45,681 nt of DNA from a bacterium (lineage in GTDB: Bacteria; B130-G9), in NCBI GenBank assembly GCA_035527515.1, contig DATLAJ010000167.1, positions 1 through 45,681 on the forward strand, in the 5' to 3' direction. The first letter of the stretch is position 1. Each line of letters opens with the position of its first letter. The notes below the pieces were generated by a model. It saw nothing but the letters and a program-made list of their open reading frames with translations, was not told the origin of the DNA and searched no databases. The position numbers and the translations under genes are program-made. Shown piece by piece: positions 1 through 45,681 of this stretch.

Positions 1-1
1 T

Positions 2-235
2 TACAGCTGCAGTAGCAGCACGATGGCCGATATGTTCAGCATTCGGGCTGGTGAGATGCTCATGTTCTCGACGTCTGGCAGCGTTCCAATCTTCATTCCG
101 GTTACAGCGGGCTATGGATATATCCTGTTTCGCACGGATAATGGCGGATTCATTCAGGCGTATTGCGCAATATACAATGGGATGACCGGCACGGGCTACG
201 TTGTCCCGGCCGTTCCACAGGACCACGGCTTCTAG
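2..235 (+). CDS. C-terminal end of an unknown protein (partial)
   Basis: A reading frame is open from the window edge and ends at a TAG at 233-235, giving about 77 residues of what is probably the C-terminus of a longer protein. An internal ATG at 23 exists, but the frame continues upstream without a stop. The residues are mixed hydrophobic and glycine-rich, with no motif that I recognise. Codon use resembles that of neighbouring genes, which is the main support. It could be an accidental open frame. Confidence 0.35.
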   Translation, partial: YSCSSSTMADMFSIRAGEMLMFSTSGSVPIFIPVTAGYGYILFRTDNGGFIQAYCAIYNGMTGTGYVVPAVPQDHGF

Positions 236-758
236 CCAGGCGCTGATGCGATGTGCTCGACGGCTGGCGAGCGCCGCTCCTTCACGATACTCTCACAATC
301 TCGAGGCACTCCGGATCAACCTCCTCTGCGATGGCGATGCTGTCAGAGATCAATAATGTAGCTGAGATTGCGGTTTCCGAAGGCGCCCAAGACGGAGGAA
401 CAAATGCGCTGGGGAATGGTGAAAGATCGGCAGGTCAAAAAACGCTTGACATGTGGATTAGGAGTGGGTTAGGCTTGCGTTGAGATTTAGTTACTGTATT
501 TGGGGAGCTTGTGCGGAAGGGCTTCGTTAGGCTGATTATTGAGGGACAATCACTTTCAGAATGCAGGATGTAAGGAGGTGATTGGTGGGGCTAGAGAATT
601 GGCAAGCAGTGATCGGGGCGAATGACACTAGTTGATTGGTAAACCAGAAACACGAGGTGTTATGGTCTAATCAGCGCGGTTGCTGCAGTTTGTCTGATGG
701 CTGAAGGTTGTTTATTTATTTTGGAGTTGTGAACCAAGGAACAGGAGACAGGAGGACG
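236..758. other. Intergenic stretch, no convincing gene
   Basis: About 520 bases without a believable coding sequence. A short open frame at 253-483 has no ribosome site or recognisable product. A TTGACA hexamer at 446-451 is followed 18 bases later by TAGGCT, a weak sigma-70-like pair that might serve the porin gene downstream. Nothing else stands out. Confidence 0.4.
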
Positions 759-1841
759 ATGACCAAGAGAGCAGCAATTTGGCTGTTAGTTATGGCGATC
801 GCGCTTGCCGCAAGCTGTGTGTTTGGTGATATTCTCACGGTCAAGCACGCGCACGGTGAGCTGACGCTGAAGGGTCTCATCCAGACCTATTATGGGATGT
901 ATGAGGATGATGCTCTAGTTGACGGGTTTGACATGAACCGTGTTAGGCTCGGAGTGGAAGGTAACGTCTATGACAAGGTGTTTTTCAACCTTGAGTTTGA
1001 CGTGAACACGAGCGGGAACGGTCTGAAAGACGCTTACATCACGTTTAAGCATATCCCGCACGTTGATCTGTCGTTTGGGCAGATGTACAAACCAGCCACC
1101 TACGAGTCTCTGACATCAAGCCGCAAACTGCCATTCATCCTTTACGCAGTGCCGACTCAGTATATGAGGTCCAACAATGTGTCCAATCGAGACATAGGCG
1201 CCAAGGTGACGTTCCACTTGGAGAAGGATGATTACACGTTCATCACTCTTGAGGGAGGCGTGTTCAACGGGGCAGGCGCCAATACAAGCGACAACAACGA
1301 CCAGAAGGACTGGGTTCTGAGGGCCTGCCTACAGCCCGTTAAGGGCGTGGAGGTTTTCGGTAACTATACGTATGGGACGTATGGCGCCAAGGGGCTTTCC
1401 ATACTGGGCGTGAGTTCGGGCCATGAGCCTTACCAAGAATACAGCGCCGGGTTGGCGATAGACTATCAGGGCCTGGACTTCGTTGGCGAGTGGATCGGTA
1501 TGAACACGAGATATTTGCCCGCGGGCGTGGGTATGGTTGACCCGCACGAACGGTCTTGGGACATGTATGGCTTCTATACCCATCTGGGGTTCAAGATCGA
1601 CACAGGCTACGACTACTTCAGCGAGGTTGAGCCGATCGCTAGGTATGAGTATCTCGACCCGAACAGCAACAATCACGTGATTAACGACCTTGCGAGGCTT
1701 ATTACTTGCGGGCTTAATGTGGCGATCGACAAACACTACGCAAAGCTACAGCTCAATTACATCATCAACCTGAACGACAGCGGTCCTGGCCGCGAGTTAG
1801 CGGACAACGTGTTCTTGGCGCAGCTTCAGGCGGCGTTTTAG
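759..1841 (+). CDS. Outer-membrane porin, OprP/OprO-like (copy 1)
   Basis: A 360-aa outer-membrane beta-barrel porin. Start chosen at ATG 759, after AGGAG (743-747) and GGAGG (751-755), because it gives a clean signal peptide: MTKR, a hydrophobic stretch, then cleavage near CVFG/DILT. An upstream in-frame start at 708 would bury this signal. The segment around residues 107-135 (FGQMYKPATYESLTSSRKLP, then a proline- and aromatic-rich stretch) matches the conserved block of the phosphate-selective porin O/P family. Length fits the family, although phosphate specificity cannot be inferred. The chain ends in aromatic F (QAAF), as expected for barrel insertion by the BAM machinery. A close paralogue follows directly (2038-3126), so this is a tandem duplication. 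Substrate unknown. Confidence 0.85.
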   Translation: MTKRAAIWLLVMAIALAASCVFGDILTVKHAHGELTLKGLIQTYYGMYEDDALVDGFDMNRVRLGVEGNVYDKVFFNLEFDVNTSGNGLKDAYITFKHIPHVDLSFGQMYKPATYESLTSSRKLPFILYAVPTQYMRSNNVSNRDIGAKVTFHLEKDDYTFITLEGGVFNGAGANTSDNNDQKDWVLRACLQPVKGVEVFGNYTYGTYGAKGLSILGVSSGHEPYQEYSAGLAIDYQGLDFVGEWIGMNTRYLPAGVGMVDPHERSWDMYGFYTHLGFKIDTGYDYFSEVEPIARYEYLDPNSNNHVINDLARLITCGLNVAIDKHYAKLQLNYIINLNDSGPGRELADNVFLAQLQAAF

Positions 1842-2037
1842 AGGACAGGCATCAGACCGCTGCTGAGCGACATAATTCGCTAGCATTCAAGGGGCAGGGG
1901 CGTTTGTGCTTTCTGCCCCTTTCGCATTGTATGGACCGCGAGACCTGGCCGAGTGTGTGCTAGGGGGTTTAGGGGGTTGAGTGTGGCAAGGTTTCGTGTG
2001 TGTGCTGCGCCTACATGAATCTGAACAGAGGGCAACA

Positions 2038-3126
2038 ATGATGAGAGCTGGGACGACATGGCTTGTTGTAGTAACGCTGGCACTTGTCGCGAACGCTGCG
2101 TTCGGCGACATTTTAACAGTGAAACATGCCCACGGCGACTTGCGCCTTTTTGGCTCGCTTCAGACCTATTACGCCAGTTATGAGGAGGACCTGGGGGCAG
2201 ATACGTTTGATCTGCGGCGTGCCCGGCTCGATGTTGATGGCCACGTTTATGATAAGGTCTATTTCTTTTTGGAGGCTGACCTGCTTGGGAACCCTCAGTT
2301 ATTGCTCGCAAGCGTCACGTTCAAACTCCCGCATCTTGACCTGCGATTCGGCCAGCAATGGAAGCCGGTCTCTTGGGAGGCGAAGCATTCTAGCAGAACC
2401 TTGCCCTTCATTGGCTATTCGCTGCCGACAGCCTATTTTCTGGCGAACAAGGTGTGCTTCATAGATATTGGGGCAAGGGCAACGCTGCACTTCGAGAGGG
2501 ACGATTTCACGATGTTTCTTCTCGAGGGCGGTGTGTTCAACGGCACTGGAATCAATACGAGCGACGACAACGACCAAAAGGACTGGGTCGTGAGGACCGC
2601 TATTCAGCCGATAAAGGGCATTAGTTTTATCGGGAACTACACGTATGGCACCTATGGCGCCAAGAGCGTCCCGGATACTGACCCGTTGTGTGGCCACGCC
2701 AACTACCAGCAGTACAGCGCCGGGTTTGTGGTTGACTACCATGGGCTGGACCTGGCGGGCGAGTGGATAGGGATGCACAGGGACTATCTCCAGAACAAGG
2801 CCAATCTCGCTCCTGACAACAAGGCATGGGATAATTATGGCTTCTACGTGCACGTGGGCTACAAGATCAACACGGGCTACGACTACTTTCAGGAAGTAGA
2901 GCCGGTCGTGCGGTATGAGTATCTTGACAGTAGCCGGGAGGTCGCAGGCGATCTGCAGCGGGCGGTAACTTGTGGCGTGAACGTGGCCATAGACAAGCAT
3001 TACGCCAGGTTTCAGGTGAATTACGTTGCGAATCTAGATGACAGCTGTGCCTATGATCCTGTTACTAGCCCCTATGGCAAGCAAGCTAACAACGTGCTTG
3101 CGGCCATGCTCTTGCTGACGTTCTAA
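2038..3126 (+). CDS. Outer-membrane porin, OprP/OprO-like (copy 2)
   Basis: A 362-aa paralogue of the preceding porin. Start is ATG 2038 (or 2041), after AGAGGG at 2027-2032. The signal peptide is MMRAGTTWLVVVTLALVANA with cleavage near FG/DILT. Both mature chains begin DILTVKHAHG and share long blocks (EGGVFNGTG/AG-NTSD, FIGNYTYGTYGAK, GEWIGM, TGYDYF.EVEP, the final barrel strands). Differences are spread through the putative loop regions, which fits an old duplication with divergence of pore loops. The protein ends in LLTF, a typical barrel terminus. The 196-base gap to copy 1 leaves room for its own promoter, but I see no convincing one. Substrate unknown. Confidence 0.85.
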   Translation: MMRAGTTWLVVVTLALVANAAFGDILTVKHAHGDLRLFGSLQTYYASYEEDLGADTFDLRRARLDVDGHVYDKVYFFLEADLLGNPQLLLASVTFKLPHLDLRFGQQWKPVSWEAKHSSRTLPFIGYSLPTAYFLANKVCFIDIGARATLHFERDDFTMFLLEGGVFNGTGINTSDDNDQKDWVVRTAIQPIKGISFIGNYTYGTYGAKSVPDTDPLCGHANYQQYSAGFVVDYHGLDLAGEWIGMHRDYLQNKANLAPDNKAWDNYGFYVHVGYKINTGYDYFQEVEPVVRYEYLDSSREVAGDLQRAVTCGVNVAIDKHYARFQVNYVANLDDSCAYDPVTSPYGKQANNVLAAMLLLTF

Positions 3127-3140
3127 AGGACCGGCTAGAA

Positions 3141-3289
3141 GAGGCTGTCCCATAAGTCGGTTTCTACGGGGATGACGCAGCGGGGTATGCCACATGTAGG
3201 GGCAGGCCTTGTGTCTGACCGAATATATAGATGGGCGGAGACAAGCCCCGCCCCTACACAACCTCGGACCCGACTTATGGGATAGCCTC
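3141..3289. mobile_element. MITE-like element, copy A (149 bp)
   Basis: The sequence begins GAGGCTGTCCCATAAGTCGG (3141-3160) and ends with its inverted complement at 3270-3289, 19 of 20 bases matching. It has no coding capacity. Its right 101 bp (3189-3289) match 4946-5046 with only four differences. The interior holds an imperfect hairpin of the GTAGGGGC...GCCCCTAC type. Terminal inverted repeats, lack of genes and a second nearby copy point to a non-autonomous transposable element. No clear target-site duplication: AGAA occurs next to both ends, but one base away on the right. Confidence 0.7.
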
Positions 3290-3292
3290 CAG

Positions 3293-3322
3293 AAAGGCTG
3301 TCCTACGCGGGGCAGCCCTTTT
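3293..3322 (+). terminator. Possible terminator after the porin genes
   Basis: AAAGGCTG at 3293-3300 pairs, with one bulged base, with CAGCCCTTT at 3313-3321, and a short T run (TTTT, 3319-3322) closes the structure. It sits between the porin gene and mazG, just beyond the MITE. The U tract is short, so termination may be weak. It may also derive from a MITE end, since it repeats AGGCTGTCC. Confidence 0.35.
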
Positions 3323-3345
3323 GGTTTCTTGGGGAGAACATCGCC

Positions 3346-4155
3346 TTGAATAAAGACGCAGATGTCGCTCGTATGGCAAGGAGAAAAGACCTCTTTGTCG
3401 AGCTTGTCGAGACCATCGCGAGCTTGCGGGGCGAGAATGGCTGCCCATGGGACCGAGAGCAGACCCGCAACTCGGTCAAAATGAACCTCGTGGAAGAGGC
3501 CTACGAGGCGCTCGACGCGATTGACAGGTCTGACCCAAAGATGCTCACACAGGAGCTCGGCGATCTTTTGATACAGGTTCTGTTCCACTCGCAGATATCG
3601 AGCGAGATGGGCGATTTTGGCATCGAGGACGTGCTCTCGGCGGCGGTAGAGAAGCTGATAAGGCGGCATCCTCACGTCTTTGGGGGCGAGGATGTGAAAG
3701 ACTCCAAGGAGGTCCTACAGAACTGGGAGGAGATCAAGAAGGGCGAGCGAGGCGCACAGTCTGTCCTTGCTGACATCCCGAGCTCGTTGCCGGGCTTCAT
3801 GCGGGCGCTTGTCGTTCAGGACAAGGTTGGTCGAGTGGGATTTGAGTGGCCGGATGTTAGTGGCGCGCTCGCGAAGATCAGGGAGGAGGTATCGGAGCTT
3901 GAGCGTGCGATGGCGGCCGATGATCAGTTGCGGGTCTGTGCGGAATACGGGGACCTGCTGCTTATCGCGGTGAACCTCGGCAGATACCTGAAGGTGAACC
4001 CGGACGATGTGTTGCGCGAGGCAGTTCAGCGTTTCGAGCGGCGGTTCAGGTTTGTTGAGGCCTCGCTCAAGAGGGACGGCAAGAGCCCTGCTGATGCCAC
4101 TTTGGAGCAAATGGACGCGCTCTGGAATGAGTGCAAATCGCGGGAACCAAGCTAG
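3346..4155 (+). CDS. mazG: Nucleoside triphosphate pyrophosphohydrolase MazG
   Basis: A 269-aa full-length MazG, which hydrolyses NTPs/dNTPs to NMP and PPi as a house-cleaning enzyme. Both tandem MazG domains are visible. The first has EEAYEALD and ELGDLLIQVLFHS with the GCPWD motif before it. The second has REEVSELE and EYGDLLLIAVNLGRYL. The EExxE and ExxD residues bind Mg2+. Start is the TTG at 3346, preceded by GGGGAG at 3331-3336; the next ATG (3373) lacks a ribosome site and would trim the N-terminus. The gene converges on the S26 peptidase gene with about 20 bases between them, where a bulged hairpin (4151-4180) could stop transcription both ways. Confidence 0.93.
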   Translation: MNKDADVARMARRKDLFVELVETIASLRGENGCPWDREQTRNSVKMNLVEEAYEALDAIDRSDPKMLTQELGDLLIQVLFHSQISSEMGDFGIEDVLSAAVEKLIRRHPHVFGGEDVKDSKEVLQNWEEIKKGERGAQSVLADIPSSLPGFMRALVVQDKVGRVGFEWPDVSGALAKIREEVSELERAMAADDQLRVCAEYGDLLLIAVNLGRYLKVNPDDVLREAVQRFERRFRFVEASLKRDGKSPADATLEQMDALWNECKSREPS

Positions 4156-4175
4156 GAAGGCGAGGAGTGAATCGC

Positions 4176-4799
4176 CTAGCGTTTGCGCTCGAGGCGCTTC
4201 CTGCACAAGAGCCTCATCGCTTTCAGAAGGGGGCGTATCGTCCTGCTCCTGAGTCGCAAGGAATTGCGGTAGCAGAACGAGACTAAGCCTCCGGGCTTAT
4301 CTGTCCGGCTTCTCTTGCGTAGGATATCGGAAAGAAACCGAATCGGCCCAGCAAACCAGAGCTCAAGCAGCGCTACGAGATGTGCAAAAGACCTGGCAAG
4401 CAAGCTAGTCATTGGAATGACATGGTTGCCTGACTTCAGCCTTATCTCAACGACCTTGCCAACAACGCACTCGGCGGGCAGGGGGAAGCATCTGGGCCCG
4501 CTGTCGCCCTTCTGAAGGAGCGAAACTCTCCCGTCCTTCTCGATCCGTTTGATGACTCTGTGGGTTACGACCTCAGGCCCGACCTTGAAGGTGACCAGGT
4601 CTCCCCGCTTAATCTCGTCGAGCTCGGTGTGTCGAAGGACTATTTCATCGTCCGGCTCGATTGTTGGCACCATGCTCAGGCCGGTCGTCTTGAGGACACT
4701 CTCTTTGCCCTTTGATTTCCAAAGGCCAAGTATCTCGTCCGCAACGCGACCGTCAATCTTTGTCACATTCAATCTCAAGCGATGTCGAAAGAGACACAA
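4176..4799 (-). CDS. SipW-like signal peptidase (S26B, Ser/His type)
   Basis: A membrane-linked serine peptidase of family S24/S26. Residues 40-46 read GLSMVPT, with the nucleophile Ser42, followed by GDLVTF and VVTHRVI. The His in THRVI takes the place of the Lys of E. coli LepB, which marks the S26B (SipW/Sec11) branch. KGDSG follows as expected. The C-terminal part (residues 130-207) is very basic with one hydrophobic stretch and is not typical. The frame opens at TTG 4799, only 20 bp from a MITE; a GTG at 4766 is an alternative start. Five upstream genes on the same strand (PqqD, SPASM enzyme, HprK-like, C25) suggest it belongs to that cluster, although the MITE separates it from the C25 gene. 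SipW-type enzymes process specific exported substrates in other bacteria; the substrate here is unknown. Confidence 0.75.
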   Translation of the reverse strand: MCLFRHRLRLNVTKIDGRVADEILGLWKSKGKESVLKTTGLSMVPTIEPDDEIVLRHTELDEIKRGDLVTFKVGPEVVTHRVIKRIEKDGRVSLLQKGDSGPRCFPLPAECVVGKVVEIRLKSGNHVIPMTSLLARSFAHLVALLELWFAGPIRFLSDILRKRSRTDKPGGLVSFCYRNSLRLRSRTIRPLLKAMRLLCRKRLERKR

Positions 4800-4819
4800 G
4801 TGTGTAGGAGACGCTTTCT

Positions 4820-5046
4820 GAGGCTGTCCAATAAGTCGGTGTGGCCTGTGTAGGGGCGATTCACGAATCGCCCTGGTCTAATCCGATCAGGCACCTTAAG
4901 GGCGGTTCGTGAACCGCCCCTACACGACATTGATGTCGTTCTATAGCCACATGTAGGGGCAGGCCTTGTGTCTGCCCGAATATATAGATGGGCGGAGACA
5001 AGCCACGCCCCTACACAACCTCGGACCCGACTTATTGGACAGCCTC
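4820..5046. mobile_element. MITE-like element, copy B (227 bp)
   Basis: Perfect 20-bp terminal inverted repeats (GAGGCTGTCCAATAAGTCGG at 4820-4839 and its complement at 5027-5046). The right 101 bp match copy A at 3189-3289 (four differences). The left part differs and contains two further perfect hairpins, GGGCGATTC-AC-GAATCGCCC and GGGCGGTTC-GT-GAACCGCCC. The element lies between the C25 protease and S26 peptidase genes. A partial end sequence (AGGCTGTCCATACTAG) recurs at about 5080, beside the C25 stop codon. Confidence 0.75.
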
Positions 5047-5093
5047 TTCCAGCCTGTTCCCCGGTGTAGGATGGATTTTCTAGGCTGTCCATA

Positions 5094-8000
5094 CTAGCGG
5101 ATCTCAAACTGCGCCTGGCTTATCCCACCTATGAATCTCGACATGTCGCCCGGCTGTGTCAGTGCGGCAAAGAAAGCATAAGTTCCGGCAGGCGCCGGAG
5201 AGGGCACCGGCAGCGATGCTGCGCGAAGCCTCAGCTTCAGATACGGCGGCAGGGCGACTCGGATAGGCGACGGATCGAGGCCGAATGAGGGGTAGTAGAG
5301 AAGGGCGCCGCCAAAATCGAGAGCCAGGTAAGCGTCCACCTGCATAGATTCGCCTCCAGTGTTCTCGAGCATGACGTCCACGTTGAGCGTCTGGCCAGCG
5401 TAGTATGTGTCCTTGTCAGTCCAGACTGTCAGCCTTGGGCCAGAAGGCGCCGTCGGAACTGCCAGCGCAAGCCCCGGATCACCAAACAGCACGAAGGTCT
5501 CGACTATCTCGTCGAAGTAACTGACATAGCCCGCCTGAGCGTAGCCTCGCACCTTGGCGACTGTCGTGGCAGCCCCTATATAGCACTCGAGATCGTAGAA
5601 TACGGACTCAAAAAACGCTCTGGCCAGAATCAGATGGCTCGACGCAGTATCAACGCTCGTCGGCGCCCAGGAAGCAATCGCGCCCTTGCCCCCGGTTCTC
5701 GCGAACACGTCGCCGAGGCAGGCCGTGCTGTCCCACATTGGGAAGAACCCGTTCAGGCAAGTCAGCATGATCACAAAAGGCATCTTGTCTCCGTTCTCAA
5801 GCTGACCAATATCGCCCGAATCAAACATTCCCTTAGCCCACCTGTTGACGTTCCCGTGACCTGCATAGTTGATCAGCAGGCAGCCCTCATTGATACTCGA
5901 CATAATCTCCTGGTTGGCACTCTCCGACGAATCATAGTCGTTGTAGTTGATCTGGGTTGCGGAATAATCGTCAGGAAGAAAGCCCGTGCCCAGCTCGTTG
6001 TTAAGCGAGACAGAAACACTCTCGTTGTCAGCGACAAACAACACCCGATGGAGCCAATCGCCGCTGGCCTGACCGTTATCGTAGGCCTGTATCTTGGCCA
6101 AAGCGTCATCAACGTCGCTCGCTCGATTGGCGCATATCCGTCCGATGTTCATGTCCGGCAAGATGTCCGAGCCATCCACGCAGACAAACCAGTTGTCGCC
6201 CGGCGTCTCGCCGATCCGTCTGGGATCAGGGTCGGTATGGACGTGCGTCGGCACGAAATCCACCTCGTGTCCGATCCTGTTCTTATAGTCCATGTTCGCG
6301 TCGCCGACTAGCAGCACGTCCGTCGGAGGAGGTGGAGAGAAACTTTCATAGGCATACTCAAGAAAATCCTTGATCGCATCCGGGCTCTTGACGCCAAAGT
6401 TGAACTCGTCATAAACATCCTCCACGTCAGCGATCAGCACCACCTCGCCCTTCGCGGCGTGGTGTTGGGCTATCCCCTGCGCCGCCTCGAGAAAATTGGC
6501 ATGTGAAATGATGATGTAGTCCGCTCGATTATTCGGCGATTTCAGCAATGACGGGGCGTCGAGAGTTGGCGATAAGCCCGTCTTGAGCACGGAGGTGTCA
6601 AGAACTACGTATCTTCTGCTCGGGCTGGCGTCATCCTCAAACCTGACGAGGTAGACGCCTCCGTCAGCCTCGACAGAGGCGTTGGCCAGATAGCAGACAG
6701 CCAACGGGTCTGTTACGTCGAAGACCAGAACATCGTTCGACGAGAAACCGCTAACTCGAAACTCCGTCCGGCCCGTCTCTTGGGGGCTGAATGCGAGGAT
6801 GCCCTCTGTCGCCACGAACGTTGCGAGGAAGGTTACTTGAACGTAGTTGAGATAGACCTGGTCAAGGAGTGTTAGGTCGCCTGGGTAGTTGATCTTGAGC
6901 TCATTGCGCCCCTTTGCTAGCATCGACTGCGCCCCACTAACGCTTTGGACGAACTTGATCTGTCCGTTCCAGGTCTTGTCATCGATAATCTGGTCGTTCA
7001 GGATTACCTGAGTGTGATGGTCAGGGTCAACACCTGTAACGTCAGTCTTGCCCCGGAATTCGGCAACGAACGTTGCGTCGAAAGGTTCGGAAGAGAGATT
7101 GTAAGTATCTAACAGAAAGACCTCCGTGTCCGGCGCGGTTACTTTGCTATGGAAATAGTGGTCCTCGCCCTCTCCGTTAGGAATGTTCTGCCAATAAACG
7201 TTATCCTGCTCGATGTGCAGCGTCTCGACGAAGGACGTGGCAACCTGCGCCGTGCCGGTCGGATGGGCATCAGATTCCTGCATCCGCGCCGCGCCGCTAT
7301 CGTCAAAGGAAAGCCAGTAGATGTTATCATTGGTGAACTCACTATCAGGCGCCTCGCCCCAGAAGAGGATGTAGTCAGCGTCATCGAAGCTCCCATCTCC
7401 GCCGTCCTCAAGAATTACCGGGACCTCCTGGCCGAGTTTTTTGAGGCTTAAATTGGCCGCGTTGATCGTAGAAAGGTCAATGCCAGCCCTGGATAGGTCG
7501 GCGCCAGTTAGTTTGTAAACTCCGTCCTCGCTCACTGCGATCTTATATTTGTCCGAGGCATCCAAAAGCTCCGTCGCGGTCGGCCCCAACGCAGGCTCGT
7601 TTTGAACCAGCAGAGGCCGGACGTCCCGAGGGTTCGCAACGCAGCTCTTAACGGCGTTGACCATCGTTTGAGACGAGCCTGCCCCGGAGTGCAAGACGCC
7701 CGCCATCTTGGCGTCTGAGTCGCACGGCAGCACGTCAAAGAAGACCTTTAGCGTTGCCCGCCTCAACACCCGAAGCTCGCTCGAGACGGGATTGAACCTG
7801 ACGGGGAAGACCATGACGCGGATGACCGGCTGGCCCCGGAACACCCCGAAGAACTCAGTCCTGACGAACGAGTCTGGATAATACGCGTCGGTTGCATGCT
7901 GCTTTTCGTCCAGCTCGAACCGAGGCTCAATAACTGTCGTATCGCCGGTCTCAACCTCGACGTACTGAAAACACGGGACTACGCGAAGACCGAAGAACTG

Positions 8001-8330
8001 CTCCTCCTGAACTGATTCGCAGCGCGCAAAAGGCTTGCATTCGGCGGGAACCGCGAGCAAGAACCCCATAAACGGCACGTCGGGCTTTCCTGGTTCGGCG
8101 ATGCTCTCGCAGCCCGCGACCTTCACGGTATCAAACATACTGCCCTGGATCTCTTGCCAGCTGAACGTCGGGCTGGGCGACTCAAAATCGATCAGGAAGT
8201 AGTTGTCGCCGCTTTCTCGAACGATGACCTCTGGAGCCTCAGAGCAAAAAGCGACCCCCCCCAGCGCCACAATGAGCGAGGCAGCTAGCAAAAAGCAAAG
8301 ACATGTTCTCGAAACGAAAGTGTTCTGCAT
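5094..8330 (-). CDS. Secreted gingipain-type cysteine protease (family C25)
   Basis: About 1078 aa. Start ATG 8330 fits AGGGG seven bases upstream; a TTG at 8354 is less likely. The N-terminus is a signal peptide (MQNTF..., hydrophobic core, cleavage near AFCS). A propeptide-like region of about 200 residues precedes beta-rich domains. The C25 caspase-like domain runs from about residue 600 to 950. The catalytic pair is visible: His in YAGHGN (about 825) and Cys in MLTCLNG (about 858), 33 residues apart, the same spacing as in RgpB of Porphyromonas. The last 105 residues form a beta-sandwich-like domain shared with two other secreted proteins in this window (12230-13096 and 17429-20620). No type IX sorting domain is recognisable. 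It follows the HprK-like gene by 40 bases, so it is probably in one operon with the PqqD/SPASM genes. It may process the product of that system; this is inference. Confidence 0.88.
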   Translation of the reverse strand: MQNTFVSRTCLCFLLAASLIVALGGVAFCSEAPEVIVRESGDNYFLIDFESPSPTFSWQEIQGSMFDTVKVAGCESIAEPGKPDVPFMGFLLAVPAECKPFARCESVQEEQFFGLRVVPCFQYVEVETGDTTVIEPRFELDEKQHATDAYYPDSFVRTEFFGVFRGQPVIRVMVFPVRFNPVSSELRVLRRATLKVFFDVLPCDSDAKMAGVLHSGAGSSQTMVNAVKSCVANPRDVRPLLVQNEPALGPTATELLDASDKYKIAVSEDGVYKLTGADLSRAGIDLSTINAANLSLKKLGQEVPVILEDGGDGSFDDADYILFWGEAPDSEFTNDNIYWLSFDDSGAARMQESDAHPTGTAQVATSFVETLHIEQDNVYWQNIPNGEGEDHYFHSKVTAPDTEVFLLDTYNLSSEPFDATFVAEFRGKTDVTGVDPDHHTQVILNDQIIDDKTWNGQIKFVQSVSGAQSMLAKGRNELKINYPGDLTLLDQVYLNYVQVTFLATFVATEGILAFSPQETGRTEFRVSGFSSNDVLVFDVTDPLAVCYLANASVEADGGVYLVRFEDDASPSRRYVVLDTSVLKTGLSPTLDAPSLLKSPNNRADYIIISHANFLEAAQGIAQHHAAKGEVVLIADVEDVYDEFNFGVKSPDAIKDFLEYAYESFSPPPPTDVLLVGDANMDYKNRIGHEVDFVPTHVHTDPDPRRIGETPGDNWFVCVDGSDILPDMNIGRICANRASDVDDALAKIQAYDNGQASGDWLHRVLFVADNESVSVSLNNELGTGFLPDDYSATQINYNDYDSSESANQEIMSSINEGCLLINYAGHGNVNRWAKGMFDSGDIGQLENGDKMPFVIMLTCLNGFFPMWDSTACLGDVFARTGGKGAIASWAPTSVDTASSHLILARAFFESVFYDLECYIGAATTVAKVRGYAQAGYVSYFDEIVETFVLFGDPGLALAVPTAPSGPRLTVWTDKDTYYAGQTLNVDVMLENTGGESMQVDAYLALDFGGALLYYPSFGLDPSPIRVALPPYLKLRLRAASLPVPSPAPAGTYAFFAALTQPGDMSRFIGGISQAQFEIR

Positions 8331-8370
8331 ATCTAAGCCCCTTTCGAGGTGCAAGTCAGATTACAGTCGG

Positions 8371-9609
8371 TTAGCCAGCGGATACGGTTTCCTCGATCAT
8401 ATCGATCATGTCGTCCAGCTTGCCGACAACCAGTTCGTAGCATTTGGTTTTGCGGACGATATCCGCCAGGGCGAGGTACATCTTTGTGACGCTTCCTTTG
8501 AACTGATTGGTCAATAGCGCCGAGCGCGCGCCCGTGCGCGACCTCGTCAGCAGCTCAAACATCGCCCTTGAATAGGGCATGGGCGTCAGTCGAGGAGGAC
8601 CTGAGAAGTCAGGCTGAGCATGTTCGCCCTTAACGGTGTCAAATATCAGGACATTGTGCTTGTAGCAGACCTCCTCCAGTTTGGCGAGGACAGGATACCC
8701 GCTCTGGACGCGGAAGCGTATTATCGGAAACTTCGCATCGGAGGTATCGCCGGTGACCTCCGTGGACTCAACCCCGTCAACCGCCCTCATCTCGCTAAGC
8801 ATCTTGTCCGAGACCTCGCTGGTTATGAGATATAAGATCGCCGCGGAGGAGGCCTGGGAGAAATCCTCGTCAGCCGAGGGGACAAGGAAGAAAATGAACT
8901 TCGCCGGGCTGGGCTCTGTGGCAAGCGCCCCCTTCAACTCACCTATGTCTAACACGCGTTTGAAGCCGCCGCCGATCATCGGGATGGTCTCGAGCCCCTC
9001 AAGGTCAATGCCTTTGAAAGTGTGCTCCACTCCCTCGCGCATCCCAAGACCCCTCGGGAAAGGATAGACCTTGTGGTCAAGCCAATGTATTGCCGCGACC
9101 TCATCCGAAAACAGAGAGAATCCCCGACCAATCAGCGACAACGTAACGGTCGTCTTACCGCATCGCGCAGCCCCGGGGATTATTATGCCGTTGCCCTTGA
9201 ACCCAACCGCGCCCGAATGAATCAGGAAATGGTTCTGTAGCTTCGCGATGAACGAGTTAAAGATAGTCATGTATGAAAAGCCGGGGAATATGTCCGGATT
9301 GGAGACAACATAGACCTTGTCGTCAGCAACCACGACTGGATTGCCCCTCACTACGGGCGTCTCGATAACGTAGTTCGTCACAACGGGCTTATCAGGAGGA
9401 GGCACAATAAAATGAGAGTACATCTTCTTGAAGTAGGAGAGAATCCGCGGTGAGTCAGACCGAATGCAGAAGTCCAGCTCGAACACCCGATAGTACTGGA
9501 CATACTTGCAGAGCTTACCGTGCCTACTGATCACCTGCTCGGGGCTTGGAGTAGCGAATCGAACCAAACTACCTCTCCTAGCGCTTCTGTCCTGCTGAAC
9601 GAATGTCAA
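8371..9609 (-). CDS. HprK-related kinase-like protein
   Basis: A protein of 398-412 aa related to the C-terminal domain of HPr kinase. HSGAV (His131) leads to a Walker A loop, GAARCGKTT (about 146-154), followed by SDE (169-171) and a PFPR block, the usual pattern of HprK-related proteins. The first 110 residues resemble no kinase part that I know. Starts: TTG 9609, or TTG 9567, which has a better ribosome site (AGGAGAGG four bases upstream). PTS phosphotransferase genes are absent nearby, so it is not an ordinary HPr kinase. Relatives occur in peptide-modification cassettes (HprK/PqqD/radical SAM sets such as SynChlorMet, and lasso-peptide kinases that phosphorylate serine). Here it lies 25 bases after the SPASM gene and upstream of the C25 protease. 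The likely role is phosphorylation of, or nucleotide-dependent action on, a peptide substrate. Confidence 0.78.
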   Translation of the reverse strand: MTFVQQDRSARRGSLVRFATPSPEQVISRHGKLCKYVQYYRVFELDFCIRSDSPRILSYFKKMYSHFIVPPPDKPVVTNYVIETPVVRGNPVVVADDKVYVVSNPDIFPGFSYMTIFNSFIAKLQNHFLIHSGAVGFKGNGIIIPGAARCGKTTVTLSLIGRGFSLFSDEVAAIHWLDHKVYPFPRGLGMREGVEHTFKGIDLEGLETIPMIGGGFKRVLDIGELKGALATEPSPAKFIFFLVPSADEDFSQASSAAILYLITSEVSDKMLSEMRAVDGVESTEVTGDTSDAKFPIIRFRVQSGYPVLAKLEEVCYKHNVLIFDTVKGEHAQPDFSGPPRLTPMPYSRAMFELLTRSRTGARSALLTNQFKGSVTKMYLALADIVRKTKCYELVVGKLDDMIDMIEETVSAG

Positions 9610-9634
9610 ACATGTCGGACCCCGCTCGACATTA

Positions 9635-11026
9635 CTATATCTGAATCTCCTCTGAGCTACTTAAGCACTGTTTGCCTTTGAGCTTCGGGAATATCTCGAA
9701 GAAGAGCTCCTCAAAAAGCTCCTTTCGCAGCTCGCACTGCGCATCCTCCGCCAATAGCGTCCCGTTATCGACCAGCGCCATTCCAGGGCATCCGCCCTGG
9801 CAATAGTTCTTGAACGAGCATTTTCTACACGCCTCAACCGTTTCCATCCTGCTTGCCAGAACTTTATGCAGATTCATGAACTTATCACTCTCCGCTGCCT
9901 GCTGCAATGTCATGTTCCAGATATTTCCCAACTCGAATTCAGGCTGATTGAGCATCGAACAGGGGTATATCTTGCCCTCGGGACCGACCTCAAACATCTC
10001 GCCCACGTGGCACCACATCTCGTCGTCCGGCACATCGATATAAAGGCCCGGCATCCCGCCGCCAATGGGTAACTTGCTGCTTGAATCGGTCAGAATATCG
10101 AAGAACCTCCGGTAGAAATGGCGATAGCTATCTAGCGTCGGGTTGAGCGCCTCGAAGTTATCCTCCGCTCGCCCAAGCCGCGCAAGAAACAGAAACCTTA
10201 TCCCGCCGATTTCAAGCCTCTCGCCCAACTCCAAAAGCGCGTCAAGGTCCTCGTCCGGCTGCCCCACGAGCGTGCGGCAGACCTCCACATTGGCGCCCGC
10301 CCCGTGTGCCTGCAAAAGCCTGATCCCAGCAAGCGCCTTCTCAAACGCGCCGGCGCCTCGAACGGCATCATGCACCCTCGCACTAGCCCCGTCCAAACTC
10401 ACCTGAAATGTGACTGGAAGCGGGCCCAAACCGCCGGCAAGCTCCTCGGTTACGAGCGTGGCATTTGTCGAGACAATCGTCTTCACCCGCGCGGCAGAAT
10501 ACTTAACTATCTCAACTATGTCCCCGCGCAGGAGCGGCTCGCCACCAGTGATAGCAATTGACGAGTCCGGCCTCTCGGCCAACTGGTCCACGATGCCCTT
10601 GACGTCCGACGTCGAAAGGCCGTCGCTCTTGTGCAGCGAACTAATGGCCCCACAATGTTTACACCTCAGGTTGCAGAGTCCTGTAATGGTGAGATGCACT
10701 CGCTTGTTGACCCTGCCATAAGACCTCTTCTGTGCCACGTCGCGGTCGCTGAACATCCCGCCCGCCCTAAGCTGCCTAAGTGCGCCACTAACGTCTGCCT
10801 CGACGCGGTCTAGTTCAACCCCGTAGTGACTCGAAACCACCTTCGCTATATCTGAGCTGGTCCGTCTCCCGTCGCATAGCGATGCGATGAACCGGGCTGT
10901 CTCGTTGAGCATAGCGAACCTCGGCAGTCTCGGGTGCAGCAACAAAAACTGCCCATCCCTAGAAACCTCGAAAAAACCATCGGGAATCTTGGGCCTTTCA
11001 ACCGAAACCGAAATCTGCTCTGTCAA
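9635..11026 (-). CDS. Radical SAM/SPASM enzyme with N-terminal PqqD domain
   Basis: A 463-aa PqqE-type enzyme. Residues 10-95 form a PqqD-like winged-helix peptide-binding domain (LLLHPRLPRFAMLNETA, CDGRRT). The radical SAM core carries the CxxxCxxC cluster ligands Cys118, Cys122 and Cys125 and the GGEPLL motif. The C-terminal SPASM domain has a complete set of auxiliary-cluster cysteines: 339, 356, 400, 403, 409, 413 and 431. Such enzymes form C-C, thioether or similar crosslinks in ribosomally made peptides held by the PqqD domain. Start is TTG 11026, with GGAG eight bases upstream. A second, free-standing PqqD-like gene precedes it by 27 bases. Substrate peptide not identified; no candidate small gene lies between the operon genes. 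Confidence 0.9.
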   Translation of the reverse strand: MTEQISVSVERPKIPDGFFEVSRDGQFLLLHPRLPRFAMLNETARFIASLCDGRRTSSDIAKVVSSHYGVELDRVEADVSGALRQLRAGGMFSDRDVAQKRSYGRVNKRVHLTITGLCNLRCKHCGAISSLHKSDGLSTSDVKGIVDQLAERPDSSIAITGGEPLLRGDIVEIVKYSAARVKTIVSTNATLVTEELAGGLGPLPVTFQVSLDGASARVHDAVRGAGAFEKALAGIRLLQAHGAGANVEVCRTLVGQPDEDLDALLELGERLEIGGIRFLFLARLGRAEDNFEALNPTLDSYRHFYRRFFDILTDSSSKLPIGGGMPGLYIDVPDDEMWCHVGEMFEVGPEGKIYPCSMLNQPEFELGNIWNMTLQQAAESDKFMNLHKVLASRMETVEACRKCSFKNYCQGGCPGMALVDNGTLLAEDAQCELRKELFEELFFEIFPKLKGKQCLSSSEEIQI

Positions 11027-11053
11027 GCTTCAGGCTCCAATCCGCTCGCCAAG

Positions 11054-11326
11054 CTACTCGTGAAGTATCCCATCCTCTCTGAACCTCTCGATCGCTGCCT
11101 CGACATCGCTCTTGACGTCCCGCCCCTCCGGCGGACCGAGGCTCTCTGTTATCTCCGCCGCAATCTCCTCGATTGTGTGTTTGCCGTCGCAGAGCTCCCA
11201 GACGGCTGCAGCCGTCTTGTTCAGCATCGAGACCTTATCATTCTCGCAATTATACAACAACGTTTCATCGCCCATCTCGGACTTCTCCAAACCCGGCCTC
11301 GCTACCGGCCTGTACTCGCTGCCCAT
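11054..11326 (-). CDS. PqqD-like peptide chaperone
   Basis: A 90-aa protein with the PqqD fold pattern: RPVARPG, then LLYNCENDKVSMLNKTAAAVWELCDGKHTIEEI split over several strands and helices, and a C-terminal helix ending in FREDGILHE. PqqD proteins and the related RRE domains bind leader peptides and deliver them to modifying enzymes. Start is ATG 11326, eight bases after GGAGG. It is the first gene of the minus-strand operon that continues with the SPASM enzyme, which has its own PqqD domain, so the system has two. One may serve a different partner, for instance the HprK-like protein. Confidence 0.85.
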   Translation of the reverse strand: MGSEYRPVARPGLEKSEMGDETLLYNCENDKVSMLNKTAAAVWELCDGKHTIEEIAAEITESLGPPEGRDVKSDVEAAIERFREDGILHE

Positions 11327-12229
11327 TAAGCTAACCTCCAAATCGTGGCAAACGCTTTCCTGAACAATCGTGCCTCAAAGCACCCGCATCAACAACGCTC
11401 CTCTCCTATGAAGAATAACTCGAAGTTGGCCAAAATGTCAAGCTGCATGGCGAGGCAACATAAAAGCGCCCCGCTCCCCATTCACATTACACCCCTCGCG
11501 CAGCGGCCGAAACGGGCCTCACTCGCTCTACCGCAAGACGCCAGAGGTCAACTTGGCCGCCATCGCACCCGACCGCGCCATTCTGCCCAATCGAAAGCGC
11601 CCAAGGCAGATCAACGCCAAAACTCTTCGTTGCAGACCAGGAGTTTTCGTATTTTTTGATTAAGGAGTGTTGTGTTGTTGGCTGTGGTTCTTGGTTCTGG
11701 CCAAGAAGGAACTCGTGCTTCGTAGCCTTTGCTACTCTGCGAAGCGCAGAGTAGCACGAGCGCAGAGTGGCAGTGGAATTAGGATTGACGTGATGCTGAC
11801 GTTTCGGTTCCCCGAAGGGGGGCCACAATAGTAGCCGTAGGTAGAACCTACGGAATCCGTTCACGTCGGTATGCTCGCGAGCCCGAAGGGGTCGAACAGC
11901 CCGTCCAGAGGGCTATGTTCAGCCCTTTCAGGGCTGATGATGTTTCCTTCTCTGACCCTGACCCGTAGGTTTCACCTACGGCTACTCACGTTCATCCCCT
12001 TGCGGGGATGCCGGAAGAACGCCGTCAGTTCAGCAGGCCCGGGCACGATTACGAAAACTCCTCGCACAAGAGCGCTTGAGGTGCTGACGGTATGTCTGTT
12101 ATCGTTTTTCGCAATTAGGCCCGCATCTTCTGTGAGCCTAATACGACCCACGGGCGGCCCATCGGCAACAGTTGGTTTTGGCCGGGTGTAGGCCACCACG
12201 CCGAACCCGGGGACAAGGGAGGCAGGAAG
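11327..12229. other. Intergenic region between divergent genes, no gene seen
   Basis: About 900 bases separate the PqqD operon (minus) from the propeller-protein gene (plus). The operon promoter should lie here, but I see no convincing hexamer pair. Open frames such as 11487-11864 (minus) are arginine- and proline-rich, run through palindromes and look accidental. I looked for a short precursor peptide gene with a ribosome site and a leader/core pattern and found none. The right half is filled by hairpins. Confidence 0.5.
11712..12010. repeat. Cluster of short perfect hairpins (REP-like)
   Basis: Several near-perfect palindromes with 3-4-nt loops follow each other: TGCTACTCTGCG-AAG-complement (11730-11756), CCCC-GAA-GGGG (11810-11820), CCGTAGGT-AGA-ACCTACGG (11835-11853), CAGCCCT-TTC-AGGGCTG (11920-11936), CCGTAGGT-TTC-ACCTACGG (11963-11981) and CATCCCC-TTGC-GGGGATG (11993-12010). 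The two CCGTAGGT units are also inverted relative to each other, with GTAG on the outer side. This resembles REP/BIME arrays, but no transposase lies nearby. Confidence 0.65.
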
Positions 12230-13096
12230 ATGCGAAGAGTACTCTTATTATCAACGTTCGCAGCATTGGTTGTCGCTGCGTGTCAGTTGGCGTTCGGTTT
12301 CGGGACGTCACTTGACGTCAATACGGACGCCACGGGCTATTTCGCTGGCGACGTGCTCACGGTCTCGTTGTCGGCGATCAACATGACGCTGGTGGAGGCT
12401 GAGGTGGACCTCTACCTCGCGCTCGAGGTTCCTTCTGGCGAGTTTCTCTTTTACCCCGGATGGCCCGTTGAGCTGGCGCCAGCGATATCTGGGGTCGTCT
12501 TGTCGGGAGGGGCGCGCGTCGGCCCGGTCGATTTCCTGAAGATTGGTCTTCCCAGCAGTTCTCAACCGATTGAGGGGCTCCACAGATACAGAGTCCACGC
12601 GGGGCTGGCGGCTGCTGGGACTCTCGATTTCGATCCCATCGACACCGTTAGGTTCAACGTGCTCAGACGAGGCGCGTGGGAGACTTATTCGAACTCGAAT
12701 GAGATCAGGGACCTTCTGCTACGAGATGACGGGATGGTCTATGCCGCAACTACTACTGGGTTCATCGAGGCGAATCTTGGGACAGGGCGTTACAAGAAAT
12801 ACACCACAGCAGATGGCCTTCCCTACCCCTCGATCCAGAGCATCACCATGGGCCCTGATGGCGCGCTATGGCTCGGCTCAGGTAATCCAATGAGCAGGAA
12901 GACAGGCCAGGGCGTCATCCGTTACAAGGACGGCAGATTCAAGGCCTATACAACGGAGGATGGGCTTCTGGGCGACTGGGTTTCCGGCGTCACGTTCGAT
13001 TCAATTGGCCGGATGTGGTGTTCGGTTTTTGGCGCACATCTGTGCCCGCCGGGCGTGATGTTCTGTGCCTGCCGCGGAAAGTCCGAGGCGGGTTGA
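12230..13096 (+). CDS. Secreted protein with unknown domain plus truncated regulator-type propeller
   Basis: 288 aa. ATG 12230 follows GGGAGG (12217-12222) by seven bases. A signal peptide (MRRVLLLSTFAALVVAACQL) is followed by the domain shared with the C25 protease and the 1063-aa protein (residues 26-145). From residue 145 come Reg_prop/two-component-propeller repeats: LPYPSIQSITMGPDGALWLG, GVIRYKDGRFKAYTTEDGL, GDWVSGVTFDSIGRMW. Such propellers normally need many more blades. This chain breaks off after about three and ends in an unrelated cysteine-rich tail, so the gene is probably truncated by a deletion or frameshift. A regulated-looking promoter overlaps its stop codon and leads into the two-component genes. 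Confidence 0.7.
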   Translation: MRRVLLLSTFAALVVAACQLAFGFGTSLDVNTDATGYFAGDVLTVSLSAINMTLVEAEVDLYLALEVPSGEFLFYPGWPVELAPAISGVVLSGGARVGPVDFLKIGLPSSSQPIEGLHRYRVHAGLAAAGTLDFDPIDTVRFNVLRRGAWETYSNSNEIRDLLLRDDGMVYAATTTGFIEANLGTGRYKKYTTADGLPYPSIQSITMGPDGALWLGSGNPMSRKTGQGVIRYKDGRFKAYTTEDGLLGDWVSGVTFDSIGRMWCSVFGAHLCPPGVMFCACRGKSEAG

Positions 13097-13122
13097 CGAA
13101 GAGTCAACTATGTTGTTATATT
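13092..13122 (+). promoter_or_regulatory. Promoter with overlapping operator-like palindrome
   Basis: TTGACG (13093-13098), an 18-base spacer and TATATT (13117-13122) form a good sigma-70-type promoter about 115 bases upstream of the response regulator gene. The inverted repeat GTTGAC-GAAGA-GTCAAC (13092-13108) covers the -35 box and the stop codon of the preceding gene. A binding site for a repressor or for the response regulator itself is plausible. Confidence 0.5.
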
Positions 13123-13238
13123 TAATATAGATGATCATACTCCAGATGTTTATGGTTGGAGATGTTTTGCGTTGGTATGAATAACAGCGAGACACGTGGG
13201 CGATTGTCAATAAAAAGGGAGTTATCCACCGGAGGGAT

Positions 13239-14351
13239 ATGATGACAGAGCAATTGGAGCGCCCCCAGAAGTCTAAGGTTCTCATCGTCGATGACGAGGA
13301 GACTATCCTTAGGATGTTTAAGAATCAGTTCAGAAAGGACTACGAGATAGCTATAGCGAGCAGTGCGGAGGAGGGATTAAAGATCCTGGACGATTTCGAG
13401 CCGGACGTAGTCATTTCTGACCAGAAGATGCCTGGGATGAAGGGTGTTGATTTTTTGGTGAAGGTTAAAGTGAAGCACCCTCATGCTATTAGGATGCTGC
13501 TGACTGGTTACACCGATGCGGAGGTGGCGAAGGACGCGATCAACAAGGGTGAGGTAACGGCCTACATCGACAAGCCGTGGGAGCGAGAGAAGCTGCGTCA
13601 GCTGATCAACAAGTCGATAGAGCAGCAGCAATTGGTACTCGGTAAGATGATGACGCACTTCGAGACGGAGATGCAGACGCAGTTTCATCGGGACTTCAAG
13701 GACGCTGGCATTAAGGTTGAGGACCTCAGTTACGACGAGAAGCAGATGAGAATCCGCAAGCGGCGTGAGGAGTTCGTTGAGGCGTTCAAGCTCGCTGAGA
13801 AGGAATACATTATTGAGGCGTCGTTTGTGTTGTTCCCGCGGACTCCCAGGAACCTCTTCATGCGAGAGATCGCCAAGATCGCCAATACTCCTGAGGACCT
13901 TGAGGAGATGGGGAAGATTTTGGGGGACAAGTTTGAGCAGGAGGTTTTGGATGTTCAGGGGACGTTCAAGTTCTGGTTCGAGAAGCGGAAGATGTGGCAC
14001 AGATCGCTACGTGTGACGAGCAATCTGACTTACGCGGTGAGATGGCCGAACAGTCGCGTAACTTTCGACAGGCTTTTTTCAGCGATGCAAAGCGCTCTCC
14101 AGATAGGTCAGAAGATCGAATCGCTGTCAAAAGGAGCCTTCCGGGGCGAACGGCTTCGGCTTACAATCGAGCCGGTTTACATATTCGGTTCGCTTGACGT
14201 AAGAAAGGTCAACAAATCTGTATATCAGTTCGATCAGTTTCTATATGGGCAGCCCACCACACTGACGGGATCGCTCGTTGCTGCAGACCTTGCAGGTCTC
14301 TCCGAGAACCTTGACCGGGAGAAGGACGTCTTTTTACGAGCTAGTGCGTAG
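13239..14351 (+). CDS. Response regulator with unknown output domain
   Basis: 370 aa; ATG 13239 follows GGAGGG (13231-13236). Residues 12-130 are a receiver domain: acidic pocket Asp18/Asp19, phospho-acceptor Asp61 in VVISDQKMPG, Thr in MLLTGYT and Lys in YIDKPW. It is closest to the receivers of RpfG/HD-GYP-like regulators. The remaining 240 residues begin with a helical segment rich in charged residues and continue into a mixed region (KRKMWHRSLRV, WPNSRVTFDRLF, IGQKIESLSKGAFRGERL) that I cannot match to DNA-binding, GGDEF, EAL or HD-GYP output domains. The two following genes encode kinases, which are likely phosphodonors. Confidence 0.85.
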   Translation: MMTEQLERPQKSKVLIVDDEETILRMFKNQFRKDYEIAIASSAEEGLKILDDFEPDVVISDQKMPGMKGVDFLVKVKVKHPHAIRMLLTGYTDAEVAKDAINKGEVTAYIDKPWEREKLRQLINKSIEQQQLVLGKMMTHFETEMQTQFHRDFKDAGIKVEDLSYDEKQMRIRKRREEFVEAFKLAEKEYIIEASFVLFPRTPRNLFMREIAKIANTPEDLEEMGKILGDKFEQEVLDVQGTFKFWFEKRKMWHRSLRVTSNLTYAVRWPNSRVTFDRLFSAMQSALQIGQKIESLSKGAFRGERLRLTIEPVYIFGSLDVRKVNKSVYQFDQFLYGQPTTLTGSLVAADLAGLSENLDREKDVFLRASA

Positions 14352-14470
14352 AGGCTTACTGAGCGGACTTGCACCGGGTGAGTGCCCGGCTTTTGGCAAT
14401 TGCCGGAAGAGCAGGGCACATTTTTCATGTGTTGTTGTTGAGATTTAGGACGAGCAGAGCTCGCCAGCGG

Positions 14471-15421
14471 ATGGTGAATGTACGTATGGAGCGTGTTTTG
14501 AGTGAGAATGTACAGAGGCCCACTGGGGGTATTGGGACTGAAGAAGACCCCTGGGCTGAGGCCCTCGAGAAATGCCAGCAGTTTGTGGTCCCGGTCGGTA
14601 TAGTCGCCGAGGTTTACCATGAGATAGGCAATGCGCTGAGTGTGCTGCTCCCGGCAATTAGGCTAGCCAGGAAGCATTTTGACCGGGTTCGCGATGTCTT
14701 GGCGGAGTTTCGGGGGATTGACCCTGCGCTTCCTACCTCGGAGTTGAGGGAGGAGATCGCTCGATGCCGCAAGATGGCTGGTAGGGGTCGGGGGATAGAC
14801 CATGATCTGGTGAAGCTCGGTAGTTCTTTTGACCCTTGTTTAAGGGAGCTTGAGCTTATCAGAAGTGCGTCCGAGCAGCTGAGGCAGGCAAGGGAAAGTG
14901 GCGATGTTGTTCCGGCGCCGGTTGACGTTTCCAGCGAGGTAGAGCAGATCGTTGATTTTTTCTCCGACCATCTAAGGAGCGAGAAGAACATTCAGATCAG
15001 TTTTGTTAATGGTGCTCCGGGCGGTCTTTGGGTTGCGTGCTCCCCGGATGAGATTTCATACATAATGAAGAATCTGGTGCACAACGCAGCTGATGCGATA
15101 AATGAGAAGCGAGACCTCGGGCTGTATCCGGCAGGCGGGGAGCGTTCAATCCGGATTGAGATAGCCAAGCAGAATGGGTTCGCAAGGATACGATGTCGCG
15201 ACAACGGGGCGGGAATGACTGATGAGGTCAAGAAAAGGATATTCGACCCGTTTTTCACAACGAAGTCGCATTTCACAGGGACTGGCGTCGGTCTGAGCAT
15301 AGTAAAGGAGATCATTGACAGGCGAGGGGGGAAAGTGGAGTTTACCAGCAAGAGATGCGAGGGAACGGAGTTCGTGATCGACCTTCCGTTGTGTCGAGGA
15401 GATGTTGATGGTGAGCGGTAG
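14471..15421 (+). CDS. Sensor histidine kinase (soluble)
   Basis: 316 aa from ATG 14471. A TTG at 14369 would add 34 basic residues; the start is uncertain because neither has a strong ribosome site. No membrane segment or classical sensor domain. The phosphorylated His is in VYHEIGNALS (about residue 49), followed by a long helical region. The ATP-binding domain has the N box NLVHNAADAI, G1 DNGAGM, the F box FDPFFTTK and G2 GTGVGLSIVKEII. It is probably cytoplasmic and controlled by partner proteins. It overlaps the next gene by about 20 bases, so expression is coupled. Confidence 0.88.
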   Translation: MVNVRMERVLSENVQRPTGGIGTEEDPWAEALEKCQQFVVPVGIVAEVYHEIGNALSVLLPAIRLARKHFDRVRDVLAEFRGIDPALPTSELREEIARCRKMAGRGRGIDHDLVKLGSSFDPCLRELELIRSASEQLRQARESGDVVPAPVDVSSEVEQIVDFFSDHLRSEKNIQISFVNGAPGGLWVACSPDEISYIMKNLVHNAADAINEKRDLGLYPAGGERSIRIEIAKQNGFARIRCRDNGAGMTDEVKKRIFDPFFTTKSHFTGTGVGLSIVKEIIDRRGGKVEFTSKRCEGTEFVIDLPLCRGDVDGER

Positions 15422-16904
15422 TGGAGCTGGTCGTTACAAGCTGCTCGTTGTCGATGACGAGCCCCACGTCCTCGAGACAATAATCGACGTTCTGGAGGAT
15501 AGAGACGAGGATGGCGAGATTGAGTTTTTCCGGGCTGGATGTGCGGAGGAGGCGCTCGATATCCTTGAGGAGAATCACGGAGATATCGATCTCGTCCTCA
15601 CAGACCAGCGGATGCCCGGTATGTCGGGTGCGCAGCTCTTGGAGAGGATTCACGCCAAGTATCCATTGATCGGCTCGATAGTAATATCCGGTTTCGCCGA
15701 GTTTGAGGATATGCGGAGCGCTTTCAAGTCGGGCATCTTTGACTACATCAAGAAGCCTTACGACGAGGACCACCTGGTTGGCGTGGTGAGATCCTCGCTG
15801 GAGAAAACGGAGCTAAGGCGTCGCAACGCGGACTTACTGGAGGAGCTGAAGGATGCGAACCAGTTTCTCGAGCAGCGTGTAAACGAGCGCACCTTGGAGC
15901 TGAAGCACAGCCTGGAACGGCTGAAGAGTATGCAGCAGCAGCTGATTCAGGCGGAGAAGCTGTCCTCGCTGGGGCAGCTGGTTGCTGGCATCGCGCACGA
16001 GATCAACAACCCCGCTACCTCTGTCTATGCCGGAGCCGAGGCGCTCGAGAGCAATGTTGAGGAGCTTGTAAACTATTTGGAGCGGCACGAGGACCTGCTG
16101 AAGGCGATTAAGGACGGTAATGGCGGCAAGGTCAAGGAGCTCGCCGATGGGCTGATCAATGCGGAGGAGGATGTTGATTATCTTTTGGAGGAAGGACTTC
16201 CCTGGAGCATCAGGTCGATGAAGGAGGGTGCGGTGCGCATCAAGGACATCGTGCGCAACCTCAAGACTTTCTCCAGGGTTGATGAGGCCGAGGTCAAGCA
16301 CGCCAATATCAACGACGGGATCAAAACCACTGAGAAGCTTATCCACCATGAGCTCAAGAACAGGATCACGGTGCACGAGGAGTTCGGAGACCTGCCGCAG
16401 CTGGAATGCTACCCCGGCCAGCTCAATCAGGTCTTTATGAACATCCTGGTCAACGCGGCTCAGGCGATCGAGGGCGAGGGTGCCATTTGGATAAAGACAT
16501 ACACCGAGCGCAACAACATTGTCATAAAGATAAAGGACACCGGCGGCGGCATCCCGAAGGGAGCGCTGAAGGATGTATTCAACCCGTTCTTCACGACCAA
16601 GCCGGCTGGGCAGGGCACAGGTTTAGGCCTTTCGATCAGCTACGGCATAATCAAGAAACATGGTGGCGAGATAACCGCGGAGAGCGAGCAAGGAGTCGGG
16701 ACCGAGTTCACCATTGTCCTGCCTTTCGATGGCGTCCAAAAGGCGAGAGAGAGGGCCAGGCATGAGGGCGACTCAGCGCGCAGTCAATACGAGTTCTTCG
16801 ACGCGTCCCGCATAGAAGAGCTCGAGAAGGAGCTCGCTCAGATCGACGCGAGTTCAGGCCAGCCGGCCAAGTCCGCACCAGACCCACGCGACGATGGCCA
16901 TTAG
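15402..16904 (+). CDS. Hybrid receiver-histidine kinase
   Basis: 500 aa; ATG 15402, or ATG 15408, which sits seven bases after GAGGA. Order: receiver domain (residues 12-130, Asp68 in VLTDQRMPG, Lys in YIKKPYD), coiled coil (135-180, KDANQFLEQRVNERTLELK), HisKA with His199 in AGIAHEINNP, then the ATPase domain with NAAQAIEGEG, DTGGGIP, FNPFFTTK and GTGLGLSISYGIIKKHGG. An N-terminal receiver with a C-terminal kinase means that it is itself controlled by phosphorylation, probably from the kinase encoded just upstream. The last 25 codons are copied almost exactly at 20786-20862. Confidence 0.9.
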   Translation: MLMVSGSGAGRYKLLVVDDEPHVLETIIDVLEDRDEDGEIEFFRAGCAEEALDILEENHGDIDLVLTDQRMPGMSGAQLLERIHAKYPLIGSIVISGFAEFEDMRSAFKSGIFDYIKKPYDEDHLVGVVRSSLEKTELRRRNADLLEELKDANQFLEQRVNERTLELKHSLERLKSMQQQLIQAEKLSSLGQLVAGIAHEINNPATSVYAGAEALESNVEELVNYLERHEDLLKAIKDGNGGKVKELADGLINAEEDVDYLLEEGLPWSIRSMKEGAVRIKDIVRNLKTFSRVDEAEVKHANINDGIKTTEKLIHHELKNRITVHEEFGDLPQLECYPGQLNQVFMNILVNAAQAIEGEGAIWIKTYTERNNIVIKIKDTGGGIPKGALKDVFNPFFTTKPAGQGTGLGLSISYGIIKKHGGEITAESEQGVGTEFTIVLPFDGVQKARERARHEGDSARSQYEFFDASRIEELEKELAQIDASSGQPAKSAPDPRDDGH

Positions 16905-16906
16905 CC
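16830..16906 (+). repeat. 77-bp direct repeat, copy 1 (3' end of the hybrid kinase gene)
   Basis: The last coding bases of the hybrid kinase gene plus its TAG stop recur at 20786-20862. Bases 16839-16906 are identical to 20795-20862 (68 of 68), and the nine bases before have two differences. In copy 1 the repeat is coding; in copy 2 it lies in a gene-free stretch about 4 kb away in the same orientation. Confidence 0.85.
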
Positions 16907-17428
16907 GGGCAATCACAGCGGCAGCTTTATCCCTCCTGTAACCAGACCACCCAGCAGCAGTATCCTCGCCGTGAGCACCCGTGCCGCGTGATTGCCTCGC
17001 CTCGAGGGATGATGCCGAGCTTATACTGGATAAGGAATAGCACGTTCCAAAAAACAAACGCTTCGGCCAGACACCAGGGCCTTCCATAGACATGGTTTAT
17101 CCTTCATAACGTAATCCTCTTATCCGCGAAGGACGGAGGGTAGTTCTAAGGCTGATTCATCCTCTCTCTCGCCTGCCTTGGTCTCGAGCTTGAACTGCTG
17201 CCAAATAAAAGGCCCAGCGGGAGCTCTTCACGCACGCGGCCCGAAGTGCTACGTTGATAACGATCGGCGAGGCACGGAATATGGCGCTGACGGCGGTAGG
17301 GGACATGGAATTGCGACGATTCGCGGGACTGCCAGGACACCTGGCCTCCCGGCGAAAGGTGATGCCGATGCAGTACAAGGTTAGTAAGGCTGGTCTGGGG
17401 CTATCGACCATACTCAAGGAGGGTGAAA
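16905..17428. other. Intergenic stretch with repeat fragments, no clear gene
   Basis: About 520 bases. A fragment at 17008-17040 (TGATGCCGAGCTTATACTGG...) resembles 23591-23620 (TGATGCCGAGCTAATACTGG...), so a dispersed repeat is present. A 60-codon frame at 17254-17436 overlaps the start of the next gene and looks mildly coding, but it has no recognisable product or ribosome site. Confidence 0.4.
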
Positions 17429-20400
17429 ATGAATAGAATGAAAGATGTGATGTATTTAGTTGTTGTATTGATTCTTTCTTTGTTCCTGATGGAATCGGCA
17501 TCGTTTGCAGTCGCAGAGCGTGGTTCTGCCAATGCGAGACTAGCGCTGAGCGGAGACGGGGGACCCGTCTGGGGTATGCCGGGGCAGGACGCCCGAAACA
17601 GCTATTGCGGGCTATTCCCTGCGCCGGCGGATTCACCCGGGCACTGTGAGATACAGGAGAACGTCTATACCCCCCTTGTCTATAGTGAGAATGAGATCTA
17701 CGTTCAATCTTCGGATGGCATAGCCCGGATTGACATTGAGGGTGATGTGAAATGGACCTGGGCCCCGGATGATGGCAAGACCACAGGATTAAGGGCTGTG
17801 ACAAGTGACCATACAATCTACGCGGTAGGCGCCTCCGTGGATAATCCCATCGTCCTTTACTCCGTTAATTCCGGGGGCCAAATGAACTGGTCATACACGT
17901 TTCCCGGAGATGGGGGGATTTGCCAGGATTATAGCCTCGATGCGCGAGCGGGCTTCCTGGGGGCTTGCTCCATACTAAACAGGGACATTGGTGATGGGTG
18001 GACAACCGCAGTCTGGTCTATCAGCCCGGAAGGAGAAGTCGCCTGGACTTACGGTTCTGGGTCTGTTCAAGGGCTGGCCGTCGCGGAGAGCGGCAACATA
18101 TACGCTTTAATTGGATCGTCATTCCTGACCTCCCTGGATGCCGACGGGAACGTTCGCTGGCGCCATGAAATACAAACAGGTCCCAGTGACCATATCACTG
18201 GTCTGAGCATCGGGCCAGGTGAAAGAACCATATTTGAGCATGAGAGATCCGCGCAGGGCGGATATTGGGAATATGATGTTGACGTCATTTGTTGTGTGGA
18301 CTCCGCAGGTGAAGAGAAATGGACGTTCTCTCCGGCGTTCGAGGGATGGGGCTCGTGGTGCAAATCGCTGGCATGGGATTCGTTTGGCAGGATAATGGCT
18401 GTGTATCAGGAATGGGACAAGCATGAGGCAGGTTACTCCGATTACTCTCATTTATTCTGCATGTCACCGGATGGGGAGCTGCAATGGACATACACGGTTT
18501 CGGATTGCGAGCTTGCCCGCCACCTGGTGACCACATCGGATGGCGCTTCGCTGATCTACGCCGAAGGCATTGCGCATACCGAAATTCACTGCATTAACAG
18601 CGAGGGAGAGCTGAGATGGGTGCGAGAGGCCCTCCCTAGGAGCGGCCTACCAACGATCATCGGGCCGGGCAAGTTCCTTGTAGCCTGTTTTGTTGACCAA
18701 CCTCAGCTTCACGTTTTCGCACCGGATTTTACTATCCTACACTGCACTTCGCCGGAATACGCCAACACGGCGATTGCCGTCGAATACGAGGTGAGTGCCC
18801 TGTGTGGATTGGATCACGTCGAGCTGTGGTACAGGTATGAGGGCGGGTCTTGGGCGGACAGCAGCCTGCGCGGGTATGAGGCGATTGGGGAGTTATCTTT
18901 TGAGCCGCCGGATGGGGACGGCGAATACGCGTTCGCAGTCGTCGCGGAGGACATCGAGGGCCACAGAAGCACGTTGCCGGATGAGGCGCAGGCCACAACG
19001 GTCTATGATACATCAGCACCGACATCGAGCGCCTCGTGCGAGGCATATTCGACTGGTTCGACTGTTCAGGTATCATACTCGGCCTCGGACACAACCAGCG
19101 GAGTGGTCTCCGTTTCGCTGTGGTATCGAGGCCCAGATTCGGGGCGGGGCTGGGTGGATTCAGGGTTGAGCGAGGCGGAGCCTGAAGGGGTGTTCTCCTT
19201 CGTCGCGGCCGCTGATGGCGTCTATGAGTTCGCAACGGTCGCCCAGGACCTTGCCTCGAACACGGAATCGCTCCCGGAAGGACCAGACTGCACGGTCGTC
19301 GTGGACACAACCGCGCCAGTTTCGTCATGTGCATCCCCAGGTATGGTCAACCAGTATCCGATTGAGGTTGAGTATAGCGTGACCGATGAGACGAGTGGGG
19401 TTGCCTCGGTCGAGCTGTGGTTCAGCTACGAAGGCGGGACATGGACAGACAGCGGAATCGCGTCTACGAGCGCTGCCATATCCGGCTCGTTTGAATTCTC
19501 GCCACCCACCCAAGACGATGGAACCTATGCATTTGCCACGTTCGCACGTGACCGCGCGGGTAATGTTGAGGCGCTGCCTGATGCTCCCGATGCCACAACT
19601 TTGGTCGATACGATTCCGCCCGCTTCAAGCTGCTCTTGCGACGAAGTGGCCCATGATTTCCCTGTCGCGGTGTCCTACACGGCCACGGATGCCGGGAGCG
19701 GGGTGAGCTCGGTCGCTCTGTGGTATAGATTCGAGGGCGGCGATTGGGCCAACGCCGGCCTCTGGGCGCCGATGGCGAACGCGAGCTTTAACTTCCGGCC
19801 GAGTGTGCAGAGCGAGGGCCTCTACGAGTTCGCGACGATTGCAGAAGATACCGCCGGCAACGGGGAATCGCTGCCGGATAATCCCGATTGCAGTGTCAAC
19901 GTTCGATTCCCAGCGCCTCGCATCGTGGTGAGCCCGGAGAGCATTGATTTCGGCGAGGTTGCGGTTGGTGGGGAGGCGGTTGACAGTATAGTGGTGGATA
20001 ATGCGGGAGACGCAGTTCTTGAGCTATATCATGTATCGATTAATGGGGATGGCTTCTCCCTTGACTTGGGAGAGATTTCGCTTCCATGTAGTATCGAGCC
20101 GGACAACCAGATCGAATTCGATGTGATATTCGGTCCAGAGTCGGCCTCGGATTACTCTGGCGTCGTCTCCGTAGAATCGAACGATCCTGATGAGCCGAGC
20201 GTTGAGATGAATCTGGCTGGTTCAGGCAGTAGTGTGGGGGGACTTGTGCTGCGGGTATTCACAGACAGCAGTTCCTATGACTTCGGAGATACGATCTATC
20301 TCTATGTGGGGGCCAACAACATGGGAGATGAGTCCGAGGTCGATGTGTATCTGTTCGTGTGTTACGACTATCTCGGACCCGAGCACGTTGGCTGGTACGC

Positions 20401-20620
20401 GGTGGGAGGTGGCTGGTCGATGGACATCGGTCCGTGGCTTCCCGGCATAGTTCTCGCCGCGGGCCTCGACGCGGAAGTCCTCGCATTCACCATCCCTACG
20501 CCCGCTGAACCATCCGACATCATAAAAGCTGGCGAATACACTATCCTCATGGCCGCCTTCGAGCCAGTGACCTTCGATTGGGCAAGCAACCTGGCAGAGG
20601 CTACATTCAGCTTGCAGTAA
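17429..20620 (+). CDS. Large secreted PQQ-propeller / Ig-like / ASH-domain protein
   Basis: 1063 aa; ATG 17429 follows AAGGAGGG (17416-17423). Signal peptide: MNRMKDVMYLVVVLILSLF, cleavage near FAVA. Residues 45-425 are a PQQ/BamB-like beta-propeller, with repeated blades ending in W-x-Y/F (VKWTWAPDDGK, MNWSYTFPGDGG, VAWTYGSGS, VRWRHEIQTG, LQWTYTVSD, LRWVREALP). Residues 430-830 hold four Ig-like repeats of about 95 aa, each with DTSAP/DTTAP-type starts, SVELWY/F-YEGG cores and FATVAxDxAGNxExLP ends. An ASH/choice-of-anchor D domain follows (SPESIDFGEVAVGGEAVDSI, to about 935). The last 125 residues are the domain shared with the C25 protease and the 12230 protein. It is probably an exported surface or extracellular binding protein. 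Ligand unknown. Confidence 0.85.
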   Translation: MNRMKDVMYLVVVLILSLFLMESASFAVAERGSANARLALSGDGGPVWGMPGQDARNSYCGLFPAPADSPGHCEIQENVYTPLVYSENEIYVQSSDGIARIDIEGDVKWTWAPDDGKTTGLRAVTSDHTIYAVGASVDNPIVLYSVNSGGQMNWSYTFPGDGGICQDYSLDARAGFLGACSILNRDIGDGWTTAVWSISPEGEVAWTYGSGSVQGLAVAESGNIYALIGSSFLTSLDADGNVRWRHEIQTGPSDHITGLSIGPGERTIFEHERSAQGGYWEYDVDVICCVDSAGEEKWTFSPAFEGWGSWCKSLAWDSFGRIMAVYQEWDKHEAGYSDYSHLFCMSPDGELQWTYTVSDCELARHLVTTSDGASLIYAEGIAHTEIHCINSEGELRWVREALPRSGLPTIIGPGKFLVACFVDQPQLHVFAPDFTILHCTSPEYANTAIAVEYEVSALCGLDHVELWYRYEGGSWADSSLRGYEAIGELSFEPPDGDGEYAFAVVAEDIEGHRSTLPDEAQATTVYDTSAPTSSASCEAYSTGSTVQVSYSASDTTSGVVSVSLWYRGPDSGRGWVDSGLSEAEPEGVFSFVAAADGVYEFATVAQDLASNTESLPEGPDCTVVVDTTAPVSSCASPGMVNQYPIEVEYSVTDETSGVASVELWFSYEGGTWTDSGIASTSAAISGSFEFSPPTQDDGTYAFATFARDRAGNVEALPDAPDATTLVDTIPPASSCSCDEVAHDFPVAVSYTATDAGSGVSSVALWYRFEGGDWANAGLWAPMANASFNFRPSVQSEGLYEFATIAEDTAGNGESLPDNPDCSVNVRFPAPRIVVSPESIDFGEVAVGGEAVDSIVVDNAGDAVLELYHVSINGDGFSLDLGEISLPCSIEPDNQIEFDVIFGPESASDYSGVVSVESNDPDEPSVEMNLAGSGSSVGGLVLRVFTDSSSYDFGDTIYLYVGANNMGDESEVDVYLFVCYDYLGPEHVGWYAVGGGWSMDIGPWLPGIVLAAGLDAEVLAFTIPTPAEPSDIIKAGEYTILMAAFEPVTFDWASNLAEATFSLQ

Positions 20621-20937
20621 TGACGGCGGCGGGAATACGACGTGGCAGTATTCCGTCGTGAACCAGATGACGAAGATGCCGAATCCTGAGAGCGACGTGA
20701 CGGAGTTTGAGTTCGACGCGGCGGGGAGCCTCCGCTCCCGAAGCTTCTTCCGCTTGCGAGCGAACTGGGGCGCCTCGCACGTGCTGAGCTTGCCCAGATC
20801 GACGCGAGTTCAGGCCAGCCGGCCAAGTCCGCACCAGACCCACGCGACGATGGCCATTAGCCCGTTCTCAAGCCGGCCCAGGGGGTAACTTCTCCAACGG
20901 ACGCGAGAAATGACGCGGGCGAAGCCACAGAAGAGAT
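20621..20937. repeat. Gene-free stretch with copies of two dispersed repeats
   Basis: Bases about 20728-20795 (GGGGAGCCTCCGCTCCCGAAG...GCGCCTCGCACGTGCTGAGC) resemble the repeat units found after coaBC at 34205-34400. They run directly into copy 2 of the 77-bp repeat (20786-20862) taken from the end of the hybrid kinase gene. Nothing here looks like a gene. Confidence 0.6.
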
Positions 20938-22878
20938 TCAGAAGTGCCCCACGATGAACTCCCCCTTCAGCCATTCTGAACGGCCCTTGGGGTTCGCGGC
21001 GGCGACTTCAATCGTGTATTGTCCCGGCGGCATTAGGTCTGCCTGCATCTTTGCGACGGTTAGCTGTTCTCCACAGACTCTTACTTCTATCGTCGGAACC
21101 GCTCCTGAGATGCGAACGACATACCAGAGCGACTCTTCTGCAGGCGACCATCGGACCCGTTCTGGAAATCTCGAGAACACGCTCGTCTCATTCGGGGAGA
21201 CGAATCGCCCCGGTCGCTTTGGTCGCCCCAGCCGTTCGACCTCAGCGACGAATCTCTCCTTAAGCGCCTTGGCCGCTTCTTGCGAGATGCGATTTGGCCC
21301 AAGCACGTAAACGGACGACCCGTCGGGAAGCGGGAAGCGTTTCGTAAGCGAGGCGCAAATCGTACTGGAGCGGATGTCGTTAAGCAGCAGTCCACCAAGC
21401 ACGAGAGCCTTTGAGGCAAACGGCGATACTCCCTGCCCGCCATCCTTACACAGGATGAAATCTGAGTTCAGCAGAGCATCGACATGATCTTGTGCAGGCC
21501 GGTCGAATGAGCGATAGCAGACCCGGACATTGCCGGTCCCTGCGAGCCGCGCCTCCAGCATCAGCGTCCAGGGATTGATCTCGGCCGACACAGGAACCAC
21601 GAAGACAGAGGGCCTTTCAACGCCGCTTTGGGTCAGATGGCCGAGTATCTCTTTGTAGGGCCAATAAGCCTCGAGCGCCGGGCGAACCTCCTGAGCGATG
21701 CATCCCCAGATGGGCAGATGAACGCCGCCGACCTCGATGGCAACGCTCGAATGGACGCCAACCCCAAACGAGACAACGACCCACTGTGCAGCTAGTAGCA
21801 CGATAATAGATGTGACCACGGCCCTAGGCCAGCGGCGCCTCATAAGTCGTTGTAGAGCTATGCCGCCAAGTATGGCGAATGCCGGCACAATGGGCAAAGT
21901 GTAGCGCAGGTCTGCAAGGCCGATGGCGCTGAGAAACGGGAGCGGGGCTAGGGCCCAGGACAGCAAGAACGCCAGAGGCTTGGGCCTTCTGATGCTAATC
22001 AGGGCACCGGCGAGGGCCAGAAGAAAGCACGGCACAAAAAGCTGGTCGGTGATGAGCCGCAATAAGTAACTTCCCAATAGTGTGTAGAACCCGCTCGACG
22101 GACCCATCTCGCGGTATTCACTAACAGTGCCGCCAGCGCGAGCCAGTATGTGCTTCGCATTCAGAAGATACCACGGCAAGGCAACAACGGCAGCTGTCAA
22201 GCTGAGAAGGAGTACGCACGCGAGGAACCCTCTTGTCGAACAACCAGAACGGCTTTCGGCTTTCCCTTGTTTAATCCTGCCGAGCAGCTCTGTTACGAGC
22301 ACAACTAGAGCGGGCCCGGCCACATACACGATAAATGTCCACTTGGTCAACATGCCGAGCCCAAAGACGAGGCCCAAGGCGGCACAAGTCGTCCTCTTAC
22401 GTAGTGCGTCGGGCGCGAGGATGAGGGCCATAAACAGCGCTACCATGCCAGTCAAAGCGAAGTCAATGTATGCCGTCCGAGACCATCCCCAAAGACCAGG
22501 CAGAAGAACTCCAACGCATGTAGCCAGGAGGCCGACCCGCCGGTCAAAGAGCTGCCTGGCCGCGTAATAGATGCTAAAAACGATCACCGGCACAAACAGC
22601 AGGTTAGCTGCGATTGCGACGTCAACGCTTCTGCCGAAAAGAAGCATCAAGATGCCGGCCGCGACGTGCCACAGCGGCGGGTAAAACGTGCCTTCCCCCT
22701 GAAGCATCAGGAGCCGCCCAACATCCAGCCGTGAAATCGCCTGGCTCGCCTCGATAGCATCCAGTATGTGAAACGCTGGGTCCCACACTGGGGGCGTGTC
22801 GTCCAAAGCCAGCCAGACGACATTGCCAACCGCCCAAAAGGCAATCAGTAAGACACAGATGAGGTAATCCTTCCGCAT
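20938..22878 (-). CDS. Membrane glycosyltransferase, GT-C type (PMT/ArnT/GT39-like)
   Basis: 646 aa; ATG 22878 lies ten bases after GGGGAAG; a TTG at 22899 is less likely. The first 400 residues hold about ten hydrophobic membrane spans. The first periplasmic loop has WDPAFHILDA, the acidic/His pattern of lipid-phosphate-sugar-dependent enzymes, and GEGTFYPPLWH follows. GT-C enzymes of this group transfer a sugar from a polyprenyl-phosphate donor to lipid A, protein or another lipid outside the cytoplasm. The C-terminal 240 residues are soluble. Their last 60 look like a beta-sandwich (YTIEVAAANPKGRSEWLKG, fibronectin-like), which is unusual for the family. It stands alone, divergent from the PPOX gene. 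Acceptor unknown. Confidence 0.8.
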   Translation of the reverse strand: MRKDYLICVLLIAFWAVGNVVWLALDDTPPVWDPAFHILDAIEASQAISRLDVGRLLMLQGEGTFYPPLWHVAAGILMLLFGRSVDVAIAANLLFVPVIVFSIYYAARQLFDRRVGLLATCVGVLLPGLWGWSRTAYIDFALTGMVALFMALILAPDALRKRTTCAALGLVFGLGMLTKWTFIVYVAGPALVVLVTELLGRIKQGKAESRSGCSTRGFLACVLLLSLTAAVVALPWYLLNAKHILARAGGTVSEYREMGPSSGFYTLLGSYLLRLITDQLFVPCFLLALAGALISIRRPKPLAFLLSWALAPLPFLSAIGLADLRYTLPIVPAFAILGGIALQRLMRRRWPRAVVTSIIVLLAAQWVVVSFGVGVHSSVAIEVGGVHLPIWGCIAQEVRPALEAYWPYKEILGHLTQSGVERPSVFVVPVSAEINPWTLMLEARLAGTGNVRVCYRSFDRPAQDHVDALLNSDFILCKDGGQGVSPFASKALVLGGLLLNDIRSSTICASLTKRFPLPDGSSVYVLGPNRISQEAAKALKERFVAEVERLGRPKRPGRFVSPNETSVFSRFPERVRWSPAEESLWYVVRISGAVPTIEVRVCGEQLTVAKMQADLMPPGQYTIEVAAANPKGRSEWLKGEFIVGHF

Positions 22879-23069
22879 CGCTGTCGAACTTCCCCGCAAA
22901 TGGCCATATATTTCTGTCGTGTCCGATGAGAATGCTCCAGCTGTCGCCTGATCTCAAGTGGTCGAGGCGCTGGAGTTCCTGCAATAACCTGTCTAACCAA
23001 GACGGAGAAATGCGAAAATCTCCGGTAGTGGCGATTCTTGTTGCCAACATCGGCACTAGAGAATTACTC

Positions 23070-23098
23070 TTGGAAGGATTAATAGCGTAATCCTAACA
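23070..23098 (+). promoter_or_regulatory. Promoter with palindrome between -35 and -10
   Basis: TTGGAA (23070-23075), a 17-base spacer and TAACAT (23093-23098) precede the PPOX gene. The spacer is almost exactly filled by the perfect inverted repeat GGATTA-ATAGCG-TAATCC (23076-23093), the classic place for a repressor. Both hexamers match only four of six consensus bases. Confidence 0.4.
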
Positions 23099-23130
23099 TT
23101 AGTCTCAAAACGTCACGAGGAGGGTGAGGC

Positions 23131-23541
23131 ATGAATTTCGAGGAACTGAAGGCGTTTATGAAGCAAGTCGGCTGGGGCTTTCTGGCAACGACGAACGGTG
23201 AGCGCGCAAGCGTCAGGCCGATGGGCGGCTGCGGCTGGTTTGGCAAGGAGTTCTGGTGTGCAACCGGTATGAAGGATGCGAAGACGGTCGATATTAAGAA
23301 GGTCGCTTACGTGGAGTATTGCTTTGCTGACAAAGAGGGGAAGCATGTCCGTCTATCGGGCAAGTGCATGGTCAGCACCGACAGGGCGGATAAGCAAGAG
23401 CTGCTCGACCTCATGCCCGTGATGAAGGAACATGTGGGCGATGCGGACAACCCCGACTACGTCGTGCTTCGCCTCAAACCGGAGCGCATCCGCTACATGG
23501 GCTCGGACGAGATGCAATACACCGAGGTAAGCCTCGACTAG
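23131..23541 (+). CDS. Pyridoxamine 5'-phosphate oxidase-family (flavin-binding) protein
   Basis: 136 aa; ATG 23131 is preceded by GAGGAGGGTGAGGC. The split-barrel PPOX pattern is visible: N-terminal helix, WGFLATTNGERASVRPMGG, FWCATGMKDAKTVDIKK, VEYCFADKEGKHVRLSGK and a C-terminal PERIRYMG strand. Small proteins of this family bind FMN (sometimes F420 or heme) and often act as general stress or reductase proteins. It lacks the length and residues of true PdxH, so a role in vitamin B6 synthesis is unlikely. Divergent from the glycosyltransferase gene. Confidence 0.85.
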   Translation: MNFEELKAFMKQVGWGFLATTNGERASVRPMGGCGWFGKEFWCATGMKDAKTVDIKKVAYVEYCFADKEGKHVRLSGKCMVSTDRADKQELLDLMPVMKEHVGDADNPDYVVLRLKPERIRYMGSDEMQYTEVSLD

Positions 23542-23623
23542 TCGAAGGAGGCTGCGCCCGTGAGCCGGCTTCAGGACGCCCGCTCCTAATGATGATGCCG
23601 AGCTAATACTGGAGAAGGATGAG

Positions 23624-23647
23624 GGCGGAAGGATGAAGGATGAAAGG
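23624..23647. repeat. GGATGAA heptamer tandem repeat
   Basis: GGCGGAAGGATGAAGGATGAAAGG: short tandem copies of GGATGAA/AGGATGA in the gap after the PPOX gene. The same string recurs at 24286-24343 and, inverted, at 37150-37180, so it is a dispersed intergenic repeat family similar to the STRR heptamers described in cyanobacteria. Confidence 0.6.
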
Positions 23648-23680
23648 CGTTGAGAGGACTGAGCTGGTCTGGAAGGGCAA

Positions 23681-23998
23681 GTGATAATCACGGAGCAGAC
23701 GACGGAGTATGTTATCCGACTAGGCCCGAAGGACCGCTACAGACATGTTCACATCAGAGTTAGGGGACGGATTGTCTTCTTCCGGGTGCAGCTGGAGACC
23801 CTCTTGGACGAAGAATGGAGGCCGGTGGTGCGCTATGATACGGCGCACGGATTCGCCCATCGAGACCTGCTCGACAGACGGGGAAACACGATCAAAACAC
23901 CTCTTTTTAATCAGGACTTGAATGACGCATTGACCTTCGCGGAAAACGACCTCAAGACAAACTGGTTTTCCTACCGCAAAAGATTCTTGGAGGAGTGA
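23681..23998 (+). CDS. Conserved small protein upstream of the DUF5647-like gene
   Basis: 105 aa; GTG 23681, three bases after GGAAGGG. A soluble alpha/beta protein with the block VQLETLLDEEWRPVVRYDTA and HGFAHRDLLDRRGN, then a helical C-terminus. I do not recognise a described function. The stop codon shares a base with the start of the next gene (TGATG), so the two are co-translated. The location at the head of a run of toxin-antitoxin genes suggests a paired accessory module, but nothing shows toxicity. Confidence 0.7.
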   Translation: MIITEQTTEYVIRLGPKDRYRHVHIRVRGRIVFFRVQLETLLDEEWRPVVRYDTAHGFAHRDLLDRRGNTIKTPLFNQDLNDALTFAENDLKTNWFSYRKRFLEE

Positions 23999-24270
23999 TG
24001 AACAAGCTACAAGAAGACGTTGTTCAGAAGAACATCGAATTGAGCGCCGAGTTCAGCCGTTACCTTTTTGAGCATCCCGAGATAGAATCGACCATCCCGA
24101 AGGATGCCCAGATCGTTCTCCTACCAGACTACGACACAGAGCTTTGTGCCTCTAACAGAGAGCTAGGCCGCGCGATCGAGTCGCGTGGCGAGAAGGTGGT
24201 CTATGTTCGAATTGGTCGGCTGCGTCCCAAGACGATTTCGCGGATTGAATCTGTGGCAGTGGAGGTCTGA
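23998..24270 (+). CDS. DUF5647-like small protein
   Basis: 90 aa; ATG 23998 overlaps the previous stop (TGATG) and follows GGAGGAG. A helical N-terminus (VVQKNIELSAEFSRYLFEHP) leads to IPKDAQIVLLPDYDTELCA and EKVVYVRIGRL, the pattern I associate with DUF5647. Function is unknown. Being tightly coupled to the 105-aa gene, it may be the second half of a two-gene module like the toxin-antitoxin pairs that follow. Confidence 0.65.
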   Translation: MNKLQEDVVQKNIELSAEFSRYLFEHPEIESTIPKDAQIVLLPDYDTELCASNRELGRAIESRGEKVVYVRIGRLRPKTISRIESVAVEV

Positions 24271-24285
24271 TACGGACGTTCTTAC

Positions 24286-24343
24286 AAGGATGAAGGCGGA
24301 AGGATGAAGGAACTGCTGACTGCCAACTGCCAACGGATGAAGG
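24286..24343. repeat. GGATGAA and CTGCCAA heptamer repeats
   Basis: AAGGATGAAGGCGGAAGGATGAAGG is followed by ACTGCTGACTGCCAACTGCCAACGG and another GGATGAAGG. The same two heptamer types occur in reverse order and orientation at 37101-37180, before nusB. Confidence 0.6.
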
Positions 24344-24423
24344 GGCTATGACTCAGCCTTCTTCACAACGGCTGGCGGTCGTTCAGGACACGCAAGCAGC
24401 CGAAGCTTCAGACAAGCGCCTCG

Positions 24424-24519
24424 CATGTTTACGAACAGCCCGGCCAATACAAGATGCTGGTCAAGGTGGTTGACATATTCGGCAATGACACGACGAGGCT
24501 CTTGGAGGTAGCAGTGTGA
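24424..24519 (+). pseudogene. Tail of a lost gene, probably a DNA methylase of a restriction system
   Basis: The frame ending at TGA 24517-24519 reads HVYEQPGQYKMLVKVVDIFG and then NDTTRLLEVAV, clearly a protein C-terminus. Upstream of about 24424 the frame becomes repeat DNA and reaches a stop at 24349, so the rest of the gene is gone. I associate this ending with adenine-specific methylases or partner subunits of type III-like restriction systems, but that is from memory. A second, shorter copy lies at 25456-25503. The nucleotidyltransferase start overlaps its stop (GTGA), as if coupling had once existed. Confidence 0.55.
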
Positions 24520-24845
24520 TAGCCGATGAAAGACTGAGACAGGCGATCCTTGAGATCGTTCAAAGAATAGTCGAGGGATATGAACCCAGCAAGGTGATTC
24601 TGTTTGGCTCCTATGCTTACGGCGAGCCGGACGAGGATAGCGACGTTGACCTTCTGATCATCAAGGACACTGAGAAGAGGCCCATTGAGAGATGGCTTGA
24701 GGTGAAAAGGCTTGTCCGGGACCATATCCAGGTGGTCTCAGTATCGCCTCTGGTTTACACTGAGAAAGAGATTGAGGATAGGCTCTCTATGAGGGATTTC
24801 TTCGTCGAAGAGATACTTGAGAGGGGGGAGTTGCTCTATGGATGA
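24516..24845 (+). CDS. MNT-type nucleotidyltransferase antitoxin (MntA-like)
   Basis: 109 aa; GTG 24516, with TTGGAGG just upstream. It has the minimal nucleotidyltransferase signature GSYAYGEPDEDSDVDLLII, with the metal-binding Asp pair (DVD) and the GS motif. In MNT/HEPN pairs this protein neutralises the HEPN RNase by adding AMP to it. It overlaps the HEPN gene by eight bases (24838-24845), the usual order for such modules. The gene is intact, whereas its HEPN partner is frameshifted. Confidence 0.88.
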   Translation: MIADERLRQAILEIVQRIVEGYEPSKVILFGSYAYGEPDEDSDVDLLIIKDTEKRPIERWLEVKRLVRDHIQVVSVSPLVYTEKEIEDRLSMRDFFVEEILERGELLYG

Positions 24846-25235
24846 GGCCTTCAGGCGGCAGGCTGAGGAGTGGTTCGAAAGAGGTCGGCACGACATAGAG
24901 ACGGCACAGTTAATCTACGAGCAGTATGGGTACACAGATTCTATTGTGTATCACATTCAGCAGGCGATCGAGAAGTACCTGAAAGGTTACCTCGTTCTTC
25001 GTGGCAGGAAGCCGCAAGGACACATGAGCTCGATGCGCTCCTCAATCACATCGCGACCTTCGACGACGGCTTCGGCGATTTTCTAGAGCTTTGCGAGAAA
25101 GCGTCTCGGTATTACATTGATGGGCGTTATCCGCCGGGCCCCCCTGCGGAGTACGAACGCGAGGAGATCAAGGCAGATTTAGATAAAGCGCTCAAGCTGA
25201 TAAGCCAAGTCCGAGCGAAGGCCAGCCGGGACTGA
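24838..25235 (+). pseudogene. HEPN toxin gene broken by a one-base frameshift
   Basis: From ATG 24838 the frame encodes a HEPN protein (MDEAFRRQAEEWFERGRHDI, then YHIQQAIEKYLKGYLVLRGR), but it changes to nonsense at about 25015. The frame one base earlier continues the family pattern: RTHELDALLNHIATFDDG, then KASRYYIDGRYPPGPPAEYE, to a stop at 25235. One base is missing, most simply a C, so that CCGCAAGG stands for CCGCCAAGG (KPPRTHEL). HEPN RNases are toxins of MNT/HEPN pairs. The defect should inactivate it unless frameshifting restores it or it is a sequencing error. Confidence 0.8.
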
Positions 25236-25248
25236 ATGAGGTGCGGCA

Positions 25249-25440
25249 ATGTCTAAGAGATTCACAGCGGTGATCACGAAGGAGGAGAAATGGTTCGTCG
25301 GCCATTGTATTGAACTGGACGTGGCAACCCAGGGGAAGACGATTGAGGAGGCCCAGGCGAATCTCAAGGAAGCCGTGGAGCTATACCTTGAGAGTTTCGG
25401 CTCAAAGGAGGTTCCCGACAGCCTAGTCGGCGGAGTATGA
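25249..25440 (+). CDS. HicB-like antitoxin (copy 1, solitary)
   Basis: 63 aa; ATG 25249, five bases after a GAGGTG-like site. The HicB partial RNase H-like fold is evident: FTAVITKEEKWFVGHCIELD, then TQGKTIEEAQANLKEAVELY. There is no C-terminal DNA-binding segment. It has no HicA partner next to it. It is about 80% identical in DNA to the second copy at 25699, so the two arose by duplication. An antitoxin without a toxin may protect against related toxins elsewhere. Confidence 0.8.
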   Translation: MSKRFTAVITKEEKWFVGHCIELDVATQGKTIEEAQANLKEAVELYLESFGSKEVPDSLVGGV

Positions 25441-25455
25441 TGCACGAGAGGCTTA

Positions 25456-25503
25456 GATATATTCGGCAATGACACGACGAAGCTCGTGGAGGTAAGAATA
25501 TGA
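25456..25503 (+). pseudogene. Second copy of the methylase-like tail
   Basis: GATATATTCGGCAATGACAC at its start encodes DIFGNDTTKLVEVRI followed by TGA at 25501-25503. Bases 25459-25503 match 24475-24519 at 39 of 45 positions. The Phd start codon overlaps the stop (ATGA), exactly as the MNT start overlaps the first copy. It looks like a junction carried along with antitoxin cassettes. Confidence 0.6.
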
Positions 25504-25706
25504 GTGACAGGGCGAAAGTGAGGCCGCAGGAAGTCATAGTGCGAGATGGCAAGCCGGTCGCAGTTATCCTGGATATTGACGAATACCAGGAGATGCTGGA
25601 GCGCCTCGAGGATGCTGAGGACCTCAGGATGCTTCAGGAGATGAGGAGCAAGCCGCTTCACTTCAGGAATCTGGACGAGTATTTGGAGGGGTTGCGCTAT
25701 GTTTAA
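25500..25706 (+). CDS. Phd/YefM-type antitoxin
   Basis: 68 aa; ATG 25500, preceded by TGGAGG. The Phd/YefM N-terminal pattern is visible: VIVRDGKPVAVILDIDEYQEML, here split by its beta-alpha boundaries, then a helical C-terminus. Such antitoxins bind DNA as dimers and neutralise Doc, YoeB/RelE or PIN toxins. No toxin follows; the next gene is a HicB that overlaps it by eight bases, so the toxin appears to be lost or replaced. Confidence 0.8.
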   Translation: MSDRAKVRPQEVIVRDGKPVAVILDIDEYQEMLERLEDAEDLRMLQEMRSKPLHFRNLDEYLEGLRYV

Positions 25707-25920
25707 GAGATTCACGGCGGTGATCACCAAGGAGGAAAAGTGGTTCGTGGCTCACTGTGTCGAGTTGGGCGTCGTGAGCCAGGGGAAGACAATTGAGGAG
25801 GCCCAGGCAAACCTCAAGGAGGCTGTGGAGCTCTATATTGAGAGTTTCGGAGATGAAGATCTACCTGAGAGCCTCAGCGAGGTCGTTTTATACCCCCTCG
25901 AGATCGCCGTTGGCAGCTAA
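25699..25920 (+). CDS. HicB-like antitoxin (copy 2)
   Basis: 73 aa; ATG 25699 overlaps the Phd gene by eight bases. FTAVITKEEKWFVAHCVELG and TQ/SQGKTIEEAQANLKEAV match copy 1. The C-terminus is longer (LPESLSEVVLYPLEIAVGS). It is followed, with overlap, by a HicA gene, the usual HicBA arrangement in this order. The antitoxin is intact and the toxin is frameshifted. Confidence 0.85.
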   Translation: MFKRFTAVITKEEKWFVAHCVELGVVSQGKTIEEAQANLKEAVELYIESFGDEDLPESLSEVVLYPLEIAVGS

Positions 25921-26135
25921 ACTGCCTGTTCTTTCTGGCGAGGAACTGATCCGGGCCCTAAAGAAGGCCGGGTTCGTTGTAGTCCGGCGAAGGGGCAGTC
26001 ATGTAAGTCTCCGAAAAGGGACTCACAGAACCGTCGTGCCTCTGCACGATGACCTCGGTAAGGGGAACACTACTCGCGATCCTAAGTCAGTGCGGACTGT
26101 CCAGAGAGGACCTGATTGGACTACTGGTGAAATGA
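25910..26135 (+). pseudogene. HicA toxin gene broken by a one-base insertion
   Basis: From TTG 25910 (overlapping the HicB stop) the frame reads LPVLSGEELIRALKKAGFVV, then RRRGSHVSLRKG and VVPLHDDLGKG, the HicA double-stranded RNA-binding fold with the catalytic His in GSHVSL. After the G run at 26062-26065 the frame is wrong. Reading one base later restores TLLAILSQCGLSREDLIGLL and a stop at 26133-26135. One extra G (AAGGGGAAC for AAGGGAAC) explains it. HicA is an mRNA interferase; this copy should be inactive. Confidence 0.82.
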
Positions 26136-26139
26136 CAAG

Positions 26140-26374
26140 ATGGCATTGATGGAACTTGCGGCAAGAATACGGCAGGCGGTTCAGAGCTGGCGCCAGGAGG
26201 ACTATGAGGGCGGCGAACGTTGAGCTCAAGGCGCAGGCTGCGCGCGAATGGTGCGAAAAGGTGACGGAGCTAACGGGCGCATCCTGGTCGTATGCCAAGA
26301 TACTCCAGGACGACTTCGAGCGACTGTCTGCCCTACCGCCGTTTCAGCTGTTCAACAAGGTCGCGGGGGTCTAG
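26140..26374 (+). pseudogene. Internally deleted restriction subunit remnant
   Basis: ATG 26140 opens a 27-codon frame, MELAARIRQAVQSWRQEDYE, ending at TGA 26221. I recognise this as the N-terminal pattern of type III-like restriction/helicase (R) subunits. In another frame directly after it, VELKAQAAREWCEKVTELTG and WSYAKILQDDFERLSAL run to a stop at 26374, which resembles the C-terminus of the same kind of protein. A large out-of-frame internal deletion would produce this. With the methylase-like tail upstream it brackets the toxin-antitoxin genes. Confidence 0.5.
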
Positions 26375-26393
26375 CATTCACCGTCTCTCGGTT

Positions 26394-27602
26394 TTACCCC
26401 GCCGCCAGTATCCTCGCTGCGACCCAGGCCATAGTCGAGGCGCCTATCCCCAGGACACGCTCGTCAATCGTGTATTTGGGATGGTGCAGCGGGCATTGAG
26501 GATTCGTCTCGGAGACGACGCCCAAGAACATGAAAACGCCTGGCACGTGGTGCGTGTAGTAAGCAAAATCCTCGCCACCCATCTCGGGGGACGGCATCTC
26601 CACGAACTTTGCCGCGCCGAACTCACCTATCGCCCTCTCGACTAGCCGCTTCAAGTCAGGGTCGATCAGAAGCGTCGGATAGCCCTTCTGGTAGTCGAGC
26701 TCGTAGCTCAAGCCAGCCGATTTGGTGATGCCGTCAGCGGTCTCGTGCATCGCCCGCTCGATCGTCTTCTGGACGTCCATATCCAGCGTCCTGACGGTGC
26801 CCTTCATTATGACCTCGCTCGGGATGATATTTGACCTGTCGCCGCCGTGAATCGTCCCGATCGTGATCACGGCAGGAGTGGTCGGCGATATCTGCCTGCT
26901 GACGATCCGCTGGTAGCCCAGAATGACCTCCGCCGATGTTACGATTGCGTCCTTGCCCTGCTGAGGCATCGCGCCGTGCCCTGCCTTACCGATGATCTTC
27001 AGGTCGAAGTTGTCGGCGCTTGCCAGCATCGGCCCTTCCCGGAAAACTATCTCGCCGAGCTTCGCCTCGCTGAACGTGTGTGAGGCGATAATGGCGTCGA
27101 TCTTCGGATTCTCGAGCGCTCCGTCCTCGATCATCTTGATCGCGCCGCCCGGTGGAGCCTCCTCCGCCGGCTGAAACAAGATACGCACGTTGCCCTTGAG
27201 CGATTTTTTGACCTCCTCAGAGTTCAGGATGAGTGCTGCGCCAAGCGCCATCGCACAGTTGGCGTCGTGCCCACAGGCGTGCATCTTGCCGGGATGCTGT
27301 GATGCAAACTCAAGGCCAGTCTCCTCCTGTATTGGCAAGGCGTCCATGTCGGCGCGAATCGCCACCGTCTTGGCTCCCTCAATCTCGGGCTGCAAGCGCC
27401 CAACCACGCCCGTCCCGCCAACGCCGCGCTGAACCTTTATGCCGAACTTCTCTAACCGCTCCGCCAGAAGGGCAGAGGTCTCATGCTCGTGAAATGCAAG
27501 CTCGGGATTGCGATGTATGGTGCGCCTCACGGAGAGTATCTCGCTCGAAAGTTCCGCCGCCTTTCGTTTTATTAATTGTTTCAGAACTTCATTGTCATCC
27601 AT
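26394..27602 (-). CDS. M20-family metallo-amidohydrolase (aminoacylase/hippurate hydrolase-like)
   Basis: 402 aa; ATG 27602 lies six bases after GGAGA. M20D residues are all visible: RADMDALPIQEE (metal Asp and catalytic Asp), HACGHDANCA, QPAEEAPPGG, GHGAMPQQGKDAI in the lid domain and HHPKYTIDE near the end. The family removes acyl groups from amino acids (N-acetyl-amino acids, hippurate, N-acetyl-diaminopimelate, IAA-conjugates). The sequence alone does not fix the substrate. It lies 35 bases after nrdR on the same strand and is probably co-transcribed. Cytoplasmic, no signal peptide. Confidence 0.9.
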   Translation of the reverse strand: MDDNEVLKQLIKRKAAELSSEILSVRRTIHRNPELAFHEHETSALLAERLEKFGIKVQRGVGGTGVVGRLQPEIEGAKTVAIRADMDALPIQEETGLEFASQHPGKMHACGHDANCAMALGAALILNSEEVKKSLKGNVRILFQPAEEAPPGGAIKMIEDGALENPKIDAIIASHTFSEAKLGEIVFREGPMLASADNFDLKIIGKAGHGAMPQQGKDAIVTSAEVILGYQRIVSRQISPTTPAVITIGTIHGGDRSNIIPSEVIMKGTVRTLDMDVQKTIERAMHETADGITKSAGLSYELDYQKGYPTLLIDPDLKRLVERAIGEFGAAKFVEMPSPEMGGEDFAYYTHHVPGVFMFLGVVSETNPQCPLHHPKYTIDERVLGIGASTMAWVAARILAAG

Positions 27603-27637
27603 GTATTATCTCCGAATTATGTCCTAAGAACGGCTTT

Positions 27638-28096
27638 CTAGTGCTCTGCGTGTAGCAGCTGCTCCAGCTCCTTTAGAAACTGGTCCGCGCTCTTGAAATC
27701 CCTGTAAACCGACGCAAATCGCACGTATGCGACCTGATCAAGCGCCCGCAGCTCATCCATTACGTATTCGCCAATCTCGTGCGTCGATATCTCCTTCTCC
27801 GGCTTGCTGTGCAACTGGCGCTCGACCTCGTTGACGATCTCCTCCAGCTGAACCGTGCCTATTGGGCGCTTCTCGCACGCCCGCACCAGTCCCGCCAGCA
27901 GCTTCTGTCTGTCGAACGGCTCCCGCCGCTTGTCCTTTTTAACAACGACATACGTAACGTCCTCAATCTCCTCATACGTCGTGAAGCGCTTTAGGCAGGC
28001 CGAGCACTCACGCCGTCTTCGGATCATCGCCCCATCTTTGCTCATGCGTGAATCTACGACGCGGTCCTTTGTAACCCCACAAAATGGACACCTCAT
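27638..28096 (-). CDS. nrdR: Transcriptional repressor NrdR
   Basis: 152 aa, the normal length. The N-terminal zinc ribbon has CPFC and CSAC ligands with DSRMSKDGAMIRRRRECSAC split over the finger, followed by the ATP-cone (VVKKDKRREPFDRQKLLAGL, VRFASVYRDFKSADQFL). NrdR represses ribonucleotide reductase genes in response to (d)ATP. The start is GTG/ATG at 28096 (MRCPFC), the invariant N-terminus. No nrd genes lie nearby. A good promoter lies about 120 bases upstream (28218-28247). Confidence 0.97.
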   Translation of the reverse strand: MRCPFCGVTKDRVVDSRMSKDGAMIRRRRECSACLKRFTTYEEIEDVTYVVVKKDKRREPFDRQKLLAGLVRACEKRPIGTVQLEEIVNEVERQLHSKPEKEISTHEIGEYVMDELRALDQVAYVRFASVYRDFKSADQFLKELEQLLHAEH

Positions 28097-28217
28097 CAGC
28101 CAAGCCTCCTACATATTGCGCATTAGACCAGAATCGCCCCGAGAATAACGCGCTTCCCGGTTAGAGAACACCAACCAATGACGTTCACATCTCACCGCCA
28201 CTGGATTAACACAACAT

Positions 28218-28247
28218 ATTGTATAGGGCAGGCATATATTAGGTCAA
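28218..28247 (-). promoter_or_regulatory. Promoter of nrdR-M20 operon
   Basis: On the minus strand, TTGACC (28247-28242), an 18-base spacer and TACAAT (28223-28218) match the sigma-70 consensus at five of six positions each. Transcription would start near 28211, leaving a 115-base leader before nrdR. An imperfect dyad ACAACATATTGT (28211-28222) overlaps the -10. It is vaguely like an NrdR box, so autoregulation is possible but weakly supported. Confidence 0.5.
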
Positions 28248-28546
28248 TAGGGAACTTGCCGGCGCGCCTCAAACACAGAGGGCGGTTAGCCATGTTGGAC
28301 ATCTGTCCTGCCTGCTTGTGGTGAGGGGTATGCCCCAGACCACAAGCCTCAAGACAACTAGAGCATTTACATCAATACATGGATAACAAGAGGCCTTCTT
28401 CTTGGCCGAAGGCGTTGTCAAGCCATCTGAGTTTAAGTATGCTGTGCTTCTGATGCTTGTCTTTAAGCATGCTGTGGGGCTGGTGAGATTCTTGACCGGG
28501 ACGCTCGATAGCCACTGTGAGCTATAATGAAGGAATAGGGAGTCTG

Positions 28547-28615
28547 GTGAGAAGGACTGATGTAGCTGTGATTGGTGGAGGCGCAGCTGGAATTGGTGAG
28601 TCATGGGCACTTTAG
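28547..28615 (+). pseudogene. N-terminal stub of an FAD-dependent oxidoreductase
   Basis: GTG 28547, five bases after GGGAG, starts VRRTDVAVIGGGAAGI, a textbook Rossmann FAD-binding motif (GxGxxG with preceding hydrophobic strand), then breaks off at GESWAL and TAG 28613. Only 22 codons remain. A perfect TATAAT lies at 28523-28528, but without a well-spaced -35. Probably the start of a gene whose body was deleted when the region rearranged upstream of the radical SAM gene. Confidence 0.5.
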
Positions 28616-28627
28616 GGGTGTGAGAGG

Positions 28628-30064
28628 TTGAGCAAACGAGTATTGCTTGTCGTTCCTCCGACTGGCCTGTATCTGCGTGAAGACCGGTGTCAGTCGGTTG
28701 TCGAGAGCCACGCGATCAGTTTCGCGCGTCCTCCGCTAGTTCTGCTTGAGGCGGCGGCGATACTGAGGGAATCTGGGGCAGAGTGTTTTGTCGAGGACTA
28801 TCCGGCCTCGGGCGGGGATTGGGAGCGATTTGAGGCCGCCGTGCGCTCGATAGCACCCGATGTTCTAGTGCTGAACGTGACGGGGCCAACGGTCATTGAG
28901 GACCTTAGGGCCTGCCAGATCGCGAAGTCGGTCAACCCGGACATCCTCACCGTCGCCAAGGGGGGGTATCTTTTCCTTTATGACGAGGACGTTCTCGGGC
29001 GGTTTGGCGATCTGGATGTGATCTATCGGGGCGAGGTTGACTTCCGCATATCAGCCCTTCTCGACGGTTCGTTTGTGACGACAGATGGCTATTCCTTCCG
29101 CAAAGATGGCTTATTTGGTCGCACCCGGGACGCGGAGTATCTCGAAGAGCTCGATCGGCTGCCGTTTCCAGCAAGGGACCTCATCGATAATAACCTCTAC
29201 ATCTCCCCCGACACGAGGAGGCGCTTAACCGTCATCCAGACCGCGAGGGGCTGTCCGAGCAACTGCATCTACTGCCTGGTGCCGCGCGTCTCCGGCAAGA
29301 GACTCCGCAGCCGCTCTCCTGAGAACATCATACAGGAGATCGAGGAATGTATTTCGCGACATGACATCCACGAGTTCTATTTCAACGCGGACACTTTCAC
29401 AATAAACAGGGAGTGGGTGATCGAGTTGTGCCGAGGGATTGTGGACCGCGGCCTGAAGATCCGGTGGGGCTGCAACGGTCGGGTCGATACGCTGGACGAG
29501 TTGCGGCTTGAGTGGATGAAGCGGTCTGGATGTCACATCATAAGCCTCGGCATAGAGAGCGGCGACCAGGCGATGCTGGACCGCATGCAGAAGGGGATCA
29601 CGTTGGCTCAGTCGAGTCGCGCCGTTGGGCTGTGCAGGCAATTTGGGATCGATGCGTATATGTTCTTCATACTTGGGCTGCCGTGGGAGACGCCAGAGAG
29701 TGTGCAGAGGACGCTAGATTTTGCTTTGGAGCTTGACGGGGATTTTGCAGAGTTTATTCTTGCTAGGTGTTTTCCAGGAACAAAACTTTACGATATTTGT
29801 AGAGAGTTGGGACTTCTTGTTGAAAAGGACGCGATACAGGAGCCACATTTCAGGCACTTGTATCTTACAGAGGGCGAGGTTGAGAGGTTTCGGGACGAGT
29901 GTTTTCGGAGGTTTCATTTTAGATTGAGATACATAATCTCCCGACTCGTGAGGAGTAGGAATCCGGTTATTACGATGAACTACGCAATTGCAGGTATAAA
30001 CAAGCTGAGGTCATATATGCGTGCATGGCGCTCGAGGCAACGTGCCACGCGACAGAGCAATTAG
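28628..30064 (+). CDS. B12-binding radical SAM protein
   Basis: 478 aa; TTG 28628. The N-terminal cobalamin-binding-like domain (residues 1-135) begins KRVLLVVPPTGLY and contains APDVLVLNVTGPT. The canonical DxHxxG of tightly bound B12 is not evident, as in many members. The radical SAM core has the cluster motif CPSNCIYC (near residue 214), GRVDTLDELRLEWMKRSGC and SLGIESGDQAMLDRM. The C-terminal 80 residues are basic. This large class includes methylases and cyclases for lipids, antibiotics and bacteriochlorophyll; the substrate here is unknown. The remA gene follows after 24 bases. The segment 29714-29960 is richer in AT at third codon positions than the rest. Confidence 0.88.
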   Translation: MSKRVLLVVPPTGLYLREDRCQSVVESHAISFARPPLVLLEAAAILRESGAECFVEDYPASGGDWERFEAAVRSIAPDVLVLNVTGPTVIEDLRACQIAKSVNPDILTVAKGGYLFLYDEDVLGRFGDLDVIYRGEVDFRISALLDGSFVTTDGYSFRKDGLFGRTRDAEYLEELDRLPFPARDLIDNNLYISPDTRRRLTVIQTARGCPSNCIYCLVPRVSGKRLRSRSPENIIQEIEECISRHDIHEFYFNADTFTINREWVIELCRGIVDRGLKIRWGCNGRVDTLDELRLEWMKRSGCHIISLGIESGDQAMLDRMQKGITLAQSSRAVGLCRQFGIDAYMFFILGLPWETPESVQRTLDFALELDGDFAEFILARCFPGTKLYDICRELGLLVEKDAIQEPHFRHLYLTEGEVERFRDECFRRFHFRLRYIISRLVRSRNPVITMNYAIAGINKLRSYMRAWRSRQRATRQSN

Positions 30065-30088
30065 AATAGAAAGGTAGGTGACTGAAGT

Positions 30089-30331
30089 ATGACAAAGAGC
30101 TACATCATCCTCGAGGATTCGGAGAGTAACTTCCTTGATCGCTCCAGGATCGTAGGCGCGATAGCTTTCAACTCCTCGCCTGCGAGGAAGATCAAGAAGC
30201 GGGCTGGCGAGGCAGGCAAGCTGATCGATGCCACGCAGGGCAAGAGGACCAAGACCCTGATTATTACAGACACGGACCACGTCTGGCAGACGAGCTTCAC
30301 GCGAGACGCCCTGTTGAACAAGTTAAAATAG
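30089..30331 (+). CDS. remA: RemA-like regulator (DUF370)
   Basis: 80 aa; ATG 30089 after AGGTAGGTGA. RIVGAIAFNSSPARKIKKRA, then GKLIDATQGKRTKTLIITDT and DHVW, is the conserved core of the RemA/DUF370 family. In Bacillus subtilis RemA is a DNA-binding regulator of biofilm matrix and osmoprotection genes and forms rings. Here, as in many bacteria, it is directly upstream of gmk (52 bases), which supports the assignment. The N-terminus (MTKSYIILEDSESNFLDRS) is unusual for the family. Confidence 0.85.
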   Translation: MTKSYIILEDSESNFLDRSRIVGAIAFNSSPARKIKKRAGEAGKLIDATQGKRTKTLIITDTDHVWQTSFTRDALLNKLK

Positions 30332-30382
30332 GTCACGCAGGGTGCTGGCGCGGTAGCCAGGGAAGCTTCTTGTAGGAAAATT

Positions 30383-31054
30383 ATGCCATCAGCGTCGGCC
30401 AGGGGCTCGATTGAGCGAGCTCTATCTCAATCTCTTCGTGAAGGGAGGATTGTCTTTGTTCTTTCAGGCCCTGCCGGCGCTGGCAAGACCACGTTGTCGC
30501 GGCGTGTGGACTCGGCCGATACTCGCATAGGGCTCAATGTGTCCTGCACAACCCGTCCGGCTAGGGCGGGAGAGACGCCCGGCATTGACTATCATTTTCT
30601 CAGTCAGGCGGAGTTTGAGTCGCTAGTCAAGCAGGGTCGAATGCTTGAATGGGCCGAGGTGCATGGGCATTTGTACGGGACGCGAGCGTCAGATGTTCTT
30701 GACATCCTGGCCACCGGTCGAGACGTGCTTCTGGAGATAGACATTCAGGGCGGCACGACGGTCCGGTCAAAATGTCCCGGAACGGTCTTGCTTTTTGTGG
30801 TTGGCCCGTCATTCGCTTCCACAAAGGCCCGACTTGTTGGTCGAGGGAGCGAGGGTGACGCGGAGGTGGCAAGGAGGCTTACGCGTGCGAGGGAAGAGAT
30901 TCGGCTGTGCAAGAGCTATGACTACCTTATCGTCGATGATGACGTTGATTCGGCAGTCTCCTGTATCCGGAGCATAATCACTGCCGAGCGCGCGAGAATG
31001 ACTGATAAGAAGTATCGGGCGCTGATTCACGACATGGGCGCAGATCAGAGTTGA
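30383..31054 (+). CDS. gmk: Guanylate kinase
   Basis: 223 aa; ATG 30383. Guanylate kinase converts GMP and ATP to GDP and ADP. Walker A is GPAGAGKTT; the GMP-binding residues lie in SCTTRPARAGETPGIDYHFL and EWAEVHGHLYGT; DVLLEIDIQGG and the lid arginines (RLVGRGSEGDAEVARRL) complete the family pattern. It has an N-terminal extension of about 20 residues. Elsewhere gmk is often followed by rpoZ and coaBC; here a toxin-antitoxin-like block intervenes and no rpoZ is found. Confidence 0.95.
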   Translation: MPSASARGSIERALSQSLREGRIVFVLSGPAGAGKTTLSRRVDSADTRIGLNVSCTTRPARAGETPGIDYHFLSQAEFESLVKQGRMLEWAEVHGHLYGTRASDVLDILATGRDVLLEIDIQGGTTVRSKCPGTVLLFVVGPSFASTKARLVGRGSEGDAEVARRLTRAREEIRLCKSYDYLIVDDDVDSAVSCIRSIITAERARMTDKKYRALIHDMGADQS

Positions 31055-31171
31055 CCAAACTGCTCACAATTCACTACTATGATGTGCATCGGGCTATTCC
31101 GTGGTCGGTGTTCCCTCGAACTCGGAGTTCGTGGTAGCACAATGCGCGGCATTCGACTCTGAGGCAATAGT

Positions 31172-32083
31172 ATGTCTGGAAAGTGGAAAGAGCTGGCGAG
31201 GCTAGTTTTCAAGGGCGAGCGATTCAGGGACAACGCCTTGGACCTGGATGCTTTGACCGAACTGATCCAGTTTCAACGAATGATGGCGGAAACTGCGAAA
31301 GCGCTTTGGCTGGCGGCGAAGCCGGACGGTAGGCATCTTCCAGCGCATTTCGAAGAGCGTGTGCGCCTTTATCTCAGGAAGATCGAAAAGGGAAGCGCAG
31401 TTGCCCCCCTTGAGGTCTATATTGAAAAGGAACTGCAGGGCGTGTTGTGGGAAGAACAGGCCCCGGAACTTACGAAGGCTTTGAACACGGCCCATGACCT
31501 ACTGATGGCTTTGGAAGCCGATTCACCTTTGCCTAAAGACATGTCCAGGGAATTGCTGGACGAGTACGCCAAATGGGGGCAGACGCTTGGAGACGATGAG
31601 GCAATAGAACTGCATATCAGCGATAAAGAGCCTGCGCGCATGACATCTGATCAAAGACATAAGCTGCGAGGCTATCTTGAGAATCCGCACGAAGCTTTCG
31701 TGGATTTCTCGGGTGAGGTCTTTGAAGCAGATGTTCGGCAGTCGCGATTCCAGATCTTAGCTGGAAAAGACACTAGAATCACTGCTGCCTTCACACCTGA
31801 ACAGGAAGAACAGGTTACAACCGCTCTAAAGGAGCATAAAACACGTCCTCTGCATGTGAGAGGGCTCGGCGAGTACTCGGCCCGGGGGAAGCTGCTCCGA
31901 GTGACCAAGGTTGTGGAGATGAGTTTCGTTTCTGAAGAACGTCAATACGACCGCACAGCCAGGCCAATCGAGGAAATCCTGGAGGAGCTTGCGAAGGAGG
32001 TTCCGCAGGAGGAATGGGACAAGCTCCCAGACGATCTGACCGACAATCTGGATCATTATCTGTATGGAACTCCAAAGCGGTAA
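31172..32083 (+). CDS. Unknown 303-aa protein coupled to a PIN toxin
   Basis: ATG 31172 is seven bases after GAGG. The N-terminal half is helical and charged (LARLVFKGERFRDNALDLDA, LTELIQFQRMMAETAKALWL). The C-terminal half looks beta-rich (AFVDFSGEVFEADVRQSRFQ, ARGKLLRVTKVVEMSF) and ends in an acidic helix. No signal peptide, zinc site or known antitoxin DNA-binding motif is visible. It overlaps the PIN-domain gene by 20 bases, so translation is coupled, and the order fits an antitoxin-toxin pair. At 303 aa it would be a far larger antitoxin than VapB. Function unknown. Confidence 0.7.
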   Translation: MSGKWKELARLVFKGERFRDNALDLDALTELIQFQRMMAETAKALWLAAKPDGRHLPAHFEERVRLYLRKIEKGSAVAPLEVYIEKELQGVLWEEQAPELTKALNTAHDLLMALEADSPLPKDMSRELLDEYAKWGQTLGDDEAIELHISDKEPARMTSDQRHKLRGYLENPHEAFVDFSGEVFEADVRQSRFQILAGKDTRITAAFTPEQEEQVTTALKEHKTRPLHVRGLGEYSARGKLLRVTKVVEMSFVSEERQYDRTARPIEEILEELAKEVPQEEWDKLPDDLTDNLDHYLYGTPKR

Positions 32084-32495
32084 CAGCGTTTTCGCGAACA
32101 CTCTCTACTGGATTGCCAGGGCGAGGCCTGGCGACACATGGCATCGTATAGCGGTGGAAGTCCGGGAGATACTCGGCGAGATATACATCATCACAACAGA
32201 TGAGGTCCTTACGGAGTTCTTGAATGCGCTTTCCGCATTGAAGTACACTCGTTCACAGGCCGTGAAGATGGTCCGAGCCATAATGAAGAACCCAAACATT
32301 AGAGTAATCCCCCAAACCAGGGAGTCATTTCTATCCGGTCTTGACCTGTTTGAGCAAAGAGCTGACAAGAAATACAGCTTGACCGATTGTATCTCAATGA
32401 ACGTCATGAGAGCCGAGTCATTGACAAGGGTCTTGACGAATGATCATCATTTCGAGCAGGAAGGATTCACTGTTCTAATGAAGCGCGATGGATGA
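32064..32495 (+). CDS. PIN-domain ribonuclease (VapC-like toxin)
   Basis: 143 aa; ATG 32064, overlapping the previous gene. PIN motifs: VFANTLYWIARA near the N-terminus, where an Asn stands where the first catalytic Asp is usual (FVDTLYW), then TDEVLTEFLN (acidic residues 2), KKYSLTDCISMNVMRAE (acidic residue 3) and LTNDHHFEQEGF at the end. The replacement of the first Asp by Asn may weaken or abolish RNase activity, consistent with decay of other toxins in this window. Paired with the 303-aa protein. Confidence 0.8.
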   Translation: MELQSGNSVFANTLYWIARARPGDTWHRIAVEVREILGEIYIITTDEVLTEFLNALSALKYTRSQAVKMVRAIMKNPNIRVIPQTRESFLSGLDLFEQRADKKYSLTDCISMNVMRAESLTRVLTNDHHFEQEGFTVLMKRDG

Positions 32496-32626
32496 ACATA
32501 GCGGTCTCTAGACGTAAAGACGGCCCAAATCATACGAGCCTGGTCATGCGGAATAGTTTGTTAAGCTCCCGTGCAGGTTTTCGCATGTCCGGTGAGCGAA
32601 GAGCGGATGCCAATGGATGTTAAGAC

Positions 32627-32959
32627 ATGATTAGCGAGCGAATTCTGACCGACATCACGAAACGTCTTGTGGCGCGGTTTCGGCCGGAGCGAATCATTCT
32701 GTTCGGCTCTCATGCACGCGGGAAGTCGGATGACCGGGGCGATGTTGATATTCTCGTTGCCTGTCCCATCAAAGGTAAGCGTCGAAGGTTGATGGTTGAG
32801 ACGGATGGGGCTCTTGAGGGATTGGAACTGGCAATAGACATCATTGTGCTTACACCGGACGAGTTTGAGCTGGACCGCCAGATGCCGGCACAGTGGCGCG
32901 GCCGGCCTGGCTTGAGGGGAAGGTCATATATGAACGCTCTTCAGCCACATGATTGTTGA
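32627..32959 (+). pseudogene. MNT-type nucleotidyltransferase with frameshifted C-terminus
   Basis: ATG 32627. The motif GSHARGKSDDRGDVDILVAC is intact. After FELDRQMP (about 32889) the frame gives an odd tail, QWRGRPGLRGRSYM. Reading in the neighbouring frame instead gives GTVARPAWLEGKVIYERSSA and a stop at 32950-32952, the ending I know from this family. One G is missing (CCGGCAC for CCGGGCAC). The catalytic part is retained, so activity might survive. No HEPN gene follows. Confidence 0.72.
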
Positions 32960-32973
32960 GGACATGCCAGGAG

Positions 32974-34206
32974 ATGATGACCGCAAATGACGCGCCTTCG
33001 GGCAATATCCTCCTCGGGGTGACGGGCAGCATAGCGGCCTATAAGTCCGCCGAGATAGTGCGACTTCTCACGAAGCGCGGGCTGGATGTTAAGGTTCTGC
33101 TGACGGAGAACGGGGCGAGGTTCATCGGCGTCGAGACGCTGGCGACCCTCTCCGGTCATCCAGTTTACGTGGAGATGTTTGCCGCTGCCCGCAGCGACCA
33201 GATCGGCCATATCTCGCTCTCAGACTGGGCGGACGTGTTGCTCATTGCCCCCGCCACGGCCAACATCATCGCTAAGTTCGCAGGCGGCGTGGCGGACGAC
33301 CTTCTGTCCACTACCTTCATCTCGTGCGAGTGTCCCGTGATCATCGCACCCGCGATGAACTCCCGCATGTATGCGCATCCTATCGTCCAGGAGAACATCA
33401 AGAAACTCCGCCAGATCGGCGCCTCGTTCATTGGTCCCGAGGCGGGCGAGCTGGCGTGCGGGACCTCCGGCAAGGGCAGGATGTCGGACCCAGAGACGAT
33501 CGTCGATGCAGTTTCCGCGGTCGCGAGGTTTGGTCTCGACCTAAAAGGACTGAACGTGTTGATCTCGGCAGGCCCGACGCGCGAGATGATCGACCCGATC
33601 AGGTTCATCTCGAACCGCTCATCAGGGAAGATGGGTTTTGCGCTGGCAAGGTCAGCAGCCGCACGAGGCGCGAAGGTTACGCTAGTTGCGGGGCCTACGA
33701 GTATTGAGGCGCCGCATGGGGTTGAGGTGAGAAAGGTAATTTCCGCTGAACAGATGCGGGAAGCCGTCCTCGACGCGCTGCCCGGGCAGCATGCTGTGAT
33801 CATGGCTGCTGCCGTCTCCGACTACACGCCCCAGGCCCCGGCGCAACAGAAGCTCAAGAAGGGCCCCGAGGGACTCTCTCTCGAGCTCTCTCGGACGGCT
33901 GACGTGTTGGCCGAGGTCAGCCAGGCAAGGGCAAAGGGGCAGGTGGTCGTTGGTTTTGCGGCCGAGACCGAGAACATCGTGGAGAACGCGAGGCAGAAAC
34001 TGTTCGAGAAGAACCTGGACTTCATCGTCGCCAACGACGTCTCGCTTAAAAACTCCGGCCTCGAGGTGGACGTGAATACCGCCACGCTCTTGTGGCCCGA
34101 TGGGAAGGTCAGGGCGCTTGAGCCTATGGCCAAGCGGGAGCTAGCCGAGACAATCCTTTCTGAGGTCTTAGCCCTGCTCGGCGGAGTGCCCACGGCACTC
34201 GGATAG
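32974..34206 (+). CDS. coaBC: Phosphopantothenoylcysteine decarboxylase / synthetase CoaBC
   Basis: About 410 aa; start ATG 32974 or 32977, after CAGGAG, while TTG 32953 is less likely. The bifunctional coenzyme A enzyme: the flavin-dependent CoaC half has NILLGVTGSIAAYKSAEIVR, the active-site His in IGHISLSDWAD, PAMNSRMYAHP and ACGTSGKGRM. The CoaB half has ISAGPTREMIDPIRFISNRS, SGKMG, AAAVSDYTP and FAAETEN. It couples cysteine to phosphopantothenate and decarboxylates the product. It lies downstream of gmk but separated by the toxin-antitoxin block. Confidence 0.96.
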   Translation: MMTANDAPSGNILLGVTGSIAAYKSAEIVRLLTKRGLDVKVLLTENGARFIGVETLATLSGHPVYVEMFAAARSDQIGHISLSDWADVLLIAPATANIIAKFAGGVADDLLSTTFISCECPVIIAPAMNSRMYAHPIVQENIKKLRQIGASFIGPEAGELACGTSGKGRMSDPETIVDAVSAVARFGLDLKGLNVLISAGPTREMIDPIRFISNRSSGKMGFALARSAAARGAKVTLVAGPTSIEAPHGVEVRKVISAEQMREAVLDALPGQHAVIMAAAVSDYTPQAPAQQKLKKGPEGLSLELSRTADVLAEVSQARAKGQVVVGFAAETENIVENARQKLFEKNLDFIVANDVSLKNSGLEVDVNTATLLWPDGKVRALEPMAKRELAETILSEVLALLGGVPTALG

Positions 34207-34400
34207 CTCTTTCTGACCCGGGCGCACCTGGTCGGCTCGCACGTGCCGAGCTCGCCTTCAGGCGGAGTGTCTCCGCTCCCCTTAGTCTTTTTGCCGGCGA
34301 ACGCAATTGGTCGCCTCGACCCAGTGTCTGGGCACCCATAGCTCTTTTTACCGGCGAACGCAATTGGTCGCCTCGCACCGAAACGGAGCTCGCCTTCAGA
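34205..34400. repeat. Three copies of a 60-bp dispersed repeat
   Basis: The unit reads roughly TAGCTCTTTTTACCGGCGAA, CGCAATTGGTCGCCTCGCAC, then CGGAGCTCGCCTTCAG. The 32-bp cores at 34287-34318 and 34344-34375 differ by one base. A degenerate copy lies at 34205-34262, and another about 13.5 kb upstream at 20728-20795. The rest of the gap to ribE (34401-34544) is AT-rich, with no FMN riboswitch consensus and no gene. Confidence 0.6.
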
Positions 34401-34544
34401 AGGCCTGTTATTCCTCTAAACCAAACAACAACCACCCTCCTATATAACCATACCTAACAATATAGATTCACACCCATGTAGAAGATACGACTCGTCAACT
34501 TGCCTCGATCTACTTATTATGCAATTGGTCAACGTGGAGGAAAA

Positions 34545-35204
34545 ATGTTTGCGGGACTAGTTGAGACAGTAGGAGTCATCAGAAGTATCGTCAGACGAGG
34601 CGAGGACCGATTGGGCGTTGCTGTCAGCTCGCCGTTTGAGGACACCCAGGTCGGCGACAGCATCTCGGTCTCTGGCGTGTGCGTAACGGTAACGGATGTT
34701 GGCCGGGCCGAGTTTGGGGTCTTCGTCTCCTCGGAGACGTTTCAGCGGAGCAAGTTCGGTGCGCTGCCGGTCGGGGCTCGGGTCAATCTCGAGCGCGCGT
34801 TGAGGCTCGGGGACCGGCTTGGCGGGCACATCGTGCAGGGGCACGTTGATGAGGTTGGCAGGGTCGCGTCTTTTGAGAAGAAGGGCGGAGAGGCAGTGCT
34901 GTTTGTGGAGCACTCCGGGCGATGGGACAGGCTAGTCGTGGAGAAAGGCTCGGTCTGTGTTGACGGCGTTAGCCTCACGGTGGCAGAGTGCGGCAGCGGC
35001 AGCTTCAGTGTGGCCATGATTCCCCACACTCTCGAGCGGACGTCGCTCGGTGGTCTGAGCGTTGGCGAGCAAGTGAACCTTGAGTTTGACGTTCTTGCCA
35101 AGTATGTCTTGAAGTGCTTACAGTCTTACTTGCCGGGGGAAATTGGGGGGAGCCTAAAGGGCAAGATGAGTGTTGAGTTCTTGAAAGAACACGGATTCAT
35201 GTAG
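34545..35204 (+). CDS. ribE: Riboflavin synthase, alpha chain
   Basis: 219 aa; ATG 34545 is four bases after GGAGG and gives the family start [12 protein letters not shown]. Two tandem lumazine-binding barrels are seen, each with the pattern G-I-S-V-x-G-V-C-V-T ([12 protein letters not shown], and [13 protein letters not shown]) and [10 protein letters not shown]. The enzyme dismutates two molecules of 6,7-dimethyl-8-ribityllumazine to riboflavin. First gene of the ribE-ribBA-ribH-nusB run. Confidence 0.96.
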
Positions 35205-35235
35205 CGGATTAGATTGGGACATAAGGGCTTTTGAT

Positions 35236-36471
35236 ATGGATAACGTGGATGCAGGAGAAGTCACGAAGACGGCCTTCGACACAATCGAGAGGGCTATTGC
35301 CGAGATAGCTGCGGGCCGGATGGTCATCGTTGCTGACGACGAGGACCGAGAGAACGAGGGTGATCTGACATGTGCTGCGGAGAGAGTAACGCCCGAGACG
35401 GTGAACTTCATGGCGAGGTTCGGCCGTGGGCTTATCTGCGTGCCGATGCTCGGAGAGCGACTCGACGAGCTGGGGCTTGCGCAGATGACGGAGCACAACA
35501 AAGCGCCCTTTGGCACTGCCTTCACAGTCTCCGTTGATGCGGCTCATGGCGTCACGACGGGCATCTCTGCTGCGGACAGAGCGCTGGCCATCAGAGTGCT
35601 CGCAGACCCGAGTAAAGGCAGGGACGATATAGTTGTTCCGGGCCATGTCTTCCCGCTTCGTGCGAGGCCAGGAGGCGTCTTGGTCCGCACTGGCCAGACC
35701 GAGGCAGCCGTTGACCTTACACGCCTTGCTGGGCTGTATCCGGCGGGTGTGATATGCGAGATAATGAAGAATGATGGGACGATGGCACGCGTTCCGGACC
35801 TTGTGCAGTTTCGCAAGAAGCACAATATACCGATCGTTACAGTTCAGGACCTGATCAGATACAGGCTCAAGCGTGAGATGCTTGTGGAGCGGGTGTCGAA
35901 GACCAGGCTGCCGACTAGGTATGGTGAGTTCACTTGTCTCACGTATCGAGATACGCTTCGGGACCAGTATCACTTGGCGCTTGTGATGGGCGACATACAG
36001 CATCAGGAGAGCGTTCTTGTCCGCGTCCATTCCCAGTGCCTCACGGGTGAGGTGTTCAAGTCCATGAGGTGTGATTGCGGAGACCAGCTCGAGATGGCGA
36101 TGCGGATTATCGCGAAGGCGGGCGTGGGCGTGTTACTTTACTTGCGGCAAGAGGGCCGGGGCATCGGTCTTCACAACAAGCTGCGCGCCTACGAGCTTCA
36201 GGACAAGGGCCAGGACACGGTCGAGGCCAATTTGGCGCTCGGCTTTCCGCCTGACAAGCGAGACTATGGCATGGGAGCACAGATACTCCGTCATCTCGGC
36301 GTCAAGAAAATGCGACTGTTGACCAACAACCCCGTCAAGCTCATAGCGCTTCAAGGTTACGGGCTTGAGACTGTCGAGCGCATACCGCTTGAGATTGCTC
36401 CGAACGAAGAGAACAAGGGTTATCTAAAGGTAAAACGGTCCAAGATGGGCCATCTCCTGACGAAGGTATGA
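35236..36471 (+). CDS. ribBA: Bifunctional DHBP synthase / GTP cyclohydrolase II
   Basis: 411 aa; ATG 35236. The RibB half (to about 210) has [26 protein letters not shown] and GHVFPLRAR, making 3,4-dihydroxy-2-butanone 4-phosphate. The RibA half has [20 protein letters not shown], whose three Cys bind zinc, [20 protein letters not shown] and [14 protein letters not shown], opening the GTP imidazole ring. Both precursors of riboflavin thus come from one chain. Length is normal. Both active sites appear complete. Confidence 0.97.
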
Positions 36472-36505
36472 TAGCATGTTGATAGTTGGCGATATATTAT
36501 GAGCC

Positions 36506-36569
36506 ATCCACTAAGGACACGAAGCGCCACTAAGCTCTTTCTTCGTGTGTTTTCGTGTTCTTCGTGGAT
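36506..36569. repeat. Imperfect inverted repeat (CACGAAG type)
   Basis: ATCCACTAAGGACACGAAG (36506-36524) pairs imperfectly with CTTCGTGTTCTTCGTGGAT (about 36551-36569). It lies in the 120-base gap before ribH. Similar CCACGAAG...CTTCGTGG palindromes are common in intergenic DNA of many uncultivated bacteria. It might act as a transcript-stabilising or attenuating hairpin. Confidence 0.5.
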
Positions 36570-36596
36570 CATCATCAATGAACCGAGGGGAGAATG

Positions 36597-37070
36597 ATGA
36601 TAGAAAAATACGGGATAATCGACGGCAAAGGGATCAAGATCGGAATCATTGCTGCTCGCTTCAACGAGTTCATTACGCAAAAACTGGTCTCGGGCGCTCG
36701 GGATTGCCTCGTGCGGCACAACGTTGAGGAAGATGACATCGAGGTCGTGTGGGTGCCCGGGGCGCTCGAGATTGCGAGCGTTGCTCGAATGCTGGCCGAG
36801 AGAAAGACTAACGACGCAATCATCTGTCTGGGCGCTGTCATCCGAGGCGCAACGCCGCATTTCGACCATGTCTCCTCGCAGGTCGCGCGCGCGATAGCGA
36901 CGGTCTCGCTAAACAGCGGAATCCCGGTGGTCTTTGGCGTCCTTACGTGCGACACGATAGAGCAGGCGATCGAGCGGGCTGGCGCAAAGGCCGGCAACAA
37001 GGGCTTTGACGCCGCCCTTTCTGCGATTGAGATGGTGAATCTCTACAAGACGCTTAAAGAACGTTCCTGA
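36597..37070 (+). CDS. ribH: 6,7-dimethyl-8-ribityllumazine synthase
   Basis: 157 aa; ATG 36597 (or 36594), after GAGGGGAG. Family motifs: [43 protein letters not shown] with the catalytic His in PHFDHV, and [19 protein letters not shown]. It condenses the RibA and RibB products into the lumazine used by ribE. It follows ribBA as in the standard riboflavin operon. Confidence 0.97.
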
Positions 37071-37100
37071 CAATGGACCGCGACTCGGGACAAATCTGCG

Positions 37101-37180
37101 GTTGGCAGTTGGCAGTTGGCAGTTGGCAGTTGGCGAACAGCCCTCCTCCGCCTTCATCCTTCATCCTTCATCCTTCCGCC
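37101..37180. repeat. TTGGCAG and CATCCTT heptamer tandem repeats
   Basis: Four and a half copies of TTGGCAG (37101-37134) are followed by three copies of TTCATCC (37152-37172). This is the inverted counterpart of the repeats at 24286-24343, with the two heptamer types next to each other in both places. It lies just before nusB and contributes an open frame that is not part of NusB. Confidence 0.7.
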
Positions 37181-37196
37181 TGCCGAGGTTCCTAGC

Positions 37197-37637
37197 ATGG
37201 GAAATAAGCACAAGGCGAGGGAGATAGCTATACAGCTTATATACCAGTTGGACGCGGTCGGCGGCCCTGTTGAGGAGGCTTTGAAGCCGTATTTTGCGGC
37301 CCACCCTGTCAACAGCGAGACCAGAGCCTTCGCAGAGGAGTTCGTCAGTGGGACGGCAGCGAACATCGAGAGCATAGATTCACTTCTGCGACAGGTCTCA
37401 GAGCATTGGTCGCTCGAGAGAATACTACCGGTCGATCTTGCGATATTGCGACTCGGCGCGTTCGAGCTGTTATATTTCGGCACGGCGCCCGCTATCGCAA
37501 TAGATGAGGCGGTTCGGCTGGCCAAGCACTTCAGTTCCAAGGAGGCGTCGGCGTTCATAAATGGTGTGCTGGACAAGGTGAAGGAGCTCGGACTCGTTGG
37601 GGCGGAAGGGCACGCGGCGTCCGGCGAGCAGCCGTGA
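37197..37637 (+). CDS. nusB: Transcription antitermination factor NusB
   Basis: 146 aa; ATG 37197, seven bases after CGAGG. The upstream in-frame extension is repeat DNA and was excluded. Family features: KAREIAIQLIYQLDAVG at the N-terminus, LPVDLAILRLGAFELLYFGT and AIDEAVRLAKHFSSKEASAF, then INGVLDKV. NusB joins NusE (S10) at boxA in rRNA transcription. Its position after ribH is the usual one. It overlaps the next gene by four bases (GTGA). Confidence 0.95.
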   Translation: MGNKHKAREIAIQLIYQLDAVGGPVEEALKPYFAAHPVNSETRAFAEEFVSGTAANIESIDSLLRQVSEHWSLERILPVDLAILRLGAFELLYFGTAPAIAIDEAVRLAKHFSSKEASAFINGVLDKVKELGLVGAEGHAASGEQP

Positions 37638-38383
37638 AATACTTCGTCATCTCAGATGTGCATGGCAACCTCGAAGCCTTTGAGGCCGTCCTCGCCCAGA
37701 TCAAGGCTTCTGCAAACGGGGAATACAGGATAGTCTCGCTCGGCGACATCATCGGCTACGGCCCTGACCCAAACCGCTGTATCGATCTGACCACCCAGGT
37801 GGCTTTCGTCTCAGTGCTTGGAAACCACGATTACGGCGTGCTCGGCCTCACCGAGATAGAGCTATTCAACATCGTCGCCACCGAGGCGATACTCTGGACG
37901 AGAGACCATCTGACCAAGGATGGCTGGAACGGCCTGCAAAGGTTGAAGGACAGGATACTGATCAGCAAAGGGATAGCAACGTTCACGCACGCCTCGCCGT
38001 TTGAGCCCTCCGAGTGGCACTACATCATAACCTACGGTTTCGCCAAAATGGCGTTCTCCGTAATGAGAACTCCGCTGTGTTTTGTGGGGCATTCTCATCA
38101 GCCGATCTTCATCGTTGAGGCCCCGGACGGAGCCATCGACATCATTCACTGTCAGGAACAATCGACGATAACTTACAACACCAACGACAAGTACATCATC
38201 AACGTTGGCAGCGTGGGGCAGCCCAGGGACGGCACCAACAAAGCCTGCTACGCCGAATGGGATGACGAGGCGCAGACGGTCTCAGTCAAGCGGGTCGCCT
38301 ACGATTTCAAGAGAACGCAGCAGAAAATCTGCGCAGCAGGGCTTCCCACCGCACTGGCCCTGAGACTAGAGACAGGCCTGTAA
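37634..38383 (+). CDS. Calcineurin-like metallophosphoesterase (YfcE/MJ0936-like)
   Basis: 249 aa; GTG 37634 overlaps the nusB stop. The two-metal phosphoesterase motifs are in order: SDVHGNLEAF, GDIIGYGPDP, GNHDYG, FTHASP and GHSHQPI, with INVGSVGQPRD near the end. Members hydrolyse cyclic dinucleotides, phosphodiesters or diadenosine polyphosphates; the substrate is not determined by sequence. Cytoplasmic. Co-translated with nusB. Confidence 0.9.
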   Translation: MKYFVISDVHGNLEAFEAVLAQIKASANGEYRIVSLGDIIGYGPDPNRCIDLTTQVAFVSVLGNHDYGVLGLTEIELFNIVATEAILWTRDHLTKDGWNGLQRLKDRILISKGIATFTHASPFEPSEWHYIITYGFAKMAFSVMRTPLCFVGHSHQPIFIVEAPDGAIDIIHCQEQSTITYNTNDKYIINVGSVGQPRDGTNKACYAEWDDEAQTVSVKRVAYDFKRTQQKICAAGLPTALALRLETGL

Positions 38384-38493
38384 GAACCAGTTGCCCGGCC
38401 GCCCGTGCCGGATAGACTTCTCTCGCAGCGCGTGTCTCGACACTTCCGCAATCGGGAAATCCACCTCAGCGAGACGCTTGCATTCCTTGGGGA

Positions 38494-39819
38494 TCACGTC
38501 TGTTCCCCCTCCTCGCAGGTTGTGCTTAGTTCCTTCTTCGCGTGCTTCTTCGATCCACCCTCTCCCACAGAAGGAAGAGCGGTGCTGTTTCGGGCATGTA
38601 GGATAGCCTGTGTGCGCTGGATCTCGGTGGCCAGTTGCTTCTCGTCTGGCAAGACCGTCCGGTACTCCGAGGCCATCACCTTGTTCGGGAGTCCCTCCAG
38701 TGCGTATCGGGCGACCGCCTCGTTCTTCTGGGCACAGAGGATCAAGCCAACAGGAGGATTCTCACCCTCGCGCACCCATTGCTCACGGGCGTAATTGAGA
38801 TAGAGGTGCATCTGGCCGGCGTCGGCGTGCGTGAACTTGCCGATCTTGAGATCGATGATCACCAGACACCGCAAACGACGATGGAAGAAGACAAGATCGA
38901 CGCGATACCACTCGTCGCCGATGCGCAAGCGCTTCTGCCTGCCGATGAAGCAGAAGTCGCCGCCAAGTTCGAGGAGGAAGGTCTCCAGATGCCGGATGAG
39001 GGCCTCTTCCAGATCGCTCTCGGAGTACTCATCCTTGAGCGCGAGAAACTCCAGCACATACGGATCCTTGATCTCTTCCTCAGGCCGGACCACATCTTCT
39101 GCTTGGGCCTCTTGCCCCTTGCTCAGCATGGCGGCTTTGTTTCGAGATAGAGCCGTGCGCTCATAGAACTGGGAGTTGATCTGTCGATTGAGTTGCCTCA
39201 CCGACCAGCCACCACGCAGGGCTTCGGTCTCATAGAAGGGCCGCGCATTCTCGTTCTTGACTGAGAGCAGCCGGACATATGCTGACCAGGGTAACGGGAA
39301 GCACGCAGCCGCATAGTGCAGGACAACCTCGGCAGTGGATGATCGCGATTCCTCGGACAGTGTTTGAAGAATCACCTCTGATCTATGCAGCCCAGGCAAG
39401 GCCTGCGATTTTTCAGACAATGTCTGGTGATTTTGCTGATTCGATTCTATCGACAGTGTCGAGAGAATTGGGCTGCTTGATTCTATTGACACTGTCGAGA
39501 GGATGTTCTCCTGAGGATAGGCCAGGTAAAACTGGCGAAACTTATTCAGATTCGGATAGGAGAAGCCGCGCCCGAACCTCGTAGTCAGATCATCCGCTAG
39601 CCGCTCAAGCAGCTTCTCTCCATATCCAGCTCGCTTTTCTCCCGACTGCTCGAACTCCACGATGCGCCGGCCTATCAGCCAATAAGCAGCCGTCATGATG
39701 GAATTGACCGAACGGGCTGCCGATCTCCTGGCGGCATCAATTACGCTCGATATATCGCCAAGGATCGACCCATAATCAGTTTCTAAATCTCTCCCTTGCC
39801 TAATCTGCTTCTTAGTCAT
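38494..39819 (-). CDS. DUF1016 PDDEXK nuclease (YhcG-like)
   Basis: 441 aa; ATG 39819, eight bases after AGGAAGG; a longer start at 39858 is unlikely. The N-terminal DUF1016_N domain has SIMTAAYWLIGRRIVEFEQ and GFSYPNLNKFRQFYLAYP. The C-terminal nuclease core has ELGGDFCFIGRQKRL, WYRVDLVFFHRRLRCLVIID and LKIGKFTHADAGQMHLYLNY, containing the D...D-x-K motif. Between them lies a repetitive insert with four variants of ILSTLSIES / ILQTLSEES. Function in cells is not settled; these nucleases are linked to mobile elements and DNA repair. The gene stands next to the integration site of the element on the right. Confidence 0.85.
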   Translation of the reverse strand: MTKKQIRQGRDLETDYGSILGDISSVIDAARRSAARSVNSIMTAAYWLIGRRIVEFEQSGEKRAGYGEKLLERLADDLTTRFGRGFSYPNLNKFRQFYLAYPQENILSTVSIESSSPILSTLSIESNQQNHQTLSEKSQALPGLHRSEVILQTLSEESRSSTAEVVLHYAAACFPLPWSAYVRLLSVKNENARPFYETEALRGGWSVRQLNRQINSQFYERTALSRNKAAMLSKGQEAQAEDVVRPEEEIKDPYVLEFLALKDEYSESDLEEALIRHLETFLLELGGDFCFIGRQKRLRIGDEWYRVDLVFFHRRLRCLVIIDLKIGKFTHADAGQMHLYLNYAREQWVREGENPPVGLILCAQKNEAVARYALEGLPNKVMASEYRTVLPDEKQLATEIQRTQAILHARNSTALPSVGEGGSKKHAKKELSTTCEEGEQT

Positions 39820-39908
39820 CCCAGTGCCTTCCTGAGCTTGTCCGAATCCAGCAAGCAATGCTCCATTCTAATGACCTCGTGCCTCGAAAGTCGAGCGCGG
39901 CTCGCTGT

Positions 39909-39962
39909 CGGAGGGGGTAGGATTCGAACCCACGGACCTTTCGGTCTGCGGTTTTCAAGACC
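39909..39962 (-). tRNA. 3' fragment of tRNA-Ser(TGA): attachment site remnant
   Basis: Read on the minus strand: anticodon loop CTTGAAA (39959-39953), anticodon stem ACCGC, variable arm AGACC-GAAA-GGTCC, T arm GTGGG-TTCGAAT-CCTAC, acceptor CCCCTCC and discriminator G at 39909. The matching 5' half is absent: the anticodon stem partner keeps only GGT before the sequence diverges at about 39963. The next bases are not CCA but ACA. The integrase gene ends 66 bases further right, so this is the displaced 3' end left by integration into a tRNA-Ser gene; the complete gene should lie at the far right end of the element. Confidence 0.8.
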
Positions 39963-40027
39963 AAAGACTACCGTCGAAGGAGCCGCCTATAAGCGGCAGC
40001 TAGGAACGCTGAAAACGTGCTGTGCCG

Positions 40028-41110
40028 CTATTGTGCCATTACTTCTGATTGGGCCGTCTCATTCTGCAAACCTTCGTCATCGGCTTTTCGACCTATGACG
40101 GGCAACTTGTCAACCGCCCTGTGCAATCGAGCTTGGGAAATGTGAACATAAGTCGCGGTCATCTTCAACGACGTATGGCCAAGAATTGAGCGTAGGGTGT
40201 GCGTATCGGCGCCTCCTTCAGCCATCAGCGAGGCCCCAAAATGGCGAAGATCGTGAAACCTGATGCCCGCCTTCTCAAGGCCTGCGCGCTTCAGTGCTGT
40301 TCTGAATTGGTTCTTGATCTCCCCGACGCCGAATACCAGCTCCCCGTTTTTGGGCAGGCTCTGCAAGGCTTCGATGACCGTTTGATTCGCGGGAACATAT
40401 CGGCTTGTATTTGTCTTAGATTCCCGAATCCAAAGTACACGACGCTGAAAATCAACGTCCGCCCATTGAAGCGAAAGCAACTCAGACTTCCGGGCCGCTG
40501 TATAAATCGCGCATAGAAGAAGCGGCCTCAAATAGCCCGGGCCGTCTGAAGCGGCGTCAAGCAAGGCTTGAATCTCGTTGCGAGTCGCAATGCGAAGCCG
40601 TGACTGTTCCGGCAATGCCCCGAGGCCCGCTGCCGGGTTGTGTCGCGCCAAGCCTGATTGCAGACCATAATTGAACGCGGCCCGCAAAAATTGCACTTCG
40701 CGGTTGACACACGCGTTGCTTAGATCCCCTCCACCGATTTGCTTCGGTTGCCCCAACCTCCATTTCCGATAACCCAGGATGTCCGCTGTCTGAATGTCTG
40801 CCACTTGTCGGTTCTCGCCAAAGAACCTCACAATCGGCTTTGCACTCACTCGGTCCCGACTATTCGGCGAAGGTCTCCCGAGGTAGGACGCAACAAGCTT
40901 TTTTACAGTAACCCTGCGACGTGGCCGCTCCCCAAGGTGTTCTTGTCTCGCTAATTCACTCCGGCAGCGTTGAAGAATCATCTTGGCCGCTGTGAAGGAG
41001 CTTGTGCCCGTGCTTTGCCGCACGCGATGACCTGCAACTTGCACGTCGATCCACCACAGACCGCTTCTCAATCGCAAGCCTCGATGCTTCGGGCCTTCAT
41101 TCTTCACCAT
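40028..41110 (-). CDS. Tyrosine recombinase (integrase)
   Basis: 360 aa; ATG 41110, overlapping the previous gene by 14 bases. The N-terminal arm-type binding and core-binding domains are followed by the catalytic domain. The active-site set is present: Arg in YTAARKSELLSLQW, Lys in ESKTNTSRY, HxxR in HDLRHFGASLM, His in GHTSLKMT and Tyr in TYVH. It lies next to the tRNA-Ser fragment, which it probably uses as attB. It is co-transcribed with the 275-aa gene. Confidence 0.93.
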   Translation of the reverse strand: MVKNEGPKHRGLRLRSGLWWIDVQVAGHRVRQSTGTSSFTAAKMILQRCRSELARQEHLGERPRRRVTVKKLVASYLGRPSPNSRDRVSAKPIVRFFGENRQVADIQTADILGYRKWRLGQPKQIGGGDLSNACVNREVQFLRAAFNYGLQSGLARHNPAAGLGALPEQSRLRIATRNEIQALLDAASDGPGYLRPLLLCAIYTAARKSELLSLQWADVDFQRRVLWIRESKTNTSRYVPANQTVIEALQSLPKNGELVFGVGEIKNQFRTALKRAGLEKAGIRFHDLRHFGASLMAEGGADTHTLRSILGHTSLKMTATYVHISQARLHRAVDKLPVIGRKADDEGLQNETAQSEVMAQ

Positions 41111-41924
41111 TTACATCCCTCGCTTTCAAATATCGCATCGCAGCTCTTCTTAGCGCAACCATCTCCTTCCTCTGCATCCGCCAAGACAGCCCAGGTCGCC
41201 CGCCTCGCGCGTTAAAGCGGTACTTCGGGAACAGCCGATTGGCACGTTCGACGGCCAGACCTTCCTGCAAAGGCGCCTCGACCCGCTCGAGAAAACCGAG
41301 AAACCGCTTTCGCTCCGTCTCTCGATCGGGGACATCCCAGCCTTCTGCCGCCGTCCAAGCCTCGTCCACCGCCTTATCCCAAAGCTCACGATCGGTCCCC
41401 AACCTCCCCAACCGACGCCCCAAGCTCGGCACTAACGATCGCTTAATGAAACCCTCCCGCAAATGACGATCGCAATACGCTTCGTCCAGAAGCTCCACGT
41501 CAGGCTCCCGTGAGACATCCCCAGGCCCCTCCCGAGAAACCTGAAGCGCCAGCACAACATCACTCGGCTCCACCGTTTTCAAAACTATCTTACGGAAGCC
41601 CGCACCACACCGGTCCCCACCCTCAGCCAGAAGTCTCCCCCGAGGCTCCGAACCTCCCACGCATTGCAACCAGACCGTCCGAGAAAACAGCCCATCGACA
41701 AACTCACGCAGCTCCGGGTCGTCATCTCCCTCAATTGGCTGCGCGATTCGAACCCTGATAGGCACCCAGTTGCCCGGCCGACCATAGCGCTTCAGCACCC
41801 GCTCCCCCGCCCCTCGAGCTCTAGCATAAAAGTCGCCATCGCTGTGCTCATCGCAGGAGGCCAAATGCGCCGGCTCACAGCCGTAGAGCCGTTCTAAGAA
41901 TGCTTTTGTGCGCTGCTGATTCAT
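41097..41924 (-). CDS. Unknown 275-aa protein of the integrative element
   Basis: ATG 41924. Soluble and rich in Arg/Glu, with no domain that I recognise. The C-terminal third (WDVPDRETERKRFLGFLERV, LFPKYRFNARGGRPG, ALRRAAMRYLKA) is basic and helical. The stop overlaps the integrase start by 14 bases, so both are translated together. Its promoter lies so close that the message should start at or one or two bases from the ATG. Likely a regulator or accessory recombination factor by position only. Confidence 0.65.
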   Translation of the reverse strand: MNQQRTKAFLERLYGCEPAHLASCDEHSDGDFYARARGAGERVLKRYGRPGNWVPIRVRIAQPIEGDDDPELREFVDGLFSRTVWLQCVGGSEPRGRLLAEGGDRCGAGFRKIVLKTVEPSDVVLALQVSREGPGDVSREPDVELLDEAYCDRHLREGFIKRSLVPSLGRRLGRLGTDRELWDKAVDEAWTAAEGWDVPDRETERKRFLGFLERVEAPLQEGLAVERANRLFPKYRFNARGGRPGLSWRMQRKEMVALRRAAMRYLKARDVNGEE

Positions 41925-41931
41925 AGACCCA

Positions 41932-41970
41932 ACTATACCAAGTAGTGTTAGGGCATGTCAAGCACGACAT
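41932..41970 (-). promoter_or_regulatory. Leaderless promoter with operator-like dyad
   Basis: On the minus strand, TTGACA (41961-41956), 18 bases and TATAGT (41937-41932), preceded by TGG (extended -10). Only seven bases separate it from ATG 41924. The dyad ATGTC-AAGCAC-GACAT (41955-41970) covers the -35 box and lies in the divergent region before the HTH gene, so one repressor could control both directions. Confidence 0.6.
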
Positions 41971-42009
41971 CGGAAATTATCAAACTTAGCTGGATGCAAA
42001 GGAGAAGAG

Positions 42010-42246
42010 ATGTCCAGAAAATTGATCATGCAAGGCCCCGCGCGCCGTTGGTTGAACACCGCTGAGGCCGCCCTCTATTTAGGCATGTCCGCGAAAGGTC
42101 TCTACGAGCGAGTCCGCCTCCGCAGGTTGCCATTCTCACGGTTGAACGGGTCCTTGAGATTCGACATCCGTGAGCTCGATCACATTTTGGAACGAAACCG
42201 CGTCAAGCCGACTGGGCAGGCAGGCGACACACAAAGCAGGAGATAA
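42010..42246 (+). CDS. Excisionase-like helix-turn-helix protein
   Basis: 78 aa; ATG 42010, after GGAGAAG. The MerR-type/HTH_17 winged helix pattern is clear: WLNTAEAALYLGMSAKGLYE, then RVRLRRLPFSRLNGSLRF and DIRELDHILE. Such proteins act as excisionases or transcription regulators in integrative elements. First gene of the rightward operon, divergent from the integrase operon. Confidence 0.8.
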   Translation: MSRKLIMQGPARRWLNTAEAALYLGMSAKGLYERVRLRRLPFSRLNGSLRFDIRELDHILERNRVKPTGQAGDTQSRR

Positions 42247-42247
42247 C

Positions 42248-42403
42248 ATGCAGCGCAAGAACCGCCGCAGAAAGGCCTCGAGGCGCAAGCTTCACAAAGA
42301 GCAAAGGCTGAAACTCATGCCGCTCGTTGGCCCCGATGGGGAATCCTTGAACGCCTATCAACTGGCCACAGGGAAACGTCAGAAGGTAGGAGCCGAGGAA
42401 TGA
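42248..42403 (+). CDS. Small basic protein, unknown
   Basis: 51 aa; ATG 42248, two bases after the previous stop, overlapping the next gene by four bases (ATGA at 42400). Highly basic N-terminus (MQRKNRRRKASRRKLHKEQR), then LMPLVGPDGESLNAYQLATG. May bind nucleic acid. Unknown family. Confidence 0.55.
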   Translation: MQRKNRRRKASRRKLHKEQRLKLMPLVGPDGESLNAYQLATGKRQKVGAEE

Positions 42404-42687
42404 CTCAGCGAAAAGTATCGGTCCGCCCTCAGACTCGCAACCTGACGACGGCCCAGTTAAACAGCACCGGCACGTTATCCCAGTGCTGTCGGCGCTGTCA
42501 AGTGCAATACCTGCTCAACCTCTGTATCAACCCTGAGTCATGCGACATCAGCACCACGTGGGTCACCGCCCTTGGCGACGGCTTGTATCTTTTTCGTCAA
42601 CTCATCTGGGACACCAGCGATCAAGCTCTTCTATCAGCGCTTGTGCAGGTCTGCGGTCAGTTCATGGCCATACGGGAGGCACTATGA
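42400..42687 (+). CDS. Small protein of the element, unknown
   Basis: 95 aa; ATG 42400 (ATGA overlap with previous gene). It holds CCRRCQVQYLLNLCINPESC, a cysteine group (CCxxC...C...C) that could bind a metal, followed by an amphipathic C-terminus. It overlaps the primase start (ATGA at 42684). Tight coupling suggests a replication accessory role, without direct evidence. Confidence 0.55.
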   Translation: MTQRKVSVRPQTRNLTTAQLNSTGTLSQCCRRCQVQYLLNLCINPESCDISTTWVTALGDGLYLFRQLIWDTSDQALLSALVQVCGQFMAIREAL

Positions 42688-45182
42688 ACCTTCTCGACAT
42701 CGTAAGTGGAGACACCAAACTAAAGCGCATCTCTCACGACGAATACCACGGGCCGTGTCCATTCTGCGGAGGCAAAGACCGTTTCAGAGTTCAACTGAAT
42801 CACAACGGGAAAGACTACTGGGCGTGTAGGAAGTGCGAAAAGCACGGCGACACCATCGCCTACCTCCAAGAGAAGCGAGGCCTGAGCTTCAAAGAAGCGA
42901 GGGACTACGTTGGTGACACCCCGCCGCCAACGCCCACCTCACCACATAAACTAAGCGCCAAGCAGCGCCTCGCCTGGCAGAAGGTCGCTGGTGAGCTCGT
43001 CCAAAGCTGTAAGGCTCACATCTGGAGCGACGAGGGCAAGCCTGGCCTCGACTACCTCCATGCACGCGCCTTGAAGGATAAGACAATCGAGCGGATGTGC
43101 CTCGGATACAATGACCGCCAACGCCCATTCGGGCTCGACGACGCGACAGTCATCGCAGGTGTAACCATCCCCTCATTCGTGAACGGCAAGGTCACATCTA
43201 TCAACGTCAGACGCTTGAACCCGCAAGGTAAAGAGAAAAAGTATCAAGCCGTCAAGCATAGCGATCGCAGCCTCTTCTATCTGGCCGGCGACCGCCAGGT
43301 GCTTGCAATCACGGAAGGCGAATTTGACGCTATGCTGGTCTCTCAACAGGTCGGCGTGTCCGTCGCGGCGTTAGGCACGACTACGAGAATCAGCAGCGAG
43401 CTCAACGCGCTAATCAAGAAGTTCGAGCGCGTCATCCTCCTACCCGATAACGATGACGCCGGCGAGGACATGGTCAAAAAATGGCAAGGCTTGTTCTCCA
43501 ACCTCCAGGTCTTTCGCCTCCCCGAGGATGTCCACGATGTAAGCGACTTCGTCTGCAAGGGCCGGGACCTAGACAAATGGTGGCGCGAGCGAGTCGCTGC
43601 AGCAGGCAAGGTCGGAAAACCTGTTGAGAACCCCCTTAAGAAGCCCGGAAAAGACCCCAAAGTTCCTGACAAGACAATCCTCTTCAAGTTGGCCCGAAAG
43701 CGATACGTCATATTTGAAGACCAGTTCGGCGAAGCATATGCTGAGTTCCCTCAAACGACCCATACTCAGATCGCCCCCGTCGCCAGTCGCGTAATCACCA
43801 GGGACCTCGGCCAATTATTCTTGCGTCACTCTCACGACAAGCCCGCTGGCAGACGAACCATCGGCGATGTTTGCCAAGCCCTCGAGACGACAATTACCGG
43901 GATGCGCATATTGCACAACCGCGTCATGACCGAACCTGACTCCCGCTGCGTCCGATACGACTTACTCAGCCACGACTGGCTCACCGTCTCTATCAGACCC
44001 TCTGGATGGCAGTTTGAAAAGATGCCGCACCCCATATTCAGACGCTATAAACACATGAAGCCTCAGTCCAAACCCGTCCCAGGCGGCGACATCAATGAAC
44101 TGTGGGACTTCCTGCCCCAACTCGGAGATGACGACACAACAGAGAAACACCGGTTACTCGTCCTGACGTTTCTCGTAGGTGGCATTGTCCTAGCCCAACG
44201 GCCCGCGTTCGCCCTCATACTCAGCGGGACCGAAGGCAGCGGTAAGACAAATGCGTCATTGGTCCTGCGAGAACTCATCGACCCTAGTTCCGCCTCTATA
44301 TGCAGGGATTCACATGACCTCGACAGCCTCACTCACTATTGCTGTCACAACCGGGTCGTTATACTCGACAATCTCAGCTACATCAAAATCCCCCTATCAG
44401 ACTTCATTAGCTCCGCCATCACCGGCACAGCCGACACCAAACGCAAAAACTACACGGATGACGATGATGTTGTCCGAGCATTTCAGCCCGTCTTTATCTT
44501 GACCGGCATTTCCAACGTCGTGCAACAACCCGACCTCCTCGACCGATGTCTATCAATCCATCTCAAAATACTGAACAATCCTGAAGCAGAATCATCCTTC
44601 CGAAAACGCTTTCTACTCGCCAAGCCACGCATCTTCGGCGCACTGCTCGACCTGATCAGCAAGGCCATGGTGCACTACCCCAAGATCACACTCACAGAAC
44701 CATGTAGAATGGCTGATGCAGCCCAATGGGGCGTCGCCCTTACCAGAGCGCTCGGACGTAAAGACGCTGAGTTCTATGAAGCCTATTCCATGAACGCACG
44801 CGAGAACCTCGCAGACATCGTAAAAACCGACATCCTCTCCACAACCATAGTTGACTATCTCTCAGTCAACGACGAGTTCCGCGGCACGCCAACAGAGCTC
44901 TTTGAGACTTTGACCACATACGCTGGATACGACCCTCAGCGTCCGCCCAAGACCTGGCCCATAGACGCCACCAGAATGTCCAGACGACTCAACATACTCC
45001 AACGACCTCTTGAACATGCCGGTATCTACTATCGAAGCACACCTGGCACACGACGAATTATCCGCCTTTGGCTCGACCAAGACTCGTCTCAACCCGACTG
45101 GGTCAACTCAGAAACCGACAACGACAACACCGTTCCAAAAGATGACGCTAATGACGCTAATGACGCTAAGGTTTTCGGTTAG
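42684..45182 (+). CDS. Primase-helicase of the integrative element
   Basis: 832 aa; ATG 42684, four bases after GGGAGG; the longer frame to 42540 runs through the previous gene. The N-terminal CHC2-type zinc finger has Cys25, Cys28, Cys48 and Cys51 (CPFC and CRKC). A TOPRIM fold follows (VLAITEGEFDAML, VILLPDNDDAGEDM). The C-terminal ATPase has Walker A SGTEGSGKT (about residues 513-521) and VVILDNLSYIK as Walker B-like, plus sensor-like FILTGISN. This combination is typical of phage or plasmid primase-helicases, which start replication of an excised element. The last codons (NDANDAK) are part of the iteron array. Confidence 0.88.
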   Translation: MNLLDIVSGDTKLKRISHDEYHGPCPFCGGKDRFRVQLNHNGKDYWACRKCEKHGDTIAYLQEKRGLSFKEARDYVGDTPPPTPTSPHKLSAKQRLAWQKVAGELVQSCKAHIWSDEGKPGLDYLHARALKDKTIERMCLGYNDRQRPFGLDDATVIAGVTIPSFVNGKVTSINVRRLNPQGKEKKYQAVKHSDRSLFYLAGDRQVLAITEGEFDAMLVSQQVGVSVAALGTTTRISSELNALIKKFERVILLPDNDDAGEDMVKKWQGLFSNLQVFRLPEDVHDVSDFVCKGRDLDKWWRERVAAAGKVGKPVENPLKKPGKDPKVPDKTILFKLARKRYVIFEDQFGEAYAEFPQTTHTQIAPVASRVITRDLGQLFLRHSHDKPAGRRTIGDVCQALETTITGMRILHNRVMTEPDSRCVRYDLLSHDWLTVSIRPSGWQFEKMPHPIFRRYKHMKPQSKPVPGGDINELWDFLPQLGDDDTTEKHRLLVLTFLVGGIVLAQRPAFALILSGTEGSGKTNASLVLRELIDPSSASICRDSHDLDSLTHYCCHNRVVILDNLSYIKIPLSDFISSAITGTADTKRKNYTDDDDVVRAFQPVFILTGISNVVQQPDLLDRCLSIHLKILNNPEAESSFRKRFLLAKPRIFGALLDLISKAMVHYPKITLTEPCRMADAAQWGVALTRALGRKDAEFYEAYSMNARENLADIVKTDILSTTIVDYLSVNDEFRGTPTELFETLTTYAGYDPQRPPKTWPIDATRMSRRLNILQRPLEHAGIYYRSTPGTRRIIRLWLDQDSSQPDWVNSETDNDNTVPKDDANDANDAKVFG

Positions 45183-45458
45183 CGTCATAGCTTCAGCAAA
45201 GCCACACGGCCTATGACTCAACGAAACATGACGCTAATGACGCTACTTTTACCAACACTTACCACTACACCTATTAAGTTATATGTACTCTTTCTTTTTC
45301 TCAAAAAGCAGACTCGTGAAGTACTACATAAATATAGCGTCATACACCCTAGTGGTAAGTCTTGCGCTTTTTAGCGTCAGTAGCGTCATACCATGCCGGG
45401 AACACAGCCGCACGGCTGCGAAGAAGCTATGACGCTAAGGATGACGCTAATGACGCTA
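45142..45458. repeat. Iteron-like array of ATGACGCTA, candidate origin
   Basis: Eleven perfect copies of ATGACGCTA and one variant. Forward: 45142, 45151, 45160, 45228, 45237, 45429, 45441 and 45450. Reverse: 45180, 45335, 45381, and 45372 with CTGACGCTA. Three are inside the primase gene, at exact 9-bp spacing. Copies on both sides flank the AT-rich stretch 45245-45340 (TATTAAGTTATATG, poly-T). Iterons next to an AT-rich region beside a replication gene form a typical plasmid or phage origin. Repeat length and spacing (9 bp) are unusual. Confidence 0.7.
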
Positions 45459-45480
45459 CACTCTCACTAACCCACACACC

Positions 45481-45681
45481 ATGAATATCATCATCCCGCG
45501 ACAATCCGAACTATTCATCCAGCGGAACGAAGTCCCAGACCCCCCTTCTGCACCACATCAGGCGCGGTGAGATTCTCGGCTCATGGTATAAGGGCTGCAT
45601 CTGCGTCTTGCGAATACGCGATCTGACCAAGTATGTGCTCCAAAAACTACTAATCGAGGGCTTCTCGGTGTCGCGAGTGCC
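45481..45681 (+). pseudogene. Start of an unknown element gene, apparent frameshift, cut by the window end
   Basis: ATG 45481 opens MNIIIPRQSELFIQRNEVPD and stops at 45568-45570. Read one base later after the C run at 45540-45545, a longer frame continues to the window edge: HIRRGEILGSWYKGCICVLR, then DLTKYVLQKLLIEGFSVSRV. With five C instead of six the two would join into one protein. Unknown function. There is no strong ribosome site, so confidence is low. Confidence 0.4.

Follow-up and report, generated by a model that had tools for sequence, protein, structure and literature searches.

A conserved cassette of RRE, radical SAM, HprK-like, C25 and S26B genes in Coatesbacteria, very likely devoted to RiPP-type peptide maturation

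Organization of the cassette

The window analyzed here is a stretch of 45,681 nucleotides from a 3.47-Mb Candidatus Coatesbacteria MAG (G000). Five minus-strand genes occupy positions 4176-11326 and encode a PqqD/RRE protein, a PqqD-radical SAM (rSAM)-SPASM protein, an HprK-like kinase, a C25 peptidase, and an S26B peptidase, and an ORF check returned all five at the positions given for them in an earlier note on this DNA. The intergenic gaps are 27, 25, and 40 bases, followed by a MITE-like insertion between the C25 and S26B genes (4820..5047; 228 bp, unstranded, with 20-bp terminal inverted repeats). No MITE lies between these two genes in the other three Coatesbacteria genomes (G001, G002, and G003), and related copies are found elsewhere; the element is private to the lineage of the window's genome. 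A promoter-like site, TTGACA-18-TATTCT (11412..11441, minus strand), matches 10 of 12 positions upstream of the cassette, and its -35 box is conserved in G001. The dN/dS values of four cassette genes in the closest pair, G000 and G001, are 0.10-0.19, showing that these genes are under purifying selection. An upstream stretch conserved between G002 and G003 showed no Rfam match as a structured RNA.

Predicted enzymes

The first gene (11054..11326, minus strand) encodes a stand-alone PqqD/RRE protein of 90 aa (PF05402, E 2.8e-13; dN/dS 0.19), which starts at ATG 11326 behind a GGAGG ribosome site that is also present in G001. The second (9635..11026, minus strand) encodes a maturase of 463 aa composed of PqqD (residues 28-90), Radical_SAM (113-267; 81.5 bits), and SPASM (342-403; 29.7 bits) domains. 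The two PqqD units score 50.4 and 49.5 bits against a cut-off of 23.4, so that the cassette combines RREs with a modifying rSAM/SPASM enzyme, as RiPP systems do. In an alignment of 13 homologues, both the CxxxCxxC motif (Cys118/122/125) and the seven SPASM cysteines (339/356/400/403/409/413/431) are invariant; all ten cluster cysteines are therefore present, which agrees with the earlier statement that no SPASM cysteine is missing. The nearest solved structures in a PDB profile search are anSME, CteB, and SkfB. The cassette rSAM proteins form one clade in the tree (support 99/97), which includes one PqqD-less rSAM protein from G311 on a long branch. Judged from its family and its complete set of cluster cysteines, the enzyme probably introduces a cross-link into a Cys-rich core.

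The HprK-like kinase (8371..9609, minus strand; 412 aa) is the weakest family call of the five, with a Pfam score of 24.6 of the 33.3 bits needed and 52.6 bits for HprK_rel_A (cut-off 200). Its identity is supported by profile matches to solved HprK structures (PDB 3tqf, E 9.8e-5), together with a His131 and a P-loop (G151/K152) that are invariant in nine homologues. An AlphaFold model from the single sequence reached a pLDDT of 37 and was set aside. On balance, we lean slightly towards phosphorylation by this protein.

The C25 gene (5094..8354, minus strand; 1086 aa, likely start ATG 8330) encodes a gingipain/PorU-like cysteine peptidase with a signal peptide, a propeptide (PF08126, 57.6 bits), and a catalytic domain (PF01364, 262.5 bits; cut-off 23). 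His833 and Cys866 are invariant in 11 homologues, as expected of family C25. The profile search matched the PDB structures of PorU (6za2) and gingipain R, and the best NCBIfam match is PorU at 259 bits, which is below the cut-off of 420. The signal peptide and propeptide indicate that the enzyme would act outside the inner membrane. In the C25 tree, monophyly of the cassette proteins is neither supported nor rejected (AU p 0.15). The C-terminal domain of about 110-120 aa (5097..5459, minus strand) has no family in Pfam or NCBIfam. It also matched 20 of the other stretches read from G000, in most cases at the C-terminus of a protein; because it is sometimes N-terminal in other proteins, it was not taken as a sorting signal.

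The last gene (4176..4799, minus strand) belongs to the S24/S26 family, and its start codon is uncertain beside the MITE. Its closest profile is SEC11C (E 3.5e-9), which is of the Ser-His type, and the catalytic residues are Ser42, His80, and Asp99. The Ser is present in six of the seven aligned proteins, and the His, which replaces Lys, and the Asp are present in all seven, placing the protein in family S26B (SEC11/SipW-type). The earlier note took it for a SipW-like signal peptidase. A hydropathy profile, however, shows no membrane helix before Ser42 and only one weak stretch after the domain; a housekeeping SipW role was rejected on this ground, and the protein instead matches a leader peptidase, which is its likely function. 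As with the kinase, an AlphaFold model from the single sequence (pLDDT 41) was set aside.

Distribution in other genomes

All four Coatesbacteria genomes carry the five genes, which lie on one contig in G002 and over two contigs in G003, whereas in G001 the S26B gene runs off the contig end; the flanking genes differ among the four. The order rSAM-HprK-C25(-S26B) also recurs in distant groups. It is the same in G044, G421, G700, and G719, and the copies with all five genes include those of G044 and G421. In G660, G595, G139, G189, and G463, the cassette lies at a contig end, and part of the order can be seen. The genome G044, from a remote small phylum, has PqqD, a precursor gene and a secreted-protein gene, rSAM, HprK, C25, and S26B, and G189 of the same phylum has parts of the cassette at contig ends. 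In G139, which represents a third phylum, PqqD is followed by a precursor gene, a secreted-protein gene, rSAM, and HprK before the contig ends. Within a large fourth phylum, the cassette rSAM was detected at E < 1e-115 in six of 395 sampled genomes: the set is complete in G421, where genes overlap, and is accompanied by extra genes in G700 and G719, whereas G660, G595, and G463 have parts, HprK not being detected between rSAM and C25 in G463. An ABC-type exporter pair adjoins the G700 cassette. Searches of the phyla of G312 and G070 found nothing, and a plasmid search returned no close relative.

The earlier note had proposed a neighborhood search for conserved gene order and a co-occurring small gene, and had held that SPASM and C25 homologues never found together would speak against its proposal. 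The two co-occur in Coatesbacteria and in the distant groups, which is decisive on that point; the gene order is conserved in both, and the small gene was found as well, as described below. The cassette is not a chance arrangement, since its order recurs across distant groups, and we regard it as almost certainly a real conserved system.

Precursor peptides and FnIII-like tail proteins

A small peptide gene adjoins rSAM in all nine cassettes outside Coatesbacteria (gap inspection; E 1e-19 to 1e-23). The encoded peptides, such as MEKREYEKPQVITYSEDEILELIGPAQTCTTSPTPQ in G421, MEEKLSYEAPKLITYSNDDILDEVGPAQACAPTPCPVGNV in G700, and MIMEKKNSENREKKTDRKPKYVQPEVITYTNDDVIKHLGPAQACSTTPCTVSPSGSGF in G044, share the conserved leader YxxPx[V/I/L]xTY...GPAQ-x-C and have a short, Cys-first core. 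Several of these in-cis genes are preceded by a strong ribosome site. In G421, G660, G595, and G700 (loci L271, L267, L270, and L268), an intrinsic terminator (-17.7 to -22.5 kcal/mol, z -4.4 to -8.2) lies directly 3' of the precursor gene, an arrangement seen in operons that over-produce the precursor. Neither Pfam nor NCBIfam has a model that matches the family. A profile built from the nine members found no match (best E 0.5) in 79 other rSAM loci (1.12 Mb), which served as controls and were taken from a contig scan with the rSAM alignment, among the matches listed. A ribosomal precursor with a conserved leader and a short core, linked to modifying enzymes, is one of the traits expected of a RiPP system.

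In Coatesbacteria, ORF conservation, motif, and HMM searches found no precursor gene within the cassette or its flanks, in accordance with the earlier note, which saw none and suggested that the substrate may be encoded elsewhere. This suggestion proved correct for G000. The nine-member profile detected MTEKTTYEAPKVITLGSRELMSQLGPSLSCTGFGGAVDC at G000:C132 (E 7.6e-8) and MAPNSTYEAPKVITLDSQRIMSALGPSLSCTGFGGAVDC at G000:C57 (E 2.3e-6), and the rebuilt profile detected MKTNNVYEAPRVQTFDNEALTAALGPSLSYTGFGGSLKC at G000:C66; all three lie outside the window. The search covered 1.196 Mb (34%) of the genome, a non-random sample of long contigs and contigs with C25-profile matches. The residues before the conserved Cys are A/S/V at -3 and A/T/S at -1, and the +1 residue is Cys in 11 of 12 precursors; the small -3 and -1 residues suggest cleavage at [A/S]x[A/T/S]|C. 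Cores can be near-identical within one genome, where CTGFGGAVDC occurs twice.

All three G000 precursor genes adjoin a gene whose product is secreted and carries an FnIII-like tail at its C-terminus (GFxxYR...YSFxDxDVxxGxxYYYxLxDIDxxG). The first precursor gene is flanked by two tail genes, another lies directly downstream of a tail gene, and the remaining one lies directly upstream of a tail gene whose product matches the C25 profile as well. With only six tail genes in the 1.196 Mb, the permutation probability of three such adjacencies by chance is about 1e-6. Outside Coatesbacteria, five of the nine cassettes (G044, G189, G139, G719, and G463) include a tail gene, and so do the surroundings of two further C25 genes, in G386 and G189; the tail was not found in 2.35 Mb of other loci, control loci included. 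The link between C25 and the tail proteins is a genomic one, and it is a tentative suggestion, somewhat short of an even chance, that C25 acts on or with them.

Comparison with known systems

The closest known system is that of the linear polyphosphorylated peptides (LPP), reported from Bacillota in 2026 (PMC13381572). In this system, the SipW-like LppS (Ser-His-Asp) has no ordinary secretion role and cuts the leader only if an RRE presents it, and an HprK-like kinase phosphorylates the core (PMC13381572). The YxxP motif is bound in leaders by both lasso and LPP RREs (PMC13381572, PMC12710340). The earlier note knew of no related cassette with added C25 and S26B enzymes; for S26B this does not hold, because LPP pairs an RRE, an HprK, and a SipW-like peptidase (PMC13381572). 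The cassette resembles LPP in its discrete RRE of the PqqD fold, HprK-like kinase (a weak but consistent likeness), SipW-like Ser/His/Asp leader peptidase, and YxxP leader, in its frequent location in polysaccharide loci, and in the NTP transferase found in G700 (by Pfam) and probably in G719. It differs in adding a PqqD-rSAM-SPASM protein and a secreted C25, in lacking an MsbA-like transporter and, as regards the window and G421, an NTP transferase, in its occurrence in Coatesbacteria and three other phyla rather than Bacillota, and in precursors that may be encoded in trans and paired with FnIII-tail proteins. The leaders also differ: that of the cassette reads ITY..DEI..LGPAQ-C, against VLxHQxIxFETxxS in LPP, and only YxxPx[V/I/L] of the full LPP motif YxxPxVLxHQxIxFETxxS is common to both. 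The cassette was not filed as LPP because the transporter, the NTP transferase (in the window), and the leader motif were each looked for and not found.

Several other families share part of this architecture. Paeninodin-type lasso peptides have an HprK kinase, an NTP transferase, and an RRE B1, and are similar to the cassette in YxxP leader logic, PqqD-like RRE, and HprK-like tailoring kinase. A lasso assignment was rejected because neither the macrolactam synthetase nor the B2 transglutaminase-like leader peptidase is among the five genes. SynChlorMet, GeoRSP, and HPr-rel-A combine PqqD, rSAM/SPASM, and HprK-like proteins (NCBIfam) but have no C25 or S26B; these were also rejected, with scores below the cut-offs for ScmD (30/100 bits), ScmE (116/400), GeoRSP (68/400), HprK_rel_A (53/200), and PqqD_rel_X (29.5/35). 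CteB/SkfB-type sactipeptide and ranthipeptide maturases have the RRE, rSAM, and SPASM architecture and Cys-rich substrates, whereas the cassette rSAM proteins form a distinct clade with an unrelated precursor and with HprK, S26B, and C25. Literature searches found no paper joining PqqD with gingipain, none joining PqqD, HprK, rSAM, and signal peptidase, and none joining rSAM, C25, precursor peptide, and sortase; the five-enzyme combination is undescribed in the literature searched.

Proposed mechanism and alternative explanations

Collectively, RiPP-type peptide maturation is very likely the function of the cassette, and the following more detailed scheme, read from the sequences, appears likely as a whole. 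The PqqD/RRE units would bind the YxxPx[V/I/L]xT... leader of the small precursor, the PqqD-rSAM-SPASM protein would modify the short Cys-rich core, probably by a cross-link, and the HprK-like kinase would phosphorylate Ser or Thr. Leader removal would then fall to the soluble S26B, with [A/S]x[A/T/S]|C as the most likely cleavage site. The Sec-exported C25 would work beyond the inner membrane, where the FnIII-tail secreted proteins are its probable targets or partners. In the other phyla, precursor and cassette are encoded side by side, whereas one cassette in Coatesbacteria would serve several pairs of precursor and tail protein encoded elsewhere. This agrees with the earlier interpretation as regards one conserved system, peptide maturation as its most likely function, and a substrate encoded elsewhere, and departs from it over the novelty of S26B, the signal peptidase, and export, for which the cassette has no transporter. 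Counted against the scheme are this absence, in which the cassette is unlike LPP, the weak HprK similarity, a C25 tree in which the cassette proteins do not resolve as a single clade, the four of nine non-Coatesbacteria cassettes with no tail gene nearby, an acidic motif missing from one HprK homologue (L066), and the Cys that replaces the catalytic Ser in one S26 homologue (L268).

The alternatives differ mainly in what C25 and the tail proteins are supposed to do. The large FnIII-tail proteins could themselves be the main substrates, with C25 as a sortase- or maturase-like enzyme and the small peptide as a cofactor, chaperone, or regulator. The tail genes beside C25 where no cassette is present (G386 and G189), the PorU-like character of C25 (NCBIfam 259 bits, below 420; PDB PorU), and the C25 regions in one G000 tail protein are consistent with this idea, which we nevertheless hold to be unlikely: the precursor leader is strongly conserved and of RRE type, its gene is linked to the cassette in 9/9 cases compared with 5/9 for tail genes, and rSAM, HprK, and RRE, which lack secretion signals, have no access to a protein once it has been exported. 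It is about equally improbable that the product is a free secreted antimicrobial or signal, with C25 trimming or degrading peptides outside and the tail proteins as unrelated passengers. The cores are short and variable, with Cys, Pro, Ser, and Thr, as is typical for RiPP products, and an exporter pair does adjoin the G700 cassette; most cassettes, however, have no exporter or immunity gene, the precursor-tail adjacency is far above chance, and the near-identical cores within one genome are unlike diversifying toxins.

PorU cleaves C-terminal domains in type IX secretion (T9SS), of which SprA is the translocon. The cassette C25 shares with PorU and gingipains the propeptide and the catalytic His/Cys domain, and PorU is its best NCBIfam match; moreover, P0003, a protein of the G139 cassette, bears a T9SS tail, and SprA is encoded in G139. 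A T9SS sortase operon is nonetheless very improbable and was rejected, because SprA is absent from G000-G003; it is also absent from G044 and represented in G189 only by a sub-cut-off fragment. Furthermore, we know of no PorU in a known T9SS with RRE, rSAM, or HprK partners, whereas the cassette C25 is encoded with RiPP enzymes. Least probable of all, to the point of near exclusion, are neighbors of no shared function kept by chance or hitchhiking; the genes are known from MAG contigs and from sequence alone, but their order is the same over very large distances (G000 and G044 share 28% identity in rSAM and 21% in HprK) with different flanking genes, the genes overlap in G421, and selection is purifying. 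Within the preferred RiPP-type scheme, C25 might be a transpeptidase of sortase-like action, by which the modified peptide is attached to the FnIII-like tail of secreted proteins or exchanged for it, a variant that we consider unlikely. If it were true, the cassette would serve to tag surface proteins with peptides, with a separate tag gene beside each tail protein and shared enzymes acting in trans.

Implications

The logic of RRE, HprK, and SipW-like leader peptidase, reported only in 2026 and only in Bacillota, would be extended by these findings to uncultured candidate phyla, where a radical SAM step and a protease of the gingipain/PorU type would be added to it. Annotation pipelines miss the precursor family, as no Pfam or NCBIfam model describes it. 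Moreover, the fixed pairing of precursor and tail protein provides a testable case for whether RiPP enzymes may act on cell-surface proteins rather than make a free natural product.

The C-terminal part of the C25 protein, approximately 110–120 aa in length (window 5097–5459, minus strand), is a domain that recurs in the same Coatesbacteria genome. Copies of this domain were found in about 20 other stretches examined (loci L238–L257), mostly at the extreme C-terminus, and no family was matched to it in Pfam or NCBIfam. The N-terminal part of a secreted beta-propeller-type ORF in the window (12230–13096) is also similar to it. On contig C74 of this genome, an orphan core sequence, LGPSLSCTGFGGSVSC, is present without a YxxP leader (L336:540–629) downstream of a gene whose end corresponds to the recurrent domain; it is perhaps a decayed precursor.

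Genes for secreted proteins with an FnIII-like tail adjoin C25 genes at two loci that have no rSAM cassette (L234:6531–10648 and L233:6727–10918), indicating that C25 and tail genes also occur as a pair independently of the cassette. At another locus, L269, the C25 protein (11729–15685) ends in GGGGGGCFITTAAHGF, and a similar CFI-box-like motif is present in the product of the neighboring gene (16044–17576), where a hydrophobic stretch and then a basic tail come after it, a combination that could possibly act as a C-terminal sorting signal.

Between the C25 and S26B genes (window 4820–5047) lies a MITE-like element whose 20-bp terminal inverted repeats are perfect; a partial copy is present at 3189–3289, and other parts of the genome carry related copies. 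Two similar outer-membrane porin genes are arranged in tandem at window 708–3126, the first of which matches phosphate-selective porin O/P. Upstream of the cassette in two other Coatesbacteria genomes, G002 and G003, a stretch is conserved (82% over 72 nt; L027:7980–8049 and L029:2526–2595), for which neither a matching ORF nor an Rfam family was found.

Proteins of 828–864 aa from six other genomes (L188–L193), in which a PqqD-rSAM-SPASM-like N-terminal part is joined to a long C-terminal half of no identified family, form a sister clade. A related PqqD-rSAM-HprK-rSAM cluster without C25 (L068, genome G312), which contains two YxxP peptides (YAAPRVLATYSKEELEEAIRPHG...) and is adjoined by an ABC-type exporter pair, may represent a sister family.
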